Source: an uncultured Bacteroidales bacterium
GTDB taxonomy: Bacteria; Bacteroidota; Bacteroidia; Bacteroidales; Muribaculaceae
Direction: 5' to 3'
DNA length: 64,000 nt
Assembly: GCA_902800715.1 (NCBI GenBank)
Contig: CADCFN010000001.1
Span: 1-64,000, forward strand
Shown: positions 1 through 64,000 of the stretch, piece by piece
Position numbering within the stretch: position 1 is the stretch's first letter
Layout: the number at the start of each line of letters is the position of its first letter
Program-made: the position numbers and the translations under genes
Notes under the pieces: generated by a model
Database searches by the model: none
What the model saw: the letters and a program-made list of their open reading frames with translations, nothing else
What the model was told of the DNA's origin: nothing

Positions 1-1193
1 GCGACCTGAATATAACAACGAAGCATTGCTCCATTCATCACCCACATAGATGGTCTGCAAATGTTCACAGTTTGCAAACATGCGTGTCATTTGATTCACA
101 TTGGCCGTGTTGAAAGTGCTCAAGTCAAGGCGTGTCAGGCTACGACAACTTTCGAACATACCGTACATTGTTTCCACGTTGGCGGTGTTGAAACCGCTCA
201 AGTCAATGCTTGGCAATGAACTGCAGCCATCGAACATCTGACTCATATCGGTAACCTCAATCGTGTTCAGGTATTGAATGCCCGAGATAGACTTAAGAGC
301 TGGCATATCATAAAACCACCCATTGGTGCTCGTCGGGCGGTAATTGGCGAACGAGGGGTCAATGACTATCTTGGTCACATAAGGATAATCCCAATGCCAC
401 ATGGGTATACCTGGCTCGTGACCCTCGATGGTGTAGATACCGCCCGGGCGACTGCCAATCTTGTTGTCGGGCGACTGCCAATCTTGTTGTCGTAGTAGAA
501 AGTTAACGTCGTGTTCTCCGGCGTGTGGCAGACATAGGCCACGGTACCCGAAGCAGTGAAATAGCCCGGGTTGCTGGAGCCGCCGTCGGCGTGCGCATAG
601 GTCTTGTCCGTCGGATTGGATTCGTTATATACCGTGCCCATGCCGCCCACCAGGCTGGTGGTGTTATGGAACATATCTTTGGAATAAGTCACTGCGGCTG
701 TGTTCCAGCGCTCACCCACAATGATGGTTTGCAGACTGGTGCAGCCATCGAACATGTTACCCATATCGGTTACCTTGGACGTGTTGAGACCGTTCAGGTT
801 AAGACTTGTCAAGGCAGTGCAGCCATCGAACATGCGACTCATATTGGTTACATTGGACGTGTTGAGACCGTTCAGGTCAAGACTTGTCAATTGTGTACAA
901 TTAGCAAACATTTCACCCATATCGGTCACCGTCGGGTGGTAATTGGCGAAAGAGCGGTCAAAGACTGCCTTGGTCACAGGAAGAAGCGACAAAGACCACA
1001 AGGGTAAATGGCCTGGCTCATCTTGCAGTAACCAGGTGTAGTCCGGGCGGGTGCTGCGCTCGTTGTCGTAGTAAAAAGTGAACGTCTTGTTCTCAGACGT
1101 GTAGCAAGCATAGGCCTCTTTGGCACTGGCGCCAAGGGCGCACATCATGGCCGCCACCAGGACAACCATGCTAAAAAGTAACGAATTCTTCAT
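1..1193 (-). pseudogene. BspA-like DUF285 surface protein, frameshifted, runs off the left edge
   Basis: Secreted surface protein of the BspA/DUF285 type. The start at 1193 gives a signal peptide (MKNSLLFSMVVLV...). It is followed by a module that opens with CYTSENKTFTFYYDNE, carries short repeats of the form MFxxCxxLxxLDLxxxNT, and closes with AHADGGSSNPGYFT. A second module begins near 560. In that module a 23-bp tandem duplication (445-467 and 468-490) shifts the frame, and translation stops at 375. Below 445 the other minus frame continues the same protein to base 1 (DMSQMFDGCSSL, then IYVGDEWSN), so one copy of the 23-mer would restore one long protein. The modules match those of the neighbouring C10/BspA protein (2378-6418). 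The C-terminus lies outside the window. It is either a fresh pseudogene or a phase-variable gene. Confidence 0.85.
445..490 (-). repeat. 23-bp perfect tandem duplication causing a frameshift
   Basis: Positions 445-467 and 468-490 are identical 23-mers lying head to tail inside the BspA-like gene. Because 23 is not a multiple of 3, two copies break the frame and one copy would restore it: with one copy the translation reads DNKIGSRPGGIYTIEG, which matches the equivalent stretch of neighbouring modules. Confidence 0.95.
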
Positions 1194-1286
1194 AAAACAA
1201 GCAATTAAACATGTGAATAATGAAATTTGCCACAAATTTAGTAAAAAATATCCGTTTTAGCCCTCTCGATTTATCGAATTCCAGCA

Positions 1287-1342
1287 CCGGGGGTGTCTGC
1301 CACTTCACTCGCCTCGCTCGTTTCGTTGGCAGATACCTCCGG
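1287..1342. repeat. Long GC-rich hairpin between two surface-protein genes
   Basis: Arms at 1287-1302 and 1327-1342 pair over 16 bp with only two G-U wobbles, around a 24-nt loop. A second small hairpin (1354-1358 with 1364-1368) follows. There is no U-run, so an intrinsic terminator is unlikely. It could be a palindromic intergenic repeat or an mRNA 3'-end stabiliser. Confidence 0.6.
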
Positions 1343-1440
1343 TTACTCAAATGACACCCTTCAGGTGTTTCGCATGCACATCTGTTCTATGCCATCAATG
1401 TCCGCGAAAGTCCTGTTCGGGGGCAATCAGGGAAAAAGTA

Positions 1441-2211
1441 CTATTTGTTCGGCTCGCGCACAGCACGGACGGGAAACCCGCCGTAGCGAGTTTGACACAG
1501 GTTGCAGTATATACCGTTAGAATAAAAGTCCAGGTAATAGGCTTTAATACAATCATCAAGATAGAGCGAGCGTGACCAATAGAGGCCCCAATCGCCGGCG
1601 CTGTTGAGCGACTCGTACCAGCGGCCACCAGCAGCAGGCAAGAAGATGGTGTTGCCATTCGGCCCGGTTCCCTTCTGACCGCGCCATGTCCACTGCCATG
1701 AGCAATTTTCCACTAGCTCCTGAATCTGCTCCATGGTAGGCATTCTCCACGAGTGGCCCCAGTTCACATAGGCAGCATCGTCGGCGGGATCCAACTCGGT
1801 CTTGCCATCGGTAAAACCATTGTGGCCATCAGAACTATTAGTGCAGTACTTTATTACTCCAGAGCTTGTACTGTTGCACCACTTGTATGTGGTCCAGTCA
1901 TAATAGTCCTTGGGTTCTGTCTCACCCCAAGCGAAGTAATCACCAGATTCCCCAGGAGCGTTGGCTCCAATATTCATTGTCGCCCACAGCGTGCCACTTG
2001 GCAGTCCCAGGTCAACATACTCGTGGGTGTCGGGAGGTGTCACAGGGTCTTCAGGCCAGTAACCATTCAAGAGATAGTCAATCAAACAGGTCGCGTCCGC
2101 TATGCTGACCTGACCATCATAATTCACATCACCACGAGGATACTCCAAGCCGGCTGTAAATGAGGCTAGCATCAACAATAAAACGAGAAAAAATGAGCTA
2201 ATCTTTTTCAT
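1441..2211 (-). CDS. Secreted FISUMP-domain protein with an N-terminal half-dockerin
   Basis: Predicted exported protein of 256 residues, starting at MKKISSFFLVLLLML (signal peptide). Directly after the signal comes one dockerin-like calcium loop and helix (GDVNYDGQVSIADATCLIDYLL). The rest is a FISUMP domain (Fibrobacter succinogenes major paralogous domain): YVDLGLPSGTLWATMNIGA, then FAWGETEPK, WRMPTMEQ, FLPAAGGRW and a terminal RYGGFPVRAVRE. The longer reading from 2256 would add 15 residues ahead of an obvious signal peptide, so 2211 is preferred. Dockerins normally have two repeats and sit at the C-terminus; here there is one at the N-terminus. FISUMP proteins are secreted and mostly of unknown function. 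It lies among other minus-strand surface proteins. Confidence 0.85.
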   Translation of the reverse strand: MKKISSFFLVLLLMLASFTAGLEYPRGDVNYDGQVSIADATCLIDYLLNGYWPEDPVTPPDTHEYVDLGLPSGTLWATMNIGANAPGESGDYFAWGETEPKDYYDWTTYKWCNSTSSGVIKYCTNSSDGHNGFTDGKTELDPADDAAYVNWGHSWRMPTMEQIQELVENCSWQWTWRGQKGTGPNGNTIFLPAAGGRWYESLNSAGDWGLYWSRSLYLDDCIKAYYLDFYSNGIYCNLCQTRYGGFPVRAVREPNK

Positions 2212-2319
2212 AATAATTCTGAATAAATTGGTCAATAACAGTTCTATTCCCTGCAAAGATAGCTATTTATCATAAATAATCAAAATAATTAGGCATCTCG
2301 TATGCCCTACGGACATGAT

Positions 2320-2353
2320 AAAAATCCCTCATGTCCATGAGAGCATGAGGGAT
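2320..2353 (-). terminator. Intrinsic terminator of the C10/BspA gene
   Basis: ATCCCTCATG pairs with CATGAGGGAT around a short loop, and on the minus strand a run of T follows. It lies just past the stop codon at 2378. Confidence 0.75.
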
Positions 2354-2377
2354 GTATCTTGACTTTATTGGTATTTT

Positions 2378-5300
2378 TTAATCCCAACTGCCGTTAAGCA
2401 GGTAGTCAATAAGGGCGGTGACGTCGCTGATGCTCACGTTACTGTCTCCGTTGCAGTCGGCTGCTTGTGGCGCAGTCTCTCCGCTCAACAGAACATCAAT
2501 TAGAGCCGTCACGTCGCCGATGCTGAGGCTATTGTCGCCGTTCACGTCGCCAGGAATAAAGTCAACCTTGGCAGTAAAGTAGCCCGGGTTGCTGGGACCG
2601 CCGTCGATGTGGGCATACTCGCCATCCACGTGGTTGGGATCATAGGTCGTGCCCTGGCCACCCACCAGGCTGGTGCAGTCCAGGAACATCTCTGCCGAGT
2701 AATTGATGGATTCCGTGCTCCAGCTGCTGCCGACATAGATGGTGCTCAGATGACTATCTCCTAAGAACATCATGCCCATGTGGCCCACCCTAGCCGTATT
2801 GAAGCTACTCAGGTCTAGGCTCGTCAGTTTGCTACAGCCCTGGAACATGCCCCTCATGTCCCTCACTTTTGCCGTATTGAAACTGCTAACGTCAAGACTT
2901 GCCAAGTTGCTGCATTCATAGAACATGTTAAACATGTCTGTCACCATCGTGGTGTTGAAGTGGCTCAGGTCTAAGCTCGTCAAACTAGCGCTGCCCATGA
3001 ACATCGCGGCCATGTTGGTCACACTATCGGTATTCAGATAGTCCAGACCCGTAATGGATTGGACATTCTCCATGCAAAAGAACCACGAGTAGGTCGAAGT
3101 GGGACGCGCCTCAACAAATGACGGGTCGATTACCACCTGAGTAACAGAATAGTTGGTTTCATCAAGAACCCAATCCGGCTGGCGGGCGCCCACGTTCAGG
3201 TCATAGGTTGTGCCCAGGCGCGAACCGCGCTGGTCGTCGTAGTAGAACGTCAATGTCGTGTTATCAGGTGTGTAGCAAGCATAAGCCTCTGGTTCTGATG
3301 GCACAATAGGAGCCGTGAAATAGCCCGGGTTACTGGGGCCGCCGTCGATGTGGGCATAGGAGCCATCCACGTGGTCATAATCGAATGTCGTTCCCTGGCC
3401 ACCGACAAGACTGAGACAGTACATGAACATCTTCTCGGAGTTGGTGACAGACTCGTTACTCCATCCGTCGCCGACATAGATGGTCGTCAAGTCGTTACAG
3501 CCATCAAACATGTAGCTCATGTCGGTCACGTTAGCGGTATTGAAGTTGGTCAGGTCAAGGGTCGTCAATGCTTTGCAGCTATGGAACATCCACTCCATCC
3601 GTTTCACCTTGGCGGTATTGAAATAGCTCAAGTAGTTGTTCATCTCAAGATCCGACAAACCACATTCAAAGAACATATATGACATATCAGTCACACTATC
3701 GGTCTTCAGATATCTGATGCCGGTAATGGATTCCAGGCTACCCATTTCACTAAACCAACTTGAAGTCGAGGTGGGTTTGGCTAACTCAAACGACTGGTCA
3801 AAGACCACATACTTGACAACAAGATCCTTGTTGTACCATCCAGCATTGGGAAATACATCGTAGGTCGTGCCTGGGCGGGTAAGCCTATTGGTGTCATAAT
3901 AGAAGGTCAGCGTCTGATTGTCCTCGGTGTAAATTGTATAGGCTTCAGAAATGCTATAATCACGGAAGTAGCCGGGATTGCTGGGGCCACCGTCGATGTG
4001 GGCGTAGGTCTTGTCCTTGGGGTTATTTGAGCTGAAATACGTGCCCTGGCCGCCTTTCAGTTTATTGCAGAGACGAAACATATTACTACTCTGGGTGACT
4101 GCATCGGTATTCCATGCGCTGCCCACATAAACCAAGAATAATTGTGTACAGTAATCGAACATTCTGGTCATATCAGTCACCTTTGCGGTATTGAAGTGGC
4201 TCAGGTCAAGGCTCGACAAGTAGATACACTGATTGAACATATATGACATGTTTGACACCTCCTCGGTGTTGAGGTATTCCATGCCCGATATCGACTGGAG
4301 ATTATACATTCCTCGGAACCAACTACTGGTCGTCGTGGGATAGGCGGCGGCGAATGATGGGTCAAAGACTACCTGGGTGACCGACGATCGTGTATCGTCG
4401 TCATACCAGCCCGGATTGTTGCTGCCCGTGTTCAGGTCGTAGGCCGTGCCCGGTCGGCTGTTGCGCTGGTTGTCGCAGTAGAACGTCAGCGTCGTGTTCT
4501 CAGAATCATATACCGCATAGGGCTCGGGCTTCTTGGTAAAGTAGCCGGGGTTGCTGGGGCCGCCGTCGATGTGGGCGTAAGCAGCATCCACGTGGTTAGG
4601 ATCATAGGTCGTGCCCATGCCGCCCACCAGGCTGGTACAACCCGTAAACATGCCACTGTGCGCCATGGTGTATTGTGTGCTCCATTCATCACTGGCGTAA
4701 ATAGTAATGAGATTGTTACAATTCATGAACATGCCTGTTGAGAGGATAACGACACGCGTGTTAAAACTACTCAAGTCAAGGCTAGTCAAGTTGCTGCAAC
4801 CATAAAACATCTGGTTCATTATCGTCACAGAGGCAGTGATGAAACGACTCAAATTAACGCTTTTCAGGCCGCTGCAGTCTCGGAAAAGTCCACCCATGTT
4901 TTTAACTTTTGCAGTGTTGAAATGTCTCAAGTCAAGACTGGTTATTCCGCTGCAGCCATAGAACATGCTGGTCATGTCGGTCACATTTTCGGTGTTCAAG
5001 TATTCTAAGCCGGAAATTGATTGAATCTCAGACATGTCTCTAAACCAATCTTTAGTTGACGTGGGACGGGCGTCAGCAAATGACGCGTCGAATGCCACCT
5101 GAGTGACCGACGGATTTGTGCCATCGGTATACCAGATGGGAGCGTCACTGCCCTCATTCAGGTCATAGGTAGTGCCTTCGCGGGTGCTGCGCTGTTTGTC
5201 GTAGTAGAAGGTCAGCGTCGTGTTCTCTGGCGTGTAGCAGGCGTAGGCTTCGGGTTCCTGATTATCGGGATATACGCCAATGAACATCATCTGGTTTAAA

Positions 5301-6418
5301 TTGAAGGTGTAACCTCCGGCAGAGTAATTATCATAAACAATGAAAGCATCCAGAGCAAAGAAAGAATTATACATGCCACTCCAGCCGAAGTTCACATGAT
5401 ACTTATTAGAGCTGGCGTTGTAGCCGTCCACAACAAAGGTATGGTCTTCATAGATGTTATTATTGAGAGCCATACCGCCATACAGAATGGGGCGACCAGC
5501 TTCGAGTTCAGCCTGCATCATGGCATGCCAGTCGGTGGCATCATAGTCATCGCGATACTTGATGGTGGCGTCGGTGCTGTAGCCAAAGTTTATCATCGCA
5601 TCGCGTATGTTCTCTCGGTCGGCACGGCTGTACTGGGTCGAATATTGCGTCTGGACAGCCTGGCTGCAGTAACGCATCAGCCAAGCGACCGCATCAGCCT
5701 GTAGGGTGGTGTACGAACTGCTGTAATCGTCTCGCATGTTGTCCCAGTCCAATGTAATACCCGGCAATTCTTCCACAATTATTGATGAATTATTCTCGAT
5801 TTCATAAGCATCCAGAGCAGGTAATTCGGCAGGATACTTCCAGTAATACATTACCTGCGCCATCGCCGTGGCGACAGCACCGGTCAGGCAGTGAATATTG
5901 GGATTGTAGTTGTATATAGGGCACTGGTTATAAAAGGGAGCAGCCTGGTCCCATTTGCAGGTCAACATCGCGGGCACGTCGCTGGCCGTGAGCTTACCGG
6001 ACATCTGCTGGCTCAAGGTCTGAACCTGCAGCTTGGGGTGTGCCAGCAGATACTCCATCTGCTCCTTGTAATGGTTCATCCACCAGGCCACGTTGTCAGG
6101 CAGGTTATTCATGTCAAAGTAGCCGCTGCCGTAGCCCAGGATTTCCTCGGCACGGTCATCACCGGCTACAATGACATAGCCGCCACCGTCGAAGTTGAAC
6201 ACATAGAAGTCGTTCATCTGGTCATTCACCCGAGACTGCTCGGCATGGGTGAGCTTCAGGTTTGCATTCGAGGCATTGAACCTCATGTCCGTTTGGCTGT
6301 TGAGGAACTGGATAGCCTTAGCCTGAGCGGTACGGCTGTCTACGTTGCCCGCAGCCATCGTTGCCACACTCAGGGCAAACGATACAAGCACCAATAATTT
6401 CAAGATAAAAATTTTCAT
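2378..6418 (-). CDS. C10 (streptopain-type) pseudoprotease fused to BspA/DUF285 modules and a dockerin
   Basis: Giant secreted protein (1346 residues). In order it has a signal peptide (1-22), a Spi-type propeptide with FYVFNFDGGGYVIVAGDD (about 70-90), a C10 peptidase domain (about 140-385), four DUF285/BspA modules (about 390-1270), and a C-terminal two-repeat dockerin (about 1285-1344). Each BspA module starts with a variant of CYTPENTTLTFYYD and ends in AHIDGGPSNPGYF. The catalytic His is present (H326 in DHTFVVDGYN) and so is the following FGWSG. The active-site motif, usually GCVATAMAQ in Bacteroidales members as I recall them, reads GAVATAMAQ, so residue 181 is Ala (codon GCT, 5876-5878). 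The fold is kept but cysteine-protease activity should be lost, unless the nearby Cys in HCLTG substitutes. Probably a surface-binding pseudoenzyme. Confidence 0.92.
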   Translation of the reverse strand: MKIFILKLLVLVSFALSVATMAAGNVDSRTAQAKAIQFLNSQTDMRFNASNANLKLTHAEQSRVNDQMNDFYVFNFDGGGYVIVAGDDRAEEILGYGSGYFDMNNLPDNVAWWMNHYKEQMEYLLAHPKLQVQTLSQQMSGKLTASDVPAMLTCKWDQAAPFYNQCPIYNYNPNIHCLTGAVATAMAQVMYYWKYPAELPALDAYEIENNSSIIVEELPGITLDWDNMRDDYSSSYTTLQADAVAWLMRYCSQAVQTQYSTQYSRADRENIRDAMINFGYSTDATIKYRDDYDATDWHAMMQAELEAGRPILYGGMALNNNIYEDHTFVVDGYNASSNKYHVNFGWSGMYNSFFALDAFIVYDNYSAGGYTFNLNQMMFIGVYPDNQEPEAYACYTPENTTLTFYYDKQRSTREGTTYDLNEGSDAPIWYTDGTNPSVTQVAFDASFADARPTSTKDWFRDMSEIQSISGLEYLNTENVTDMTSMFYGCSGITSLDLRHFNTAKVKNMGGLFRDCSGLKSVNLSRFITASVTIMNQMFYGCSNLTSLDLSSFNTRVVILSTGMFMNCNNLITIYASDEWSTQYTMAHSGMFTGCTSLVGGMGTTYDPNHVDAAYAHIDGGPSNPGYFTKKPEPYAVYDSENTTLTFYCDNQRNSRPGTAYDLNTGSNNPGWYDDDTRSSVTQVVFDPSFAAAYPTTTSSWFRGMYNLQSISGMEYLNTEEVSNMSYMFNQCIYLSSLDLSHFNTAKVTDMTRMFDYCTQLFLVYVGSAWNTDAVTQSSNMFRLCNKLKGGQGTYFSSNNPKDKTYAHIDGGPSNPGYFRDYSISEAYTIYTEDNQTLTFYYDTNRLTRPGTTYDVFPNAGWYNKDLVVKYVVFDQSFELAKPTSTSSWFSEMGSLESITGIRYLKTDSVTDMSYMFFECGLSDLEMNNYLSYFNTAKVKRMEWMFHSCKALTTLDLTNFNTANVTDMSYMFDGCNDLTTIYVGDGWSNESVTNSEKMFMYCLSLVGGQGTTFDYDHVDGSYAHIDGGPSNPGYFTAPIVPSEPEAYACYTPDNTTLTFYYDDQRGSRLGTTYDLNVGARQPDWVLDETNYSVTQVVIDPSFVEARPTSTYSWFFCMENVQSITGLDYLNTDSVTNMAAMFMGSASLTSLDLSHFNTTMVTDMFNMFYECSNLASLDVSSFNTAKVRDMRGMFQGCSKLTSLDLSSFNTARVGHMGMMFLGDSHLSTIYVGSSWSTESINYSAEMFLDCTSLVGGQGTTYDPNHVDGEYAHIDGGPSNPGYFTAKVDFIPGDVNGDNSLSIGDVTALIDVLLSGETAPQAADCNGDSNVSISDVTALIDYLLNGSWD

Positions 6419-7080
6419 CGCGTTAAAGATTTAGTATGGATTAACCCGTTGGCGGGATAAAAAAGTTAATAAAAAGGCATTCAAAAGTTGCACATATCGC
6501 TGATTTACAATCATTTAGTGATGGTAAAACATTTAATTCAAATCACTGTAGGCACAACTTGTACGCAAATATCGTCAAAATTCTTGATGTATGCAAGAGA
6601 TTCTCGACAGAACTCGTGAATGAACTCGGCAATTGACCTCGATCTGGTGTGGTACTCAAGTTCAGCGATTTGGTTTACTCAACAAAAAAACGGCCGCCTG
6701 ATTTTTCAGTCGGTCGCTTCGTGTTTTTGATGTGGTTCCTGCTTGCGTCATTCGTTCATCCGTTCGTTCATTTTATATATATTATAGCGGACGAACGAAC
6801 GAAAATAGCAGCAAATAAACGAGAGAGACAAGAGTAAATCCCACCTTTTCCCACTCACAATTGCGTGTACGGATGAACGTACATCAAAACCGTCCCTATT
6901 TTACCCCATTTATCAGAAATCATCAAAAAAGTCATTGCTGTTCACACTAAAGATTGCAGATGGTTAATAAATTTTGATAACATTTGTTCTGTTCATCAAC
7001 TTTTTTATTGTATCTTTGCATCAAATCAATTAACAAGCCTAGAGCAAACAACATTTAATATCTTAAAATCCTAAATCATT
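6419..7080. other. Non-coding region with tRNA-trailer relic and inverted repeats
   Basis: No convincing gene. It holds a 61-bp copy of the tRNA-Phe trailer (6679-6741), then inverted repeats built on CGTTC/GAACG: the arms CGTTCGTTC and GAACGAACG are separated by an AT-rich loop, and CGTTCATCCG at 6753-6762 is inverted at 6870-6879. TATCTTTG at 7011-7018 fits the Bacteroidota -7 box and probably drives the muramidase gene, but the only TTTG upstream (6983) is spaced 24 nt instead of 19-21. Confidence 0.6.
6679..6741 (-). repeat. Diverged copy of the tRNA-Phe 3' trailer, without a tRNA
   Basis: Matches 9866-9928 with about four mismatches, through the T7 run, the hairpin and the last bases of the tRNA acceptor (GGTTCCT here, GGTACCT there). 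The tRNA body itself is missing. The two copies are direct repeats bracketing the muramidase and LRR genes. Confidence 0.75.
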
Positions 7081-8064
7081 ATGGAAGAAGAATTTGAAAT
7101 TATTGAGCGTGGTCTATTAAGTGAAGTTAATGGTGAGTTTGAAATCAATGATATCATTAACATCAGTGTTGACATGCCTCAAGAAAGTGTGGCTACAAGA
7201 TCGGCCAAACCCGCAGCAATTAAAAGTAAAGTCAGCTCCAAGGTGCTGAATTACCTGGGTATTGTAAAGGTGACCACCAGTTTTAAGACCCGCAATCCTA
7301 AAGCATGGCTGCTGCAGGCCCTACTTAACGAGTTGGGATATTCATTGAAACCCGATGGCTTTTTCGGTCAACTGACCGAGGATCAGGTCAAAAAATTCCA
7401 AGCGGCTAATGGCTTAGTTGCTGACGGTATCGTTGGGCCGGCAACCTGGAGCGAACTCATCTACCAGGGCAAATGCAGGATTTCCAACAGTAAAATCAGT
7501 GAGCAGGATTATAGGGATGCCGCCACTATGTTAGGCGTTGAAGTTGCCGTTGTCAAAGCCGTCAAAGACGTGGAAGCAGGCGGAGCAGGATATGTTTTCA
7601 GTAATCATCCTACCATCTTGTTCGAGAGCCATATATTCTGGAAAGAACTTAAGAAACTCGGAGTCAATCCCAGAACTTATAAGGACCCTGATATCTTGAA
7701 CGAGACATGGAAAGAAGGAAAGGCATACTACGTTGGTGGCGTGGGTGAGTTTGCCCGCCTGCAGAAGGCCCGCCTGATTAACACTGATGCAGCCAATGCC
7801 TCAGCCAGTTGGGGTTTGTTCCAGATCATGGGTAATAATTACAAAACCTGCGGATGCAGTTCAGTAAGTCAATTTGTTAATCGAATGAGCCAGAGTGAAA
7901 GAGAGCAGCTCATGCTGTTTGTGGCATTTATTAAGAATAACAAACTGCACACCTACCTGCAGAATAAAGATTGGGCAGGTTTTGCTTATCGTTACAATGG
8001 CCCTGGCTACAAGGAGAATAAGTATCACATCAAACTCCAGAATGCCTATAATAAGTACAAATAA
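7081..8064 (+). CDS. N-acetylmuramidase with peptidoglycan-binding domain (phage endolysin type)
   Basis: Peptidoglycan hydrolase of 327 residues. Residues about 75-130 form a PG_binding_1 domain (LLNELGYSLKPDGFFGQLTEDQ, VADGIVGPATWSEL). Residues about 140-327 are a DUF3380/N-acetylmuramidase domain; the motif VKDVEAGGAGY holds the likely catalytic Glu, followed by ILFESHIFWKEL and ASASWGLFQIMG. In this family the domain cuts the MurNAc-GlcNAc bond. There is no signal peptide: the first ~60 residues are acidic and polar (MEEEFEIIERGLLSEVNGEF). It therefore needs a holin, a dedicated secretion system or lysis to reach its substrate, and no such partner or immunity gene is adjacent. It stands alone between genes on the opposite strand. 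It may be a prophage remnant or an antibacterial effector. Confidence 0.88.
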   Translation: MEEEFEIIERGLLSEVNGEFEINDIINISVDMPQESVATRSAKPAAIKSKVSSKVLNYLGIVKVTTSFKTRNPKAWLLQALLNELGYSLKPDGFFGQLTEDQVKKFQAANGLVADGIVGPATWSELIYQGKCRISNSKISEQDYRDAATMLGVEVAVVKAVKDVEAGGAGYVFSNHPTILFESHIFWKELKKLGVNPRTYKDPDILNETWKEGKAYYVGGVGEFARLQKARLINTDAANASASWGLFQIMGNNYKTCGCSSVSQFVNRMSQSEREQLMLFVAFIKNNKLHTYLQNKDWAGFAYRYNGPGYKENKYHIKLQNAYNKYK

Positions 8065-8145
8065 TAAATACAACGTGTAATCCATTCATCGGTTGACTCG
8101 ACAAACCACTTCAATCATTTCTACGAGCTGCCGACGAGCAATAAT

Positions 8146-8193
8146 AACAGCCACGCCAGCAAGGGCCTAAATCCCGCCGACGTGGTTGTTTTT
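8146..8193 (+). terminator. Likely terminator after the muramidase gene
   Basis: AACAGCCACG pairs imperfectly with CGTGGTTGTT around a 26-nt loop, ending in a run of T at 8189-8193. Confidence 0.5.
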
Positions 8194-8307
8194 ACCGTTA
8201 ATTTGAAAGATTTTCTTCTACAGGCCTTCCTCACTTATGGGGTTGAGGGGATAGTCGATAAATCACCAAGTCTCAACCTCGGTTGCCATTTTGGCAACCA
8301 GTTATAT

Positions 8308-9750
8308 CTAATTCTGGGTGCCGTTCAGGATGATGTTGATGACAGCGTTGATGTCGGCGATGCTGATTTCGCCATCACCGTTCACGTCGGCAGCAGCAGA
8401 GCTAGTATTACCGCCCAAGATGATGTTGATGACGGCATTTATATCTGCAATGTTGACCTCAAGGTCACGATTCACGTCTCCCAGGAATATATCTTCCACA
8501 ATCTGTCCGAAATAGGGATACCAGTTCTCGTCAGCCCGGTAGGCATCTGCCGTCCCCTGCAGCACATGAAGCGTACGACCAGTGTAATCACTATTGAAAT
8601 CCTTATAGAATTGTTCATTCCCGCACGATACGCCCGAGAGGTCAGCAATGTAGCAATACACATCCGTCAGTGTCCAGCAATTCTTGAACACCCCGTTACC
8701 AATTGAAGTCACCGAGTTCGGGATGACGATGCTGGTCAGCCCAGTACACCAAAAGAACGCCCAGTCACCGATTGAAGTCACCGAGTTAGGAATATTGATG
8801 CTGGTCAGACCTCCACAGTTGTAGAACGCATAGTTACCGATAGCAGTCACCGAGTTGGAGATGTCGACGCTGGTCAGGCCTATGCAGCTCTCGAACGCCC
8901 CTTTACCGATAGCAGTCACCGAGTTGGGAATATTGATGCTGGTCAGGCCGTGGCAGTAAGAGAACGCCCAGTCACCGATAGCAGTTACCGAGTTGGGGAT
9001 AATCGTGTTCTTGCATCCAACAATTAAAGTATTATCGGCAGTCTCTATAATTGCTTTGCAGTTGTTGCGCGAATCATATCTTGGATTGCCACTTTCTACT
9101 ACGAAACTGGCCAGCTCATCGCAGTTCTCAAACACTCCTTTACCGATAGCAGTCACCGAGTTAGGAATATTGATGCTGGTCAGACCATCGCAATTGTAGA
9201 ATGCTTTGTTACCGATAGAAGTCACCGAGTTGGGGATGACAATGTTGGCCAGACCATAGCAGCCCTCGAACGCATATTCACCGATAGCAGTTACCGAGTT
9301 GGGGATAATCGTGTTCTTGCAGCCAGCAATTAAAGTATTATCGGCGGTCTCTATAATTGCTTTGCAGTTGTTGCGCGAATCATATCTTGGATTGCCACTT
9401 TCTACCACGATGCTGGTCAGCACAGGGCAGTTCCCGAACGCAAAGCTACCGATCTTAGTTATCGAGTTGGGGATGTCGATGCTGGTCAGGCTAGTGCAGT
9501 AATAGAAGGCCATTTCATCGATTGAAGTTACCGGGTAGGTGGTTCCATTGTAGGTGACCGTGGTTGGGATGACAACAGACCCTGAATACCCAACGAAAAA
9601 CATATCATAATAATCACCTTTGGAAGTCACGGCGGCCTCGTTGCCGCTAATCTTGTAACAGATGCCATCGACCTCGAAGTCGTGGGCCGTGGCGAGTGCA
9701 GGCAACAGGATAGCCAGCAGCATGATGGAAAAACGGAAGAGTTGTTTCAT
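8308..9750 (-). CDS. BspA-type LRR_5 surface protein with C-terminal dockerin
   Basis: Secreted protein of 480 residues. ATG at 9750 gives MKQLFRFSIMLLAILLPALATA (signal peptide); an upstream TTG at 9756 is not needed. After an N-terminal strand region (HDFEVDGICYKI) come about ten LRR_5 repeats of the form LTSINIPNSVTSIGNKAFYNC, then a dockerin with two loops (GDVNRDLEVNIADINAVINIIL, DVNGDGEISIADINAVINIIL). A special insert, NPRYDSRNNCKAIIETADNTLI followed by GCKNTIIP, occurs twice and reflects a 306-bp-offset internal duplication. A -7 box TATCTTTG lies at 9810-9817 (minus). LRR_5 repeats are typical of adhesins such as BspA; binding of host or plant ligands is plausible but not shown. Confidence 0.9.
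   Translation of the reverse strand: MKQLFRFSIMLLAILLPALATAHDFEVDGICYKISGNEAAVTSKGDYYDMFFVGYSGSVVIPTTVTYNGTTYPVTSIDEMAFYYCTSLTSIDIPNSITKIGSFAFGNCPVLTSIVVESGNPRYDSRNNCKAIIETADNTLIAGCKNTIIPNSVTAIGEYAFEGCYGLANIVIPNSVTSIGNKAFYNCDGLTSINIPNSVTAIGKGVFENCDELASFVVESGNPRYDSRNNCKAIIETADNTLIVGCKNTIIPNSVTAIGDWAFSYCHGLTSINIPNSVTAIGKGAFESCIGLTSVDISNSVTAIGNYAFYNCGGLTSINIPNSVTSIGDWAFFWCTGLTSIVIPNSVTSIGNGVFKNCWTLTDVYCYIADLSGVSCGNEQFYKDFNSDYTGRTLHVLQGTADAYRADENWYPYFGQIVEDIFLGDVNRDLEVNIADINAVINIILGGNTSSAAADVNGDGEISIADINAVINIILNGTQN
8973..9104 (-). repeat. Internal direct repeat, copy 1 (copy 2 at 9279-9410)
   Basis: About 132 bp recur at an offset of 306 bp (102 codons, in frame) with about four differences. 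The unit encodes the YDSRNNC/IIETADNTLI/GCKNTIIPNSV insert of the LRR protein. It is a recent tandem amplification of a repeat block. Confidence 0.9.
9279..9410 (-). repeat. Internal direct repeat, copy 2 (copy 1 at 8973-9104)
   Basis: Second copy of the in-frame duplication in the LRR_5/dockerin gene, differing from the first at about four bases. Confidence 0.9.
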
Positions 9751-9919
9751 AATCAAATGTTTAGAATTAATAATCAGTTAATATAATCTTTGATTTAAAG
9801 ACTCGCCCACAAAGATAATAAGGATTTTTCAATTCTTATTACAAGCATGCCCATTTCCCATACATCCAACAAAAAAACGGCCGGCTGATTTCTCAGTCGG
9901 TCGCTTCGTGTTTTTGATG

Positions 9920-9991
9920 TGGTACCTCCGGGGATCGAACCAGGGACACGCGGATTTTCAGTCCACTGCTCTACCACTGAGCTAAGGTACC
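9920..9991 (-). tRNA. tRNA-Phe (GAA)
   Basis: 72 nt, CCA not encoded. The acceptor stem GGTACCT/AGGTACC is perfect, the anticodon loop is CTGAAAA (anticodon GAA), and the T-loop is TTCGATC. The T-stem is CCTGG/CCCGG, which leaves a T-C mismatch in the middle pair; Phe tRNAs normally have a Watson-Crick pair there. The trailer at 9866-9919 is an imperfect hairpin followed by seven T and serves as terminator. Confidence 0.92.
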
Positions 9992-10043
9992 TAAAATTAA
10001 AATTTCTTTTCTAACCAATGTTTATTATACCGCCAATACACTG

Positions 10044-11750
10044 TTAATCAACATCATACAATACAAACCATTGATTTTGCCAAACGACATGGTAACTATT
10101 GACGTCGATAAAGCGGATGATTGTGGCCATCTTTTCCTTGGTCATGAATTTATCCTCATGGGGATAGGCAAGCAGGTAATCGTCGGTCGCTTCGCTCCAA
10201 TAGGGGCCCAAGTTGTTGAACTTCTGGCGCAGGATGGCGGGATTTGCAGCGCCTAAAGCGTTTAAGCGTTCGTTCATCGCCTCGGCACTGAGCAATTCAG
10301 GCCATGAGCAGCCGATGGCGGGCACGGTGCGCGTCAGGTGGTTCATCATGGGGATACTGCCGTAGCACAGCAAGGTGTCGCCCTCATGGACGTAGGGCTT
10401 CAGTCCTGCCAAGGTTTCGTTGATGATTTGAGCCCGTTCGGGGGTGGTGCGGATGAGGGTGGCACGGCTGTCGTTGATGGCCGCTGTCTTGTGCCACATG
10501 GCGCCGCCGTCGAAATAGGCGCCCCAGGTCACGGTCTGCACCAAGCCGACGGCAATGAAAACCAGCGGAAAGATGATGTTGTGGCGCCGTTGCCACACGA
10601 CTGCTGCCACGGGCGCCGCCATCCAGGCGATGATGCTGCCGTTGTTGGTCGCGCCGTCGCTGCCCAGGGGGAACACCAGCAACATGAACAGTCCCAGCCA
10701 TGCCGCCACTGCACGACTGCCGCCCTTGTAGATGACCCATACGAGCCCCGCCACACACATCACCCACAACGGATGCATGAGATGGGACTGATGACTCATA
10801 AAAAAGACGAGCATCACCGTGACCATCAGACATAACGACCAGAATAGCCAACGGGTATCGGGCCAGGAGAAATAGCGCCGAATCACCGAGTAAGCCCACC
10901 ACAGACCGAATGCCTTCAGGCCCACCAGCAGGCACTGCCAGTAGAATCCCAGCATCTCCATGACCATACCGCCGGCATTGTGGCTTGCCTCGCCGCTGCT
11001 GCCGGTAGCGACACCTAGCAGGTCGGTCATGTTCTGCTTGAATAATTCAAAATGTCCCAGCGTCACCATCATGCCGACAATGGCCAACGCACCAACGGCT
11101 ACACCTGCCAGCATCGCGCCGCACTGGCACCGAACGTCGTGCCACGTTCTCCCGTTATAATAATGAGCGATAAACGGCATTACAGCCAAGCCCACGGCCA
11201 GCACATTGGGGATGCGGGTAAACGCGTTCATGCCCACAATGACGCCCGCCAGCAACAGGTGCAGCCAGCGTCCTCGTGTCAGTCCCTTGAAGGTCAATGC
11301 AAGGGCCGCTACCCAAAGCAGGGCACTCATCAAGTCGTTGTTGAAGGTGTAGGGAAACTGTACCAGCGAGGCTACTACCATTGCGAAGCCCAAGATGACC
11401 GCCGTGGCAGGGAGTATGCGCTTGAACGCCCATGCCAGAATTGCCATGCACCCCACATTGCACAGCACGCCCGCGACACGCATCGCCATCCACTTGCCAC
11501 CCTCAGGCAACAGCGCGTTGAGCGCACTGCCAGCCACACCGCTCAGGTAGTACATGAAGTTGTACTCCACACTCGCGGGTGCCTTGAAGATGTTATCAAA
11601 GAAGGTGAGGTAATAGCCCGTGTCGCACAGGTCCACGCCGAAGACTGCAATCATGAGTTGCCACAGCGTGAGCAGGGCAATCGCCCACCCCACCGAGGCG
11701 CCATAGTGACTGTTGAGCCACTGCCTGATATGTCGCAGCTGGCTTATCAT
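10044..11750 (-). CDS. Multipass membrane protein, GT-C glycosyltransferase-like
   Basis: Integral membrane protein of 568 residues with roughly ten or more hydrophobic segments and a soluble C-terminal domain (about the last 150 residues, from NDSRATLIRTTPERAQ). The start at 11750 (MISQLRHIRQW) is chosen because a textbook Bacteroidota promoter (11758-11789) lies immediately upstream; the longer reading from 11801 would start before that promoter. The layout (an early periplasmic Asp-containing loop, GVDLCDTGYYLTFFDN, then many membrane helices) resembles lipid-linked-sugar GT-C transferases, but I see no motif that settles the enzyme. The transcript should have almost no 5' leader. Confidence 0.7.
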   Translation of the reverse strand: MISQLRHIRQWLNSHYGASVGWAIALLTLWQLMIAVFGVDLCDTGYYLTFFDNIFKAPASVEYNFMYYLSGVAGSALNALLPEGGKWMAMRVAGVLCNVGCMAILAWAFKRILPATAVILGFAMVVASLVQFPYTFNNDLMSALLWVAALALTFKGLTRGRWLHLLLAGVIVGMNAFTRIPNVLAVGLAVMPFIAHYYNGRTWHDVRCQCGAMLAGVAVGALAIVGMMVTLGHFELFKQNMTDLLGVATGSSGEASHNAGGMVMEMLGFYWQCLLVGLKAFGLWWAYSVIRRYFSWPDTRWLFWSLCLMVTVMLVFFMSHQSHLMHPLWVMCVAGLVWVIYKGGSRAVAAWLGLFMLLVFPLGSDGATNNGSIIAWMAAPVAAVVWQRRHNIIFPLVFIAVGLVQTVTWGAYFDGGAMWHKTAAINDSRATLIRTTPERAQIINETLAGLKPYVHEGDTLLCYGSIPMMNHLTRTVPAIGCSWPELLSAEAMNERLNALGAANPAILRQKFNNLGPYWSEATDDYLLAYPHEDKFMTKEKMATIIRFIDVNSYHVVWQNQWFVLYDVD

Positions 11751-11757
11751 GATGTGG

Positions 11758-11789
11758 CAAAGGTAGTGCAAGTTGAACGAAATGCCAAA
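11758..11789 (-). promoter_or_regulatory. Consensus Bacteroidota promoter, near-leaderless
   Basis: On the minus strand TTTG (11789-11786), 20 nt, then TACCTTTG (11765-11758), an exact fit to TTTG-N20-TAnnTTTG. The ATG follows seven bases after the -7 box, so transcription starts at or next to the start codon. Confidence 0.85.
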
Positions 11790-11915
11790 TTTTTGCCCCA
11801 TTCTTGCCCGTGGCAGTGAAAAAAGCAGTAAATTCGCTCGTTAATTAGAAGTTAGGAGTTAGGAGTTATCTTCTCTAGAGATACTAGATGAACTAGACTT
11901 TCTAGAATACCTAGA

Positions 11916-11977
11916 AAGGTGGTGCAAGCCGAACGCAATGAAAGCGTGCTTTCAATTGCTGAGGCGCAGCCCACCTT
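11916..11977 (+). repeat. Structured intergenic repeat element, copy 1
   Basis: Outer stem AAGGTGG/CCACCTT (11916-11922, 11971-11977) and inner hairpin GAAAGC-gt-GCTTTC (11940-11953). It contains GTGCAAGCCG and GCTGAGGCGCAGCC, which recur on the minus strand at 14042-14105. Located directly upstream of the DUF2851 gene, just after a CTAG-rich spacer (11875-11914). Confidence 0.65.
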
Positions 11978-12018
11978 GCACGAGCAAAGCGAGTGAACCA
12001 AAAAACTTGAAACCAAAC

Positions 12019-13308
12019 ATGGAAGGACTGCTGCAATACATCTGGCAACATCGGCTGTGGCTCAGCGAGGACATGGTGACCAACGACGGCCGCAAGGTGC
12101 GCGTCATTGACCCAGGGCTGCTCAACACCGACTCGGGACCCGACTTTTTCAACGCCAAGGTCGAGATTGACGGGCACATGTGGGTGGGCAACGTCGAAAT
12201 CCATGTGCGCGCCAGCGACTGGAAACGTCACCATCATGACGAGGACCCGGCCTACGACAGCGTGATTCTTCATGTAGTAGAGAAAGATGATGCCCCCGTA
12301 ACGCGCATCAACGGCGAAATCATCCCGCAGGTCGAGTTGAAGGTGTCGCCACGCTTCAACGAGTGCTACGACAAGCTGGTCAACGCCCAGGTGGAACTGC
12401 CCTGTGCAGCACGCCTCAAGGAGGTGCCCCAACTCACCGTCACCGAGTGGATTGAGGCGCTGGCTTTTGAGCGGTTGCACAGCAAGGTGGACCGCGTGCG
12501 GGAGTTGTATGACCGCTATCACGGCAGTTGGGAGGACATCTGCTATGTGCTGCTGGCACGCACGCTAGGTTTTGGCATCAACAACGAGGCCTTTGAACGC
12601 CTGGCACGGGTCACGCCGTTGCGCTTGTTGCACAAGCACAGCGACTCCATCCTGCAAGTCGAGGCACTGCTATTCGGGCAAGCCGGGCTGCTCAACGGTG
12701 CCCACAGCAGTGAGAGCTATTACCAGCAGCTGATGCGCGAGTATGCCTTCCTTGCCAACAAATTCTCGCTGCGCCCCATCGAGGGCACGGCATGGCGTCT
12801 GTTCCGCAGCCGTCCGCAGAATTTCCCCTACCGCCGCATCGCCCTGCTTGCCCAATTTGTCCAGGGCGGCTTCAACCTGATGAACGACATCCTCAATGCT
12901 AACGACACCAAGGCGCTGCGGGCACTGTTTGACATCGAGTTGAGTGGCTATTGGACGACGCACTATTCCTTCGGCAAGCCTTCGCCCAGCGCGGGCCGTG
13001 CGCTGAGCAACAGCAGCATCGACATCGTCCTTATCAACACCGTTGCCCCACTCTACTACGCCCGTGGCGAGATGACCGACGACTACGGGATGACCGACCG
13101 CGCCATCGCCCTGCTCGAGGACATCCGCCCCGAGCAGAACAGCATCGTCACTATGTTCCGCAATGCCGGCATCAAGTGTGACGACGCCTTGACCAGCCAA
13201 GCCCTTATCCAACTGCGCCGCAACTACTGCGAGGCGCGCAAGTGCATCTACTGCCGCCTGGGGCACCGCCTGCTCGCCACCGACGCCCGCCTAAACCCCA
13301 CACCATAA
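12019..13308 (+). CDS. DUF2851 family protein
   Basis: Protein of 429 residues matching DUF2851, a family of uncharacterised Bacteroidota proteins. It begins MEGLLQYIWQHRLW, followed by VIDPGLLNTDSGPDFFNAKVEIDG and WVGNVEIHVRASDW, the signature N-terminal stretch. The C-terminus has CxxCxxGHRLL (CIYCRLGHRLLA), which could bind a metal. An upstream in-frame ATG at 11938 would place a structured intergenic repeat inside the protein, so 12019 is preferred. No signal peptide, so probably cytosolic. The family's function is unknown to me. Its neighbour on the left is divergently transcribed. Confidence 0.88.
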   Translation: MEGLLQYIWQHRLWLSEDMVTNDGRKVRVIDPGLLNTDSGPDFFNAKVEIDGHMWVGNVEIHVRASDWKRHHHDEDPAYDSVILHVVEKDDAPVTRINGEIIPQVELKVSPRFNECYDKLVNAQVELPCAARLKEVPQLTVTEWIEALAFERLHSKVDRVRELYDRYHGSWEDICYVLLARTLGFGINNEAFERLARVTPLRLLHKHSDSILQVEALLFGQAGLLNGAHSSESYYQQLMREYAFLANKFSLRPIEGTAWRLFRSRPQNFPYRRIALLAQFVQGGFNLMNDILNANDTKALRALFDIELSGYWTTHYSFGKPSPSAGRALSNSSIDIVLINTVAPLYYARGEMTDDYGMTDRAIALLEDIRPEQNSIVTMFRNAGIKCDDALTSQALIQLRRNYCEARKCIYCRLGHRLLATDARLNPTP

Positions 13309-13341
13309 TCTACAAGCCCTATCCACTCCGGCTAAAGGATA

Positions 13342-13385
13342 TGACACAAAACGTGCGCCCCAATCAGGAACGCACGCTGTGTTAC
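13342..13385. terminator. Terminator-like hairpin between convergent genes
   Basis: CGTGCG/CGCACG with flanking ACAC/GTGT pairs, lying between the converging DUF2851 and NlpC/P60 genes. Confidence 0.5.
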
Positions 13386-13402
13386 ATATAAGATGATTTG
13401 TT

Positions 13403-13936
13403 TTACAGGACTCTGCAGGCGCCTACATAGCGGCGGCTGTAGTAGGACTCGGTGTTCTTGCTCTCGGTCACGCCGCTGCTGCAAGCCGAGTGGATAAAGT
13501 GGAAAGTGTTGTCCTCATTCACGCGGGTGACGATGCCCACATGGCCCACGCCACCACGACCCGAACGACCCTGGAAGAACACGAGGTCACCAGGCTGCAG
13601 GTCTTTCTGCTTTACACGCACACCGTCAAAAATCTGGCCCCTGGAAGAACGGTCCAACTCGATACCGAAGCGCTTGAAAACGTAGCTGGTGAAACCAGAG
13701 CAGTCAAACCCGCGGGGCGACATGGCTCCATAACGATAAGGCGTACCGCGGAAACGGTATGCATAGTTAATCACTTGGTCAACGATGTTGTTACGGCTGT
13801 TCTGCTCGAGCTGTTCGAGCACGGTACCCTGTTTGCGGGAAGCTAATTGCTGCGATTGTGCATTAAAGCAGGTAAATGAGATTGCTAAAATGATGAATAA
13901 TGCTGATAAACGTATTTTACTCTTTATTAAACTCAT
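13403..13936 (-). CDS. Secreted NlpC/P60 (C40) peptidoglycan hydrolase
   Basis: Cell-wall endopeptidase of 177 residues, starting at MSLIKSKIRLSALFIIL (signal peptide). The NlpC/P60 domain covers about residues 50-177 with all three catalytic residues: Cys79 (RGFDCSGF), His132 (GHVGIV) and His149 (FIHSA). The family cleaves the gamma-D-Glu to diamino acid bond in stem peptides in the periplasm. A perfect promoter (14116-14147) lies about 180 bp upstream, so the mRNA has a long leader containing a copy of the structured repeat (14042-14105). It is convergent with DUF2851. Confidence 0.93.
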   Translation of the reverse strand: MSLIKSKIRLSALFIILAISFTCFNAQSQQLASRKQGTVLEQLEQNSRNNIVDQVINYAYRFRGTPYRYGAMSPRGFDCSGFTSYVFKRFGIELDRSSRGQIFDGVRVKQKDLQPGDLVFFQGRSGRGGVGHVGIVTRVNEDNTFHFIHSACSSGVTESKNTESYYSRRYVGACRVL

Positions 13937-14041
13937 AATATATAATTTAGAGGACTGGAAGATTGGCCTGAGCCTCAGCTTCTTTAAAGGCATTTAGAAC
14001 GATGAAAAATGCCGTACGTCCTGGTTTGTCTTCTTGACGAT

Positions 14042-14105
14042 GATAGGCGGCGCCTCGACATAAAAAAGAACAATTTCTTTCGTTCTGTGCACGGCTTGCA
14101 CTATC
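14042..14105 (-). repeat. Structured intergenic repeat element, copy 2 (in the nlpC leader)
   Basis: On the minus strand GATAG...CTATC forms the outer stem, with GTGCAAGCCG near the 5' arm, an inner GAACGAAAG/CTTT-type hairpin, and GAGGCGCCGCC before the 3' arm. Same layout as 11916-11977. It lies inside the predicted 5' leader of the NlpC/P60 mRNA. Confidence 0.6.
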
Positions 14106-14115
14106 ATTGACGCTG

Positions 14116-14147
14116 CAAAGGTACCTCAATCTGCCAACGCGACCAAA
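14116..14147 (-). promoter_or_regulatory. Consensus promoter of the NlpC/P60 gene
   Basis: Minus strand: TTTG (14147-14144), 20 nt, TACCTTTG (14123-14116). Exact spacing and box match. Confidence 0.85.
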
Positions 14148-14194
14148 CTCCTTAAACACTTGTAAACATTTAGCAAAAACTGCGATTTTAACAG

Positions 14195-14468
14195 ATTGTT
14201 CCACGCAAACTCCCTTATAATAGGGGCTCATGGAGATCTCGAATGATTAAATTTTGGAAATTAAAAATGAAAAAGTTTACACTTTTTAACATTAAATGGC
14301 ATCCTATAAGATTTATTTTTTGGATTTTTGCTACAAAAACGAGCATCGAAGTCAAGTCAAAACCACTTTTGTCTTGCAAAATGCAAGCAATTAAGGCCAA
14401 TTTCTCAATTATGATGATAGTAATGCTTTTCAGCATCTCAGGTAACGCCTCCTGCTGCGTGGAACAAT
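14195..14468. mobile_element. Possible MITE-like relic bounded by 13-bp inverted repeats
   Basis: ATTGTTCCACGCA at 14195-14207 is exactly inverted at 14456-14468, enclosing about 250 AT-rich bases. No transposase is encoded. The reading frame inside (14243-14470, plus) resembles nothing I know. Small non-autonomous element or chance pairing. Confidence 0.35.
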
Positions 14469-14567
14469 GACGATTCAGATGGGGGGAGGCAGCCACACGA
14501 TTCCGATGGAAGGGTGTTTTATGCTGCTGCCCAGGATTGCTTGTGCCGGCCACAGAAGTAAAGACAC

Positions 14568-14600
14568 AAAACGGGCGGCCTGAAATGGGTCGCCCGTTTT
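14568..14600. terminator. Strong bidirectional terminator
   Basis: AAACGGGCG pairs with CGCCCGTTT around a purine-rich loop, with A/T runs on both sides. On the minus strand it follows the gene relic that ends at 14648. Confidence 0.8.
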
Positions 14601-14647
14601 GAAATTTATCGAGATTCTAAAATCGAATCCAGACCAGTAATGAGGTT

Positions 14648-14767
14648 TTACTTCATAACCTTGACGGTGCTGGAGGTGCCGTCGGTGTAGGTGGTGACGA
14701 TAATCGTCATACCGTTAGCCTGCTGCATCTCCTGACCGAGAGCGTTGAAGTAGCGCACATTAAATTC
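14648..14767 (-). pseudogene. C-terminal relic of a secreted protein (sorting-tail-like)
   Basis: The minus strand encodes NVRYFNALGQEMQQANGM, then TIIVTTYTDGTSS and TVKVMK before a stop at 14648. This has the shape of the C-terminal tail of Bacteroidota secreted proteins (YFNLxGxE...GxYIV...VKK). An in-frame TGA at 14768-14770 cuts it off upstream and no start codon or body remains. A good terminator follows at 14568-14600. I read it as the last ~40 codons of a deleted surface-protein gene. Confidence 0.65.
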
Positions 14768-14770
14768 TCA

Positions 14771-14950
14771 CTACAGAATTAACCGTTTCCTGTGGTTGGG
14801 GATGTGCTTTTTACGGTAGGCATGAAACTGGATGCGCCATAACACTTGAGAAATCAAATGGCTACGGAAAGACAACGACGCATGAGCGGCCTCACGGTGG
14901 TGCTTCACGTCGTGTGTAACATAGCAACAAAAAAAGTACCAGGGCAACTG
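14771..14950 (-). pseudogene. Possible decayed coding fragment of unknown family
   Basis: An open minus-strand frame of 59 codons without ATG reads FFCCYVTHDVKHH, REAAHASLSFRSH and LWRIQFHAYRKKHIPNHRKR before a stop. It is rich in His, Arg and Lys and looks like protein rather than random sequence, but I cannot name the family. It sits directly upstream of the sorting-tail relic. It may equally be non-coding. Confidence 0.2.
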
Positions 14951-15041
14951 TTATTCAGTTCCCCAAATCAGAAAAACATCGAAAAGATAATAAAATCAGC
15001 TAAAGTATCCTGAGCGGATGCGATTTCGGATTTGACCGATA

Positions 15042-15545
15042 TCAATTGGTGATGATGTAACCGCCATTGCTGGGATTGGCTCGATACTGCCGCATGCCCA
15101 CCTTGTTATTGATTGCGACACCCTTGACAGGACCGCCAGCCCCTGTCAAGGGATTGTAGCGGGACCCGCAACTCGGGCAGACGGCCTCAAAATTATCGGC
15201 GTCAATCGACAAGGTGATGTTCTGGGTGGCTTCGACAGGACACGACAAGTCGTATGCCATGGGACCATCTATTCCCATCATCAGCAAGACACCACCAAAG
15301 CCTGTCCATGTATTCATATCATAGGGGAAATTCTTGGGCAGACCTTTTTCGCGGTTGAAAATACGGTAGTCGCCCACGCCATTCACGCCGTAAGTGGTCC
15401 AACGGGCATAATCGCCCAGGTTGATGCGCACGGTGAAGTTGGGGACCGATTTATTATCAATCTGGTCACAACTGTTGGTAAACGTCAGCGCAATCAGCGC
15501 CACGATGGTAAAAAAAACTTGTTTTGTGCTCATTTTTTTGCTCAT
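15042..15545 (-). CDS. Rieske-like lipoprotein with a degenerate cluster site
   Basis: Lipoprotein of 167 residues: the signal ends at LTFTNSC, a lipobox, so the Cys should be lipidated. The C-terminal half has the layout of small Bacteroidota Rieske-type proteins (LSCPVE, then CPSCGSRYNPLTGAGGPVKG), but the classical CxH...CxxH ligands are absent: Cys-Pro-Val replaces CxH and CxxC replaces CxxH. It could bind a different metal through three Cys, or none. ATG codons at 15545 and 15533 are both possible; both give a working signal. It is divergent from the glycosyltransferase at 15640. Confidence 0.75.
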   Translation of the reverse strand: MSKKMSTKQVFFTIVALIALTFTNSCDQIDNKSVPNFTVRINLGDYARWTTYGVNGVGDYRIFNREKGLPKNFPYDMNTWTGFGGVLLMMGIDGPMAYDLSCPVEATQNITLSIDADNFEAVCPSCGSRYNPLTGAGGPVKGVAINNKVGMRQYRANPSNGGYIITN

Positions 15546-15639
15546 TATTCAAATTAGTAACGTAAAAAACGGGCTTTTGATTGTGAAGTTTCGCAAAAAA
15601 CTATAATTTTGCGTGCTACAAAACCAGTAATTGCTAGGC

Positions 15640-16395
15640 ATGGAACCGCTTTTTTCCATCATCACCGTCACTTGGAACGCAGCCGATACCATCGGTCCGA
15701 CACTTCAGAGTGTACAACAGCAAAGCTTCAGTGACTATGAGATGCTCATCATCGATGGCGCGTCTAGCGACGACACGCTCAACATTGTCAAGGCGGCATC
15801 CATCGCATCACTGCGTGTGTTCAGCGAGCCCGACAAGGGCTTGTATGACGCGATGAACAAGGGCATTGCCCGTGCCCGTGGCCACTACCTCATCTTCTTG
15901 AATGCCGGTGATGCCTTTGCCAACGATACCGTGCTGGCACGCCTGGCATTGTTCAAGGCCGACAACCCTGGCGTTATCTACGGGCAGACACAGCTGGTTG
16001 ATGCCCAACGCCGTGTGGTGGGCAAGCGCCATCTGACCGCCCCCCGCCACTTGACCGCCGACAGTTTCCTGCGCGGTATGCTGGTGTGCCACCAGGCTTT
16101 TGTGGCGCGTCGCGACCTGGTACCGCAGTATGACCTGAATTACAGGCTGAGCGCCGACTATGACTGGTGTATCAAGGTGCTGAAACGCTCACCGCTCAAC
16201 TGCTATGCAGGAGAGGAGCCAATCATTAGCTATCTTGCCGACGGCATGACCACACGCCACCACCGCGCATCCTTGCGGGAACGCTACCGCATCATGTGCC
16301 ACCATTATGGCACCCTGCGCGCAACGCTCGCCCATCTGAGCTTTATCCCCAGATTCCTGAAACGGCGCTTCACATCCAGCGCCAACAAGCAGTGA
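15640..16395 (+). CDS. Family 2 glycosyltransferase (WcaA-like)
   Basis: Cytosolic transferase of 251 residues with a GT-A fold: FSIITVTWNAADTIGPTLQS at the N-terminus, IIDGASSDDT, FSEPDKGLYDAMNKGI and FLNAGDAFANDTV. The usual role is moving a sugar from a nucleotide donor to a lipid-linked or polysaccharide acceptor; the substrate cannot be read from the sequence. The ATG at 15640 (MEPLFSIIT) is preferred to a TTG nine bases earlier. A -7 box TAATTTTG lies at 15604-15611. The PBP1A gene follows after 40 bp and may be co-transcribed. Confidence 0.9.
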   Translation: MEPLFSIITVTWNAADTIGPTLQSVQQQSFSDYEMLIIDGASSDDTLNIVKAASIASLRVFSEPDKGLYDAMNKGIARARGHYLIFLNAGDAFANDTVLARLALFKADNPGVIYGQTQLVDAQRRVVGKRHLTAPRHLTADSFLRGMLVCHQAFVARRDLVPQYDLNYRLSADYDWCIKVLKRSPLNCYAGEEPIISYLADGMTTRHHRASLRERYRIMCHHYGTLRATLAHLSFIPRFLKRRFTSSANKQ

Positions 16396-16435
16396 CTAAT
16401 TCTTAGCCTGATTCTCAATTAACCTTTTATGGAAC

Positions 16436-18865
16436 ATGACCAATAAGTTTTCAAATAATATCATCACGCGCTACTGGCGACGCTTCAAGCAATGGTACAA
16501 GGGCTTGTACCGCGGTCGCCCGTGGTGGGTCAAGACCCTGGCAGCCATCGGGACGTTTATTGTCCTGTTCCTGCTCTATCTGCTCGCTGTGGATGTCAAC
16601 TTCCTGTGGCTCTTCGGCAAGTCGCCCAGCACCTACAGCATCATGCACCCGCGCAACCCCGAGGCGAGCTACCTGTACAGTGCCGACGGCAAAACCATCG
16701 GCAAGTACTATGATGAGAACCGCACGCCGGTGCCCTATGACTCAATCAACCCGCAGTTCTTCAGGGTGCTTATCGACACCGAGGACGAACGCTTCTACAG
16801 CCACCACGGCATCGACTTCAGCGGCCTGGGCGCTGCTGCCAAGGATATGGTGTTGCGCGGACGCCCCCGCGGTGCCAGCACCATCACCCAGCAACTGGTG
16901 AAGAACATGTTCCGCACGCGCAGCGACTACTCGACGGGACTGCTAGGCTATATCCCTGGCGTGAAGATGCTCATCATGAAGAGCAAGGAGTGGATTATCG
17001 CCACCAAACTGGAGATGTTCTACAGCAAGCAGGAAATCCTCGAGATGTACGCCAACACGGTGGACTTTGGCAGCAACGCCTTCGGCATCAAGACTGCTGC
17101 CAACACCTATTTCAAGACCACACCCCGCAACCTCAAACTCGAGGAGAGCGCCGTACTCGTCGGCCTGCTCAAGGCGACCAGCACCTACAACCCGCGCATC
17201 AATCCCAAGAACAGCCTGCGCCGCCGCAATGTGGTGCTGATGAACATGGTGGAGCACGGTGACTTGACCAAGGCACAATATGACTCGGTGTCAGCGTTGC
17301 CCATCGACCTGAAATACAACATCGAGAGCAACTATGATGGTGTGGCACCTTACTTCCGCGAGGCTGTGGCGCGCGAAATCGAGGACATTGCCAAAGAACA
17401 GGGCCTGAAACTGGACCTGGAGCGTGACGGACTCAAAATCTACACCACACTGGACTCCAAGATGCAGGAGTATGCCGAGCAAGCGGTGAGCGAGAAGATG
17501 AAGGTGGTACAGCAAAACTTCAAGAGCCACTGGGGCAACCAGGACTGCTGGCTTGACGACAACAACCAGCCCATTGCCAACTTTGTAGAGGACAAGGCAC
17601 GCAACACGCCCATCTATCACGAGTTGCTGGCACGTTACCCCAATGACCTGGACTCGGTGAACTACTACATGAACCAGCCCCACATGGTCCATCTGTTCGA
17701 CTACGAGAACGACTCTCTCTACATGGAAATGAGCTCGATGGACTCGGTACGCTATATGCTCCACTTCATGCACTGCGGCTTCATCGCCATGGAACCGAGC
17801 AACGGCCACATCAAGGCATGGGTGGGCGACGTGGACTTTGACACATGGAAATATGACAAGGTGCGAGCCAAGCATCAGCCAGGCTCGACGTTCAAGCTCT
17901 TTGTCTATGCCATGGCAATGGAGCGCGGACTGGTGCCCTGTGACCGACGACTCGACGAATACATCGACACACTTGTCTATAATGAGGAAAAGCAGGAAAT
18001 GGAGCCTTGGCGGCCGACCAACGCCAACGGCACCTTTACCGGAGCCGATATGACCCTGCGCGCCGCTTTTGCCCAGAGCATCAACAGCGTCACCGTGCGC
18101 GTGGCACGCGAGGTGGGCTTCAGCGAAATCGCCCAGCTGGCGCGCGACATGGGCATCGTCTCGCCGATGGACCCCAAACCCGCCCTGTCGCTGGGTGCCA
18201 GTGATGTGGACCTGATGGAGCTGGTCAATGCCTATTGCACCGTGGTCAACGACGGCATGCGTAACGACCCTGTCATCGTCACACGCATTGTGGACCGTGA
18301 CGGCAAGGAGATATACCGCGCGCCCCAACACCAGGAACGTGCCATGAGTTACCGCTCGGCATGGCTCATGCAGCAGATGCTCATGGCATGCCGCACCGAT
18401 GCCGGCGGCACAGCAATGGCTCTCAACGGCTATATCACGCGTCCGCTCTATGACGTGGACCTGGGTGGCAAGACGGGCACGAGCAACCGTCATGCCGACG
18501 CTTGGTTCGTTGCCGTTTCGCCAGGATTGGTGTGCGGCTCATGGGTAGGCGGTGAGTATCGCCAGATTCACTTCCGCTGGGGAGCCTTAGGCCAGGGTAG
18601 CCGCACGGCATTGCCCATCTGTGGCCGTTTCCTGCAGCTTGTGTTGAGCGACCCGCAGTACCAGAAATACCATCAGCGTTTCGCCCCAGCCAAGGAGCCA
18701 ATCGATGCTGCCCTGTATTCCGGCTGCTCGGCACTGGGCGAGGTCGAGGAGTTTGACTCGACAATGCTCGAGTTTGACGAGGACTCCTTGTTCGTTCCCC
18801 TTACCGACGATTTCAACCCCAACGAGAAACTCGAGGATCCCTCCTCCGTTCCCGACTCGGTGTGA
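16436..18865 (+). CDS. mrcA: Class A penicillin-binding protein (PBP1A type)
   Basis: Bifunctional cell-wall polymerase of 809 residues: one membrane anchor (about 33-52), a GT51 transglycosylase domain and a transpeptidase domain. The glycosyltransferase motifs are EDERFYSHHGID (116-127, with the catalytic Glu) and RGASTITQQLVKN (145-157). The transpeptidase motifs are STFK with Ser484, SIN at 548-550 and KTG at 679-681, so both active sites look intact. It polymerises lipid II and cross-links stem peptides outside the inner membrane. The acidic C-terminal tail (FDEDSLFVPLTDDFN) is typical of Bacteroidota members. The gene symbol follows the family and is not certain for this organism. Confidence 0.95.
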   Translation: MTNKFSNNIITRYWRRFKQWYKGLYRGRPWWVKTLAAIGTFIVLFLLYLLAVDVNFLWLFGKSPSTYSIMHPRNPEASYLYSADGKTIGKYYDENRTPVPYDSINPQFFRVLIDTEDERFYSHHGIDFSGLGAAAKDMVLRGRPRGASTITQQLVKNMFRTRSDYSTGLLGYIPGVKMLIMKSKEWIIATKLEMFYSKQEILEMYANTVDFGSNAFGIKTAANTYFKTTPRNLKLEESAVLVGLLKATSTYNPRINPKNSLRRRNVVLMNMVEHGDLTKAQYDSVSALPIDLKYNIESNYDGVAPYFREAVAREIEDIAKEQGLKLDLERDGLKIYTTLDSKMQEYAEQAVSEKMKVVQQNFKSHWGNQDCWLDDNNQPIANFVEDKARNTPIYHELLARYPNDLDSVNYYMNQPHMVHLFDYENDSLYMEMSSMDSVRYMLHFMHCGFIAMEPSNGHIKAWVGDVDFDTWKYDKVRAKHQPGSTFKLFVYAMAMERGLVPCDRRLDEYIDTLVYNEEKQEMEPWRPTNANGTFTGADMTLRAAFAQSINSVTVRVAREVGFSEIAQLARDMGIVSPMDPKPALSLGASDVDLMELVNAYCTVVNDGMRNDPVIVTRIVDRDGKEIYRAPQHQERAMSYRSAWLMQQMLMACRTDAGGTAMALNGYITRPLYDVDLGGKTGTSNRHADAWFVAVSPGLVCGSWVGGEYRQIHFRWGALGQGSRTALPICGRFLQLVLSDPQYQKYHQRFAPAKEPIDAALYSGCSALGEVEEFDSTMLEFDEDSLFVPLTDDFNPNEKLEDPSSVPDSV

Positions 18866-18903
18866 TTTTCGCACCACAATTTGTGACAAGTGTCAATTTT
18901 TTG

Positions 18904-18917
18904 GACAGTTTAGTGTC
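18904..18917. promoter_or_regulatory. Operator-like palindrome, copy 1
   Basis: GACAGT-TT-AGTGTC, one mismatch from the perfect dyad seen at 20515 and 24103. Flanking half-sites GTGTCAA (18890) and TTGACACTT (18925) give the same alternating pattern as the other copies. It lies in the spacer between PBP1A and the first gene of the LRR/dockerin array, about 190 bp upstream of the best promoter (19101). Confidence 0.6.
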
Positions 18918-19100
18918 TAAAAATTTGACACTTGACGTATTTTATGGCATAAAACCGCTGTTGTTTTTGATACAGGTACTATCTTAGGACTGGAAATCGA
19001 CATGAAATGGAGAGAAAAATTTCTTCAAATTGCCACAACCATAGAACCATGTGACATTGTCGCAATTTTTAAAATATTTCTGCAAAATTTCTTGATTTCA

Positions 19101-19132
19101 CTTGAAAATTAGAAATATTTATCATAAATTTG
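19101..19132 (+). promoter_or_regulatory. Promoter of the LRR/dockerin array leader
   Basis: CTTG (19101-19104), 20 nt, TAAATTTG (19125-19132): a good match to the Bacteroidota consensus. Transcription would enter the structured leader at 19195-19275 before the gene at 19354. Confidence 0.7.
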
Positions 19133-19194
19133 CAGTCAATTATTGCAGGTTGTTATTTGGATGATGATTTGCGATTGGCTACACTAATTATTAT

Positions 19195-19275
19195 AAAGCG
19201 TGTCTAAATGTTCCTTATCCTTGGGGTCTTGAGCGCCCCAAGGAGGGAATCAGACCAACGTCCTCACGCTTTTTT
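19195..19275 (+). ncRNA. Structured leader RNA ending in a terminator-like stem
   Basis: AAAGCGTG (19195-19202) pairs with CACGCTTT (19265-19272), followed by a T-run. Inside, TTCCTT pairs with AGGGAA and CCTTGGGG (19219-19226) with CCCCAAGG (19236-19243). A transcript from the promoter at 19101 would be about 135 nt if it ends here; read-through reaches the ATG at 19354. Either a small RNA or a transcription attenuator. It does not match SRP, 6S or tmRNA as I know them. Confidence 0.5.
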
Positions 19276-19353
19276 GTTTACTGGATTTCAATTCAATGAG
19301 GTCCTTAATCGTCGCTATTGTGGAGGGCCAACCAGCGGCATGAAGTAAGTATT

Positions 19354-20445
19354 ATGAAAAAGTATCTACGTTTAACCCTGATGTTGATGGCCGCATTCTC
19401 AACAACCATGAGTGCCCAAGAGATGGAACAAACCTTAGCACCAATCCTAGAAGAAACCTGGGATGCGCAGAATTGGCACAGTGCACAAACTGCTGACTAT
19501 GTTGATTACATTGTTACTATTTTCAGATCTGTCATTGTCACCAATGCTGACGAAATCGATGGCACCATCTATTATCGGCGTGATACAGGAAATGGCCTGA
19601 CGGAATGGCAGGAATACACGGGTAATCCGATTCTCGGCATGAACATGGGAGAAACAACTGTTGAAGTCTATGCTGTAGCCGAGGGTAAACTTCCGAGTGA
19701 AGTGGTCATGGGTAGCGCTGGGATTTATGACGATTTTATATACGCCGCTTGTATTGTTGATGGCATTCATTACTACTTAGATTATAGTGGGACAATGGAC
19801 ATATGGTACTTAGAATCTCCGTCCTCATATGTTTATGTTTGTGGCAGTGATGAGTCAGGGCTCACCTCCCAGCCCTATACTGGAGATATCATTATCCCAA
19901 GTGAAATGGTTTTCGAGGATGAAACCTATACCGTAGCCGGTATCCGCAATGCTGCGTTTGCTTGTACTGTCGGTTTCCATTGTGATATCACAAGCGTGGA
20001 GTTGCCAAGCACAATACTCCAGGTGGGTTGGTCTTCATTTGCCGGATGCATCAACTTGGAGCGCATGACCATCCATGCTGTGACACCACCCGATGCTGAT
20101 AACCTGTTTAGTGAAGACTATGTCTGGTTCGGCCGATATGATCAGGTCGGTTTTGATGGTAATATACTCTATGAGCAAGTGACGCTGTTTGTGCCGAATG
20201 AGTCTGTCGAGGATTACCGCGCCCATGAAGAGTGGGGCAAGTTCACCCACATCGTGCCGTTTATCGGGGCTGGCCCTGGCGACATCAATGGCGACGGCAA
20301 CATTGCTATCAGTGACGCTACCGAACTGGTCGACATGCTGCTTGTCGGAGAAGAGGTGCCCGCTTGGGCTGACGTCAACGGCGACGGCAATGTGTCCGTT
20401 GGTGACGTGACCGACCTGATTGACCGGTTGATGAACAATGACTGA
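19354..20445 (+). CDS. Secreted LRR_5/dockerin protein with a chitobiase-C-like domain (array gene 1)
   Basis: Exported protein of 363 residues starting at MKKYLRLTLMLMAAFSTTMSAQ (signal peptide); an upstream ATG at 19318 would bury the signal. Residues about 28-125 include the pattern GTIYYRRDTGN...VEVYAVAEGKLPSE, typical of the Ig-like domain at the C-terminus of chitobiase/hexosaminidase (CHB_HEX_C). A short LRR_5 region follows (ITSVELPSTILQVGWSSFAGC), and a two-loop dockerin ends it (GDINGDGNIAISDATELVDMLL, DVNGDGNVSVGDVTDLIDRLM). First of six same-strand array genes. Its 3' end from 20176 is nearly identical to that of the gene at 22180. Confidence 0.85.
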   Translation: MKKYLRLTLMLMAAFSTTMSAQEMEQTLAPILEETWDAQNWHSAQTADYVDYIVTIFRSVIVTNADEIDGTIYYRRDTGNGLTEWQEYTGNPILGMNMGETTVEVYAVAEGKLPSEVVMGSAGIYDDFIYAACIVDGIHYYLDYSGTMDIWYLESPSSYVYVCGSDESGLTSQPYTGDIIIPSEMVFEDETYTVAGIRNAAFACTVGFHCDITSVELPSTILQVGWSSFAGCINLERMTIHAVTPPDADNLFSEDYVWFGRYDQVGFDGNILYEQVTLFVPNESVEDYRAHEEWGKFTHIVPFIGAGPGDINGDGNIAISDATELVDMLLVGEEVPAWADVNGDGNVSVGDVTDLIDRLMNND

Positions 20446-20452
20446 TATCCCG

Positions 20453-20495
20453 AATCACACCATCAAGAGAGTACGCCTTTTGATGGTGTGATTTG
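20453..20495 (+). terminator. Terminator after array gene 1
   Basis: AATCACACCATCAA pairs with TTGATGGTGTGATT eight bases after the stop codon. The same hairpin follows array gene 3 (24041-24083). Confidence 0.75.
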
Positions 20496-20514
20496 CTATT
20501 GTGTCAAAGAATTG

Positions 20515-20528
20515 GACACTTTAGTGTC
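20515..20528. promoter_or_regulatory. Operator-like palindrome, copy 2
   Basis: Perfect dyad GACACT-TT-AGTGTC flanked by further half-sites (GTGTCAAAG on the left, TTACACTTTG on the right). Its centre lies about 70 bp upstream of the -7 box at 20592. Confidence 0.7.
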
Positions 20529-20566
20529 AAAAATTTTTACACTTTGCTTTTTTGAGGGGGCAAAAC

Positions 20567-20599
20567 AGTTGACAATACCTTTTCACCGTCCTAAATTTG
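20567..20599 (+). promoter_or_regulatory. Promoter of array gene 2
   Basis: AGTTG (20567-20571), 20 nt, TAAATTTG (20592-20599). The same boxes and spacing recur at 24156-24186. Confidence 0.75.
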
Positions 20600-20701
20600 C
20601 ATTACCGATTGTTGGGGTACCCATTCCCCACAACCTTAAAACGAAACAATAACTAATACTGAATTGGAACAAAATTATAGGTGTTAATAAAAACAGCCCG
20701 G

Positions 20702-20750
20702 TGATGTGTCCCAGCAAGAGCGGCACACATCTTGACGAAGCTGCCTTGCT
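20702..20750 (+). ncRNA. Conserved leader RNA fold, copy 1
   Basis: GATGTGT (20702-20708) can pair with ACACATC (20725-20731), or AGCAAG (20713-20718) with CTTGCT (20745-20750); the two helices interleave, so they compete. About 60 bases recur almost unchanged at 24302-24362. An earlier hairpin, GTTGGGG/CCCCACAAC, starts just after the promoter. It lies in the 5' leader of the gene at 20805, with no terminator in this copy. Confidence 0.5.
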
Positions 20751-20804
20751 AGAGATACACGGACCAAGAACAATTAAATAATTAACAATAAACTATTAAG
20801 AACA

Positions 20805-21659
20805 ATGAAGACGAAACTTCTCTTAACCCTGATGCTAATGCTGGCACTAAGCCTGACAGCCGAGCAAAACCCATACGTCTTTGAGGACGGTAACTTCTAT
20901 TACAAAATTACTGGAAGCAAGACTGTTTCTGTCACATGCGGTGGTGACTATGATGACCCAGAATCATATTTGGGTACCTATACGGGCTATTATCTTCCTG
21001 TGATTCCCGAAAATGTCACTTATAGAGGCGTCACCTATACCGTAACAGCTATTGATGATAATGCTTTCGCTTGGTCTAGATATATGGAATATGTTGAAAT
21101 TCCAAACACTGTCGAATGCATCGGTTTTCAGGCATTTAACGGCTGTAATGGACTTGAACGTGCTATCATCCCGTCATCAGTGACGAGAATTGTCTCTGCC
21201 GCTTATTCGTTCTGTTACGACCTCAAAGAGGTGACAATTGGCAGTTCACTCGAGAAGATTGGACAAAGCGCTTTCGGGTATTGTGACCGTTTGTCAACAG
21301 TGGTATGCGAGGCTCAGATTCCTCCAATTCTTGATGATGACGATACAAGCGTCTTGTATGGTGACTGCTTTAGCTCTTATGCATCTGCCACGCTTTATGT
21401 GCCATCTGAATCATTAGAGGCTTATCAAGAATCCGACATCTGGGGGCGCTTCTCAAGGATTCTCCCCATTGGCGGTATTGGTGGAACTGGTGATGTGGAT
21501 GGCAATGGTGTTATCGCTATCAGTGACGCCACCTTTCTCGTAGACCTCTTGCTTGATGGCAACAATAGTCTGCCCGCATTTTATGACGTCAACGGCGACG
21601 GCAATGTGACCGTTGGTGACGTAACCGACCTGATTGACCTGTTGATGAATAATAACTGA
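20805..21659 (+). CDS. Secreted LRR_5/dockerin protein (array gene 2)
   Basis: Exported protein of 284 residues with signal peptide MKTKLLLTLMLMLALSLTAE. A strand-rich N-terminal region opens YVFEDGNFYYKITGSKTVSV. Four or five LRR_5 units follow (VEIPNTVECIGFQAFNGC, AIIPSSVTRIVS, VTIGSSLEKIGQSAFGYC), then the linker ATLYVPSESLEAYQESDIW and a two-loop dockerin (GDVDGNGVIAISDATFLVDLLL, DVNGDGNVTVGDVTDLIDLLM). It has its own promoter and leader RNA. The dockerin-coding DNA is nearly identical to part of the gene at 22180. It is the shortest member of the array. Confidence 0.87.
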   Translation: MKTKLLLTLMLMLALSLTAEQNPYVFEDGNFYYKITGSKTVSVTCGGDYDDPESYLGTYTGYYLPVIPENVTYRGVTYTVTAIDDNAFAWSRYMEYVEIPNTVECIGFQAFNGCNGLERAIIPSSVTRIVSAAYSFCYDLKEVTIGSSLEKIGQSAFGYCDRLSTVVCEAQIPPILDDDDTSVLYGDCFSSYASATLYVPSESLEAYQESDIWGRFSRILPIGGIGGTGDVDGNGVIAISDATFLVDLLLDGNNSLPAFYDVNGDGNVTVGDVTDLIDLLMNNN

Positions 21660-22179
21660 TATCCTTATTAGCATAAAGTATCCGGAGCCTGTTATGCGGC
21701 ACGTCATAACGGTAATAACACGCTTCGTTATGTGAAGCTAGGTTATATGGGCATAATTGTTTGAGTTGCTTGAGTTATGTTTTATCGGTTGTGCCCGGGG
21801 TTGTGGCGAGAAAACAGTGACCGATGCGGCAGAAGGGGAAATTCAGAAGGCGGTTGCGGAACAATCGCCACGCCGAGCCTTCGATGGAAGGTAACGAGTA
21901 TTAATTGGGAAGGAATGGGTCTCCCCGCATGTGCTGTTGGTAGTTGGGCACCATTAACAGCTCCGTCAGACACAGGAGCCGCGCCTCAATCCACTCACTG
22001 ACGATGAGCTGTTTCAAGTAGAATCGTCAAATTATTTGACAATAATGAGAAAAGCAGTAAGACTACCGAAATTTATAGGAAATAAGTTACATAACGAATA
22101 AAGTTTATATACTTTTGTGTATTATAATTCAAATAGCTTTGTTAGGTTCATATAATAATCAATAAAAACTAAAAACACT
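21660..22179. other. Long intergenic spacer, no recognisable gene
   Basis: It contains a GTTATG/CATAAC hairpin near 21700, a GC-richer stretch (21780-22010) with short open frames that look like worn coding sequence but cannot be named, and a perfect 15-bp palindrome GTCAAATTATTTGAC near 22027-22041. TACTTTTG at 22110-22117 is a -7 box about 70 bp before the next start codon. Confidence 0.5.
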
Positions 22180-24033
22180 ATGAAACATTTTGTTTTGACT
22201 CAAATGATGTTGTTGATGTCAGTTGCCACTATTATGGGGCAAGAACCAGCCATTCCTACCCCAACACCTGAGATCCTCTGTGAGTATTACGATAGTTATG
22301 CAGCTATCTGGGTAGAGGGAGTGGGGGAACTTCATCTTTATTGCAATGAAGAGGAAGTTGAGAATCCATATTATATCGATTACGTTTATGGAGAGCAAAA
22401 TCTGTTTTTCACAGCGACTGCTCAAGCAGAGGGGTACCCAATCAGCGACATGGCAATCAAAGAGATAACAATACCTGCTATAGAAGTATTGCCTATAACC
22501 GCCACACCAAGTATAAATGTTGAGATTAGTCACTCAACTGCCATGCTTATCATATATGATGAGGATCCAGAAGCGACTCTTTACTATCGTGTGTCCTATT
22601 CCAATGACAATGGATTTGGTGATTGGAGCGAATGGATAGAATCTTTTGGTTGGGTTTATTTCACCGATCAAGGATATTATCTCATCGAAGCTTATGCTAT
22701 ATCTCCTGGAAAATTACAGAGCGAGATAGTTTGCACTAGTTTTGAGTTGAATACGCGCTACAAGACTGTTCCTCCTCTAGTTTATGCTCATCACGTTGAT
22801 CCCGAAAAAGGATTGGCGCTCCGTATTGTCGATGGCCTTATTGGAGAGAACCCGTTCAAGCCATCCTATATGGATGATGTCTATTATCATTATTCTGATG
22901 ATTGGGATCTTTATGAGGCTCCTGCCGATTCGTTCTTTTATAGGGTGAATAATGCTGGCGAATGGGTTCCTTCTCAAGAATATATCTACTTGAAAGATTA
23001 TGGTGATTACACTATCTCGGCTTATGCTTGCAATGATGATGCAGCAGATAGCGAAATTATTACTGCGACGGTGGAGTATGGCCCTACGGGACACACAAGC
23101 CAGAGTGGAAGCTACATTGTCAACGATGGCATAGTTTATGACATCACAGGAGATTCGACGCTCAAGGTCTCCACTTGTTATTTCAATGGCATGTTGTTCA
23201 TTAATTATCCCCTTATCACTCCTGATGCACCGTCAATCCACGTGAATATCCCGCCTACAATTCAAAGCAGAGGCCAAGACTATAAGGTAACCTCTTTGGG
23301 CGCTAATGGGGTTAAAGGCTCTGTCACCATACCGAGCACGATTAATCATATTGAATTGCCAGGTTATGATTATTTTTGGTCATTAGATTCTGTAACGATC
23401 GACGAAGGCAACCCTGTCTATGACTCTCGCGAGAATTGCAACGCCGTTATCCGGACAGCAGACAACACACTCATCATTGGGGGTAAGAATACTGTGATAC
23501 CCAGTACCGTTACTTGTATTGGTCGCTTCGCTTTTTATATGGTAGCGATTCCTCAAATAGTTATTCCCAATTCAGTGAAAACGATTGGTTCAATGGCTTT
23601 TGGCTCTTGTGAATGTTTGAAAAACGTGACAATAGGCAATTCGGTCGATACAATTGGATATGAAGCATTTGGCGGATGTGAAAACATAGAGAGAATAATT
23701 ACTCACGACATGATTCCTCCAGTGGCTAACACGCTGTTTTATTACGATGAGCCCTATTATCAAGTGACGCTGTTTGTGCCGAATGAGTCTGTCGAGGATT
23801 ACCGTGCTCATGAGGAATGGGGCAAGTTCACCCACATCGTGCCGTTTATCGGGGCCGGCCCTGGCGACATCAATGGTGACGGCAACATTGCTATCAGTGA
23901 CGCCACCTTCCTCGTAGACCTCTTGCTTGATGGCAACAATAGTTTGCCCGCATTTTATGACGTCAACGGCGACGGCAATGTGACCGTTGGTGACGTGACC
24001 GACCTGATTGACCAGTTGATGAACAATAACTGA
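22180..24033 (+). CDS. Secreted LRR_5/dockerin protein with chitobiase-C-like domains (array gene 3)
   Basis: Exported protein of 617 residues with signal peptide MKHFVLTQMMLLMSVATIMG. Residues about 25-320 hold several CHB_HEX_C-like Ig domains (EATLYYRVSYSNDNG, YLIEAYAISPGKLQSE, FFYRVNNAGEW, DYTISAYACND). The LRR_5 part follows, with one YDSRENCNAVIRTADNTLI insert, then a dockerin. The last ~90 codons are mosaic: QVTLFVPNESVEDYRAH through IAISDAT copies array gene 1, FLVDLLLDGNN through DVTDLID copies array gene 2, and the DNA across the stop codon resembles gene 1 again. This indicates gene conversion among neighbours. Confidence 0.87.
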   Translation: MKHFVLTQMMLLMSVATIMGQEPAIPTPTPEILCEYYDSYAAIWVEGVGELHLYCNEEEVENPYYIDYVYGEQNLFFTATAQAEGYPISDMAIKEITIPAIEVLPITATPSINVEISHSTAMLIIYDEDPEATLYYRVSYSNDNGFGDWSEWIESFGWVYFTDQGYYLIEAYAISPGKLQSEIVCTSFELNTRYKTVPPLVYAHHVDPEKGLALRIVDGLIGENPFKPSYMDDVYYHYSDDWDLYEAPADSFFYRVNNAGEWVPSQEYIYLKDYGDYTISAYACNDDAADSEIITATVEYGPTGHTSQSGSYIVNDGIVYDITGDSTLKVSTCYFNGMLFINYPLITPDAPSIHVNIPPTIQSRGQDYKVTSLGANGVKGSVTIPSTINHIELPGYDYFWSLDSVTIDEGNPVYDSRENCNAVIRTADNTLIIGGKNTVIPSTVTCIGRFAFYMVAIPQIVIPNSVKTIGSMAFGSCECLKNVTIGNSVDTIGYEAFGGCENIERIITHDMIPPVANTLFYYDEPYYQVTLFVPNESVEDYRAHEEWGKFTHIVPFIGAGPGDINGDGNIAISDATFLVDLLLDGNNSLPAFYDVNGDGNVTVGDVTDLIDQLMNNN

Positions 24034-24040
24034 TATCCTG

Positions 24041-24083
24041 AATCACACCATCAAAAGACTTGCTCTCTAGATGGTGTGATTTG
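24041..24083 (+). terminator. Terminator after array gene 3
   Basis: AATCACACCATC pairs with GATGGTGTGATT, the same hairpin as at 20453-20495. Confidence 0.75.
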
Positions 24084-24102
24084 CCAAAGTGTCAAAAAAT
24101 TG

Positions 24103-24116
24103 GACACTTTAGTGTC
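24103..24116. promoter_or_regulatory. Operator-like palindrome, copy 3
   Basis: Perfect dyad GACACT-TT-AGTGTC with the same flanking half-sites and the same distance (about 70 bp) to the -7 box as copy 2. Confidence 0.7.
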
Positions 24117-24154
24117 AAAAAATTTTACACTTTGCATTTTTGGAGGTAAAAAAA

Positions 24155-24186
24155 GTTGACAATACTTTTTCTCCGTCCTAAATTTG
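24155..24186 (+). promoter_or_regulatory. Promoter of array gene 4 leader
   Basis: GTTG (24155-24158), 20 nt, TAAATTTG (24179-24186), identical in boxes and spacing to the promoter at 20567. Confidence 0.75.
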
Positions 24187-24302
24187 CATTACCGACAGTT
24201 GGGGTATCCATTCCCCACGACCTTAAAACTAAACCATAAAACAAATTGAATTGGAAAAAAATATTGATGTTAATAAAAAGTGCAAAGATTTTTCAGCCTA
24301 AT

Positions 24303-24350
24303 GATGTGTCCCAGCAAGAACGGCACACATCCTGACGAAGCTGCCTTGCT
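24303..24350 (+). ncRNA. Conserved leader RNA fold, copy 2
   Basis: Same interleaved helices as 20702-20750: GATGTGT with ACACATC, competing with AGCAAG and CTTGCT. Here the leader continues into a long terminator (24367-24474), so the whole transcript from 24193 could be a ~280-nt RNA ending before the gene. Confidence 0.5.
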
Positions 24351-24366
24351 AGAGACACACAAGCTA

Positions 24367-24474
24367 AGAGCAATGCTAGGAACAACTGAATTAACGGATA
24401 ATGATGTGACGTCCGATTGGTGATATTCAAACGGACAACTGAAAGAAACCGTTTCCTAGCATTGCTCTTTTTTT
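24367..24474 (+). terminator. Long-stem terminator inside the leader of array gene 4
   Basis: AGAGCAATGCTAGGAA (24367-24382) pairs perfectly with its complement at 24453-24468, followed by seven T. A smaller GTCCG/CGGAC helix sits in the loop. It lies 47 bp before the ATG at 24521, so transcription from 24193 would stop here unless the stem is prevented from forming. The equivalent leader at 20702 lacks it. Confidence 0.75.
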
Positions 24475-24520
24475 AGTATCATATCAGCAGACAATTATTA
24501 ACCATTTAATATTCAGAACT

Positions 24521-26164
24521 ATGATAAGAAAAAAACTATTACTGCTCATGCTGATGGCCGCTGCAACAGCGACCATGAGCGCCTATAACTTTGTGATGGA
24601 CGGCATCTATTATAACATCAACGCCGACAGCACCTCGGTGAGTGTGACTTATAAAGGCTCTTCTTCGACAGGTAACACTTACAGCGGTCAAGTAACAATT
24701 CCCGCCGAGGTGTCCTATAACGGGATGACCTATGCTGTCACTTCTATTGGTGGAGATGCCTTCAATAAATGTACTGGACTGACTCGTGTTGATTTACCTA
24801 ACTCGATTTCCTCAATTGGAAGGAACGCGTTTCATGGATGCACAGCATTAAACCACATCAACATCCCTAACTCTGTCACTTTCATTGGCGGGGATGCATT
24901 TATGAGTTGCAGCTCTCTAACTGAACTTTTTATTCCAGCTTCGGTACAAACTATAGAGTTAATGTCATTCTCCTATTGCTATGGTTTAACAAGCATTGTG
25001 GTTGATGAGAACAACTTGTACTATGACTCCCGAGATAATTGCAATGCCATTATTGGTAAAGCAAACTGTGTGTTATTGGCAGCTTGTGTCAACACCGTGA
25101 TACCCAACTCGGTGAAACGTCTTGCCGCAGGGACGTTCAACGGATTCACTTGGCTGACTGAGGTCAATCTTCCTGATTCCCTCGAGTACATTGGTGAGAG
25201 TGCTTTTCGCGATTGCACTGGATTGTCTTATATTGAAATTCCTAATAAAGTGACAGAAATTGCTGATTGTGCCTTTGCTGGTTGTACAGGATTGACCGAA
25301 GTTGAGCTTCCTGAATCACTCCAATACCTTGGAGGATGTGTTTTCATGGACTGCCCTTGTTTGACCAGTCTGTTTATACCTGCTAATGTTACTCGGATAC
25401 TTGGTGGTCTTACCACTCGCGACTACAATATAACCAATATCGTTGTTGATCCGAGAAACACGAAATATGATTCGCGTGACAATTGCAATGCCATTATAGA
25501 GAAAAAATACCTAGGACGGTTCACTAATTTAATTGAAGGCTGTAATAATTCTTTCATTCCTGAGGGTGTGACTCATATAGGTTCCATGGCGTTTGCCTAT
25601 TGTGATAAGATAACTGAGATTGAGTTTCCAAATTCATTGATAAACATTGATGCTGGTGCCTTTTATGAGTGTTCTGCCCTTACAAGTGTTTATATTCCTG
25701 AAGGAGTTCGACAAATCGGCCTTGATGCTTTCAGGAACTGTACCAACTTGATTTCCATTTCATTACCAAGCACGATGAACAACATAGGCACTTTTAACAT
25801 AGGCACTTATTGCTTTTATGGTTGTACTAATTTGGAGGACGTCATCTGTTTTTCTCTATATCCCCCTCGATATGAAATGTACGGATTCTTTGAGTCGAGT
25901 ACCTATAGCAATGCGAGGCTTCATGTGCCTGAAGAGGCTATCGAAGCCTACAAGAATGCCTCTTATTGGCGTAACTTTATCACTATTTTACCCATTGGTG
26001 ACATCAATGGCGACGGCAATGTCGCTATCAGTGATGTAACGGGCTTGATTGATCTGTTGCTTAGCGGTGAAGAGCTACCAGCTTGGGGAGACTGCAATGG
26101 AGACGGCAAGGTGACCGTCGCCGACGCCACCACCATCATCGACAAGCTCATGGAGATGAATTAA
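24521..26164 (+). CDS. Secreted LRR_5/dockerin protein (array gene 4)
   Basis: Exported protein of 547 residues with signal peptide MIRKKLLLLMLMAAATATMSA. The N-terminal motif YNFVMDGIYYNINADSTSVSVTY is shared with the proteins at 57175 and 59526. About twelve LRR_5 units follow (VDLPNSISSIGRNAFHGC and similar), with two YDSRDNCNAII inserts (near 170 and 315). The linker ARLHVPEEAIEAYKNASYW leads to a two-loop dockerin (GDINGDGNVAISDVTGLIDLLL, DCNGDGKVTVADATTIIDKLM). Its promoter leader contains a terminator, so expression may depend on read-through. The gene at 26207 follows after 42 bp without a promoter or terminator, so the two probably form an operon. Confidence 0.88.
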   Translation: MIRKKLLLLMLMAAATATMSAYNFVMDGIYYNINADSTSVSVTYKGSSSTGNTYSGQVTIPAEVSYNGMTYAVTSIGGDAFNKCTGLTRVDLPNSISSIGRNAFHGCTALNHINIPNSVTFIGGDAFMSCSSLTELFIPASVQTIELMSFSYCYGLTSIVVDENNLYYDSRDNCNAIIGKANCVLLAACVNTVIPNSVKRLAAGTFNGFTWLTEVNLPDSLEYIGESAFRDCTGLSYIEIPNKVTEIADCAFAGCTGLTEVELPESLQYLGGCVFMDCPCLTSLFIPANVTRILGGLTTRDYNITNIVVDPRNTKYDSRDNCNAIIEKKYLGRFTNLIEGCNNSFIPEGVTHIGSMAFAYCDKITEIEFPNSLINIDAGAFYECSALTSVYIPEGVRQIGLDAFRNCTNLISISLPSTMNNIGTFNIGTYCFYGCTNLEDVICFSLYPPRYEMYGFFESSTYSNARLHVPEEAIEAYKNASYWRNFITILPIGDINGDGNVAISDVTGLIDLLLSGEELPAWGDCNGDGKVTVADATTIIDKLMEMN

Positions 26165-26206
26165 TAATGAAGTCAATAAAGTCTAACAATATAATCCATT
26201 ATCAAA

Positions 26207-28825
26207 ATGAAAAAGCTACTACTAACACTACTGATGCTAGTCATGGCCACCGCGGCCATGAGTGCCCAGGACGAACTGGAGCAGACGCCTGATCCGGTGT
26301 TTACCATCGAAGAGGGAGAAAACTATGTGACCGTTCACATCGTTTGTGAGAACGCCTTCATCTACGTCTTTGCCGACGGAGTAGAGATGGGGACGGGGTA
26401 TTCTGAGTTCGACCTCACGTTTGCCCCGCAGGAAGAGGAACAGGTAAGAGAGGTTATGGCCTATGCTCAAGCCGACGGGATGGCACCATCCAACACCGTC
26501 AGTACTTATGTCGTTGTTCCAGCACTTCCCCAGTACACCTCAGCACCTTATATTTATTTTATAGAGGAAGAAGATCAAATGACTGTTGTCATCGAGAACT
26601 CAGATGATTCCAATGCCACCATATATTATCGGTACTTTTTGGAATCTGAAGGTAACTCCAGCAATTACTATTCGGATTATAATGGGCCCTTTAGTATCCC
26701 AAAACAAAGTTTTGAGGAGCATCTCACCATCGAAGCCTTTGCAATAGCAGATGGCAAACTCGAGAGTGAACACGTTTGGTCTGATGTCTATATTGCACCT
26801 GCTAATCCACCAGAACCCACCTCAGCGCCTTATATTGAATGTGTTGATGAAGGGTATCAGATGACAGTTTTGATCGAGAACTCAGATGATCCCGACGCCA
26901 CCATCTATTATCGGTGTATTTTCAATTATGAAGATGACCCTGGCAATGAATTTATGGTGTATGATGGTCCTATTTCATTCCAGAGAGGTGATTATTACTA
27001 CTTCGTAATTATCGAAGCCTATGCGATTGCCGAAGGCAAACTTGAGAGTGAACACGTTTTGATTGAGCTCCCTATCGAACCGTATGATTATCCTGATCCT
27101 GATCCATACCAAGTATCCTGCTATAGCTTCTCGGATGGTGGTATTTACTACAAGATTTTGAGTGATTCCACTGTAGGAGTAACTAGGCAATACATGGACT
27201 ACCGCCACTATAATTACTGGGTAGGTGACGTTTTGTGCTCGTTCGGTAAAGAATATCCGTGTTACAGCGGCAGCATAACCGTTCCCGCCACTGTTAACAA
27301 CTACGGCAAGACTTACACAGTAACTGCAATCGTGGATGAAGCATTCATGAATGACAATGTAACCAGTGTGACACTACCCTCCACGATTACCGAGATTGGC
27401 AATTACGCATTTGCCAATTCAGATATCAACGGCATTACCTTACCCAATTCGCTCACCACAATCGGCACCGGCGCATTTACCGGTTGCGCTTACATCACTG
27501 ATGTGAATATCCCTGCCAGCGTTACCACCCTGGGTGATTACGCCTACAGCCGTTGCGAGACTTTGAACAATGTGGCACTCCATGGCTCATTATCTGCCAT
27601 CGGCAAGTATTCGTTCTCCAGTTGCCAGAATCTTACCCAAGTTACCATCCCGGCAACAGTGACCTCGATTGGCGCTAATGCATTCTATAGCTGCAAGAAC
27701 CTGACTGACGTATCATTGTCCAATGGGCTCGAAACGATTGGCAATGCTGCTTTCATGGGCTGTTCGTCACTGACCGAGATTTCGTTGCCCGCAACGGTGA
27801 CCACCATCGGCAATTCAGTATTCTCCCAGTGCAACAATTTGGTCCAATTGACACTGGGCAACGCGTTGACCTCTATCGGCAGCTCGGCATTCTCCCGTTG
27901 CACCAGCCTGACGGATATCGTTATTCCTGAGGGTGTAACCACTATCGGCAATTCGGCATTCTATGGCTGTAAGGCCCTGGTATCAGCATCGTTGCCTAAC
28001 GCACTCGAAGCCATCGACTATTCCACATTCCTGGGATGTGCCGCTCTGTCACAGGTCAACTGGCCCACTTCGCTCACCAGCATCAACTATGATGCCTTCA
28101 ACGGCTGCAAGAGCCTGCCTGACGTGACGATACCCGCCGCACTCACCACTATTGCCGCAAGAGCATTTGACGACTGTCCGTCCTTGACATCAATCCAGGT
28201 TGAACAAGGCAATACGGTCTTTGATTCGCGCGAGAACTGCAATGCCATCATCGAGACGGGCAGCAACACACTGATTTTGGGCTGCAAGAACACTGTCGTT
28301 CCGAGTACCATCACCGCCATTGGTGACCATGCGTTCTACAACTGCGCCGACTTGACCGAAGTCACCATTCCCGACGGCGTGACACGCATCGGCGAATATG
28401 CCTTCTACAACTGTAAGCGCTTGACCGAAATCACAATTCCGGCTACAGTCGACACCATCTGCAGCGATGCGTTCTACACCTGCGTCGGCTTGAAGACCGT
28501 TACCTGCTTGGCGCCGCTGCCTCCTGTCGTTTATTACAGGACATTCATCTCATGCTATGACGCCACCTTGCGTGTAGAACGGGAATCCATTGGAGATTAC
28601 AAGGCAGCCGAGTACTGGAACCAGTTCAGGTATATCCTCTCGACGACCGATCCTGATGTTGGCGACATTAATGGTGACGGTGTGATTACCATTGCCGACG
28701 TGACCGTCTTGATTGACATGATGATGAATGGTGAGGAGTTGCCTGCCTATGCCGACTTCAACGGTGACGGCACTGTAAGCATCGCCGACGTCACCGCCCT
28801 CATTGATTTCATGTTGGGCTTATAA
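26207..28825 (+). CDS. Secreted LRR_5/dockerin protein with chitobiase-C-like domains (array gene 5)
   Basis: Exported protein of 872 residues, signal peptide MKKLLLTLLMLVMATAAMSAQ. Residues about 25-290 contain three CHB_HEX_C-like units; two are close copies of each other (SAPYI...NSDD..ATIYYR...IEAFAIADGKLESEHV). Then come some fifteen LRR_5 repeats of the LTEISLPATVTTIGNSVFSQC type, one FDSRENCNAIIETGSNTLI insert, and a two-loop dockerin (GDINGDGVITIADVTVLIDMMM, DFNGDGTVSIADVTALIDFML). The tandem Ig domains suggest a stalk that lifts the LRR region off the surface. Probably co-transcribed with genes 4 and 6 (gaps of 42 and 71 bp). Confidence 0.88.
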   Translation: MKKLLLTLLMLVMATAAMSAQDELEQTPDPVFTIEEGENYVTVHIVCENAFIYVFADGVEMGTGYSEFDLTFAPQEEEQVREVMAYAQADGMAPSNTVSTYVVVPALPQYTSAPYIYFIEEEDQMTVVIENSDDSNATIYYRYFLESEGNSSNYYSDYNGPFSIPKQSFEEHLTIEAFAIADGKLESEHVWSDVYIAPANPPEPTSAPYIECVDEGYQMTVLIENSDDPDATIYYRCIFNYEDDPGNEFMVYDGPISFQRGDYYYFVIIEAYAIAEGKLESEHVLIELPIEPYDYPDPDPYQVSCYSFSDGGIYYKILSDSTVGVTRQYMDYRHYNYWVGDVLCSFGKEYPCYSGSITVPATVNNYGKTYTVTAIVDEAFMNDNVTSVTLPSTITEIGNYAFANSDINGITLPNSLTTIGTGAFTGCAYITDVNIPASVTTLGDYAYSRCETLNNVALHGSLSAIGKYSFSSCQNLTQVTIPATVTSIGANAFYSCKNLTDVSLSNGLETIGNAAFMGCSSLTEISLPATVTTIGNSVFSQCNNLVQLTLGNALTSIGSSAFSRCTSLTDIVIPEGVTTIGNSAFYGCKALVSASLPNALEAIDYSTFLGCAALSQVNWPTSLTSINYDAFNGCKSLPDVTIPAALTTIAARAFDDCPSLTSIQVEQGNTVFDSRENCNAIIETGSNTLILGCKNTVVPSTITAIGDHAFYNCADLTEVTIPDGVTRIGEYAFYNCKRLTEITIPATVDTICSDAFYTCVGLKTVTCLAPLPPVVYYRTFISCYDATLRVERESIGDYKAAEYWNQFRYILSTTDPDVGDINGDGVITIADVTVLIDMMMNGEELPAYADFNGDGTVSIADVTALIDFMLGL

Positions 28826-28896
28826 CTATTTCCAATGAAGACTAAGGTCTGGAATCTATCCATAGACAAATAACAACAATAAAAACAAAATAGATT

Positions 28897-31800
28897 ATGA
28901 AGAAGTTCATTTATAGCCTATTGATGCTGCTGGCTGTCTCTTTCACGGCCCAGGCGCAGTGGAACCAGTATTGGCACAATGGCATCCATTATGAGATTCT
29001 CAATAATTCAGAGGTCAAGGTAGTTGCTGTGGACGATGACAGCTATAGCGGCGATATCACAATTCCTGCTACGGCTCACATTCTGGTCGAGTTCTCCAAT
29101 TCCCATGCCATCGGCGAGCCTTACCAGCGTTCATTCATTGTCACCGAAATCGACGAGAATGCCTTCAATGGCTGCACGGGACTGACAAGTATTTCCTTGC
29201 CAAACACCATCATGGTCATCGGCAAAAACGCATTCTATGGCTGTTCGGGACTGACGAGTGTCACCATCCCCAATGGTGTCACCACGATTGGAGCATCGGC
29301 TTTCGCCGAGTGTACTAACCTGAGGAGCGTCATCATGCCCAACTCGGTCAACTCGATGGATTGGAACGTGTTCTACGGTTGCTCGGCATTGACCAGCGTA
29401 ACGCTGTCCAATAACCTGAATACCCTCAAGGGCACCTTCAGCGGTTGCACGGCATTGGCAAGCGTCAATATCCCTGCTGGAGTAAATACGCTGGACGGCA
29501 CCTTTAACGGATGTACAAGTCTGGCAACGGTAAAACTGCCCATGGCTGTATCCTATATCGGTGAAAACACCTTTAACGGTTGCTCTTCTTTAACTGAAAT
29601 CCACCTGCCCAACCCTGTGACTTATATTGGAAAACTGGCGTTTGCTTACACTGGGTTAACTTCAGTGGAACTGCCTGATGCCGTATCTTATATCGGAGAA
29701 AACGCATTCTATGGCTGCACGGGGCTGAGGTCAGTAACAACACGCGCCACCAATCCACCCCTGATGGCGAATGTTGACGGTTTCTTAAGCGAGACTTACG
29801 GCATGGCATCGCTCACGGTTCCCAAGATGTCGCTGACCGCCTATCTGACCGCTGACTGGTGGAGCATGTTCGAGAACATCACTGGCAATGCCGCGTTAAA
29901 TAACCATTACGACTTTGAGAAAAACGGCATCTACTATACTGTCACCGGCAGCAACACGGTAGAGGTGACCTTTAAGGACAGGAACTATAACAGCTACAGC
30001 GGCATGGTGACCGTACCCGGCACGGTGTCCATGAATGGTGTGACCTATAGCGTGACAGGAGTGGGCAACTCGGCTTTCCGTGGCTGCTCGGGCCTGACGG
30101 CGGTAAACCTGCCCGCCAGCGTGACCTCAATCGGGAAACAAGCGTTCTATGGTGCTGGTATAACTGATATCGCGATTCCCGAGGCGGTCACCCTTATCGG
30201 AGACAGTGCATATTGTTCGTGCTCGGGTCTTGCGAATCTTGCCAACCTGACGATTCCCAAGAATGTCGCGGTTATCGGCACTGATGCCTTTAAAGGTGTC
30301 GGGACGCAGTCGCTCACGTGGAATGCGCGAGAATGCTGGTCTTGCGGCAGTATTTATACCCTAAACATCAGTCAGGTGACTATCGGCAACGAGGTGACGG
30401 TGATACCTGAAAAATTTGTGATTAATTCACAAATCACATCTGTTGATTTGCCCAATTCCTTGACAACAATCGGTAACGAAGCATTTAAGTCAACCTATAA
30501 GTTGACTAGCCTGACGATTCCTGAGAATGTTACTGAATTCGGATATTATGCCTTCGAAAACAGCGGAGTGGAAACACTCACCTGGAATGCCCGTGAGTGC
30601 AGGAGTGTGCTGCCATACAAAGATGGATACTACTACTATGATTCCTTTTATTGGAATTCGCCATTTCGTAGTGTCAGCAATCTGACTATTGGTGACCAAG
30701 TGCGCATATTGCCCTATGGCTTTGTTGCTAATTCCAATATTACTACGGTAACTATACCCAATTCCGTCGAGATAATTGCAGGCGGTGCTTTCTATTATTG
30801 CAATAATCTCACTGATGTCATTATCCCGGATGCTGTTGAGGAAATCGGAGCTTATGCTTTCACTTATAACCAAAGTATGACGAGTGCCGTTATCGGCAAG
30901 GGAGTGAAACGCCTTGGCGAGATGGCTTTTTACGGTTCCAAACAACTGCAGTCACTCACCTGGAATGCGGTACGCTGTGAAACATTGGGATATTTTGACG
31001 AACGCCACTATAGCTACGATGCGTGCAGTTATGGCCAATTAACCCAGATAACGATTGGAAATGAGGTAGAGAAGATACCCAATTATTTTGCTTATCAGTT
31101 CCCAATCACATCTATTGAAATCCCCGCTTCGGTTAAGGAAATCGGTTATTATGCATTCGCTGGCTGCGGAGGATTGACAGACATCAACCTTCCTGCTTCA
31201 CTCAAGACCATCGGCGCTGGAGCATTTAGTAATTGTAATGGCTTGACCGAGGTCAAGATACCAGGGTCGGTTGACACGATTAGCAGTGGCGCTTTCAGTA
31301 ACTGCGCAGCATTGATGTATGTTTCTATCCCCGCCTCGGTCAAATCGCTGCAAGGATTCAACAATTGCCCCAACCTGATTGAGGCTTCAATCAGCGCACT
31401 CAACATCGGCAGCAATGCATTCGCCTATTGCGATAAGTTGAGTGACCTCACCCTGTCGGCGCCGCTACAAAGCATCGCCGGAGGCGCTTTCACTCAGTGC
31501 TATACCCTTTCCAGTCTGACCATACCCAATACAGTGACCTCAATACAGAAGCAGTCGTTCAGTGGCTGCTCGGGGCTGAGATCGATTGTCGTGGAAGATG
31601 ATAATCCGGTATATGATTCCCGTGACAACTGCAACGCCGTCATTAAGACTGAAAACGACAGCTTGGTACTGATTTGTAAGAATACAACGCTGCCATCAGG
31701 AATCACTAAAATTGACGACTATGCTTTCTATAACTCCGGAATCACAAGCATGGTTATTCCACCGTCGGTCAAGTCCATCGGTAAATATGCGTTTGCTAAT

Positions 31801-33273
31801 TGCATGAGTCTGACAAGTGTCACGATTCCTGACGGGGTAACGACTATCGACAACTCAGCCTTCAGGGAATGTAGAGCACTGACCGAAATAACACTGCCTA
31901 AAGCTCTGACAACCATTAGTCCTTCCACGTTCTACAATTGCCTGAAAATGACAAGCGTCACAATTCCTGACGGGGTAACGACAATCGAGAACGATGCCTT
32001 TAACGGTTGCTCAGCCTTGACCGAAGTAACACTTCCTGAAGCCCTGACGACCATTAATAATCACGCGTTCTATGGTTGCCGAAAACTGACGAGTATAAAC
32101 ATCCCCGCTGCTACCACAACGGTTAGCGCCAATGCATTCATGAGCTGTTCAGGCTTAGAGTCGATAACGATTGATGAGGACAATCCTGTTTATGACTCGC
32201 GTGACAACAGCAATGCGATAATTGACACCGAGAGCAACATGTTGCTGTTGGGATGCAAGACAACTACAATTCCCGAAACTGTGACGGCAATCGGGGCTAG
32301 TGCATTCGCGGGATGCAGCGGATTGACGAGCATCAATATACCGGCAAGCATCACATCGATTGGTAACAATGCTTTCTACGGCTGTTCTAACTTGAATCGC
32401 GTCGATATTACAGATATCGGAGCATGGTGCCGAATCAGTTTCTCAAACAGTAGCGGTAATCCCATTTACTACGCAAAGCATCTGTACAAGGACGGCGTTG
32501 AACTGACTGAGATTGAAATCCCCGCCGGAGTAGCCGAAATCAAGGACTACGCTTTCTACGGTTTTACCGGCCTCACCAGCGTAACGATACCCAATACCGT
32601 CCAGTCTATCAATAAGTCAGCATTCTACAATTGCTCTAATTTGAGTAGCGTGACGATTCCCGATGCAGTCACAACGATAGGTCAAAATGCGTTTGAGCAG
32701 TGCAGCAACATGACGAGTTTAACTATCGGTAATGGTGTCGAAACGATTGAGAATAATGCGTTCTATTATTGCACTAAATTATCAAACATCAGTTTTGGTA
32801 ATTCTGTCAAGACAATTGGTAATTATGCTTTCGGTTATGACTCAAAACTGACCAGCATTGTTCTCCCCGCCTCGCTCACCTCTATCGGCTCATATACATT
32901 CTACGGTTGCTCCAAGTTGACCGATGTGACATGTAAGGCAACGACACCACCCACTTGCAACGGTTATGGGACATTTGACAACTATAACAATAAGACATTG
33001 CGAGTGCCAGAGGCTTCAATAGGAGCATACCAGTCAGCAAACTGTTGGAAGAACTTCTATACGATTGTAGCTATCAGTGGAACCAAACTGGGTGACGTGG
33101 ATGGTGACGGCATCACGGGCATCGGTGACACCACTACCCTGATTGACATGTTGCTCAATGACGGCAATGGCGACAGGCTGATTGGCAACGAGGCTGCCGA
33201 TATTGACGGCGACGGCAAGTTGACCATCATGGACGTGACCTCACTTGTCGACCTGCTGCTGAACAGCAATTGA
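28897..33273 (+). CDS. Giant secreted LRR_5/dockerin protein (array gene 6)
   Basis: Exported protein of 1458 residues, signal peptide MKKFIYSLLMLLAVSFTAQAQ. Most of it is LRR_5 repeats, about forty by eye (LTSVTIPNGVTTIGASAFAEC type). A second N-terminal-like unit restarts near residue 340 (YDFEKNGIYYTVTGSNTVEV), so two ancestral proteins may have fused. Three units beginning LTWNAREC or LTWNAVRC, followed by VTIGNEV and IP, form a distinct sub-repeat at about 465-700. Two YDSRDN(C/S)NA inserts occur near 905 and 1105. The end is a dockerin whose loops (GDVDGDGITGIGDTTTLIDMLL, DIDGDGKLTIMDVTSLVDLLL) are separated by an unusually long linker. A terminator follows. Confidence 0.88.
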   Translation: MKKFIYSLLMLLAVSFTAQAQWNQYWHNGIHYEILNNSEVKVVAVDDDSYSGDITIPATAHILVEFSNSHAIGEPYQRSFIVTEIDENAFNGCTGLTSISLPNTIMVIGKNAFYGCSGLTSVTIPNGVTTIGASAFAECTNLRSVIMPNSVNSMDWNVFYGCSALTSVTLSNNLNTLKGTFSGCTALASVNIPAGVNTLDGTFNGCTSLATVKLPMAVSYIGENTFNGCSSLTEIHLPNPVTYIGKLAFAYTGLTSVELPDAVSYIGENAFYGCTGLRSVTTRATNPPLMANVDGFLSETYGMASLTVPKMSLTAYLTADWWSMFENITGNAALNNHYDFEKNGIYYTVTGSNTVEVTFKDRNYNSYSGMVTVPGTVSMNGVTYSVTGVGNSAFRGCSGLTAVNLPASVTSIGKQAFYGAGITDIAIPEAVTLIGDSAYCSCSGLANLANLTIPKNVAVIGTDAFKGVGTQSLTWNARECWSCGSIYTLNISQVTIGNEVTVIPEKFVINSQITSVDLPNSLTTIGNEAFKSTYKLTSLTIPENVTEFGYYAFENSGVETLTWNARECRSVLPYKDGYYYYDSFYWNSPFRSVSNLTIGDQVRILPYGFVANSNITTVTIPNSVEIIAGGAFYYCNNLTDVIIPDAVEEIGAYAFTYNQSMTSAVIGKGVKRLGEMAFYGSKQLQSLTWNAVRCETLGYFDERHYSYDACSYGQLTQITIGNEVEKIPNYFAYQFPITSIEIPASVKEIGYYAFAGCGGLTDINLPASLKTIGAGAFSNCNGLTEVKIPGSVDTISSGAFSNCAALMYVSIPASVKSLQGFNNCPNLIEASISALNIGSNAFAYCDKLSDLTLSAPLQSIAGGAFTQCYTLSSLTIPNTVTSIQKQSFSGCSGLRSIVVEDDNPVYDSRDNCNAVIKTENDSLVLICKNTTLPSGITKIDDYAFYNSGITSMVIPPSVKSIGKYAFANCMSLTSVTIPDGVTTIDNSAFRECRALTEITLPKALTTISPSTFYNCLKMTSVTIPDGVTTIENDAFNGCSALTEVTLPEALTTINNHAFYGCRKLTSINIPAATTTVSANAFMSCSGLESITIDEDNPVYDSRDNSNAIIDTESNMLLLGCKTTTIPETVTAIGASAFAGCSGLTSINIPASITSIGNNAFYGCSNLNRVDITDIGAWCRISFSNSSGNPIYYAKHLYKDGVELTEIEIPAGVAEIKDYAFYGFTGLTSVTIPNTVQSINKSAFYNCSNLSSVTIPDAVTTIGQNAFEQCSNMTSLTIGNGVETIENNAFYYCTKLSNISFGNSVKTIGNYAFGYDSKLTSIVLPASLTSIGSYTFYGCSKLTDVTCKATTPPTCNGYGTFDNYNNKTLRVPEASIGAYQSANCWKNFYTIVAISGTKLGDVDGDGITGIGDTTTLIDMLLNDGNGDRLIGNEAADIDGDGKLTIMDVTSLVDLLLNSN

Positions 33274-33295
33274 TTTTCTTTGGAATTTAGGCACT

Positions 33296-33337
33296 GCGTG
33301 CAATGGCTTATCAAACCAGGCATTGCACGCTTTTATT
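33296..33337 (+). terminator. Terminator closing the LRR/dockerin array
   Basis: GCGTGCAATG pairs perfectly with CATTGCACGC, followed by TTTTATT, 22 bp after the stop codon of array gene 6. Confidence 0.85.
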
Positions 33338-33383
33338 CAATAAAAAAACACTACCTTTGTAGCCGACAAAAAACTTATCGACT

Positions 33384-34709
33384 ATGATTTCTAGACGTTT
33401 ATCACTTGCTGCCATCTTGATGGTCATGGCGTTCACCATGCAGGCCGGACATAGCCTCATCGATGGCGTGCTGGAGCATTCTGATATCTATCCTGGTACG
33501 GTCCACACCTTTCAGGTGTATATACCCGACCAGTATGACGGCAAACGACCGGCAGCCCTGTATATTGGGTTGGATGGCGTGCTGTGCAATGCGCCCCAGG
33601 TGATGGATTCGCTCATCGCCGCGCGTAAGATGCCCCGCACAATCGGCGTGTTCCTGCAGCCGGGGTTAATCACTGATGCTGAAGGTACAGTGTTGCGTTA
33701 CAACCGCTGCTACGAGTTCGACAGCACGACCGGACTTTTTGCCGATTTCCTCGAGACGGAACTGTTGCCTGCTGTCGAACAGATGACCACCCCGCGCGGC
33801 AAACCCATCCGCCTGTCTCGCCGTCCTCAGGACCGCATGATTTTCGGCTTGAGCAGTGGCGGCATCGCGGCATTCAACGCCGCCTGGCACCGGCCCGACC
33901 TGTTCGGCAAGGTGTTCACGGGTGTGGGCACCTTTGTAGCGATGCGCGGTGGCAACGACTTGCAGGCATTGGTACGCAAAACCGAGCCACTGCCCCTGCG
34001 CGTGTTTATCCAGGACGGCAGTAATGACGCTTGGAACCCGCTGTTTGGGCATTGGTACGAGGGAAACCAGCTGCTGGCTAGTGCATTACAGTTTGCTGGC
34101 TATGACGTACAATGTGACTGGAGTGACGGTGGCCACAATGTAAAACGCTCTACCGAGATTTTTTCCCAAGTGATGGAATGGATGTGGCGCGACTGGCCGA
34201 CTCAACCCCTCGTGGGAGAAACGCAGAATGATTTCCTCAACAGCATCCTTGCCAGCGAGGACAAGGGGTGGGAAAAAGTGGGCAACGGTGTTCCCCGCAA
34301 GCCTGTTATCCGCATCATCTACCCCGACCTGACCAATATCGCCATCATTCCCGAGGAACACGGCAACGCTGTGTGGCAGTACATCCTGCAAGACGGGCAG
34401 CCCGCCTATGGCGAACCATTCTACTGGCTGCACAACGATGACAACAGTCACCCGTTGGATATCCAAACCATCACCTTTGACGGCAACGGCAACCTGTGGG
34501 CTGTTACCAGTATGGGCATCCAGATTTGTGACCAGAACGGACGTGTGCGCGCCATTGTGCGCTTGCCACTTGGCATCGACAACGTCAACGAAATCAAAAT
34601 CACCGAGGGCTATGTTTGGCTCCACACCGCGACCAGCGACTGGCGCCGCCCCTTCAATGTCACCGCCCCCACCCTGGGCACCCGCCCCACCAGCCAAGGC
34701 CAAGGATAA
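33384..34709 (+). CDS. Secreted esterase (esterase D/enterochelin esterase type)
   Basis: Exported alpha/beta-hydrolase of 441 residues with signal peptide MISRRLSLAAILMVMAFTMQAG. The PF00756-like domain (about 25-275) has VYIPDQYDGKRPAALYIGLDG, the nucleophile elbow GLSSGG (Ser157), a likely Asp in FIQDGSNDAW and a His in WSDGGHNVKRS. The C-terminal ~150 residues (ITFDGNGNLWAVTSMGIQIC) resemble blades of an SMP-30/gluconolactonase-type propeller, an arrangement seen in carbohydrate-esterase proteins of Bacteroidota. Substrates may be acylated polysaccharides, which the sequence does not prove. A -7 box TACCTTTG at 33352-33359 gives it its own transcript after the array terminator. Confidence 0.82.
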   Translation: MISRRLSLAAILMVMAFTMQAGHSLIDGVLEHSDIYPGTVHTFQVYIPDQYDGKRPAALYIGLDGVLCNAPQVMDSLIAARKMPRTIGVFLQPGLITDAEGTVLRYNRCYEFDSTTGLFADFLETELLPAVEQMTTPRGKPIRLSRRPQDRMIFGLSSGGIAAFNAAWHRPDLFGKVFTGVGTFVAMRGGNDLQALVRKTEPLPLRVFIQDGSNDAWNPLFGHWYEGNQLLASALQFAGYDVQCDWSDGGHNVKRSTEIFSQVMEWMWRDWPTQPLVGETQNDFLNSILASEDKGWEKVGNGVPRKPVIRIIYPDLTNIAIIPEEHGNAVWQYILQDGQPAYGEPFYWLHNDDNSHPLDIQTITFDGNGNLWAVTSMGIQICDQNGRVRAIVRLPLGIDNVNEIKITEGYVWLHTATSDWRRPFNVTAPTLGTRPTSQGQG

Positions 34710-34797
34710 CCCCCAAAAGGCAAAAACTAATAGCTAAAGATAATAGCTAAAAACTTTTTTACTACTTTTGTAGTTTGAATTAAAATGCTTGTGACCC

Positions 34798-37029
34798 ATG
34801 ATGCAGAAGAATAATATGACACCCGAGCAGGAAGAACAGATGATTAACGAGGCTTATCAGAACTTGTTAAACGGCTATTTATCAAGCAATCACCGCAAGA
34901 AAGTGGAGATTATCGACAAGGCTTTTAAGTTCGCGCGTGATGCCCATAAAGGCATCAGGCGACGTTCAGGGGAGCCCTATATCCTGCATCCCATTGCCGT
35001 GGCCACCATTGTGAGCCAGGAAATCGGACTGGGTTCAACCAGCATCAGCGCGGCACTGCTTCATGACGTAGTCGAGGACACCGACTATACCGTCGAGGAC
35101 ATCGAGGCACAGTTCGGCGCTAAGATTGCACGCATCGTCGACGGGTTGACCAAGATTTCGGGTGGCATCTTCGGTGACAAGGCATCCTTACAGGCCGAGA
35201 ACTTCCGCAAACTGTTGCTCACCATGAGCGAGGACATCCGCGTGGTGCTCATCAAGATGGCCGACCGCCTGCACAACATGCGCACCCTCTCGTCAATGCC
35301 CGCCAACAAGCAGTATAAGATTGCCGGTGAGACGCTCTATATCTACGCCCCACTGGCCCACCGCCTGGGTCTGTATGCCATCAAGACGGAGCTTGAAGAC
35401 CTGAGCTTCAGGTATAACCACCCCAGCGAGTACCAGCGCATCAAGGACCAGATTGCTGCCAGCGAAGAGAGCCGCAACGAACTGTTTGCCCGTTTCTCGG
35501 CTCCCATCCGCGAGCGCTTGGACAACATGGGGCTGAAGTATGAGTTCAACGCGCGTGTCAAGTCCTGCTATTCCATCTGGAACAAGATGCAGACCAAGCG
35601 CATCCCCTTCGAGGAGGTTTATGACCTGTATGCGGCGCGCATCGTGTTTGAGTGTGATGACGAGAGCGCCGAGAAGCGCATTTGCTGGAACATCTACAAC
35701 GAGGTGACCGAGGTGTATACCAAGCATCCCGACCGCGTGCGCGACTGGCTCACTACCCCCAAGGTGAACAAGTACCGTGCCCTGCATGTCACCGTGATGG
35801 GACCTGACGGCAACTGGGTCGAGGTGCAGATACGTAGCCGCAAGATGGATGACATCGCCGAACGCGGCTTTGCAGCGCACTGGAAATACAAAATCGGTGA
35901 GGGTGAAGAAGAGGATGAGTTGGCTGCATGGCTCAGCACCATCGTCGACATCCTGAAGGATCCCGAACCCAACGCTATCGACTTTCTCGACACCATCAAA
36001 CTCAACCTGTTTGCCAGCGAAATCGTAGTATTTACGCCCAAGGGCGAGATGATTACGCTGCCCAAGGGCGCCTCGGTGCTTGACCTGGCATTCATGCTCC
36101 ACACCGACCTGGGTACCCACTGTATTGCAGGCAAGGTCAACCACAAACTGGTACCGCTGTCTTACAAGATGTCGAGTGGTGACCAAGTGGAAATCCTCAC
36201 CAGCAATTCCAACGAGCCCAAGCCCGAATGGGAGAAATTCCTCGTCACCGCCAAGGGCAAGACGCGCCTCAGGGCTGCCTTGCGCCACAAGCGCCGACTC
36301 ATCATCGACGATGGCGAGAAACGCTTCATGGATTTTCTCAAGGAGCACAATATCGAGCTGACCAATGAGGTGCTCTCACACGCCATCACCTGTCAAGGTG
36401 TTGCCAACAAAGAGGAGCTCTTCTTCATGATTGGCAACAATGAGATTAAGCTCAACGAGGAAATGCTTAGCACCAAAGAGCAGAGCGGGCGCTTCAACTG
36501 GTGGCGCCGCAACCCCTTCAGGGGCGGCAACAAGAACCAGGCCAAGCAGACTACCGACGAAGCCGCCAAGGCCATCGACACCAAAGCCATTTACAGGCTC
36601 GTCACACGCGACGGCAACAGCAATTACCAGATTGCCGACTGCTGCCACCCCATTCCTGGCGACGACGTGGTGGGATTTATCAACGACAACGGCGAGGTCA
36701 TCGTACACAAGATGGACTGCTCTACCCTGGCTCGCCTCAAGGCCAGCTACGGGTCACAGCTGCTGCAGACCCAGTGGGAGGACCATGGTGACAGCTTCCT
36801 TGCCACCATCCACATCGAGGGCATTGACCGCAAGGGCATTCTCCAGTCGATTGTAAACATCATTTCGACCAACATGTCCATCAACATGAAGCGCATGAAC
36901 GTCACTGCCGACCAGGGTGTGTTCAATTGCGACCTTGACGTCCTCATCAGCGACGCGCTCTCCGTTACCAACCTGTGCCGCGAAATCAAGAGAATCAAGG
37001 GCATCAACACTGCATCCAGAATGAGTTAA
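34798..37029 (+). CDS. rel: Bifunctional (p)ppGpp synthetase/hydrolase (Rel/SpoT family)
   Basis: Stringent-response enzyme of 743 residues in the standard long RSH layout. The HD hydrolase domain (about 45-200) holds HDVVEDT at 89-95. The synthetase domain (about 250-370) includes RVKSCYSIWNKMQTK, YDLYAARIVF and RGFAAHWKYK. A TGS domain follows (about 405-465, VFTPKGEMITLPKGASVLDLAF), then a zinc-finger-like CCHPIPGDDVVGF and a C-terminal ACT domain (about 660-743). Both catalytic cores look intact. It makes ppGpp from GTP/GDP and ATP on starvation and degrades it. A -7 box TACTTTTG lies at 34763-34770. The downstream HD-domain gene starts 20 bp later, so the two are probably co-transcribed. 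Confidence 0.95.
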   Translation: MMQKNNMTPEQEEQMINEAYQNLLNGYLSSNHRKKVEIIDKAFKFARDAHKGIRRRSGEPYILHPIAVATIVSQEIGLGSTSISAALLHDVVEDTDYTVEDIEAQFGAKIARIVDGLTKISGGIFGDKASLQAENFRKLLLTMSEDIRVVLIKMADRLHNMRTLSSMPANKQYKIAGETLYIYAPLAHRLGLYAIKTELEDLSFRYNHPSEYQRIKDQIAASEESRNELFARFSAPIRERLDNMGLKYEFNARVKSCYSIWNKMQTKRIPFEEVYDLYAARIVFECDDESAEKRICWNIYNEVTEVYTKHPDRVRDWLTTPKVNKYRALHVTVMGPDGNWVEVQIRSRKMDDIAERGFAAHWKYKIGEGEEEDELAAWLSTIVDILKDPEPNAIDFLDTIKLNLFASEIVVFTPKGEMITLPKGASVLDLAFMLHTDLGTHCIAGKVNHKLVPLSYKMSSGDQVEILTSNSNEPKPEWEKFLVTAKGKTRLRAALRHKRRLIIDDGEKRFMDFLKEHNIELTNEVLSHAITCQGVANKEELFFMIGNNEIKLNEEMLSTKEQSGRFNWWRRNPFRGGNKNQAKQTTDEAAKAIDTKAIYRLVTRDGNSNYQIADCCHPIPGDDVVGFINDNGEVIVHKMDCSTLARLKASYGSQLLQTQWEDHGDSFLATIHIEGIDRKGILQSIVNIISTNMSINMKRMNVTADQGVFNCDLDVLISDALSVTNLCREIKRIKGINTASRMS

Positions 37030-37048
37030 CCAAGAAACAAGAAGCTAT

Positions 37049-39145
37049 ATGAAAAAGAACCATACCACCATCATCTTCGTGCTGCTAGTGCTGTCGATTG
37101 TGCTGATATCGACCGCCTTGTTCTACAGCCGCGAGGAGACTAGGATATACACGTTCGAGGTAGGCAAGCCGTGGCTGCACTCGAGGCTGGACGCTAGTTT
37201 CCAGTTTGACATCGAGTATGACGAAGCCACACGCGAACACATCACCGACAGCGTGAATAAGAACTTCTCCAAAATCTACATCATGGACCGCAAGAAGGGC
37301 GAGCAACAGATTGCCCTGTTGTCACATGCCCTAACCGGCCGCAGTGGCGGGCAGCCGATACTACAGGCAGTCTACAAACTCTACGAGGACGGCATTGTGG
37401 ACAACGAGGCTGCCAACGACATTCTCTCTGGCAAACAGCTTCGTTTCATGGTAGGCAATAACCAGTTGCAGGTGGTGGATGCCACCAACATGAAAACCGT
37501 GCGCCAAGCCTACACATGGCTGACCGATTCATTCAGCACCAATCTCACGATAAAGGATGCACTGAGGGCGGTAAACATCGAGAAATACCTAGTGCCCAAC
37601 ATGATGGTCGATGAGGAAGAGAACGAGAAATGGCTGGGCGAGGACCTGCGCAACGCCCTGCGCTCACCAGGTACCGTACAGGCCAATGAAGCCATCATCA
37701 CCCACGGTGAAATTGTTACTCCCAAGAAAGCCGCAGCCATCGAGAGCTACCAGAACGAACTGGAGCGCCGCGACAAGCAACGCAACGTGGACGAGACACT
37801 CAACCTGCTGGGACAGATGCTCATTGTCGCCACACTGATGATTGCGTTCTTCTTCTTTATGAAACTACTCCGCAACCAGGTGTTCAGGAACCTGCGCCGC
37901 ATGATATTCCTCATCTCGTTGATTACGGTGTTTGTTATTGCCGTGTTCTTGTGCGTCAAGCTTAAATACAGCCTCTTGTATGTCATTCCGTTCGCCCTGG
38001 TGCCTGTTATCGTGTCATCGTTCTTTGACGACCACACCTCATTCTTTGTCCACATCGTTACAGTGCTTATCTGTTCGCTCGTAGCAAGCAGCCATCAGGC
38101 AGAATTCATCATCATGCAGTTCCTGGCGGGCATCATCGCCATCGTATCGGTCAAGGAACTGACCAAACGAACTCAGTTGGTGCAGTGCGCTGTTGTCATC
38201 TTCCTCGCCTACTCCATCACCTACATCGCCATGACACTCATCAATGAGGGCAACATCAACAAGATAGACCAATACAACTTTGGCTACTTCATCATCAACT
38301 GCGTGATTCTCTTTGTCGCCTTCTTCATCATTCCCATTATCGAGAGGGTATTTGGCTTCACCTCGTCAATGACGTTGCTGGAGCTTGCCGACATCAACAG
38401 CCCGCTGCTGCGCAAACTGTCCACCAACTGCCCTGGCACCTTCCAGCACTCGCTACAGGTGGCTAACCTGGCGGGTGAGGCAGCCTTAACTATCGGTGCC
38501 AACATGCAGCTTGCCAGGACGGGCGCGCTCTATCATGACATCGGCAAAACCATGAATCCTGCCTTCTTCACCGAGAATCAGATTGGTGAGAACCCGCATG
38601 ACCACCTGGTGCGCCCCGAGGACAGCGCCAAAATCGTCATCGAACATGTCGCCAATGGCATCAAACTGGCCGAGGAAGCCAATCTGCCTAAAGCCATCAA
38701 GGACCTGATTGCCCAGCATCATGGCAAAGGACTCACCAAGTATTTCTACTACAAGGCACGGGAAGCCAATCCCGACGGTGAAGTGGACCCGAAGCCCTTT
38801 ACCTATCCTGGTCCCAATCCGCAGACCAAGGAGGCTGCCATCCTGATGATGGCCGACGCCTGTGAAGCCGCCACCAAGAGCATGAGTGACCACAGCGAGG
38901 AAGCCATTGCCGCCATGGTGAACAAGATTGTCGATGGACAGGTGGCTGAAGGCCTGCTGCGTGAGACGCCCATCAGCTTCCGCGACGTGGAAACGGTCAA
39001 AAAACTCTTCATCGAGCGCTTGCGCACTGCCTATCATGCCCGCGTCGCCTATCCCAGCGAAATCCGAAAGACCATTGAGGAAGAGACTCCGCCCACGACA
39101 GGCACCTCAGCTGACAGCAACAGCAAGCCTTCGGAGGCACAATAA
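37049..39145 (+). CDS. 7TMR-HD membrane phosphodiesterase (PgpH/YqfF family)
   Basis: Membrane protein of 698 residues: one N-terminal anchor (about 8-26), an extracytoplasmic 7TMR-HDED domain (to about 260), a block of seven hydrophobic helices (about 265-440), and a cytosolic HD domain with HSLQVANLAGEAA and the HD pair in LYHDIGKT, then AQHHGKG. In Listeria and other bacteria this family hydrolyses cyclic di-AMP to pApA; the same activity is inferred here. It directly follows rel, pairing two nucleotide-second-messenger enzymes, an order I recall from related bacteria but could not check. Confidence 0.92.
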   Translation: MKKNHTTIIFVLLVLSIVLISTALFYSREETRIYTFEVGKPWLHSRLDASFQFDIEYDEATREHITDSVNKNFSKIYIMDRKKGEQQIALLSHALTGRSGGQPILQAVYKLYEDGIVDNEAANDILSGKQLRFMVGNNQLQVVDATNMKTVRQAYTWLTDSFSTNLTIKDALRAVNIEKYLVPNMMVDEEENEKWLGEDLRNALRSPGTVQANEAIITHGEIVTPKKAAAIESYQNELERRDKQRNVDETLNLLGQMLIVATLMIAFFFFMKLLRNQVFRNLRRMIFLISLITVFVIAVFLCVKLKYSLLYVIPFALVPVIVSSFFDDHTSFFVHIVTVLICSLVASSHQAEFIIMQFLAGIIAIVSVKELTKRTQLVQCAVVIFLAYSITYIAMTLINEGNINKIDQYNFGYFIINCVILFVAFFIIPIIERVFGFTSSMTLLELADINSPLLRKLSTNCPGTFQHSLQVANLAGEAALTIGANMQLARTGALYHDIGKTMNPAFFTENQIGENPHDHLVRPEDSAKIVIEHVANGIKLAEEANLPKAIKDLIAQHHGKGLTKYFYYKAREANPDGEVDPKPFTYPGPNPQTKEAAILMMADACEAATKSMSDHSEEAIAAMVNKIVDGQVAEGLLRETPISFRDVETVKKLFIERLRTAYHARVAYPSEIRKTIEEETPPTTGTSADSNSKPSEAQ

Positions 39146-39224
39146 TGTAATTCCCGGGCAATAAACCAGGCGAAAACGTGTTATATATAATGTAATGTGA
39201 ACCATCGGTAAAACAGACCATATC

Positions 39225-39716
39225 ATGGTAATGCAGACCATATTAATGATTGCGGGCGTGATACTCCTCGTCGTTGCGCTGGTACTCGTGCTGAGGCCCA
39301 AGTGGGTCGCTGCAGTGCCTGCCTATGCCGGTTTGTGGCTCCTGCACTGGAGCTATTACATCGACGTTCCCGTGACAACATTTGTCTTTTGGGGCATCGC
39401 CACGCTCATTACGATTGGACTGTTTTACCTGTCACCTAGCGGGGAACCCGACGGGAACAGCTCCAGCAACCTCTTTGTCGGCTTAACGGCAATGGCTGGC
39501 GGCATGCTGGGCATCCTGCTCGCACCACGCATCCTGGTATTGGGAGTGGTGCTGGGTGCAGCCGTCGGCCAGCTAGCCTACAGCCGCACTCCGGCAGGCC
39601 GTTGGATGATGAATCCATCCTCGCTGTTCTGGCGATATTTCGCTGCCAAATGCCTTCCCGCGATTGTAGCCGTTTCCATCGTGTGCATTGCCGTGATGGG
39701 TATCGTCATCGATTGA
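39225..39716 (+). CDS. Small multipass membrane protein of unknown function
   Basis: 163 residues, mostly hydrophobic, with about four to five membrane segments (MIAGVILLVVALVLVL at the start, LTAMAGGMLGILLAP in the middle, AIVAVSIVCIAVMGIVID at the end) and a short polar loop PSGEPDGNSSSN. A glycine-rich stretch (VLGVVLGAAVGQLAYSRT) recalls small DUF456-like transporters, but I cannot assign it. It lies between the HD phosphodiesterase and the DUF4919 gene on the same strand, with only 20 bp to the latter. Confidence 0.75.
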   Translation: MVMQTILMIAGVILLVVALVLVLRPKWVAAVPAYAGLWLLHWSYYIDVPVTTFVFWGIATLITIGLFYLSPSGEPDGNSSSNLFVGLTAMAGGMLGILLAPRILVLGVVLGAAVGQLAYSRTPAGRWMMNPSSLFWRYFAAKCLPAIVAVSIVCIAVMGIVID

Positions 39717-39736
39717 AAACAAACAGTAGAAAACAA

Positions 39737-40468
39737 ATGAAACGACTCAAATATATCATCACCCTCATTTTAGCCATCACTATGACGTCAATGGCTTGGG
39801 CGCAGGCACAACAGGTGCCCGATCGCCCTCAGCCTGGCAAATTCTCTATCAAAAAAGTGGACTTCAATCACGTCAAGGAAGTCATTTCTAGCCCCCAAAA
39901 CGCCTATTACTACCCCAAGCTGATGAAGGCTTACACCACCAACGACACAACCCTGTCCATCGAGGCGTGGAGGAATTTTTACTATGGTTACACCTATCAG
40001 GAGGATTACAACCCGTTCCGTGAGAGCGTTTACAGCAACGTGGTGGAGCAGCTCTACTACAAGCAGCCCCACTCGCGTGCAGAGTGTGACAGCATCGAGA
40101 AATATGCCGAGTTGTCGCTGAATGACAACATGTTTGACTTGAACCAGATGAATTTCTACATCTACGTCCTCAAGGAGAAGAAAAAACATGCCCGTGCTGC
40201 CGTGTGGCAGTACCGTCTGGACCGCCTCATCGCCGCAATCATGTCGAGCGGCAAGGGTACCAAAGAGGAACCCTGGGTTGTCATTGCCCCCGAGCATGAG
40301 TACAACATCATCAACTTCCTGGGGTTTGTCGCCACCGACCACGAGACACTCGACGGCGGCATCGACTACATCAAGGTACAGCCTGTTGCGGGCAAAAGCG
40401 CCGAGGGCTTCTATTTCGACATATCCCGCATGATGCAGATTGCTGCCCTCAAGTTTCCCGACATATAA
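39737..40468 (+). CDS. Secreted DUF4919 family protein
   Basis: Exported protein of 243 residues; MKRLKYIITLILAITMTSMAWAQ is a signal peptide, so 39737 is the start rather than the longer frame from 39602 that overlaps the previous gene. Family marks: NAYYYPKLMKAYTTNDTTLSIEAWRNFYYGYTYQEDYNP and the YDI-type repeat-like helices after it (split here; motif within about 45-95), then HEYNIINFLGF near the end. DUF4919 proteins are common in Bacteroidota and uncharacterised; the helical pattern looks TPR-like. Periplasmic or surface location expected. Confidence 0.83.
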   Translation: MKRLKYIITLILAITMTSMAWAQAQQVPDRPQPGKFSIKKVDFNHVKEVISSPQNAYYYPKLMKAYTTNDTTLSIEAWRNFYYGYTYQEDYNPFRESVYSNVVEQLYYKQPHSRAECDSIEKYAELSLNDNMFDLNQMNFYIYVLKEKKKHARAAVWQYRLDRLIAAIMSSGKGTKEEPWVVIAPEHEYNIINFLGFVATDHETLDGGIDYIKVQPVAGKSAEGFYFDISRMMQIAALKFPDI

Positions 40469-40588
40469 CGCCATTGAACAAAAAGCATTCAATTAACACA
40501 TACTGCGCTTGCCTCGGTTGAAAATGACATGAAAGCCATAATTTGGCTGATTGGTCATCAATCGAGGTCATTTTTCATTATTATATAT

Positions 40589-40619
40589 ATTGGGGTGTTG
40601 TGGATTTTGCTTATCTTTG
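40589..40619 (+). promoter_or_regulatory. Promoter of the acyl-CoA ligase gene
   Basis: ATTG (40589-40592), 19 nt, TATCTTTG (40612-40619), ending 22 bp before the start codon. A terminator-like fold (ATGAC...GTCAT with a T-run, about 40525-40577) lies just upstream. Confidence 0.7.
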
Positions 40620-40641
40620 CAGACAAAATCCGTGATGACTT

Positions 40642-42306
40642 ATGATAAAAGAAAACCTGATCAAAATTTATGAGCGCAGTTTCATTGACAACTGGGAACT
40701 GCCTGCATTAACCGACTATAATACTGGAGAGAGATTGACCTATGGCGACTTTGCGTGCAATATTGCCAAACTGCACCTGCTATTCAAGAATAGCGGCGTG
40801 AAGCAAGGCGACCGCATCGCCCTCATCGGCAAGAACATCCCCAACTGGGTAACCATCTTTATGGGCACCATTACCTATGGCGCCGTCATCGTACCCATCT
40901 TGCAGGAGTTCAACCCCGCCGATGCCCAGCACATCATCAACCACAGCGAGGCAACCATGCTGTTTATCAGCAAGAGCATCTGGGAAAACCTGGAGTTTGA
41001 CAAGATGCCTCGCGTGCGTGCCGTTTTCCAACTCGAGGACAAGAAGCTGCTGGCCGTGAAGGACGGTGAGGAGATTATCGTTAAAGCCAAAGACGGATTG
41101 GAAGACGCTTTCAACGCAGAACACAGCGAGGGCTTCTATCGCAACGATATCCACTATGCCGACGTGCCCAACGACGCACTTGTTGAGATTAACTACACTT
41201 CAGGTACAACAGGATTCAGCAAGGGCGTAATGCTCACCGCCAACAATCTAGCGGGTAACCTGATCTACGGCATCAACTCGGGACTCCACTTCAAGGGGTC
41301 GCGCGACTTGGCTTTCCTGCCGCTGGCTCATGCCTTCGGCTGCGCCTTCGATATGCTGACACCGCTGGCTGTGGGTGGACATATCACTCTGCTGGGACGC
41401 ATTCCTTCACCCAAGATTCTGGTTAAGGCCATGGCCGAGGTCAAGCCCAACGTGGTGTTCACCGTTCCCCTGGTATTGGAAAAGATTTACAGCAAGATGA
41501 TTGTGCCCATGATCAGCAGGGGCGCCTTGCGATGGGCACTCGCAGTTCCCTATTTGGACAGGCGCATCTATGACAAGATTCGCGACAAGCTCATCGAGGC
41601 CTTTGGCGGCGAGTTCGAAGAGGTTATCGTGGGTGGTGCCCCCTTCAATGCCGAGGTTGAGGACTTTCTCTACAAAATCAAGTTCCCGTTCACCGTGGGC
41701 TACGGCATGACCGAGTGCGGACCGCTGGTGAGCCACACACCGTGGCGCGAATTCGTGCCCCACAGTGCAGGCCGCATCCTGCCCGGCATCATGGAGTGCA
41801 AAATCCTGAGCGATGACCCTGAGAACATCCCCGGTGAAATCTGCGTGCGCGGCGAGAACGTCATGCAAGGCTACTTCCACAACAGCGAGGCAACCGACAA
41901 GGTGCTGCACGAGGACGGGTGGCTGCACACGGGCGACATGGGTACACTGAATGCCGATGGCACATTATTTATAAGGGGACGCTTGAAGACCATGCTGCTG
42001 AGTTCCAGTGGACAGAACATCTACCCCGAGGAAATCGAGGCAAAACTGAACAATATGCTCTATGTGAGCGAGAGCTTGGTTGTCATGAGAGAGGGCAAAC
42101 TCGTGGCACTCGTCTATCCCGACTATGACGCGATGGACCAGTTGGGTGTCACCCGCGACAAGTTGCCCGCACTGATGGAGGAAATCCGCACCGAGTTGAA
42201 CAAGCTGGTGGCTCCCTATGAGAAGATTGCCAAGATTCAATTGATGGCGACGGAGTTTGACAAAACGCCCAAGCGCAGCATCAAACGCTACCTCTACAGC
42301 AACTAA
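40642..42306 (+). CDS. Long-chain fatty acid-CoA ligase (AMP-forming)
   Basis: Adenylate-forming enzyme of 554 residues. The AMP-binding core has the P-loop YTSGTTGFSKG (from Tyr185), the adenine-binding motif GYGMTECGP, GWLHTGDMG, and the hinge region LFIRGRLKTMLLSSSGQNIYPEEIE. The C-terminal lysine region KTPKRSIKRYL fits the catalytic Lys. It activates fatty acids as acyl-AMP and then acyl-CoA, probably at the inner membrane face. It starts 22 bp after its own promoter and is followed by a terminator, so it is likely monocistronic. Confidence 0.92.
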   Translation: MIKENLIKIYERSFIDNWELPALTDYNTGERLTYGDFACNIAKLHLLFKNSGVKQGDRIALIGKNIPNWVTIFMGTITYGAVIVPILQEFNPADAQHIINHSEATMLFISKSIWENLEFDKMPRVRAVFQLEDKKLLAVKDGEEIIVKAKDGLEDAFNAEHSEGFYRNDIHYADVPNDALVEINYTSGTTGFSKGVMLTANNLAGNLIYGINSGLHFKGSRDLAFLPLAHAFGCAFDMLTPLAVGGHITLLGRIPSPKILVKAMAEVKPNVVFTVPLVLEKIYSKMIVPMISRGALRWALAVPYLDRRIYDKIRDKLIEAFGGEFEEVIVGGAPFNAEVEDFLYKIKFPFTVGYGMTECGPLVSHTPWREFVPHSAGRILPGIMECKILSDDPENIPGEICVRGENVMQGYFHNSEATDKVLHEDGWLHTGDMGTLNADGTLFIRGRLKTMLLSSSGQNIYPEEIEAKLNNMLYVSESLVVMREGKLVALVYPDYDAMDQLGVTRDKLPALMEEIRTELNKLVAPYEKIAKIQLMATEFDKTPKRSIKRYLYSN

Positions 42307-42362
42307 ATTGACACCAAAATGTATATACCCAGAAGGTCATTGAGGTACACTTAACAAAATTT

Positions 42363-42396
42363 AACGGATGCCAGACCAACGGCATCCGTTGTTTTA
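42363..42396 (+). terminator. Terminator of the acyl-CoA ligase gene
   Basis: AACGGATGCC pairs with GGCATCCGTT around an 8-nt loop, followed by GTTTT. Confidence 0.85.
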
Positions 42397-42485
42397 TATA
42401 ATTGATTTACAGTATTTTACAACAGACTTTTTCAAAAATATTGAAAAAGGCAAATAAAAAAAAGAGAAAAATTTCTTGAAAAAAG

Positions 42486-42515
42486 TTTGCACGTGAGAAA
42501 TTTGTTATAATTTTG
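42486..42515 (+). promoter_or_regulatory. Promoter of the small lipoprotein gene
   Basis: TTTG (42486-42489), 18 nt, TAATTTTG (42508-42515), a near-ideal Bacteroidota promoter, with a ~50-nt AT-rich leader to the ATG at 42572. Confidence 0.8.
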
Positions 42516-42571
42516 CACCGATTTTAACAACAGATAATTAATTGTTTTATTATTTAAAAGTACTTAAGAAA

Positions 42572-42790
42572 ATGAAGAAGTTAGTTTTGGCTCTTGCCGT
42601 TATCGCTAGCGTTAGCATGATTTCCTGCACCAACAACAACGCCGAGCAGGCTGAGGTTACTGAGGACACCACCGCCGTTGTCGACGAGGTTGTAGATAGC
42701 GCCGCTGTAGCTCCCGTTGACAGCGCTGCTGTTGTTGACAGCACTGCTGCTGCTCCCGTTGAGGAGGCTCCCGCTGAGGAGGCTAAGTAA
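42572..42790 (+). CDS. Small acidic low-complexity lipoprotein
   Basis: 72-residue lipoprotein: signal MKKLVLALAVIASVSM, then ISC as lipobox. The mature part is almost only Ala, Val, Glu, Asp, Ser, Thr and Pro (VVDSAAVAPVDSAAVVDST), without aromatic residues, so it is probably disordered and strongly negative. A further ATG at 42542 lacks a signal sequence and is not used. A strong promoter and a strong terminator bracket it, which suggests a short, abundant mRNA. No function is known to me; such proteins in Bacteroidota may be surface decorations or spacers. Confidence 0.85.
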   Translation: MKKLVLALAVIASVSMISCTNNNAEQAEVTEDTTAVVDEVVDSAAVAPVDSAAVVDSTAAAPVEEAPAEEAK

Positions 42791-42815
42791 GCAAGAGTTC
42801 TTACAAGCAAACGTT

Positions 42816-42858
42816 TGAAGCTGTTCCCGCCGATAGGCTCGAGCAGCTTTCTTTTTTT
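42816..42858 (+). terminator. Terminator of the small lipoprotein gene
   Basis: AAGCTG pairs with CAGCTT, followed by TTCTTTTTTT. Confidence 0.75.
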
Positions 42859-42883
42859 GCGCTTCAGCGCAGCATCATAAACA

Positions 42884-42921
42884 ATTCACCCTATAGCTTC
42901 AAAAGTCGCTATAGGGTGAAT
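42884..42921. terminator. Bidirectional terminator before nagB
   Basis: ATTCACCCTATAGC pairs perfectly with its complement at 42908-42921 around a 10-nt loop. It lies between the converging lipoprotein and nagB genes. Confidence 0.8.
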
Positions 42922-42950
42922 GTTATTGTTTGATGATTATTCGCTGTGGC

Positions 42951-43742
42951 TTACAGGTTATCCTTCTCAATGTCCTTGAAGTAGCGGTAGGTGCTCACCT
43001 TGAGTTCATCGACGGCAGCCTCGTCGGCGATGATGACAGCATGGGGATGCATCTGCAGGGCACTCAATGTACACATGTGGGACACGCCGCCCTCGATAGC
43101 CTGCTGCAAGGCACGAGCCTTGGCATGGCCATTGACAATAATCATTACCTCACGGGCATCCATCACGGTGCCGACACCCACGGTGAGGGCCGTCTTGGGC
43201 ACCTTATTCAAGTCGCCATCAAAGAAACGGCTGTTGGCGATAATGGTATCCCGGGTGAGGGTTTTCTGACGCGTGCGTGACGTAAGCGACGAGCCAGGCT
43301 CGTTAAATGCGATATGTCCGTCTGGTCCCACGCCACCCATAAACAGGTCAATGCCACCTGCAGCCAGGATACGTGCCTCATAGTCAGCACATTCCTTTAG
43401 CACATCGGCTGCATTACCGTTAAGGATATTCACATTCTCGGGTTTGATATCAATATGCGAGAAGAAGTTGTTCCACATGAATGAGTGGTAGCTCTCGGGA
43501 TGATCCTCAGGCAGGTTGCAATATTCGTCCATGTTAAAGGTGATGACATTCTGGAATGACACCTTGCCAGCCTTGTTCATGGCAATCAGTTCACGGTACA
43601 TGCCCAGCGGTGAACTTCCCGTGGGACAACCCAGTTTAAACGGCTTCTCAGGCGTGGGATTGGCAGCGTTGATGCGCCCTGCGACAAAATTTGCAGCCCA
43701 CTTTGATACATGCTCGTAATCCGGTTCAATAATAAGTCTCAT
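42951..43742 (-). CDS. nagB: Glucosamine-6-phosphate deaminase
   Basis: Cytosolic enzyme of 263 residues that converts glucosamine-6-phosphate to fructose-6-phosphate and ammonia, feeding amino sugars into glycolysis. Its active-site residues match Escherichia coli NagB even in numbering: Asp72 (NMDEYC), Asp141, His143 and Glu148 ([12 protein letters not shown]). The phosphate-binding stretch [11 protein letters not shown] and the segment [22 protein letters not shown] are typical. The gene stands alone, divergent from surE. A -7 box TAACTTTG (43786-43779, minus) lies 37 bp upstream of the start. Confidence 0.97.
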
Positions 43743-43852
43743 AATTCTTGATTTTGATTAGATTTATCTATCTTGGGGCAAAGTTACTTCAAATCTGTGA
43801 AATCTCCGCAAAAAATTGTAACTTTGCGGTCAAAATCAACTAAACAAACCGT

Positions 43853-44629
43853 ATGGACAACAAGCGACCCCTCATTCTCATCAGCAACGATGACGGCTAC
43901 CACTACAACGGCATCCACTCGCTCATCAAGGTGGCACAGCGCTATGGCGATATCTTTGTCGCAGCGCCTGCCGAGCATCAGAGCGGCAAGTCGAGCGCGA
44001 TTTCGTTAGACCGTCCCGTGCGTGCCCATCTCGTGGAGAAACGTGAGGGGTACACGGCATTTGAGGTGAGTGGCACTCCTGCCGACTGCGTCAAACTCGC
44101 CATCAGCCAACTCATGGCCGACCGCCAGCCCGACCTTGTGCTCGCCGGCATCAACCACGGCTACAACATGGGTATCAGTTCGCTCTACAGCGGCACTATG
44201 GCGTGCGTGTATGAGGGCATCATGCATGGCGTGCCGTCGGTAGCATTTTCCTATGGCGTATTTACCCGCAATGCCGACACCACCCCTTGCGAACCGCTTG
44301 TCGAGCAGGTACTGCAACGCGTGCTGGAGAAAGGTCTGCCCAAGGATGTTTGCCTCAACGTGAACATTCCGCCCTTCAGCGAGGGTCCCGTCAAGGGGCT
44401 GAAGGTCACCACCAGTGACCTGGGTCGCTGGGTCAATGAGTGGGAAAAGCGCAGTCATCCCATGGGCGGCGAGTACTACTGGATGACTGGTGACTACGAG
44501 ATGCAGGACGAGAACGACGACCGCACCGACATGTACTGGCTGCGACGCCAGTATGCGACGGTCACGCCGTGCCACATCGACCAGACCGACCACGCTTCGA
44601 TGGACGCCATCAGCGACTTGTTGCAGTAA
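43853..44629 (+). CDS. surE: 5'/3'-nucleotidase SurE
   Basis: Stationary-phase survival phosphatase of 258 residues. The N-terminal ILISNDDGY carries the two Asp of the metal site (13, 14), followed by [16 protein letters not shown] and [20 protein letters not shown] with the other metal ligands. It dephosphorylates nucleoside monophosphates in the cytosol. A -7 box TAACTTTG at 43819-43826 mirrors the nagB promoter on the other strand, so the two genes share a 110-bp divergent promoter region. gltX follows after 46 bp. Confidence 0.95.
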
Positions 44630-44675
44630 ACGGACACTAGACAAGACATTAATAAAATATAAAAGACAAGACATC

Positions 44676-46214
44676 ATGGAAAGACGAGTAAGAGTGCGCT
44701 TTGCACCATCACCCACTGGCCCGCTGCACATTGGCGGCGTGCGCACAGCATTGTATAACTACCTGTTTGCCCGCCAGCACGGGGGCGATATGATTCTGCG
44801 TATCGAGGACACCGACAGTACGCGCCTTGTTCCCGGTGCCGAGGGATATATCAATGAAGCCCTGCAGTGGCTGGGCATCGGCATTGACGAGGGCGTTCGC
44901 GAGGGCGGCAAATACGGTCCCTACAAGCAGAGTGAGCGCCGCGACCTGTACCGCAAGTACACCCAGCAGCTCATCGACGCCGGCAAGGCCTACTACGCCT
45001 TTGACACGGCCGAGGAACTTGAAGCCAAGCGTCAGGAAATCAAGAATTTCCAGTACGATGCCCGCACCCGTGGAATGATGCGCAACTCGCTGTCATTGCC
45101 CGCCGATGAGGTCAAAGCCCTCATGGATAGCGGCATAAAATGGGTGGTGCGTTTCCGCATCGACCCCGACCAGGACGTCGTGGTTCATGACCTGTTGCGC
45201 GGTGATGTGACCATCAACTCATCAATTCTCGACGACAAGGTGCTCTACAAGAGTGCCGACGACCTGCCCACCTACCACCTCGCCAACATTGTTGACGACC
45301 ACCTGATGGAGGTGTCGCACGTAATCCGTGGCGAGGAATGGCTCCCCAGTGCCCCGTTGCATGTGCTGCTGTACAAGGCTTTCGGTTGGGAAGACACGAT
45401 GCCCGAATTTGTCCACCTGCCGTTGCTGCTCAAACCCGACGGCAAGGGCAAACTGAGCAAGCGCGACGGTGACCGTCTGGGCTTCCCTGTGTTCCCCCTC
45501 GACTGGGACGACCCCAAGAGCGGTGAGCACTCCAGCGGCTATCGTGAGAAAGGATATCTGCCCCAGGCGGTAATCAACTTCCTTGCACTGCTCGGCTGGA
45601 ATCCCGGTGACGACCGTGAGATTTTCTCGATGGATGAACTCATCAAGGAATTCAGCATCGACCACTGCTCCCGCAAGGGCGCCAAATTTGACTTCGAGAA
45701 GGGCAAGTGGTTCAACCACGAGTACCTCATTAATATGGATGACTACGAGTTGGCACAGCTGTTCAAGCCCGTGCTGGAGCAGAATGGCGTCAACCTGGCA
45801 GACTTCAGTGACGAGTATATCACCGAGGTTGTGGCGCTTGTCAAGAGCCGCATCAACTTTGTGTGCGACCTGTGGGACCAGGCCAATTTCTTCTTCGTGC
45901 GCCCCACCAGCTACAGCGAGAAGGACATCCGCAAACGCTGGAAACCCGAGACGCCGGAACTCATGCGCCAGCTCGTTGCCTTGCTCGACAATGCCGACAT
46001 GGAAGATGCCGAGGACACCGAGAAACTGGTGATGGACTGGATTGACACGAACGGCTACCACAAGGGCAACGTGATGAACGCTTTCCGCCTCACCGTCGTC
46101 GGCGAGTGCCGTGGCCCGCACATGTTTGATATCACCCGTCTGCTGGGCCGTGACGAGACGCTGGCACGCATCAATGCCGGCATCGAGAATATCAAGCTCC
46201 CTGTTGATGCGTAA
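44676..46214 (+). CDS. gltX: Glutamyl-tRNA synthetase
   Basis: Class I aminoacyl-tRNA synthetase of 512 residues that charges tRNA-Glu. [15 protein letters not shown] leads to the HIGH motif (HIGG, 18-21), and the KMSKS motif is KLSKR (259-263). FxLRIEDTDxxR-type recognition is present as [12 protein letters not shown]. The start at 44676 gives the family's normal N-terminus; a longer frame upstream overlaps surE and is spurious. The stop overlaps the next gene's ATG by eight bases, which implies translational coupling. Confidence 0.97.
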
Positions 46215-47295
46215 TTGGCTGCTTGCCATATTGACCTTATTGCTCTGCATTCCACCTCTTGAAGCCCAGGAGGTGGAATGGAGCGTTGATGCAAGCGTGC
46301 TGTTCAACAACCGTGAGGGCGGACAGGACAGTTCCACGCCTGACCAAACCAATCTCTTCACACGGCTGGCGCCAGAAATAGGCATCTCGATGTTCAACGG
46401 TGAGCATGTCCTCAAGGGCGGCGTGGTGTGGTATCAGCCCATGAATGACAACCTGCAGGGTTACAAAGTGCTGCCCACGCTATACTACCGTTACAACCGC
46501 AATGACGGATGGCATTTGACGGCAGGAATGATGCCCCGGACACTCATGGTTGAGCGCCAGCCGACCTACCTGTGGTGCGACTCGTTGAACTACTGCCAGC
46601 CCAACCTGCGCGGCATCATGGCACAGTTCATCAAGCCCGCCGGATTTGCCGAGATTGCAGTGGACTGGCGGCAGATGCAGACCGAACGCAAGCGTGAGGC
46701 TTTCACCTTCATGTTCAATACCGACTGGCGCATCCACGGGCCATTGAGGTTGGGTGGGCATCTGCAGTATAACCACTTGGCGATGACACGCCACCACATC
46801 GAGGAGCAACACGTCAACGACAACGTGCTCGTCAACCCGATGGTCACGGTTGACCTTTCACGCCGCACCCCACTCGACTCGCTCAGATTTGCCGCTGGCG
46901 CCCTCATCGATATGGAGCGCGACCGAAGCACCGACAAATGGGAATCCCCTGCCGGGTTTGTTGCCACGGCGACCGCCCGATGGCGCTGGCTTCAGCTCGA
47001 CGAGACATTTTACACCGGCCAGGAGCTGATGCCTCTTTACACCAAGTTCGGCAGCCAGCTCATCTTGGGTGACCCGTATTTCCACAGCAAGACCTATAGC
47101 CGCACCGACCTCACCTTCCACATCGTGAGCAATCGCTTTGTCGACCTGACGGGTGCACTCTCCCTGCATGTCAACGAGCACATAACAGGGTTCTGGCAAC
47201 AGATTGCCTGCCGCTTTTACATCGACAGCAACCTGTGGAAGCGTCGTCACGACAAGGACTACCTGCGCAGCGGACATCTTGCCCCTCTCTACTAA
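46207..47295 (+). CDS. Probable outer-membrane beta-barrel protein of unknown family
   Basis: Exported protein of 362 residues; the ATG at 46207 overlaps the end of gltX and gives the signal peptide [21 protein letters not shown]. The mature part alternates aromatic and polar residues in short strands ([56 protein letters not shown]), as in outer-membrane barrels, and ends in a hydrophobic residue (LAPLY). I cannot name the family. Coupling to gltX and proximity to the Kdo transferase suggest constitutive expression with envelope genes. Confidence 0.78.
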
Positions 47296-47325
47296 TGATA
47301 TAATTAAGATTTAAGACAACGAATC

Positions 47326-48552
47326 ATGGATCCATTATATAACTTTGGTGTCGCCACCTATCGCAATGCCGTCAGGCTGGCTGCCGTGCGCAAGCGCAAG
47401 GCTAAACTGCTCATCCGCGGTCAACGCCGTTGTTTCCGCACGCTTCAACGTAAACTCGACCCTGCGGGGGGCTACATCTGGATTCACGCTTCATCACTGG
47501 GCGAGTTTGAACAGGGCCGTCCTCTCATCGAGATGATTAAGCGCGAGCAGCCCGATGCCCGCATCCTGCTCACGTTCTTCTCTCCGTCGGGCTACGAGGT
47601 GCGCAAGAACTTCAGCAAGGTGGATACCGTAGTGTATTTGCCTTTTGACCTGCCCAATAACGTCAAGAAATTCCTGGATATCGTCAAGCCTTCAATGGCG
47701 ATATTTGTCAAGTACGAGTTTTGGGGCAACTACCTGCAGGGACTCAAGCGACGCAATATCCCCACCTACATCATCTCGGCGATTTTCCGTCCCAAGCAGA
47801 TTTTCTTTCGTCCTTGGGGAGGAATGTTCCGCAAGATGCTCAAGTGTTTCGACACCTTGTTTGTCCAGAATGAGGAGTCGCGCCAACTGCTGGAGAAAAT
47901 CGGCATCAAGAATGTCGTTGTTGCCGGTGACACCCGCTTTGACCGCGTGGCCGACGTGCGTGCCGCCGCCCGCGAGTTCCCGCTCGTGGCAAAGTTTGTC
48001 GAGAAGTCACGTTTCACCCTCGTGATGGGCAGTTCTTGGCCACCTGACGAGGATATTGTCATCCCATACTTCAATGCCCACCGCGAGATGAAACTCATCA
48101 TCGCGCCCCATGAGTTTGACCGCCACCGTCTGCACATCCTCATGTCCAAGCTCTCCCGCCCTGCCCGCTTTTACAGCGAAGCCACTCCGCAGAACATCGA
48201 GAGCGCCGACTGTCTGATTATTGACAGTTTCGGTCTGCTGTCATCGCTCTACCGCTATGGTCAGGCGGCATACGTGGGAGGCGGATTCGGTGCCGGCATC
48301 CACAACATCAACGAGGCTGCCGTCTATGGCATACCTGTCATCTTCGGTCCCAAGTACCACAAGTTCCAGGAAGCGAGTGACCTCATCAGCCTGGACGGTG
48401 CCATGAGCATCCACGATGCCGACTCGTTCTCGGCAGCAATGGACCCCTTGCTCGAAAACGAGCCCCTGCGCCTCAAGTGCGGCAAAACGGCTGGTGATTA
48501 CATCCAGTCGCACTTGGGCGGCACCAAGCTCATCTATAACACGATTTTCTAA
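47326..48552 (+). CDS. waaA: 3-deoxy-D-manno-octulosonic acid (Kdo) transferase
   Basis: GT30 enzyme of 408 residues that adds Kdo to the lipid A precursor, at the inner face of the cytoplasmic membrane. Recognisable parts are the N-terminal domain with IHASSLGEFEQGRP (likely catalytic base Glu60), LTFFSPSGYEVRKNF, and the C-terminal domain with FVQNEESRQLLEKIG, GDTRFDRV and GGGFGAGIHNINEAAVYG-IPVIFGP. Its presence shows that the organism makes a Kdo-containing lipopolysaccharide. It follows the barrel gene by 30 bp and is likely in the same transcript as gltX. Confidence 0.95.
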   Translation: MDPLYNFGVATYRNAVRLAAVRKRKAKLLIRGQRRCFRTLQRKLDPAGGYIWIHASSLGEFEQGRPLIEMIKREQPDARILLTFFSPSGYEVRKNFSKVDTVVYLPFDLPNNVKKFLDIVKPSMAIFVKYEFWGNYLQGLKRRNIPTYIISAIFRPKQIFFRPWGGMFRKMLKCFDTLFVQNEESRQLLEKIGIKNVVVAGDTRFDRVADVRAAAREFPLVAKFVEKSRFTLVMGSSWPPDEDIVIPYFNAHREMKLIIAPHEFDRHRLHILMSKLSRPARFYSEATPQNIESADCLIIDSFGLLSSLYRYGQAAYVGGGFGAGIHNINEAAVYGIPVIFGPKYHKFQEASDLISLDGAMSIHDADSFSAAMDPLLENEPLRLKCGKTAGDYIQSHLGGTKLIYNTIF

Positions 48553-48637
48553 TCGGGAGCGCCTGCTCGCCCGCTTGAAACGTGCCTCTTTGCCAGATTG
48601 ATTATTCAACCTAATAGCCATTAATATCTCCAAGTCT

Positions 48638-50557
48638 ATGAAAAAATGTTTTAGCAATAGTGGCCGCTTCATCTTACTGGCAGCGATGGCGGTATTCCTG
48701 CTGACGTCCCAGATGGCGTCGGCAACACATTATATTACCTTCAATGACGGACACTTGCTTGTCTTCCCCACCACATCGGTGAAAGCCATGACTCAGCAAG
48801 ACGGAACCATCTCCTTTACGGCTGTTGACGGAAAAGTCTATGCCTATTCCCTTGCCGACATCGAATCAGTCAGCCAACATCCCTCACGGGATTTACCCGC
48901 TTTCACCGCTTTCAAGTTCCAAAAACGCCACAATTATCAGCTTGTCGCCGATGCAACAGGCATCATCGACGGAGAAACGATTGACGCTGTAGTGGCGGGT
49001 ATCGGCAAACGCCTGACCGCGACTTTCTCCTTGTCGGACGATGCCGCACGGGCCTACGTCGATGGTGTTGAGCAAGAGAGCACGGTCAATCGTCTGCGAT
49101 TCGAACATAGCAGGGTTTACACCGTGGGTTATCCCGGTGACCTCGCCCTCACCCAAACGGCAACAGGAGATTTTGCCATGATGCCCTACGGCAGGGAATA
49201 TACAGTGAATGTTGATTTCTTGACAGACCACAGCACAACAGTACCCCGCATCGACATCAACACCGTGGGAGGAGTGAACATCACGAGCAAGGAGTATTAT
49301 GTTGATGCCGAAATCATCATTGACGGCGCAGGAGTGTTTCCCTCGATGACCGACTCGGTGAAAATCAAGGGCAGAGGGAACTCGTCATGGTCAAGCAACC
49401 CGAAAGCCAAAAACCCATACCGCCTGAAGTTTGACAACAAAGTGAAACCGTTAGGTCTTGACAAAGGCAAGAGTTGGGTGCTGCTTGCCAATAAAATCAG
49501 CGGTTCCATGATGACCAACGCTATCGGCATGAAAGCAGCGAGTCTGATTGGCGTCCCGGCGACAAACCACATCATCCCTGTGGAACTGTATATCAACGGC
49601 ACCTACAAGGGCAATTACAACTTCACTGAGCATGTGGGTTTCTCAAGCAACAGCATTGACTTGGACGACGAGGGCGCTGCAACCCTACTGGAACTGGACA
49701 CCTATTATGACGAGGACGAAGGACAGAAATTCATGTCCAGCCCCATGGAGTTGCCAGTCAACGTCAAGGAACCCGATTTCAGTGACGGCGCTACGGTGCT
49801 GACACTTGATGACATCGAGCGCAGATTCAACGGCTTGGCTGAGGCTATCTACAGTAACGGCAATCTTGCTGACCATGCTGACATCGACTTCCTGGCCCGC
49901 TACCTGATGGCCAACGAACTGATATGCAACAGGGAGTTGCTGCACCCCAAGAGCGTCTATTGCTACAACGAGAACATCCTTGATGACAATAGCCGTTTCA
50001 TCTTTGGCCCGCTATGGGACCTGGACTGGTCCTTCGGTTTCGACGGCTCGACCAACACGAGCTATTTCAGCAACAACACCTATTACGACTATTTTAATGA
50101 GGGCACGGCTGTGCCCAACTACCAGTTCCTGGGCAACCTGGGCAAGGACACGACAGTGCGCCACCGCATTTACGAGTTATGGACTGATTTCATCACCGAC
50201 GGTCTTGACGAACTGTGCGAGTTCTGCCAGGATTATTACAAGTTCGCCAAGCCCTCGCTGTCCCATAACAAGTACGCCTACGCCGACTATACCCAATACT
50301 CCAACCAGGCCTCGTGGGCAGCAGCGTGGATCAGGACACGCGCCGACTTCATCTATAATCAATTAAAACAGGAATTTGAGAAGCCTGGCGATGTCAACAG
50401 CGACCTGGCCATCACCATCGATGACGTCACCATGCTGATAGATTACCTGATGGATTCCAATATACAAGGGGTCAATGCCATCAATGCCGATGCCAACAGT
50501 GATGGCATTGTGGACATCGAGGACTTGTCGACCCTAATCGACTTGATGTTGAATTGA
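48638..50557 (+). CDS. Secreted CotH kinase-family protein with dockerin
   Basis: Exported protein of 639 residues, with a signal peptide over about 1-31. Residues about 31-80 form a small domain (HYITFNDGHLLVFPTTSVKAM). The CotH domain spans about 235-565: VKIKGRGNSSWSSNPKAK, YRLKFDNK, LGLDKGKSWVLLANKISG, LYINGTYKGNYNFTEHVG and FGPLWDLDWSFGF. CotH proteins elsewhere phosphorylate coat or surface proteins with ATP. The C-terminus is a two-loop dockerin (GDVNSDLAITIDDVTMLIDYLM, DANSDGIVDIEDLSTLIDLML). It shares the dockerin with the LRR proteins and sits downstream of waaA; a terminator follows. Confidence 0.92.
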   Translation: MKKCFSNSGRFILLAAMAVFLLTSQMASATHYITFNDGHLLVFPTTSVKAMTQQDGTISFTAVDGKVYAYSLADIESVSQHPSRDLPAFTAFKFQKRHNYQLVADATGIIDGETIDAVVAGIGKRLTATFSLSDDAARAYVDGVEQESTVNRLRFEHSRVYTVGYPGDLALTQTATGDFAMMPYGREYTVNVDFLTDHSTTVPRIDINTVGGVNITSKEYYVDAEIIIDGAGVFPSMTDSVKIKGRGNSSWSSNPKAKNPYRLKFDNKVKPLGLDKGKSWVLLANKISGSMMTNAIGMKAASLIGVPATNHIIPVELYINGTYKGNYNFTEHVGFSSNSIDLDDEGAATLLELDTYYDEDEGQKFMSSPMELPVNVKEPDFSDGATVLTLDDIERRFNGLAEAIYSNGNLADHADIDFLARYLMANELICNRELLHPKSVYCYNENILDDNSRFIFGPLWDLDWSFGFDGSTNTSYFSNNTYYDYFNEGTAVPNYQFLGNLGKDTTVRHRIYELWTDFITDGLDELCEFCQDYYKFAKPSLSHNKYAYADYTQYSNQASWAAAWIRTRADFIYNQLKQEFEKPGDVNSDLAITIDDVTMLIDYLMDSNIQGVNAINADANSDGIVDIEDLSTLIDLMLN

Positions 50558-50586
50558 TTTTTTCAGCATCAAGTTCCCTACCATAG

Positions 50587-50625
50587 CGAGGACACGCCAT
50601 GTCGTGTGGCGTGTCCTCGTTATTC
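50587..50625 (+). terminator. Terminator of the CotH gene
   Basis: CGAGGACACGCCA pairs with TGGCGTGTCCTCG around a 7-nt loop, followed by TTATT. Confidence 0.85.
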
Positions 50626-50720
50626 TTCTCCAATGCATTCAGTCCACCTTCCTTCATCACCAGCAAACGACTTGCAAAACCAATTCCAAAACGCCGAAAA
50701 AGGAAAAAAAAGTGGAAAAT

Positions 50721-50753
50721 CGTTGATTATTAGCGGGAAATGTTATACCTTTG
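50721..50753 (+). promoter_or_regulatory. Promoter of the DUF177-rpmF-fabH-era-der block
   Basis: CGTTG (50721-50725), 20 nt, TACCTTTG (50746-50753), 26 bp before the first start codon of the block. Confidence 0.8.
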
Positions 50754-50779
50754 TGGCGCTTTAACGAAAAAATCAGGAG

Positions 50780-51322
50780 ATGGTAGATGCTTTGAAGTTG
50801 AAAATCAAGACGTTACCATTTGGCACTCACACGGTTGAATGTCATGTGGATGAATCGTTTTTCAATCTCGATGAGCAGAACGAGGTGCGCCACGCCGATG
50901 TAGATGTCACCGTGCAGGTGACACGCAAGAGCGAAAACACCTACCGCCTGGAGATCTCGTGCCGCGGAACTGTGACAACCGCATGTGACCGTTGCCTCGA
51001 TGATCTGGATTTGCCGGTGGATGTGGACTACCGCCTGAACGTGGAGCAAATGGGCACAGAGCTCGACGACAGCAATGACGAGCTCCTGATTGTGCCATCG
51101 GACTGGCGAGAACTGGATGTCGCGCCCCTGGTGCGCGACACCGTGCTGCTCGCTATGCCGATGACGCACTGTCATGAGAATGAGGAAGATTGCAATCCCG
51201 ACGTGCTTGACGTGCTCGACAGCCATCGCGCCGAGGCCGTCCCCGACGGCGATGACGACCAACAGAGTGAAACAACCGGCACCGACCCCAGGTGGGAGGC
51301 GCTTAAAAAACTGAAAGAATAA
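50780..51322 (+). CDS. DUF177 (YceD-type) protein, 23S rRNA accumulation
   Basis: Cytosolic protein of 180 residues of the DUF177/YceD family. The family mark is a four-Cys-like pattern CRGTVTTACDRCLDDLDLPV near 72-91, followed by an acidic C-terminal tail (HENEEDCNPDVLDVLDSH). In other bacteria YceD is encoded next to rpmF and helps 23S rRNA accumulate; the same arrangement is seen here, with rpmF 24 bp downstream. First gene of a ribosome/lipid/GTPase block. Confidence 0.9.
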   Translation: MVDALKLKIKTLPFGTHTVECHVDESFFNLDEQNEVRHADVDVTVQVTRKSENTYRLEISCRGTVTTACDRCLDDLDLPVDVDYRLNVEQMGTELDDSNDELLIVPSDWRELDVAPLVRDTVLLAMPMTHCHENEEDCNPDVLDVLDSHRAEAVPDGDDDQQSETTGTDPRWEALKKLKE

Positions 51323-51346
51323 TAACTTTTAAATAACAACAAGAAA

Positions 51347-51529
51347 ATGGCACATCCTAAAAGAAGACAGTCTAAGACTCGTACCGCTAAGCGCCGCACC
51401 CACGACGTGGCTGTGGCTCCGACCATCGCTCAGTGCTCTAACTGCGGCGCATGGCATGTTTATCACACCGTATGCCCCGAGTGCGGTTACTACCGTGGCA
51501 AGAATGTGATGGGCAAGGAGGAAGCCTAA
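51347..51529 (+). CDS. rpmF: Ribosomal protein bL32
   Basis: 60-residue large-subunit protein. It begins MAHPKRRQSKTRTAKRRTH, rich in basic residues, and carries the zinc ribbon CSNC...CPEC (Cys 30, 33, 43 and 46), so this is the zinc-binding form. Co-transcribed with the DUF177 gene. Unlike many bacteria there is no plsX between rpmF and fabH. Confidence 0.97.
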   Translation: MAHPKRRQSKTRTAKRRTHDVAVAPTIAQCSNCGAWHVYHTVCPECGYYRGKNVMGKEEA

Positions 51530-51691
51530 ATCCCGTGCCTGTTGCGGCAATCAGCACGCAACGTCATGAGATTCAAGCGAAAAGATATCCTGAATGGGCT
51601 GGATCCACAGTGTTCTCATCCTCATTTGGGATATTGCATTTAAAAACAACAAGGCTTTTTCATCTATCGTAAAAAACACGCTTTCAAGCTT

Positions 51692-52675
51692 ATGCTGAAC
51701 GCAAAAATCACCGGCATCGCATCCTACATTCCCGACGATGTCCTGGACAACGAGATGCTCTCAAAGATGGTGGACACCAACGACGAGTGGATTACCACTC
51801 GCGTGGGGGTCAAGGAACGCCGCATTCTCAACAAGCCCGTCGGCTCATCGTGGATGGGCATTCAGGCGGTCAATAAACTGCTCGAGGAGACCGGCACCGA
51901 CCGTAATGACATTGACCTGCTCATCTGTCCGACATCCAATCCCGACCATCGTTTCCCGTCAACGGCATCTATCATTGCCCACGGCACGGGTATCGAGAAA
52001 AAATGCTATGCCTATGACATCCAGGCCGCTTGCGCTGGTTTCCTTGTAGGCCTTTATGAGGCCACTGCCTTCATCCGTGCAGGCATCTACAAGAAAGTCA
52101 TTGTCGTGTCGGCCGAGAAGATGTCGAGCATGGTGGACTACAACGACCGTGCCACCTGTCCGCTCTTTGGCGACGCAGCGGCATGCATGTTGCTGGAACC
52201 CACCGAAGAGCCCATTGGCGTCATGGACGGCATCTTCCATGTTGACGGCTCAGGGCTCGAGCATCTGGTCTATAAGGCCGGTGGCTCGGCACTGCGCACT
52301 AGCCACGAGACCGTTGATGCCAATTACCACTGTGTTTATCAGGAAGGCCGCGCCGTTTATCGTCATGCCGTTATCGACATGCTCACCTCGAGCAAGGACA
52401 TAATGAAGCGCAACAACCTCACCAATGAGAACATTCAGTGGTTTGTGCCTCATCAGGCCAACCTGCGCATCATCGAGGCCGTTGGCCAGCGTCTGGGCAT
52501 CGACGAGAGCAAGGTACTGGTCAACATCGAGCACCGCGGCAACACCAGTGCTGCCAGCATCCCTCTGTGTCTCGACGAGAACAAGCACCGCCTCAAGAAA
52601 GGCGATAAACTGGTTCTCACTGCCTTTGGTGCAGGATTCACCTGGGGCGCCATGTATCTCATCTGGTCGCTGTAA
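51692..52675 (+). CDS. fabH: 3-oxoacyl-ACP synthase III
   Basis: Condensing enzyme of 327 residues that starts fatty acid synthesis by joining an acyl-CoA (acetyl-CoA or branched primers) to malonyl-ACP. The catalytic triad is complete: Cys114 (DIQAACAGF), His254 (VPHQANLRI) and Asn284 (EHRGNTSAAS). The N-terminus (AKITGIASYIPDDVLDN, TRVGVKERR) and the C-terminus (TAFGAGFTWGAMYLIW) are typical. It lies 162 bp after rpmF; I see no terminator between them. Confidence 0.97.
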   Translation: MLNAKITGIASYIPDDVLDNEMLSKMVDTNDEWITTRVGVKERRILNKPVGSSWMGIQAVNKLLEETGTDRNDIDLLICPTSNPDHRFPSTASIIAHGTGIEKKCYAYDIQAACAGFLVGLYEATAFIRAGIYKKVIVVSAEKMSSMVDYNDRATCPLFGDAAACMLLEPTEEPIGVMDGIFHVDGSGLEHLVYKAGGSALRTSHETVDANYHCVYQEGRAVYRHAVIDMLTSSKDIMKRNNLTNENIQWFVPHQANLRIIEAVGQRLGIDESKVLVNIEHRGNTSAASIPLCLDENKHRLKKGDKLVLTAFGAGFTWGAMYLIWSL

Positions 52676-52787
52676 AGCGTCCGGACATATCACATGAAGC
52701 ATCACTACTCCAAACAGTAACAACACGAGTAGCGATGCTTCTTGAATAAAAACACTAGAAACTAGGGACTAAAAACTAGAAACTAAA

Positions 52788-53669
52788 ATGCATCGAGCAG
52801 GATTTGTCAACATCGTGGGCAACCCTAACGTGGGTAAATCGACACTGAGCAACCGCTTGGTGGGCGAACGCCTGTCCATCATCACCAGTAAGGCACAGAC
52901 GACGCGCCACCGCATCATGGGCATCGTCAATGGCGAGGACTACCAGATTGTCTTCAGCGACACGCCTGGCGTGCTCAAGCCCAAGTTCCGCCTCCAGCAG
53001 AGCATGCTGGAGTACTCCACCGGCGCACTCATCGATGCCGACGTGCTTCTCTATGTCACCGACGTAGTGGAAAGCCCGACCAAGAACCAGGAGTTCCTTG
53101 ACCGCGTTGCCAAGGAGAAAATCCCCATCCTGCTCATCATCAACAAAATCGACCTGCTCAAGGGCAATGACGACCTGATGCGCATCATCGACCAATGGAA
53201 GCAACTGCTTCCCAACGCCGAGGTGTTCCCCACCAGCGCACTTGAGAACTTCAATGTCGATAACATCATGAAGCGTATCGTCGAACTGCTGCCTGAGAGT
53301 CCGCCTTACTTTGGCAAGGACGCCCTCACCGACCGCAGCAGCCGATTCTTTGTCACCGAAATCGTCAGGGAGAAAATCCTGATGACCTATGACAAGGAAG
53401 TGCCCTACGCCACACAGGTCATCGTCGAAAAATTTGACGAAAGCGACACTGCCATACACATCATGGCGGTCATCTATGTCGAGCGCGACAGCCAGAAGGG
53501 AATCATCATCGGTCATCAAGGCAAGATGCTCAAGCGCGTCGGCACCGAAGCCCGCAAGGACATCGAGAAATTCTTTGAGAAAAAGATTTACCTCGAGCTT
53601 TATGTCAAAGTAGAAAAAGACTGGCGCAACCAGGAGAACAAACTGCGTGCCTTCGGCTACATCGAGTAA
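52788..53669 (+). CDS. era: GTPase Era
   Basis: Ribosome-assembly GTPase of 293 residues that binds 16S rRNA near its 3' end. The G1 motif is GNPNVGKST (11-19), G3 is DTPGV, G4 is NKID, and the C-terminal KH domain has IHIMAVIYVERDSQKGIIIGHQGKMLKRVG in pieces near 220-250. It follows fabH after a spacer with a GAAGCATC/GATGCTTC hairpin and a run of CTAG-bearing short repeats (52750-52787). der comes next. Confidence 0.96.
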   Translation: MHRAGFVNIVGNPNVGKSTLSNRLVGERLSIITSKAQTTRHRIMGIVNGEDYQIVFSDTPGVLKPKFRLQQSMLEYSTGALIDADVLLYVTDVVESPTKNQEFLDRVAKEKIPILLIINKIDLLKGNDDLMRIIDQWKQLLPNAEVFPTSALENFNVDNIMKRIVELLPESPPYFGKDALTDRSSRFFVTEIVREKILMTYDKEVPYATQVIVEKFDESDTAIHIMAVIYVERDSQKGIIIGHQGKMLKRVGTEARKDIEKFFEKKIYLELYVKVEKDWRNQENKLRAFGYIE

Positions 53670-53707
53670 ACAACTGAAAACTGACAACTAAAAACTGACA
53701 ACTGAAT

Positions 53708-55021
53708 ATGGGACGACTAGTAGCAATCGTGGGAAGGCCCAATGTGGGCAAGTCAACACTGTTTAACCGCCTGACTCAGACCAGGGCAGCCATCGTCAAC
53801 GACACCAGCGGCACCACTCGCGACCGCCAGTACGGCAAAATGGAGTGGAACGGCATGGAGATGTCGGTAGTGGACACTGGCGGCTGGGTGGTCAACAGCG
53901 AGGACATCTTTGAGGAAGAAATCAACAAGCAGGTGCACCTGGCCATCGAGGAGGCCGATGTCATCCTCTTTGTCGTGGACATCAAGAACGGCATCACCGA
54001 CCTTGACGACCATGTAGCCGACATCCTGCGACGCACTTCCAAGCCTGTCATCGTTGTCGCCAACAAGGACGACAACAACCAGAACATGTATGCCGAGGCC
54101 GAATTCTATGCCTTGGGATTGGGACAACCGTTCTCAATCTCGGCAGCCAACGGCAACGGCACGGGCGACCTGCTCGATGAGGTTGTCAAAAAGATGCCCG
54201 TCAAGGCCGAGGAGAAGCTCGATGAGGAACTCCCCCGATTTGCCATCGTCGGCAGGCCCAACGCCGGCAAGTCTTCGCTCGTGAACTCACTCATGGACGA
54301 GCAGCGCAACATCGTCACCGACATCGCTGGCACCACCCGTGACAGCATCTACTCGCGTTACAACAAGTTTGGATTTGACTTCTACCTGGTGGACACCGCC
54401 GGCATCCGCAAGAAAAACAAGGTCAACGAGGATATCGAGTATTACTCGGTGCTGCGTTCCATCCGTGCCATCGAGAACAGCGACGTGTGCATCCTGCTCA
54501 TCGACGCTACCCGTGGCATCGAGTCTCAAGATGTCAATATCTTCTCCATCATTCAGAAGAACCGCAAGGGACTCGTCGTGCTCGTCAACAAGTGGGACGT
54601 GGCACAGGACAAGTCACAGCGCGCCTTTGACCACTTCGAGGCCACCATCCGCGAGCGTTTCGCACCGTTTACCGATTTCCCCATCATCTTCGGTTCAGCA
54701 CTCACCAAGCAACGCATCCACAAGGTGCTGCAGACCGCCATCGAGGTGAACAACAACCGCCGCACGACCATCCCCACATCTCAGCTGAACAACACGCTGC
54801 AAGCCGACATCACGGCCTTCCCGCCGCCTGCGGTCAAGGGCAAATATGTCAAAATCAAGTACATCACAATGCTCAAGGGTGCCTATGTCCCCACGTTCAT
54901 CTTCTTCTGCAACCTGCCGCAGTGGATTAAGGATCCCTACAAGCGCTATCTCGAAAACAAGATACGCGAGCACTGGAACTTGCATGGAACACCCATCAAC
55001 CTGTTCTTCCGCGAGAAATAA
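53708..55021 (+). CDS. der: GTPase Der (EngA)
   Basis: Double-domain GTPase of 437 residues needed for 50S ribosome assembly. There are two G domains with P-loops GRPNVGKST (near residue 9) and GRPNAGKSS (near residue 181), each with its own G3 (DTGG, DTAG) and G4 (NKxD), and a C-terminal KH-like domain ([20 protein letters not shown]). The era-der pair is separated by 38 bp of short repeats (AAACTGACAACTA type). A perfect terminator follows. Confidence 0.97.
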
Positions 55022-55041
55022 CTGGGGCTGGATTTCCAGAT

Positions 55042-55083
55042 AACAAATTAGGCGCAAAAAATATTTTTTGCGCCTAATTTGTT
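55042..55083 (+). terminator. Terminator of the era-der block
   Basis: A 20-bp perfect stem (AACAAATTAGGCGC... with its complement) around a 2-nt loop, with A and T runs in the arms; works on either strand. Confidence 0.9.
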
Positions 55084-55155
55084 GAAAATCAACGATAAAT
55101 ACATTTCTACAAGTAGAAAATATAGCATTTTTATTCAAAAATAATTACAAAAAAA

Positions 55156-55187
55156 CTTGCAGGTGTCAAAAACTCATATTACTTTTG
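55156..55187 (+). promoter_or_regulatory. Promoter with no assigned gene
   Basis: CTTG (55156-55159), 20 nt, TACTTTTG (55180-55187). It points into 55188-55337, where only a 26-codon reading frame (55247) precedes a convergent gene. Confidence 0.65.
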
Positions 55188-55246
55188 CACCAGTAAAACG
55201 AACTTAGACAACAAACAACAAGAACATATATACTTGAATTTTGGTT

Positions 55247-55327
55247 ATGAAGATGGTGTGCTTTTGTGAAAAAGTGCACTTTCGCTTTCTATATACCCCA
55301 TTATTGATTCCAATAAAGATCGCATGA
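55247..55327 (+). CDS. Possible 26-residue small protein
   Basis: ATG at 55247 to TGA at 55325-55327 encodes MKMVCFCEKVHFRF followed by LYTPLLIPIKIA: two Cys close to the N-terminus, basic residues and a hydrophobic end. It begins about 55 nt after the expected transcription start of a good promoter with an AT-rich leader, the usual Bacteroidota gene layout. It stops 11 bp before the end of the convergent gene at 55338. No family is recognised; the promoter could instead serve a small RNA or be left from a deleted gene. Confidence 0.25.
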   Translation: MKMVCFCEKVHFRFLYTPLLIPIKIA

Positions 55328-55337
55328 GCAGTCCCGT

Positions 55338-56126
55338 CTATTGCCTGTAATACAGGGTGCCATTGACGTAGAGCGCATCCTCGGCACCGATATAGGCAAT
55401 GGAGAGCCAGGTGGGTATGTCTAATATTCGCTGGAGATCCACCAGCAGATTGCCGCTCTCGTCATAGGCCGACTTACCATATCCATACTCGTCGGGTGTT
55501 ACCCACGTCTCTTCCAGGAAGCCCATCTTATAAGGGCGATAGCGCACATCGGCGGGGCCACTGTCAGCAACATAGACAATCTCGGACGAGTCAATATAGA
55601 GTTTGATATTACCGTTTTCCACCTCCAGCGGTTCCTCAAAGAAGAATCCATCTTCGGGTTCATAATAGGTTTTAACCGTGCCGCTCAGCACATAGAATTC
55701 CTGATGGGCGGCTGTCTGGTCGGCATCATAATACTTGTTGAAACCGTCCTCGTAAGTGAAACTGTAGAAACCGTGTCCGTTGGCACTAGCGGCAAAGATG
55801 CGAAACACATAACCATCACTCGACACGAACGTAGCGCCATTTTGCACCATTTCTACCGGCAGCGGTGTCATTTCATACTCCTTTACCGTAACATGCGACT
55901 TCAATATCAGGTGCGAGTAATACTCACCCGAGTCATCTCCCTCAAGCTTATACTTCGTCTGATTGTGGTTCACAATGCGGTTAAAAGGGTCATTGTTATC
56001 GACTATCAACTGCCCCTTCTTGTAATCGCCAAAATCGGCATTGGCATAATAGGCAGTCAATTTACCTTGGGCACTCAGCATCACTGGCAGGCACAGTGAC
56101 ATCAACATTAAAATGAATCGGTTCAT
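55338..56126 (-). CDS. Secreted protein of unknown function
   Basis: Exported protein of 262 residues with signal peptide MNRFILMLMSLCLPVMLSAQ. The mature part is acidic and rich in Tyr and Phe in short strands (TAYYANADFGDYKKGQL, GYVFRIFAASANGHGFYSF, EPEDGFFFEEPLEVENG), suggesting an all-beta fold. There is no Cys or lipobox. I do not recognise the family. On the minus strand TATTTTTG (56163-56156) is a -7 box 30 bp upstream, divergent from the coiled-coil gene at 56248. Confidence 0.75.
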   Translation of the reverse strand: MNRFILMLMSLCLPVMLSAQGKLTAYYANADFGDYKKGQLIVDNNDPFNRIVNHNQTKYKLEGDDSGEYYSHLILKSHVTVKEYEMTPLPVEMVQNGATFVSSDGYVFRIFAASANGHGFYSFTYEDGFNKYYDADQTAAHQEFYVLSGTVKTYYEPEDGFFFEEPLEVENGNIKLYIDSSEIVYVADSGPADVRYRPYKMGFLEETWVTPDEYGYGKSAYDESGNLLVDLQRILDIPTWLSIAYIGAEDALYVNGTLYYRQ

Positions 56127-56203
56127 ATCGGTTTTGTCTTAATGTTTATTATGTGCAAAAATAATATTTTTAATTAAACCACCCATGATTTAAAACTATT
56201 TAT

Positions 56204-56211
56204 TAACTTTG
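56204..56211 (+). promoter_or_regulatory. -7 box of the coiled-coil protein gene
   Basis: TAACTTTG, 36 bp before the ATG at 56248. No convincing -33 box. Confidence 0.5.
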
Positions 56212-56247
56212 CCATCAAATTAACTATAACAACAATTTTCCACCACT

Positions 56248-56949
56248 ATGAAGAAAATCAAACTGATGGTCATCGCGATGACCGTAATGATGATTGCAGC
56301 CATGGCACCCAACGCCACGGCACAGACCGTTCAGAATGTGCAGCAGCTCGAGAAGGACATCGAGACCCACGAGAAGAACATCAAGGAGAAAGAAGCCGCC
56401 ATCAAGGATTTGGAAGAAAAAATCGACAGCCTCAAATCCCAACTCAAAAGCCTGGAGTCACAGAAGAAGGAGTTGGAAAAGGATGTGAAGAACGAGGCCA
56501 AGATGCGCAAGGAGAAATTCACCACCCGCGACGAACTGGTTTATGACCAGGAAATCGTCGATGTCCTCTACAACCCCTACAACAAGAGCGATGTCGAGGA
56601 GGCACTCGAGAGCTTTGAGGGCATGGAAACCAAGGATGTCATCAAGAAGAAGGAACTCGTGTCAAAATATGGCGAGTACACTAAGGACCTCAAGGAATTC
56701 ATGGAGAAGATGAAAAAACAGCTCACTGAGAACCGCTGGAAATACGTTTCATCCAGCACCGACCTGTACAAGAAGTTCGAGAAGGGACTCAAGGGCACCA
56801 AGTACTGGAAAATCTACAACAAGAAGGAGAAGAACGAGAGCATCGACTATCTGGACCGCGTGATGGACAAAATCATGATGTTCAAGAACGACGGTCTCAA
56901 GAACGAAGCCCAGTTCAACGAGATTCTCAACATGCTCTACGCCAACTAA
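56248..56949 (+). CDS. Secreted coiled-coil protein of unknown function
   Basis: Exported protein of 233 residues; MKKIKLMVIAMTVMMIAAM and ATAQ form a signal peptide. Residues about 28-85 are a continuous heptad coiled coil (LEKDIETHEKNIKEKEAA, IDSLKSQLKSLESQKKEL). The rest is charged and helical (EEALESFEGMETKDVIKK, EKGLKGTKYWKIYNKKEKN). The general layout resembles small periplasmic chaperone-like or coiled-coil adaptor proteins, but nothing assigns it. Monocistronic: its own -7 box and a terminator. Confidence 0.8.
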   Translation: MKKIKLMVIAMTVMMIAAMAPNATAQTVQNVQQLEKDIETHEKNIKEKEAAIKDLEEKIDSLKSQLKSLESQKKELEKDVKNEAKMRKEKFTTRDELVYDQEIVDVLYNPYNKSDVEEALESFEGMETKDVIKKKELVSKYGEYTKDLKEFMEKMKKQLTENRWKYVSSSTDLYKKFEKGLKGTKYWKIYNKKEKNESIDYLDRVMDKIMMFKNDGLKNEAQFNEILNMLYAN

Positions 56950-56982
56950 TACGTTTTAGCTGAGCTTCCCGACAGAAAAGAC

Positions 56983-57023
56983 CAGAGGACGTGTCATCAA
57001 AATGGCATGTCCTCTGCTTATTG
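56983..57023 (+). terminator. Terminator of the coiled-coil gene
   Basis: CAGAGGAC pairs with GTCCTCTG around a loop of about 18 nt, followed by a T-rich stretch. Confidence 0.65.
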
Positions 57024-57174
57024 TTTCCAGCAAATCTCCTGACAAAAAAACTGGCTGATTTTTACACATTTTTTCAAAAAAAGATTATCTTTGCCGTGTG
57101 TTGCCTCCGTTGCCGACGCATCACAGTATCATTGTATCATTTAACCTTTAATCACTCTTAATCTCCTTATAGTT

Positions 57175-59475
57175 ATGAAACAACCAATACTACAACTCAC
57201 GAGGGCCTTATCTGTGCTCATGTTGCTTACCATCGCCATTACTGCCGGCGCCTACGATTTTGAGGCCGACGGTATTTTCTACAACATCAACACCAGCGAC
57301 CCGACAACGGTCAGTGTGACATTCAAGGGTGCGACCTACAGTGATGCGAAATCTTACTACGGCGACATCGTCGTTCCCGGTAACGTCACCCATGATGGAA
57401 TCACTTATCAGGTGACCGCCATCGGCGACGGGGCTTTCCGCTCATGCGATAGTCTTTACAGCGTCACCCTTTCCAGCCCGATTAACGAAATCAAATCCAT
57501 GGCATTCTATCAATGCACAGCACTCGCCAGCATCGACTTGCCTGAAACCTTGACCTCAATTAGTTATAATGCCTTCGGTTACGATATAAATTTACGTCAT
57601 GTAGACATACCCGAGAGTGTCACTGCCCTTTATGGCAGCGCATTTTCCTATAGCGGCATAGAGAGCCTCTACATTCCTCGCAATGTAACAAATATCTCGG
57701 GAAATCTGTGTCTCTCGTGTGACAGCCTGACCAGCATCGTCGTTGATAGCGAGAATACTACCTACTATTCTAGCAATTGTAATGCCGTCATCCAGAAGTC
57801 CAATAATTCCCTGATTATGGGTTGCGCCACTACCGTCATCCCCGAGACCGTTGTCACCATTGGCAACGGTGCCTTTAACAGGTGCAGCGGGCTGACGAGC
57901 ATCACCATTCCCGATGCAGTGAAGACCATCAGTGATCACGCCTTTAACCGTTGTGTCAATCTGACTGAACTAAACATTTCCCCTGCCAGCCAACTTTACA
58001 CTATCGGGGATAACGCCTTCGAGAACTGCGCAAAACTCACAAGTCTGTACATTCCCCCAACCACAAGATACATGGATTCCTATTTTATGACAGCATCCTT
58101 CAAGGGCTGTTCGGGTTTGACCAGTATCGTGGTTGACCCCCTTAATCCTTACTTCGACTCGCGCGACAACTGCAACGCCATCATCGACAGTGAAACAGGC
58201 AAATTAATTATCGGCAGCAACAACGGCTTCGTCCCCGACGGCGTGAAATCCATCTGTCCATATGCATTCAATAGATGCGAAGGAATCACAAAAATCCACA
58301 TTCCCGACGGGCTCACTTACATCGGTGAGTATGCATTCCAAAGCTGTACCGGCATCACCGAGCTCACTTTTGGCAAATCGCTCAAGGAAATTGATGATGG
58401 AGCCTTCAGCGGCTGCACCGGAATCACATCCATCAAACTGCCCAATTCACTCATTAGAATTAACGACTTCGCTTTCTCAAACTGCACTGCACTAACCGAC
58501 ATCGCGTTTGGCAGTTCGCTCAAGATAATCAATGACTATGCTTTCAGTTACTGCTCGGCGTTGACCGAAGTCGTAATTCCCAAGAATGTGACTTATGTCG
58601 GACGTGGCGCTTTTGGCTATCAGCCTGCTCTCACCAGTGTCACCTGCCTGGCCATGACCCCGCCCGTCGCATCTTTAAATCCAAGCACCGTGTTCAATTC
58701 TTACTCGATTGCCACGCTCTATGTCCATGAGTCGGTTGTCGAAGCCTATCAACAAGCGATTCCCTGGAAATACTTCAGCAATATCGTCGGCATCATTCCC
58801 AAGTTTGAGGAGGACGGAATCACCTATGAGCTGGTTGGCGGTAAGAGCGTCAGCGTATCCAACAAGGTAGATAGCCACTATTCCGGAACGCTCACCATCC
58901 CCGAAACGGTCCTGCACGAGGGGCGCACCTATGACATCGTCGGCATCGGCGAGAACGCCTTCAACGGCGACACCCAGTTAGAGCATGTCGTCCTGCCCGG
59001 CACCATCTACTCCATCGACTATGCCGCCTTCCAGGGATGCTCCAGTCTTAAAACCATCAACTTCGAACAGGGCCTTGATTCCATCGCCTCATTGGCATTT
59101 GACGGTTGCGACGCACTCGAGACCATCAACTGCCAGCCTATTGTTCCTCCCATTATGGTCAGCAAGAACTGCTTCACGATGGCAGCCTATGACAACGCCA
59201 TCCTGCGCGTGCCCAACGAGAGCATCCGCCTCTATCATGAGAGTGAACGCTGGAGTGAGTTCTACAACATTGTCAGAATGGAGAGCATCGAACAAGGAGA
59301 TGCCAACGGAGACTTCAAGGTGGACGTTAGCGACATCACCGCTCTTATCGACTACATTGCAGGAACCAGCACCGATAATATCAACAGCATGCTGATGGAC
59401 CTCAACTATGACGGCGATGTGACCATTGCCGATGTGACCATTCTCATCGACACGGTGCTTAACTCCACCAACTGA
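57175..59475 (+). CDS. Secreted LRR_5/dockerin protein (second cluster, gene 1)
   Basis: Exported protein of 766 residues, with a signal peptide over about 1-22. YDFEADGIFYNINTSDPTTV opens the N-terminal region; about fifteen LRR_5 units follow. There are two inserts of the CNAVI type (YYSSNCNAVIQKSNNSLIMG and FDSRDNCNAIIDSETGKLIIG). A second N-terminal-like unit restarts near residue 540 (FEEDGITYELVGGKSVSVSN), so the protein has two LRR halves. The end is a two-loop dockerin (GDANGDFKVDVSDITALIDYI, DLNYDGDVTIADVTILIDTVL). TATCTTTG at 57086-57093 is the -7 box. The next LRR gene follows after 50 bp, probably in the same transcript. Confidence 0.88.
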   Translation: MKQPILQLTRALSVLMLLTIAITAGAYDFEADGIFYNINTSDPTTVSVTFKGATYSDAKSYYGDIVVPGNVTHDGITYQVTAIGDGAFRSCDSLYSVTLSSPINEIKSMAFYQCTALASIDLPETLTSISYNAFGYDINLRHVDIPESVTALYGSAFSYSGIESLYIPRNVTNISGNLCLSCDSLTSIVVDSENTTYYSSNCNAVIQKSNNSLIMGCATTVIPETVVTIGNGAFNRCSGLTSITIPDAVKTISDHAFNRCVNLTELNISPASQLYTIGDNAFENCAKLTSLYIPPTTRYMDSYFMTASFKGCSGLTSIVVDPLNPYFDSRDNCNAIIDSETGKLIIGSNNGFVPDGVKSICPYAFNRCEGITKIHIPDGLTYIGEYAFQSCTGITELTFGKSLKEIDDGAFSGCTGITSIKLPNSLIRINDFAFSNCTALTDIAFGSSLKIINDYAFSYCSALTEVVIPKNVTYVGRGAFGYQPALTSVTCLAMTPPVASLNPSTVFNSYSIATLYVHESVVEAYQQAIPWKYFSNIVGIIPKFEEDGITYELVGGKSVSVSNKVDSHYSGTLTIPETVLHEGRTYDIVGIGENAFNGDTQLEHVVLPGTIYSIDYAAFQGCSSLKTINFEQGLDSIASLAFDGCDALETINCQPIVPPIMVSKNCFTMAAYDNAILRVPNESIRLYHESERWSEFYNIVRMESIEQGDANGDFKVDVSDITALIDYIAGTSTDNINSMLMDLNYDGDVTIADVTILIDTVLNSTN

Positions 59476-59525
59476 TTTTCCATTAACTATCGACTGAAAT
59501 CAACCACTCAAAAAACAATACGATT

Positions 59526-61451
59526 ATGAAACTTCCATATTTTTTCCGCAGATTATTACCGCTGCTCTTGCTGGTCCTGGGATGCGCCATGACCGCGACG
59601 GCCTACAGTTTTAAGGTTGACGGCATCTTTTACAGTATTTACAGCAGCAGCTCAACGCCACCCGAAGTAAGCGTCACTTACGGATCACATAATTATTGGC
59701 CCGGAGATTATCGCGACACGATTATTGTACCCGAAACTGTCACCTACGAAGGTGTGACCTATACGGTCACCAGAGTGGCATGGGGAGCATTTATGGACTG
59801 CGCTTATCTAAAAGCGGTACAGTTGCCTAACACAATTATCAGCATCGCTGACTTTGGTTTCGAAGGCAATCAAAACCTGACCAGCGTGAATATCCCCGAA
59901 GGAGTCGTTCAAATCGGCAGTAGTTCCTTTGCCAGCAACCCGAAACTCGAAGGCATCGATTTGCCTAGTACACTCACGACAATCGGCAGTAGCGCTTTTC
60001 GCGGATGCAATTCAATCACTCACATCAATTTACCAGCGTCTGTGACTTCCATTGCAGGGTGGGCTTTCTCCTATTGCAGCAGTTTGACCAGTATAACGGT
60101 GGAGGGCGGCAACACGGTTTATGATTCCCGCAATCACTGTAACGCCATCATCGAGACTGCTACCAACAAATTGATTGCAGGATGCGAGAACACCATTATA
60201 CCCAATACTGTGACAATCATCGGTGATAGAGCATTTTCGGGCCGTAACAGCATGACAGAAATGACAATCACCAATGGCGTGAAGACCATCGAAGAGGAAG
60301 CCTTTACAAGCTGCTCATCGCTGCAAAGCATATACATCCCCGCCTCGGTAGATTCCATCGCCCAAGGCGCATTCGGTTACTGCCCTGAATTGACTAGCAT
60401 TACCGTTGACAGCAACAACAACTCCTATGATTCACGCGACAACTGCAATGGCATCATCGAGAAAGAGACCAGGACACTGATTATCGGTTGCCGCAATACC
60501 ATCATCCCGAACACCGTCAGGAAAATCGGCAACTCAGCGTTCTCAAAGTGTACAGCCCTCACATCCCTGGTCATTCCCAACTCGGTCATCTCCATCGGCG
60601 AAGATGCCTTCAGCGGATGTTCGGCATTGGAACAACTGCAGATGTCAAACGCTGTGAGACACATTGGCTTTGGAGCTTTCTATGGCTGCGAAGTATTGAA
60701 ATCCATCACACTTCCCACGACGCTCACGTCGTTAGGCAACTATGCATTCCAGAGTTGTAAAGCCCTGACGACAATCACAATACCCAATTCCATCGAGGAG
60801 ATTCCACAAGGCCTTTTCGATGACTGCTCCGGGCTGACGACAATCAATCTCCCCAATACCCTCAAGAAAATCGGCGGGTATGCATTCTATGATTGCGATG
60901 GCTTGATAACGCTCAGGATACCAGAAAGTGTCACCATTCTCGACCATTGGGCTTTCGGTCATTGCCATAACCTCAAGTATATGACCATTCCCGACTTGAT
61001 TACCGAGATTGATGATGTATTTATGGGCTGTAACCGTCTCGAGAAAATCACGCTTGGAAGAGGCCTGAGAACCATCAAGGGGGATTTCTGGGATTGCAAC
61101 ATGGTCAACGAAGTCACCTGCTTGGGCACCATTCCGCCAGTAATGGCCAAGAGTATCAACTCCAAAATCTATGACAACGCTGTGCTCAGGGTGCCCAACG
61201 AGTCTATCGAAGCCTATATGAACACCAACTACTGGTACAAGTTCAAGCACGTCCAGGGCCTGAACCCGATTATTGACGGCGACGCCAACTGCGATGGTGT
61301 CATCAGCATTGCTGACGTTAGCCTTATCATCGACCGACTGAGTGACCCCAGCGTCAGCGTTCTGCCCATCGAGTATGGCGACATGAACAAGAACGGAGTC
61401 ATCGATATCCAAGACGCCACCCTGCTCATCGACATGCTGCTCGGCCTCTAA
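59526..61451 (+). CDS. Secreted LRR_5/dockerin protein (second cluster, gene 2)
   Basis: Exported protein of 641 residues, with a signal peptide over about 1-26. YSFKVDGIFYSIYSSSSTPP opens it; about seventeen LRR_5 units follow (LTSVNIPEGVVQIGSSSFASN), with two inserts, YDSRNHCNAIIETATNKLIAG and YDSRDNCNGIIEKETRTLIIG. The linker AVLRVPNESIEAYMNTNYW leads to a two-loop dockerin (GDANCDGVISIADVSLIIDRL, DMNKNGVIDIQDATLLIDMLL). It ends with a strong terminator and is closest to the gene at 57175 in its N-terminal motif and linker. Confidence 0.88.
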   Translation: MKLPYFFRRLLPLLLLVLGCAMTATAYSFKVDGIFYSIYSSSSTPPEVSVTYGSHNYWPGDYRDTIIVPETVTYEGVTYTVTRVAWGAFMDCAYLKAVQLPNTIISIADFGFEGNQNLTSVNIPEGVVQIGSSSFASNPKLEGIDLPSTLTTIGSSAFRGCNSITHINLPASVTSIAGWAFSYCSSLTSITVEGGNTVYDSRNHCNAIIETATNKLIAGCENTIIPNTVTIIGDRAFSGRNSMTEMTITNGVKTIEEEAFTSCSSLQSIYIPASVDSIAQGAFGYCPELTSITVDSNNNSYDSRDNCNGIIEKETRTLIIGCRNTIIPNTVRKIGNSAFSKCTALTSLVIPNSVISIGEDAFSGCSALEQLQMSNAVRHIGFGAFYGCEVLKSITLPTTLTSLGNYAFQSCKALTTITIPNSIEEIPQGLFDDCSGLTTINLPNTLKKIGGYAFYDCDGLITLRIPESVTILDHWAFGHCHNLKYMTIPDLITEIDDVFMGCNRLEKITLGRGLRTIKGDFWDCNMVNEVTCLGTIPPVMAKSINSKIYDNAVLRVPNESIEAYMNTNYWYKFKHVQGLNPIIDGDANCDGVISIADVSLIIDRLSDPSVSVLPIEYGDMNKNGVIDIQDATLLIDMLLGL

Positions 61452-61475
61452 TAGGCACTCTCTACCCAATAACAA

Positions 61476-61511
61476 AATCGCCTGTAGGGACTTCCCTGCA
61501 GGCGATTGTTT
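61476..61511. terminator. Bidirectional terminator between LRR gene and tRNA
   Basis: AATCGCCTG..AGGG pairs with CCCT..CAGGCGATT around a 4-nt loop; A-rich and T-rich flanks serve both the LRR gene (plus) and the tRNA (minus). Confidence 0.85.
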
Positions 61512-61517
61512 AACCCG

Positions 61518-61591
61518 TGGTCCCACTTGGGCTTGAACCAAGGACTCCCTGATTATGAGTCAGGTGCTCTAACCAACTGAGCTATAGGACC
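61518..61591 (-). tRNA. tRNA-Met (CAT), not the initiator
   Basis: 74 nt, CCA not encoded. The acceptor stem GGTCCTA/TGGGACC, anticodon loop CTCATAA (anticodon CAT) and T-arm CTTGG-TTCAAGC-CCAAG all pair. The anticodon stem lacks the three G-C pairs of initiator tRNA, so this is elongator Met or the CAT tRNA modified to read Ile AUA. Confidence 0.93.
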
Positions 61592-61624
61592 GGCTTTCTG
61601 TGGCGTTGCCATCTAAAGCGGGTG

Positions 61625-61654
61625 CAAAGATACGAAATAAATGTGAATTGGCAA
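61625..61654 (-). promoter_or_regulatory. Promoter of tRNA-Met
   Basis: Minus strand: TTG (61654-61652), 19 nt, TATCTTTG (61632-61625), about 33 bp before the tRNA 5' end. Confidence 0.75.
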
Positions 61655-61876
61655 CGTGTTGCACACATTTTTTTATGACATCGGACTGAACGTGTGCAAA
61701 ACATGCAAAAAACGCCCAATATTTACTTGAAGACATCATGTAAAAACCTACCTATCAACCATCATTGCAGTTTGAAATACGATTCCCGAACAAAATACAA
61801 GAAAGCATCAACAATTCACACATTTTAACATTTTTCCTTGTATATATTAGAGAAATTTTTAGTTAATTTGCATCGT

Positions 61877-62009
61877 CTTTAAAGGATATACACTTCAGCA
61901 TCTCTGCTGAAAAAGAAATAAATGCTTTTATGGGGTAAATATAGTTTTCAAGTATTAGTAATTATTATGAGGGTCTCAGCAGTGATTGCCAAGACCTTTC
62001 TTTTTTTTT
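61877..62009 (+). ncRNA. Candidate small RNA with alternative folds and intrinsic terminator
   Basis: CTTG (61837) and TTAATTTG (61863-61870) form a plausible promoter. The ~133-nt transcript has hairpin TTCAGCA/TGCTGAA (61894-61911) and ends in GGTCT/AGACC (61972-61996) with ten or more T. CTGCTGA (61904-61910) can instead pair with TCAGCAG (61976-61982), which would break both hairpins, as in a switch. No plus-strand gene follows; the next gene (62173) is convergent. No known RNA family is recognised. Confidence 0.45.
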
Positions 62010-62172
62010 GCAATGATATAGTTGTTGGTCCAAACCCTGCGGGGCTAATGCGAATTACAAGAATCAGACCAATTAATGCGAATTTTTAATATTTTTCGTG
62101 AAATTGGCTTATTTGAAATTAGCATTAAAAAACTTTTAGGGTCAACTCCCTATATCGTTACTTTCTTTTTTT
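62010..62172. other. Short spacer with paired TTGGTC/GACCAA and repeated TAATGCGAATT
   Basis: TTGGTC (62025-62030) pairs with GACCAA (62067-62072), and the 11-mer TAATGCGAATT occurs twice. No gene seen. A T-rich/A-rich stretch ends at the stop codon of the WbqC gene. Confidence 0.4.
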
Positions 62173-62835
62173 TTACCCTGCATTCTCGCCCACTCCATTG
62201 CTGCACATCGCCATCAGCGTGAGGATGCCCTCACGCCCCAGGTTCATCATCAGGTCCAGTATGCTCAAGCCAGGAGAGAAGTGGTTCCACATCTGGTAAT
62301 AAGGCACGTCATCGATGGGCAACGCGTCAGGTTTCTTCATCCCGATGCGCCCCCGCAGGTCGCAAACGCCGTCAGCCTGCAGTTCCTGTTCGCTGGTCAT
62401 GTAGTGCGTCGCCAGGGGTAAATCCATAAAATCAACGATGACACTGTGCATCTGCGCGTTGAATTCATGCAAATAGCGCTGTGAGCCGTTAATCACCCGT
62501 GACAGGTCGTCGGCAACATAGTCAAAGTAGGGGGACCTGCCGTAAGCCGAGAAAAGCGCGCCCCAATGCAGACGGCGCCAGTCGCCATGCTCCGAGATGA
62601 GCACGTCCCTGAGCGGGGTCATCATGTTGTTGGTAGAGCCCACGAGGGGCACGGTGAGGGTCTGCACGCCATTCGGGCCATCGATGCGGTAGCGGTGGTG
62701 ACTGTGGCGCAAGGGCAGACGCCGCTCGTCAAGGTCAACCAGCAACGTGCCGCCCTTGAGGGCAGCCGCATAGCACCGCACGCTGGCTGCACACATGCTG
62801 CCCATCAACACTGCCGATGCCGATGTATCATGCAT
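62173..62835 (-). CDS. WbqC-like family protein
   Basis: Protein of 220 residues with the WbqC-family signature HHRYRIDGPNGVQTLTVPLVG, then DWRRLHWGALFSAYGRSPYFDYVADDL and, near the end, YYQMWNHFSPGLSILDLMMNLG. The family is linked to cell-surface polysaccharide loci in some bacteria; in Bacteroidales it commonly neighbours signal peptidase I, as here. The N-terminus is shorter and less typical than usual (MHDTSASAVLMGSMCAASV). The 97-bp gap to lepB is filled with CTAG-bearing short repeats. Function unproven. Confidence 0.85.
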   Translation of the reverse strand: MHDTSASAVLMGSMCAASVRCYAAALKGGTLLVDLDERRLPLRHSHHRYRIDGPNGVQTLTVPLVGSTNNMMTPLRDVLISEHGDWRRLHWGALFSAYGRSPYFDYVADDLSRVINGSQRYLHEFNAQMHSVIVDFMDLPLATHYMTSEQELQADGVCDLRGRIGMKKPDALPIDDVPYYQMWNHFSPGLSILDLMMNLGREGILTLMAMCSNGVGENAG

Positions 62836-62932
62836 TTTTTTAGTTTTTAGTTTCTAGTCCCTAGTTTCTAGATCTTCTAGATTTTCTAGATAGTCTAGAG
62901 AAGCTAACCTCTAAAAGCTAATAGCTAAAAGC
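62836..62932. repeat. CTAG-rich short-repeat spacer between lepB and WbqC
   Basis: Six CTAG tetramers within 45 bp (62854-62898), embedded in degenerate TAGTTTCTAG-type units, followed by CTAAAAGCTAATAGCT repeats. Related spacers stand at 11840-11914, 34717-34755, 52750-52787 and 53670-53707. Confidence 0.7.
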
Positions 62933-64000
62933 TCACTTTTTATCGGGATTAGGCATCTTGAAGATGCGGTTCCAGCGGATGCCGCCTTTAAACAGCGTGT
63001 GATCCTTGTCAAACGAGATGAGGATGATGGCAGGCGTGCCCACGATGTGGTCCTCGGGCACGAAGCCCCAGTAGCGGGAGTCAAGCGAGTTGTCACGGTT
63101 GTCGCCCTGCATCCAGTAGTAGTCCATCTTGAAGGTGTAGCTCGTTGCGGGCTTGCCGTTGATGAGAATCTGATTGCCTTTGACCTCGAGGGTGTTGCCC
63201 TCATAATTGCGTATGCAGCGCTCGTAGAGCGGCAGGTTCTGCAAGGTCAAATCCACCTTAGCGCCCTTCTTGGGAATCCAGATGGGACCATAATTGGCGC
63301 GCGTCCAGCCGTAATCGACGCCCACGGGATAGGTGGTTATCGTCTCGCTGGGGTCAGGCTGAATGCGCTCGACCATCTTCACCCAAGGCTTGGACTGGAG
63401 GTTCTTCTTCATCTCCTGGGTGAGCAGGAGCACGTACTGGTTGCCACTGCCATGACGGTCGTCATTGCTGATGCCCAGTTCGTCATACAACTCGTCGGTG
63501 ATGGGAGTGCCGTCGGTCTCGACATAGTAGAGGTACTGCACGCGCTCGGGCTGTGGAATGGCCTTGCCGTTGGCATAGACGATTCCGTCCTTAATCTGCA
63601 GCGTCTCGCCAGGCAGACCCAGACAGCGCTTCACATAGTTGTCGCGGCGGTCAACGGGGCGGTAGACGATATCGCCGAACTGTGACTTGTTGTTGCGCAC
63701 CACATCGCGGCCATACATCTGGCACAGGGTGTAATAGTCGGGATTGGGCATCTTGAGGGCCACGGTGTCACCGGCAGGAAAGTTGAACACGACGATGTCC
63801 ATGCGTTCCACGTTACGCAAGCCTTTCAGACGATGGTAGTCAAGCTGCGGATGCTCGATATAGGACTTGCAGTTGAGGATGGGCAAGGTATTCTGCGCCA
63901 ACGGGAAATGCAGCGGTGTCTGAGGCACGCGGGGACCGTAGGTCACCTTATTGACCCACAGGAAATCGCCCGTGAGCAGTGACTTCTCCAGTGACGAGGA
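62933..64000 (-). CDS. lepB: Signal peptidase I (5' end beyond the window)
   Basis: At least 355 residues of a type I signal peptidase; the start lies beyond base 64000. The first visible residues, SSSLEKSLLTGDFLWVNK, are box B with the nucleophilic Ser just before Leu-Glu. Box D has the general-base Lys in YVKRCLGLPGE, and box E is MQGDNRDNSLDSRYWG. Between boxes D and E there is a long insertion (about 150 residues) typical of Bacteroidota signal peptidases. It removes signal peptides at the outer face of the inner membrane, and so serves the many secreted proteins in this window. Downstream is WbqC on the same strand. Confidence 0.95.
   Translation of the reverse strand, partial: SSSLEKSLLTGDFLWVNKVTYGPRVPQTPLHFPLAQNTLPILNCKSYIEHPQLDYHRLKGLRNVERMDIVVFNFPAGDTVALKMPNPDYYTLCQMYGRDVVRNNKSQFGDIVYRPVDRRDNYVKRCLGLPGETLQIKDGIVYANGKAIPQPERVQYLYYVETDGTPITDELYDELGISNDDRHGSGNQYVLLLTQEMKKNLQSKPWVKMVERIQPDPSETITTYPVGVDYGWTRANYGPIWIPKKGAKVDLTLQNLPLYERCIRNYEGNTLEVKGNQILINGKPATSYTFKMDYYWMQGDNRDNSLDSRYWGFVPEDHIVGTPAIILISFDKDHTLFKGGIRWNRIFKMPNPDKK

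Follow-up and report, generated by a model that had tools for sequence, protein, structure and literature searches.

The window analysed here, the whole 64,000-nucleotide stretch of a contig from an uncultured Bacteroidales bacterium of the family Muribaculaceae, carries an array of genes for dockerin and BspA-type leucine-rich repeat (BspA-LRR) proteins. In the part of the array considered here all features lie on the forward strand. A dockerin-tailed protein is encoded at 19354..20445 (Pfam PF00404), and BspA-LRR/dockerin proteins are encoded at 20805..21659 (PF13306, PF00404), 22180..24033 and 24521..26164. All but the gene at 22180..24033 are predicted targets of the site described below; that gene starts about 520 bp past position 21659, and no site of its own was found. 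Two reading frames that follow the last gene after short gaps (26207-28825 and 28897-33273) may be co-transcribed with it.

The original prediction drew attention to a 14-bp dyad, GACACTTTAGTGTC, in three intergenic regions, and its perfect copies at 20515 and 24103 and the copy with one mismatch at 18904 were all found where stated, as were the further half-sites, which repeat in the flanks of all three. The dyad is real, but as a unit it is merely the junction between two larger elements: the full site consists of two 19-bp palindromes, GTGTC-N9(A/T)-GACAC, 23 bp apart and 42 bp in total, with the consensus GTGTC-N9-GACAC-TTTA-GTGTC-N9-(G/T)ACAC and A/T tracts inside the palindromes. The three candidate operators of the window occupy positions 18890..18931 (operator 1; GTGTC N9 GACAG followed by GTGTC N9 GACAC with a 23-bp period), 20501..20542 (operator 2) and 24089..24130 (operator 3), and they matched profile R1, built from 77 non-redundant promoters, with E values of 4.4e-12, 1.8e-17 and 1.3e-20, respectively. 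Taken alone, the 14-bp dyad was weakly enriched in the window (6 matches with up to two mismatches versus 2.28 expected, a number reached by 1 of 100 window shuffles), and its junction is not kept in the Prevotella-type loci discussed below. An extended 28-bp pattern, allowing up to three mismatches, gave 10 strand-wise matches in the whole genome and none with the reversed control. Two other search patterns were abandoned: a single 19-bp palindrome with one mismatch was uninformative (105 matches per strand versus 85 for the control), and the gapped pattern TGTC-N10-ACA-N48..50-TANNTTTG matched 47 of 101 genus genomes, many of them without the regulator described below, and being too loose it was replaced by R1. 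An Rfam search of 18800-24600 (E up to 1) returned two plant-type microRNA matches, both at 18869-18952 and below the gathering score.

Two of the intergenic regions repeat a whole block in the proposed order: terminator hairpin, site, TTGACA, the -7 box TAAATTTG and a leader. The promoter behind operator 2 spans 20569..20599 (TTGACA at 20569-20574, -7 box at 20592-20599) and that behind operator 3 spans 24156..24186 (TTGACA at 24156-24161, -7 box at 24179-24186), so that the site ends 49 and 48 bp, respectively, from the -7 box; a near-box, TATCTTAG, lies at 18980..18987, exactly 48 bp past operator 1. The claimed constancy of the distance between site and promoter is thus borne out. Folding supported the terminator hairpins at about 20451-20495 (z -7.9) and 24040-24082 (z -4.6). 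The GTTGGGG/CCCCAAC hairpin did not hold up, as the segments containing it fold like shuffled sequences (z -0.84 and -0.13). The proposed leader fold of about 60 nt belongs to a conserved RNA described below; the 86-nt segments that contain it gave z values of -2.9 and -1.6. The two full cassettes are identical at 292 of 340 ungapped columns (86%, over some 360 alignment columns), the similarity beginning at the end of a dockerin gene and running on into the leader that follows, and they are also a local duplication. Their similarity alone therefore proves nothing, and the evidence has to rest on unrelated loci.

For this purpose, regions of up to 20 kb were fetched around most of the sites listed in the window's genus, giving 74 loci. 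With up to three mismatches, 89 unique sites were kept, the three of the window being excluded; two loci (L086 and L212) gave none, leaving 72. At 82 of these 89 sites a -7 box, TAnnTT[T/C]G, begins 47 to 49 bp from one end of the site (47 bp in 17 cases, 48 bp in 60 and 49 bp in 5), and seven sites have no box at this distance. Because only 33 such boxes occurred at 28,302 other flank positions, chance would account for about 0.6. The set includes near-duplicate loci, and 77 promoters were left once those more than 85% alike had been removed. When the 82 promoters were aligned, a composite emerged consisting of the site, TTTT, AAAAA, TTG and TAAnTTTGCA. This profile has the TAnnTTTG -7 box of Bacteroidetes-type promoters together with a TTG about 20 bp upstream, and the TTG had played no part in the selection, which was made by the -7 box. 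The same spacing of 47-49 bp was found for all 87 sites (up to two mismatches) in 61 Prevotella-type loci (L150-L210). That the two window cassettes are nothing but a recent duplication or a mobile repeat with no regulatory meaning is therefore a reading we practically dismiss in spite of their 86% identity: site and spacing recur upstream of unrelated genes at dozens of loci and in other genera, they track one regulator within the genus, and a local duplication does not explain the presence of the site elsewhere. The site is kept in relatives and is not random, so that neither of the two refutations named in the original prediction holds.

With the operator ending 48 bp upstream of TAnnTTTG, and with the usual -33/-7 numbering of Bacteroides, the palindromes would be centred near -70 and -93, presumably a class I position. 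The E. coli Fis protein, also a Fis-type helix-turn-helix (HTH) protein, acts near -71 at rrnB P1 as a class I activator; unlike Fis, the candidate here is a receiver protein on paired specific palindromes, and its position is an estimate. Activation through the site is likely. The opposite role, repression through the site, has a small share of our belief. At most Prevotella-type loci the -7 box on the regulator's side lies merely 7-8 bp from the site (59-60 bp in the others), where a bound protein would lie over the -33 region; at the other promoters, however, the end of the site stands at a fixed 48 bp or so upstream of the -7 box with A/T tracts in between, the usual place for an activator, and the two roles could coexist.

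In the own genome of the window, R1 at E up to 2e-6 gave 19 rows, of which 13 are promoter-oriented and 6 are readings of the opposite strand, and the site set thus comprises about 13 promoters genome-wide. Three are in the window; the ten elsewhere are those of a DUF4932 protein and two FtsX-type permeases (one checked) and, as judged by eye, of a BspA-LRR protein, a dockerin protein, three secreted proteins, an M16 protease and an operon for an ABC exporter. Upstream of a C10 protease-like protein the match was weak (E 0.003). Co-regulation of the array, as first proposed, would apply to part of it only: the dockerin/BspA genes at 2378, 8308, 48638, 57175 and 59526 gave no R1 match at E up to 0.05, so the predicted regulon covers a part of the array. 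Cohesin (PF00963), the cellulosome partner of dockerin, was not matched in the own genome, which is 88.9% complete.

The proteins faced by the sites were compared with others from the same loci, using 78 targets of at least 100 residues with no upper limit and 78 controls of 150-1300 residues drawn at random from 462, so that the length rules differ between the two sets. The expected enrichment before dockerin/BspA genes was obtained for dockerin (21 versus 7, p 0.006) but not for LRR_5 (12 versus 6, not significant). C10 proteases (8 versus 0, p 0.006) and response regulators (9 versus 0, p 0.003) were also enriched, the latter reflecting the adjacency of these genes to the sites. No significant difference between targets and controls was found for M16 (3 versus 5) or S8 (5 versus 0, p 0.06), and hydrophobic N-termini, scored by a heuristic, were not clearly more frequent among targets (48 of 78) than among controls (38 of 78).

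As predicted, the window has no regulator gene of its own: a Pfam scan of 36 ORFs, with smaller and overlapping ones left aside, gave no DNA-binding regulator domain. The candidate regulator is encoded off the window's contig, at C17:30978-31502 of the same genome. It is a response regulator of 175 residues, 90% identical to the query, with a receiver and a Fis-type HTH and with DD, LLDM, TAY and TKPW visible, which we take to be the receiver motifs. In the regulators of three relatives, Pfam detected the receiver (PF00072, E 2e-22 to 2e-21) and the HTH_8/Fis output domain (PF02954, E 2e-17 to 4e-16). A histidine kinase gene adjoins the regulator gene; the adjacent gene is positive for HATPase_c in two relatives, and the kinase neighbours in the own genome and in Xylanibacter ruminicola match the AtoS and CreC models far below their cut-offs. 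In the own genome, the regulator gene has no site immediately upstream of it.

The receiver and the Fis-type HTH are reminiscent of NtrC and other sigma-54 enhancer-binding proteins, and the best solved match to the receiver is 2qr3. That the site might be an enhancer of sigma-54 promoters bound by an NtrC-like protein is nevertheless very improbable. Sigma-54 activation requires an AAA+ domain, and Pfam found in the 175-residue regulator the receiver and the HTH only; the promoter element associated with the site is, moreover, TTG ... TAAnTTTG at fixed spacing. The ActR/PrrA/RegA group (NF033791) is closer in architecture, a short receiver with a Fis-type HTH and no AAA+ domain, and its model aligns with residues 6-168 of 175. 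The scores, however, were 64 bits for the own regulator and 76 bits for that of X. ruminicola versus a cut-off of 250, so the family label is not earned, and the rigid TGTC-N9-GACA pair and the fixed promoter spacing also set the present system apart.

How well does this regulator keep company with the site? Among 101 genomes of the genus, the regulator (E up to 1e-30) is present in 28, including the window's own. A 20-base pattern with up to two mismatches matched 22 of the 101 genomes, with one reversed-control match, and a stricter 42-bp pattern matched 21 of 397 sampled family genomes (84 from the window's genus, the rest from 29 other genera), all 21 in the window's genus and with no control matches. 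When the two stricter patterns were combined, the site was found in 26 of the 28 regulator-positive genomes (the exceptions being G059 and G081) and in one of the 73 regulator-negative ones (G011, with the match inside an ORF). A more general pattern matched 36 of the 397 genomes, of which 27 were among the 84 of the genus and 9 among the 313 others (reversed control 0 of 397); among the 84 sampled genus genomes it was present in 25 of 25 with the regulator and in 2 of 59 without (Fisher p 2e-19), a co-occurrence that may be inflated by shared descent. Two genomes, G020 (88% complete) and G088 (74% complete), have one site each and no regulator at the cut-off. R1 matches, counted on both strands, numbered 4-31 in regulator-positive and 0-5 in regulator-negative genomes, and five of the latter (G020, G029, G054, G088 and G091) had matches below 1e-5. 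In the same family beyond the genus the link is weaker: by the general pattern, the site occurred in 3 of 26 genomes with a relative of the regulator (E up to 1e-40), in 3 of 13 where this relative has 62-69% identity, and in 6 genomes without one. The operator may differ in these family members.

Regulator loci were also taken from a scan of genome contigs. Among the best 80 named loci, 19 had 80-93% and 61 had 68-80% identity, the latter titled mostly Prevotella, Prevotellaceae or Xylanibacter ruminicola. Of these best 80, 69 have a site (up to three mismatches) in the 400 bp upstream of the regulator; in the other 11 there is none near the regulator. By the 48-bp rule, most regulator-adjacent sites point to the divergent gene, and the genes faced by the sites in L150-L210 encode mostly TolC, adaptor, ATPase and FtsX-type permease proteins, as judged by eye from their N-termini. 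Three exporter genes of one X. ruminicola locus (L190) were checked with NCBIfam. In eight Prevotella-type genomes the general pattern was found at 1-4 places each, 19 in total, and 15 of these share a contig with the regulator and lie no more than about 16 kb away from it (counted by hand).

Within the genus and for the Prevotella-type loci, these comparisons argue strongly that site and regulator belong together. Both co-occurrence and adjacency are indirect evidence, as any gene confined to the same lineage would co-occur with the site, and some other DNA-binding protein, co-inherited with the two-component locus, might be the one that recognizes it. We consider this unlikely, since in the few loci whose genes were listed and compared by eye, those of the genus as well as the Prevotella/Xylanibacter ones, the regulator is the DNA-binding protein that was seen to adjoin the site. 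From the site, its spacing, its co-occurrence with the regulator across genomes and the adjacency of the loci, all of which can be read directly in the sequences, our preferred interpretation is that the palindromes serve as operator for a two-component system made up of the short response regulator and the adjoining histidine kinase, with a probability of roughly 0.83. The proposal that one dimeric factor acts through the shared site is well supported by comparison, with three corrections, which concern the unit, its reach and the local duplication.

In the mechanism that we infer, a signal would lead to phosphorylation of the regulator, which would bind as two dimers, one per 19-bp palindrome, and would activate transcription by recruiting the housekeeping RNA polymerase across the T- and A-rich spacer tracts. 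The system would control, in the window's genus, exported proteins (dockerin/BspA proteins and C10 proteases), FtsX-type exporters and a structured RNA, the surface-protein, protease and exporter genes probably being switched on together. In Prevotella/Xylanibacter-type loci it would control mainly the neighbouring TolC, adaptor and FtsX genes.

The structured RNA is the conserved element to which the leader fold belongs. For 22 of 85 promoters, a 12-base core, GCTGCCTTGCTA (up to two mismatches), was found in the 500 nt that follow; it never occurred upstream, and it occurred on the reverse strand at two promoters. The position of a few of the 22 core matches makes them look like chance ones. 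In 79 sources (1.13 Mb), model R2 detected 16 copies, of which 12 were training sequences. Judged by position, each of the 16 follows a regulated promoter, a link that is partly by construction because the loci had been fetched for having sites. Of the best 80 regulator loci R2 matched four, all in the 80-93% group and two of them places already seen; no match was found in the 61 Prevotella-type loci. In the window, a degenerate copy in which no terminator was found lies at 20674..20801 (R2 E 3.2e-17), and a conserved leader or small-RNA element with the core GACGAAGCTGCCTTGCTA lies at 24260..24401 (E 7.5e-25), both being training sequences. The latter runs into a terminator-like long-range hairpin with a run of seven T at 24368..24474 (arms 24368-24382 and 24453-24467), between the promoter and the gene at 24521, and the fold of 24360-24480 has a z of -6.56. 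Several copies end in such a long-range hairpin and T run, and others have no T run. No Rfam match (E up to 1; 18800-24600) fell on the leader copies. A reading of the core as a leader peptide was dropped by eye, as the frame is not kept across all copies.

RNAalifold on a MAFFT alignment of the leaders gave three pairs only, and no pair showed a double-sided change. Hand pairing of the terminator arms, followed by a count, then covered 14 of the 16 copies; the window copy at 20674, which lacks a terminator, and L096, one arm of which has an extra base, were dropped, and three copies with less similar arms (L282, L102 and L093) were retained. Although the hand choice itself favours pairing, 86.3% of arm positions paired versus 77.5% in shuffles, with 18 double-sided changes versus 7.4, and none of 500 shuffles reached either value. 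A gene with a dockerin-like C-terminus (by eye) follows eight of the 16 copies; for seven others the next gene is on the opposite strand, and one case is unclear.

Other bacteria have response regulators that switch on small RNAs, such as GacA with RsmY/Z and LuxO with the Qrr RNAs; unlike those RNAs, the leader RNA here has no Rfam match at E up to 1, and it may be a new regulatory RNA. Regarding the exporters, two-component genes lie beside MacAB-TolC or darobactin-type exporters in known systems as exporter genes adjoin the regulator here. The own-genome ATPase is DarD-like (293 bits, below the curated cut-off of 375). In X. ruminicola, the adaptor is DarC-like (212 bits versus a cut-off of 450) and passes TIGR01730 (151 versus 94.9), and the TolC-family protein scored 147 bits, below the curated cut-off of 225. 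Unlike in those systems, surface-protein and protease genes, too, lie behind the site in the window's genus. PorX/PorY of Porphyromonas gingivalis is likewise, in the part of the literature consulted, a Bacteroidales two-component system governing secretion genes; PorX is presumably a response regulator of another type. Among titles and abstract beginnings in the open-licence PMC literature, no paper dedicated to the regulator, the site or the RNA was recognized. The regulon and its operator appear to be new ones of a known kind.

The present work pairs a regulator with its likely operator and a predicted regulon for an exported-protein program in uncultured rumen Bacteroidales. The cultured X. 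ruminicola, which shares the site and its spacing, offers a means of testing the pairing, and the rigid 48-bp geometry, common to several genera, allows a direct test of upstream activation at TAnnTTTG promoters. More tentatively, and somewhat against the odds in our estimate, the regulator may, besides the surface-protein genes, switch on a new family of structured RNAs, about 250-290 nt long and equipped with terminators of their own, some standing alone and others lying just upstream of dockerin genes as possible attenuators. If true, this would amount to a two-component/small-RNA switch that arose in one rumen lineage through expansion of an ancestral exporter regulon.

Promoters resembling those with the predicted operator also occur in genomes of the genus where the response regulator was not found at E up to 1e-30. 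One site each was present in G020 and G088, and matches to the promoter profile were obtained in these two and in G029, G054 and G091, all five genomes being 62-92% complete. Where the regulator gene is present, exporter genes can lie near it (314-3437 in locus L211 and 4812-9772 in the Xylanibacter ruminicola locus L190), which are similar to darobactin-export and MacB-type ABC systems, although they score under the curated cut-offs for those systems. Secreted proteins adjoin the regulator in L087 (8547-9296), L096 (6578-9201) and L102 (8372-11207); by eye, they have GVGGxxxxPIDPRPIKPG-like stretches in common, and several have dockerin-like ends. The window's own genome (88.9% complete) encodes many dockerin-tailed proteins and gave no match to cohesin (PF00963).

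A conserved leader or small RNA, consisting, in this order, of a variable hairpin, the core GACGAAGCTGCCTTGCTA and a covarying long-range hairpin, is found at 20674-20801 and 24260-24401 in the window, with further copies in loci L092, L095, L239, L242, L245, L256, L273 and L278. The window copies had no Rfam match at E up to 1. The same core, GCTGCCTTGCTA, also follows a small membrane ORF (METQACIVTITM...) inside the leader of the ABC exporter promoter in L085 (~9876-9999, minus strand) and L009 (~1300-1390).

Between the promoter and the BspA-LRR/dockerin gene 24521 is a terminator-like hairpin followed by T7 (24368-24474), and a similar stretch (87% identity) lies upstream of a dockerin gene in L092. 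This arrangement suggests either attenuation or a separate short transcript.
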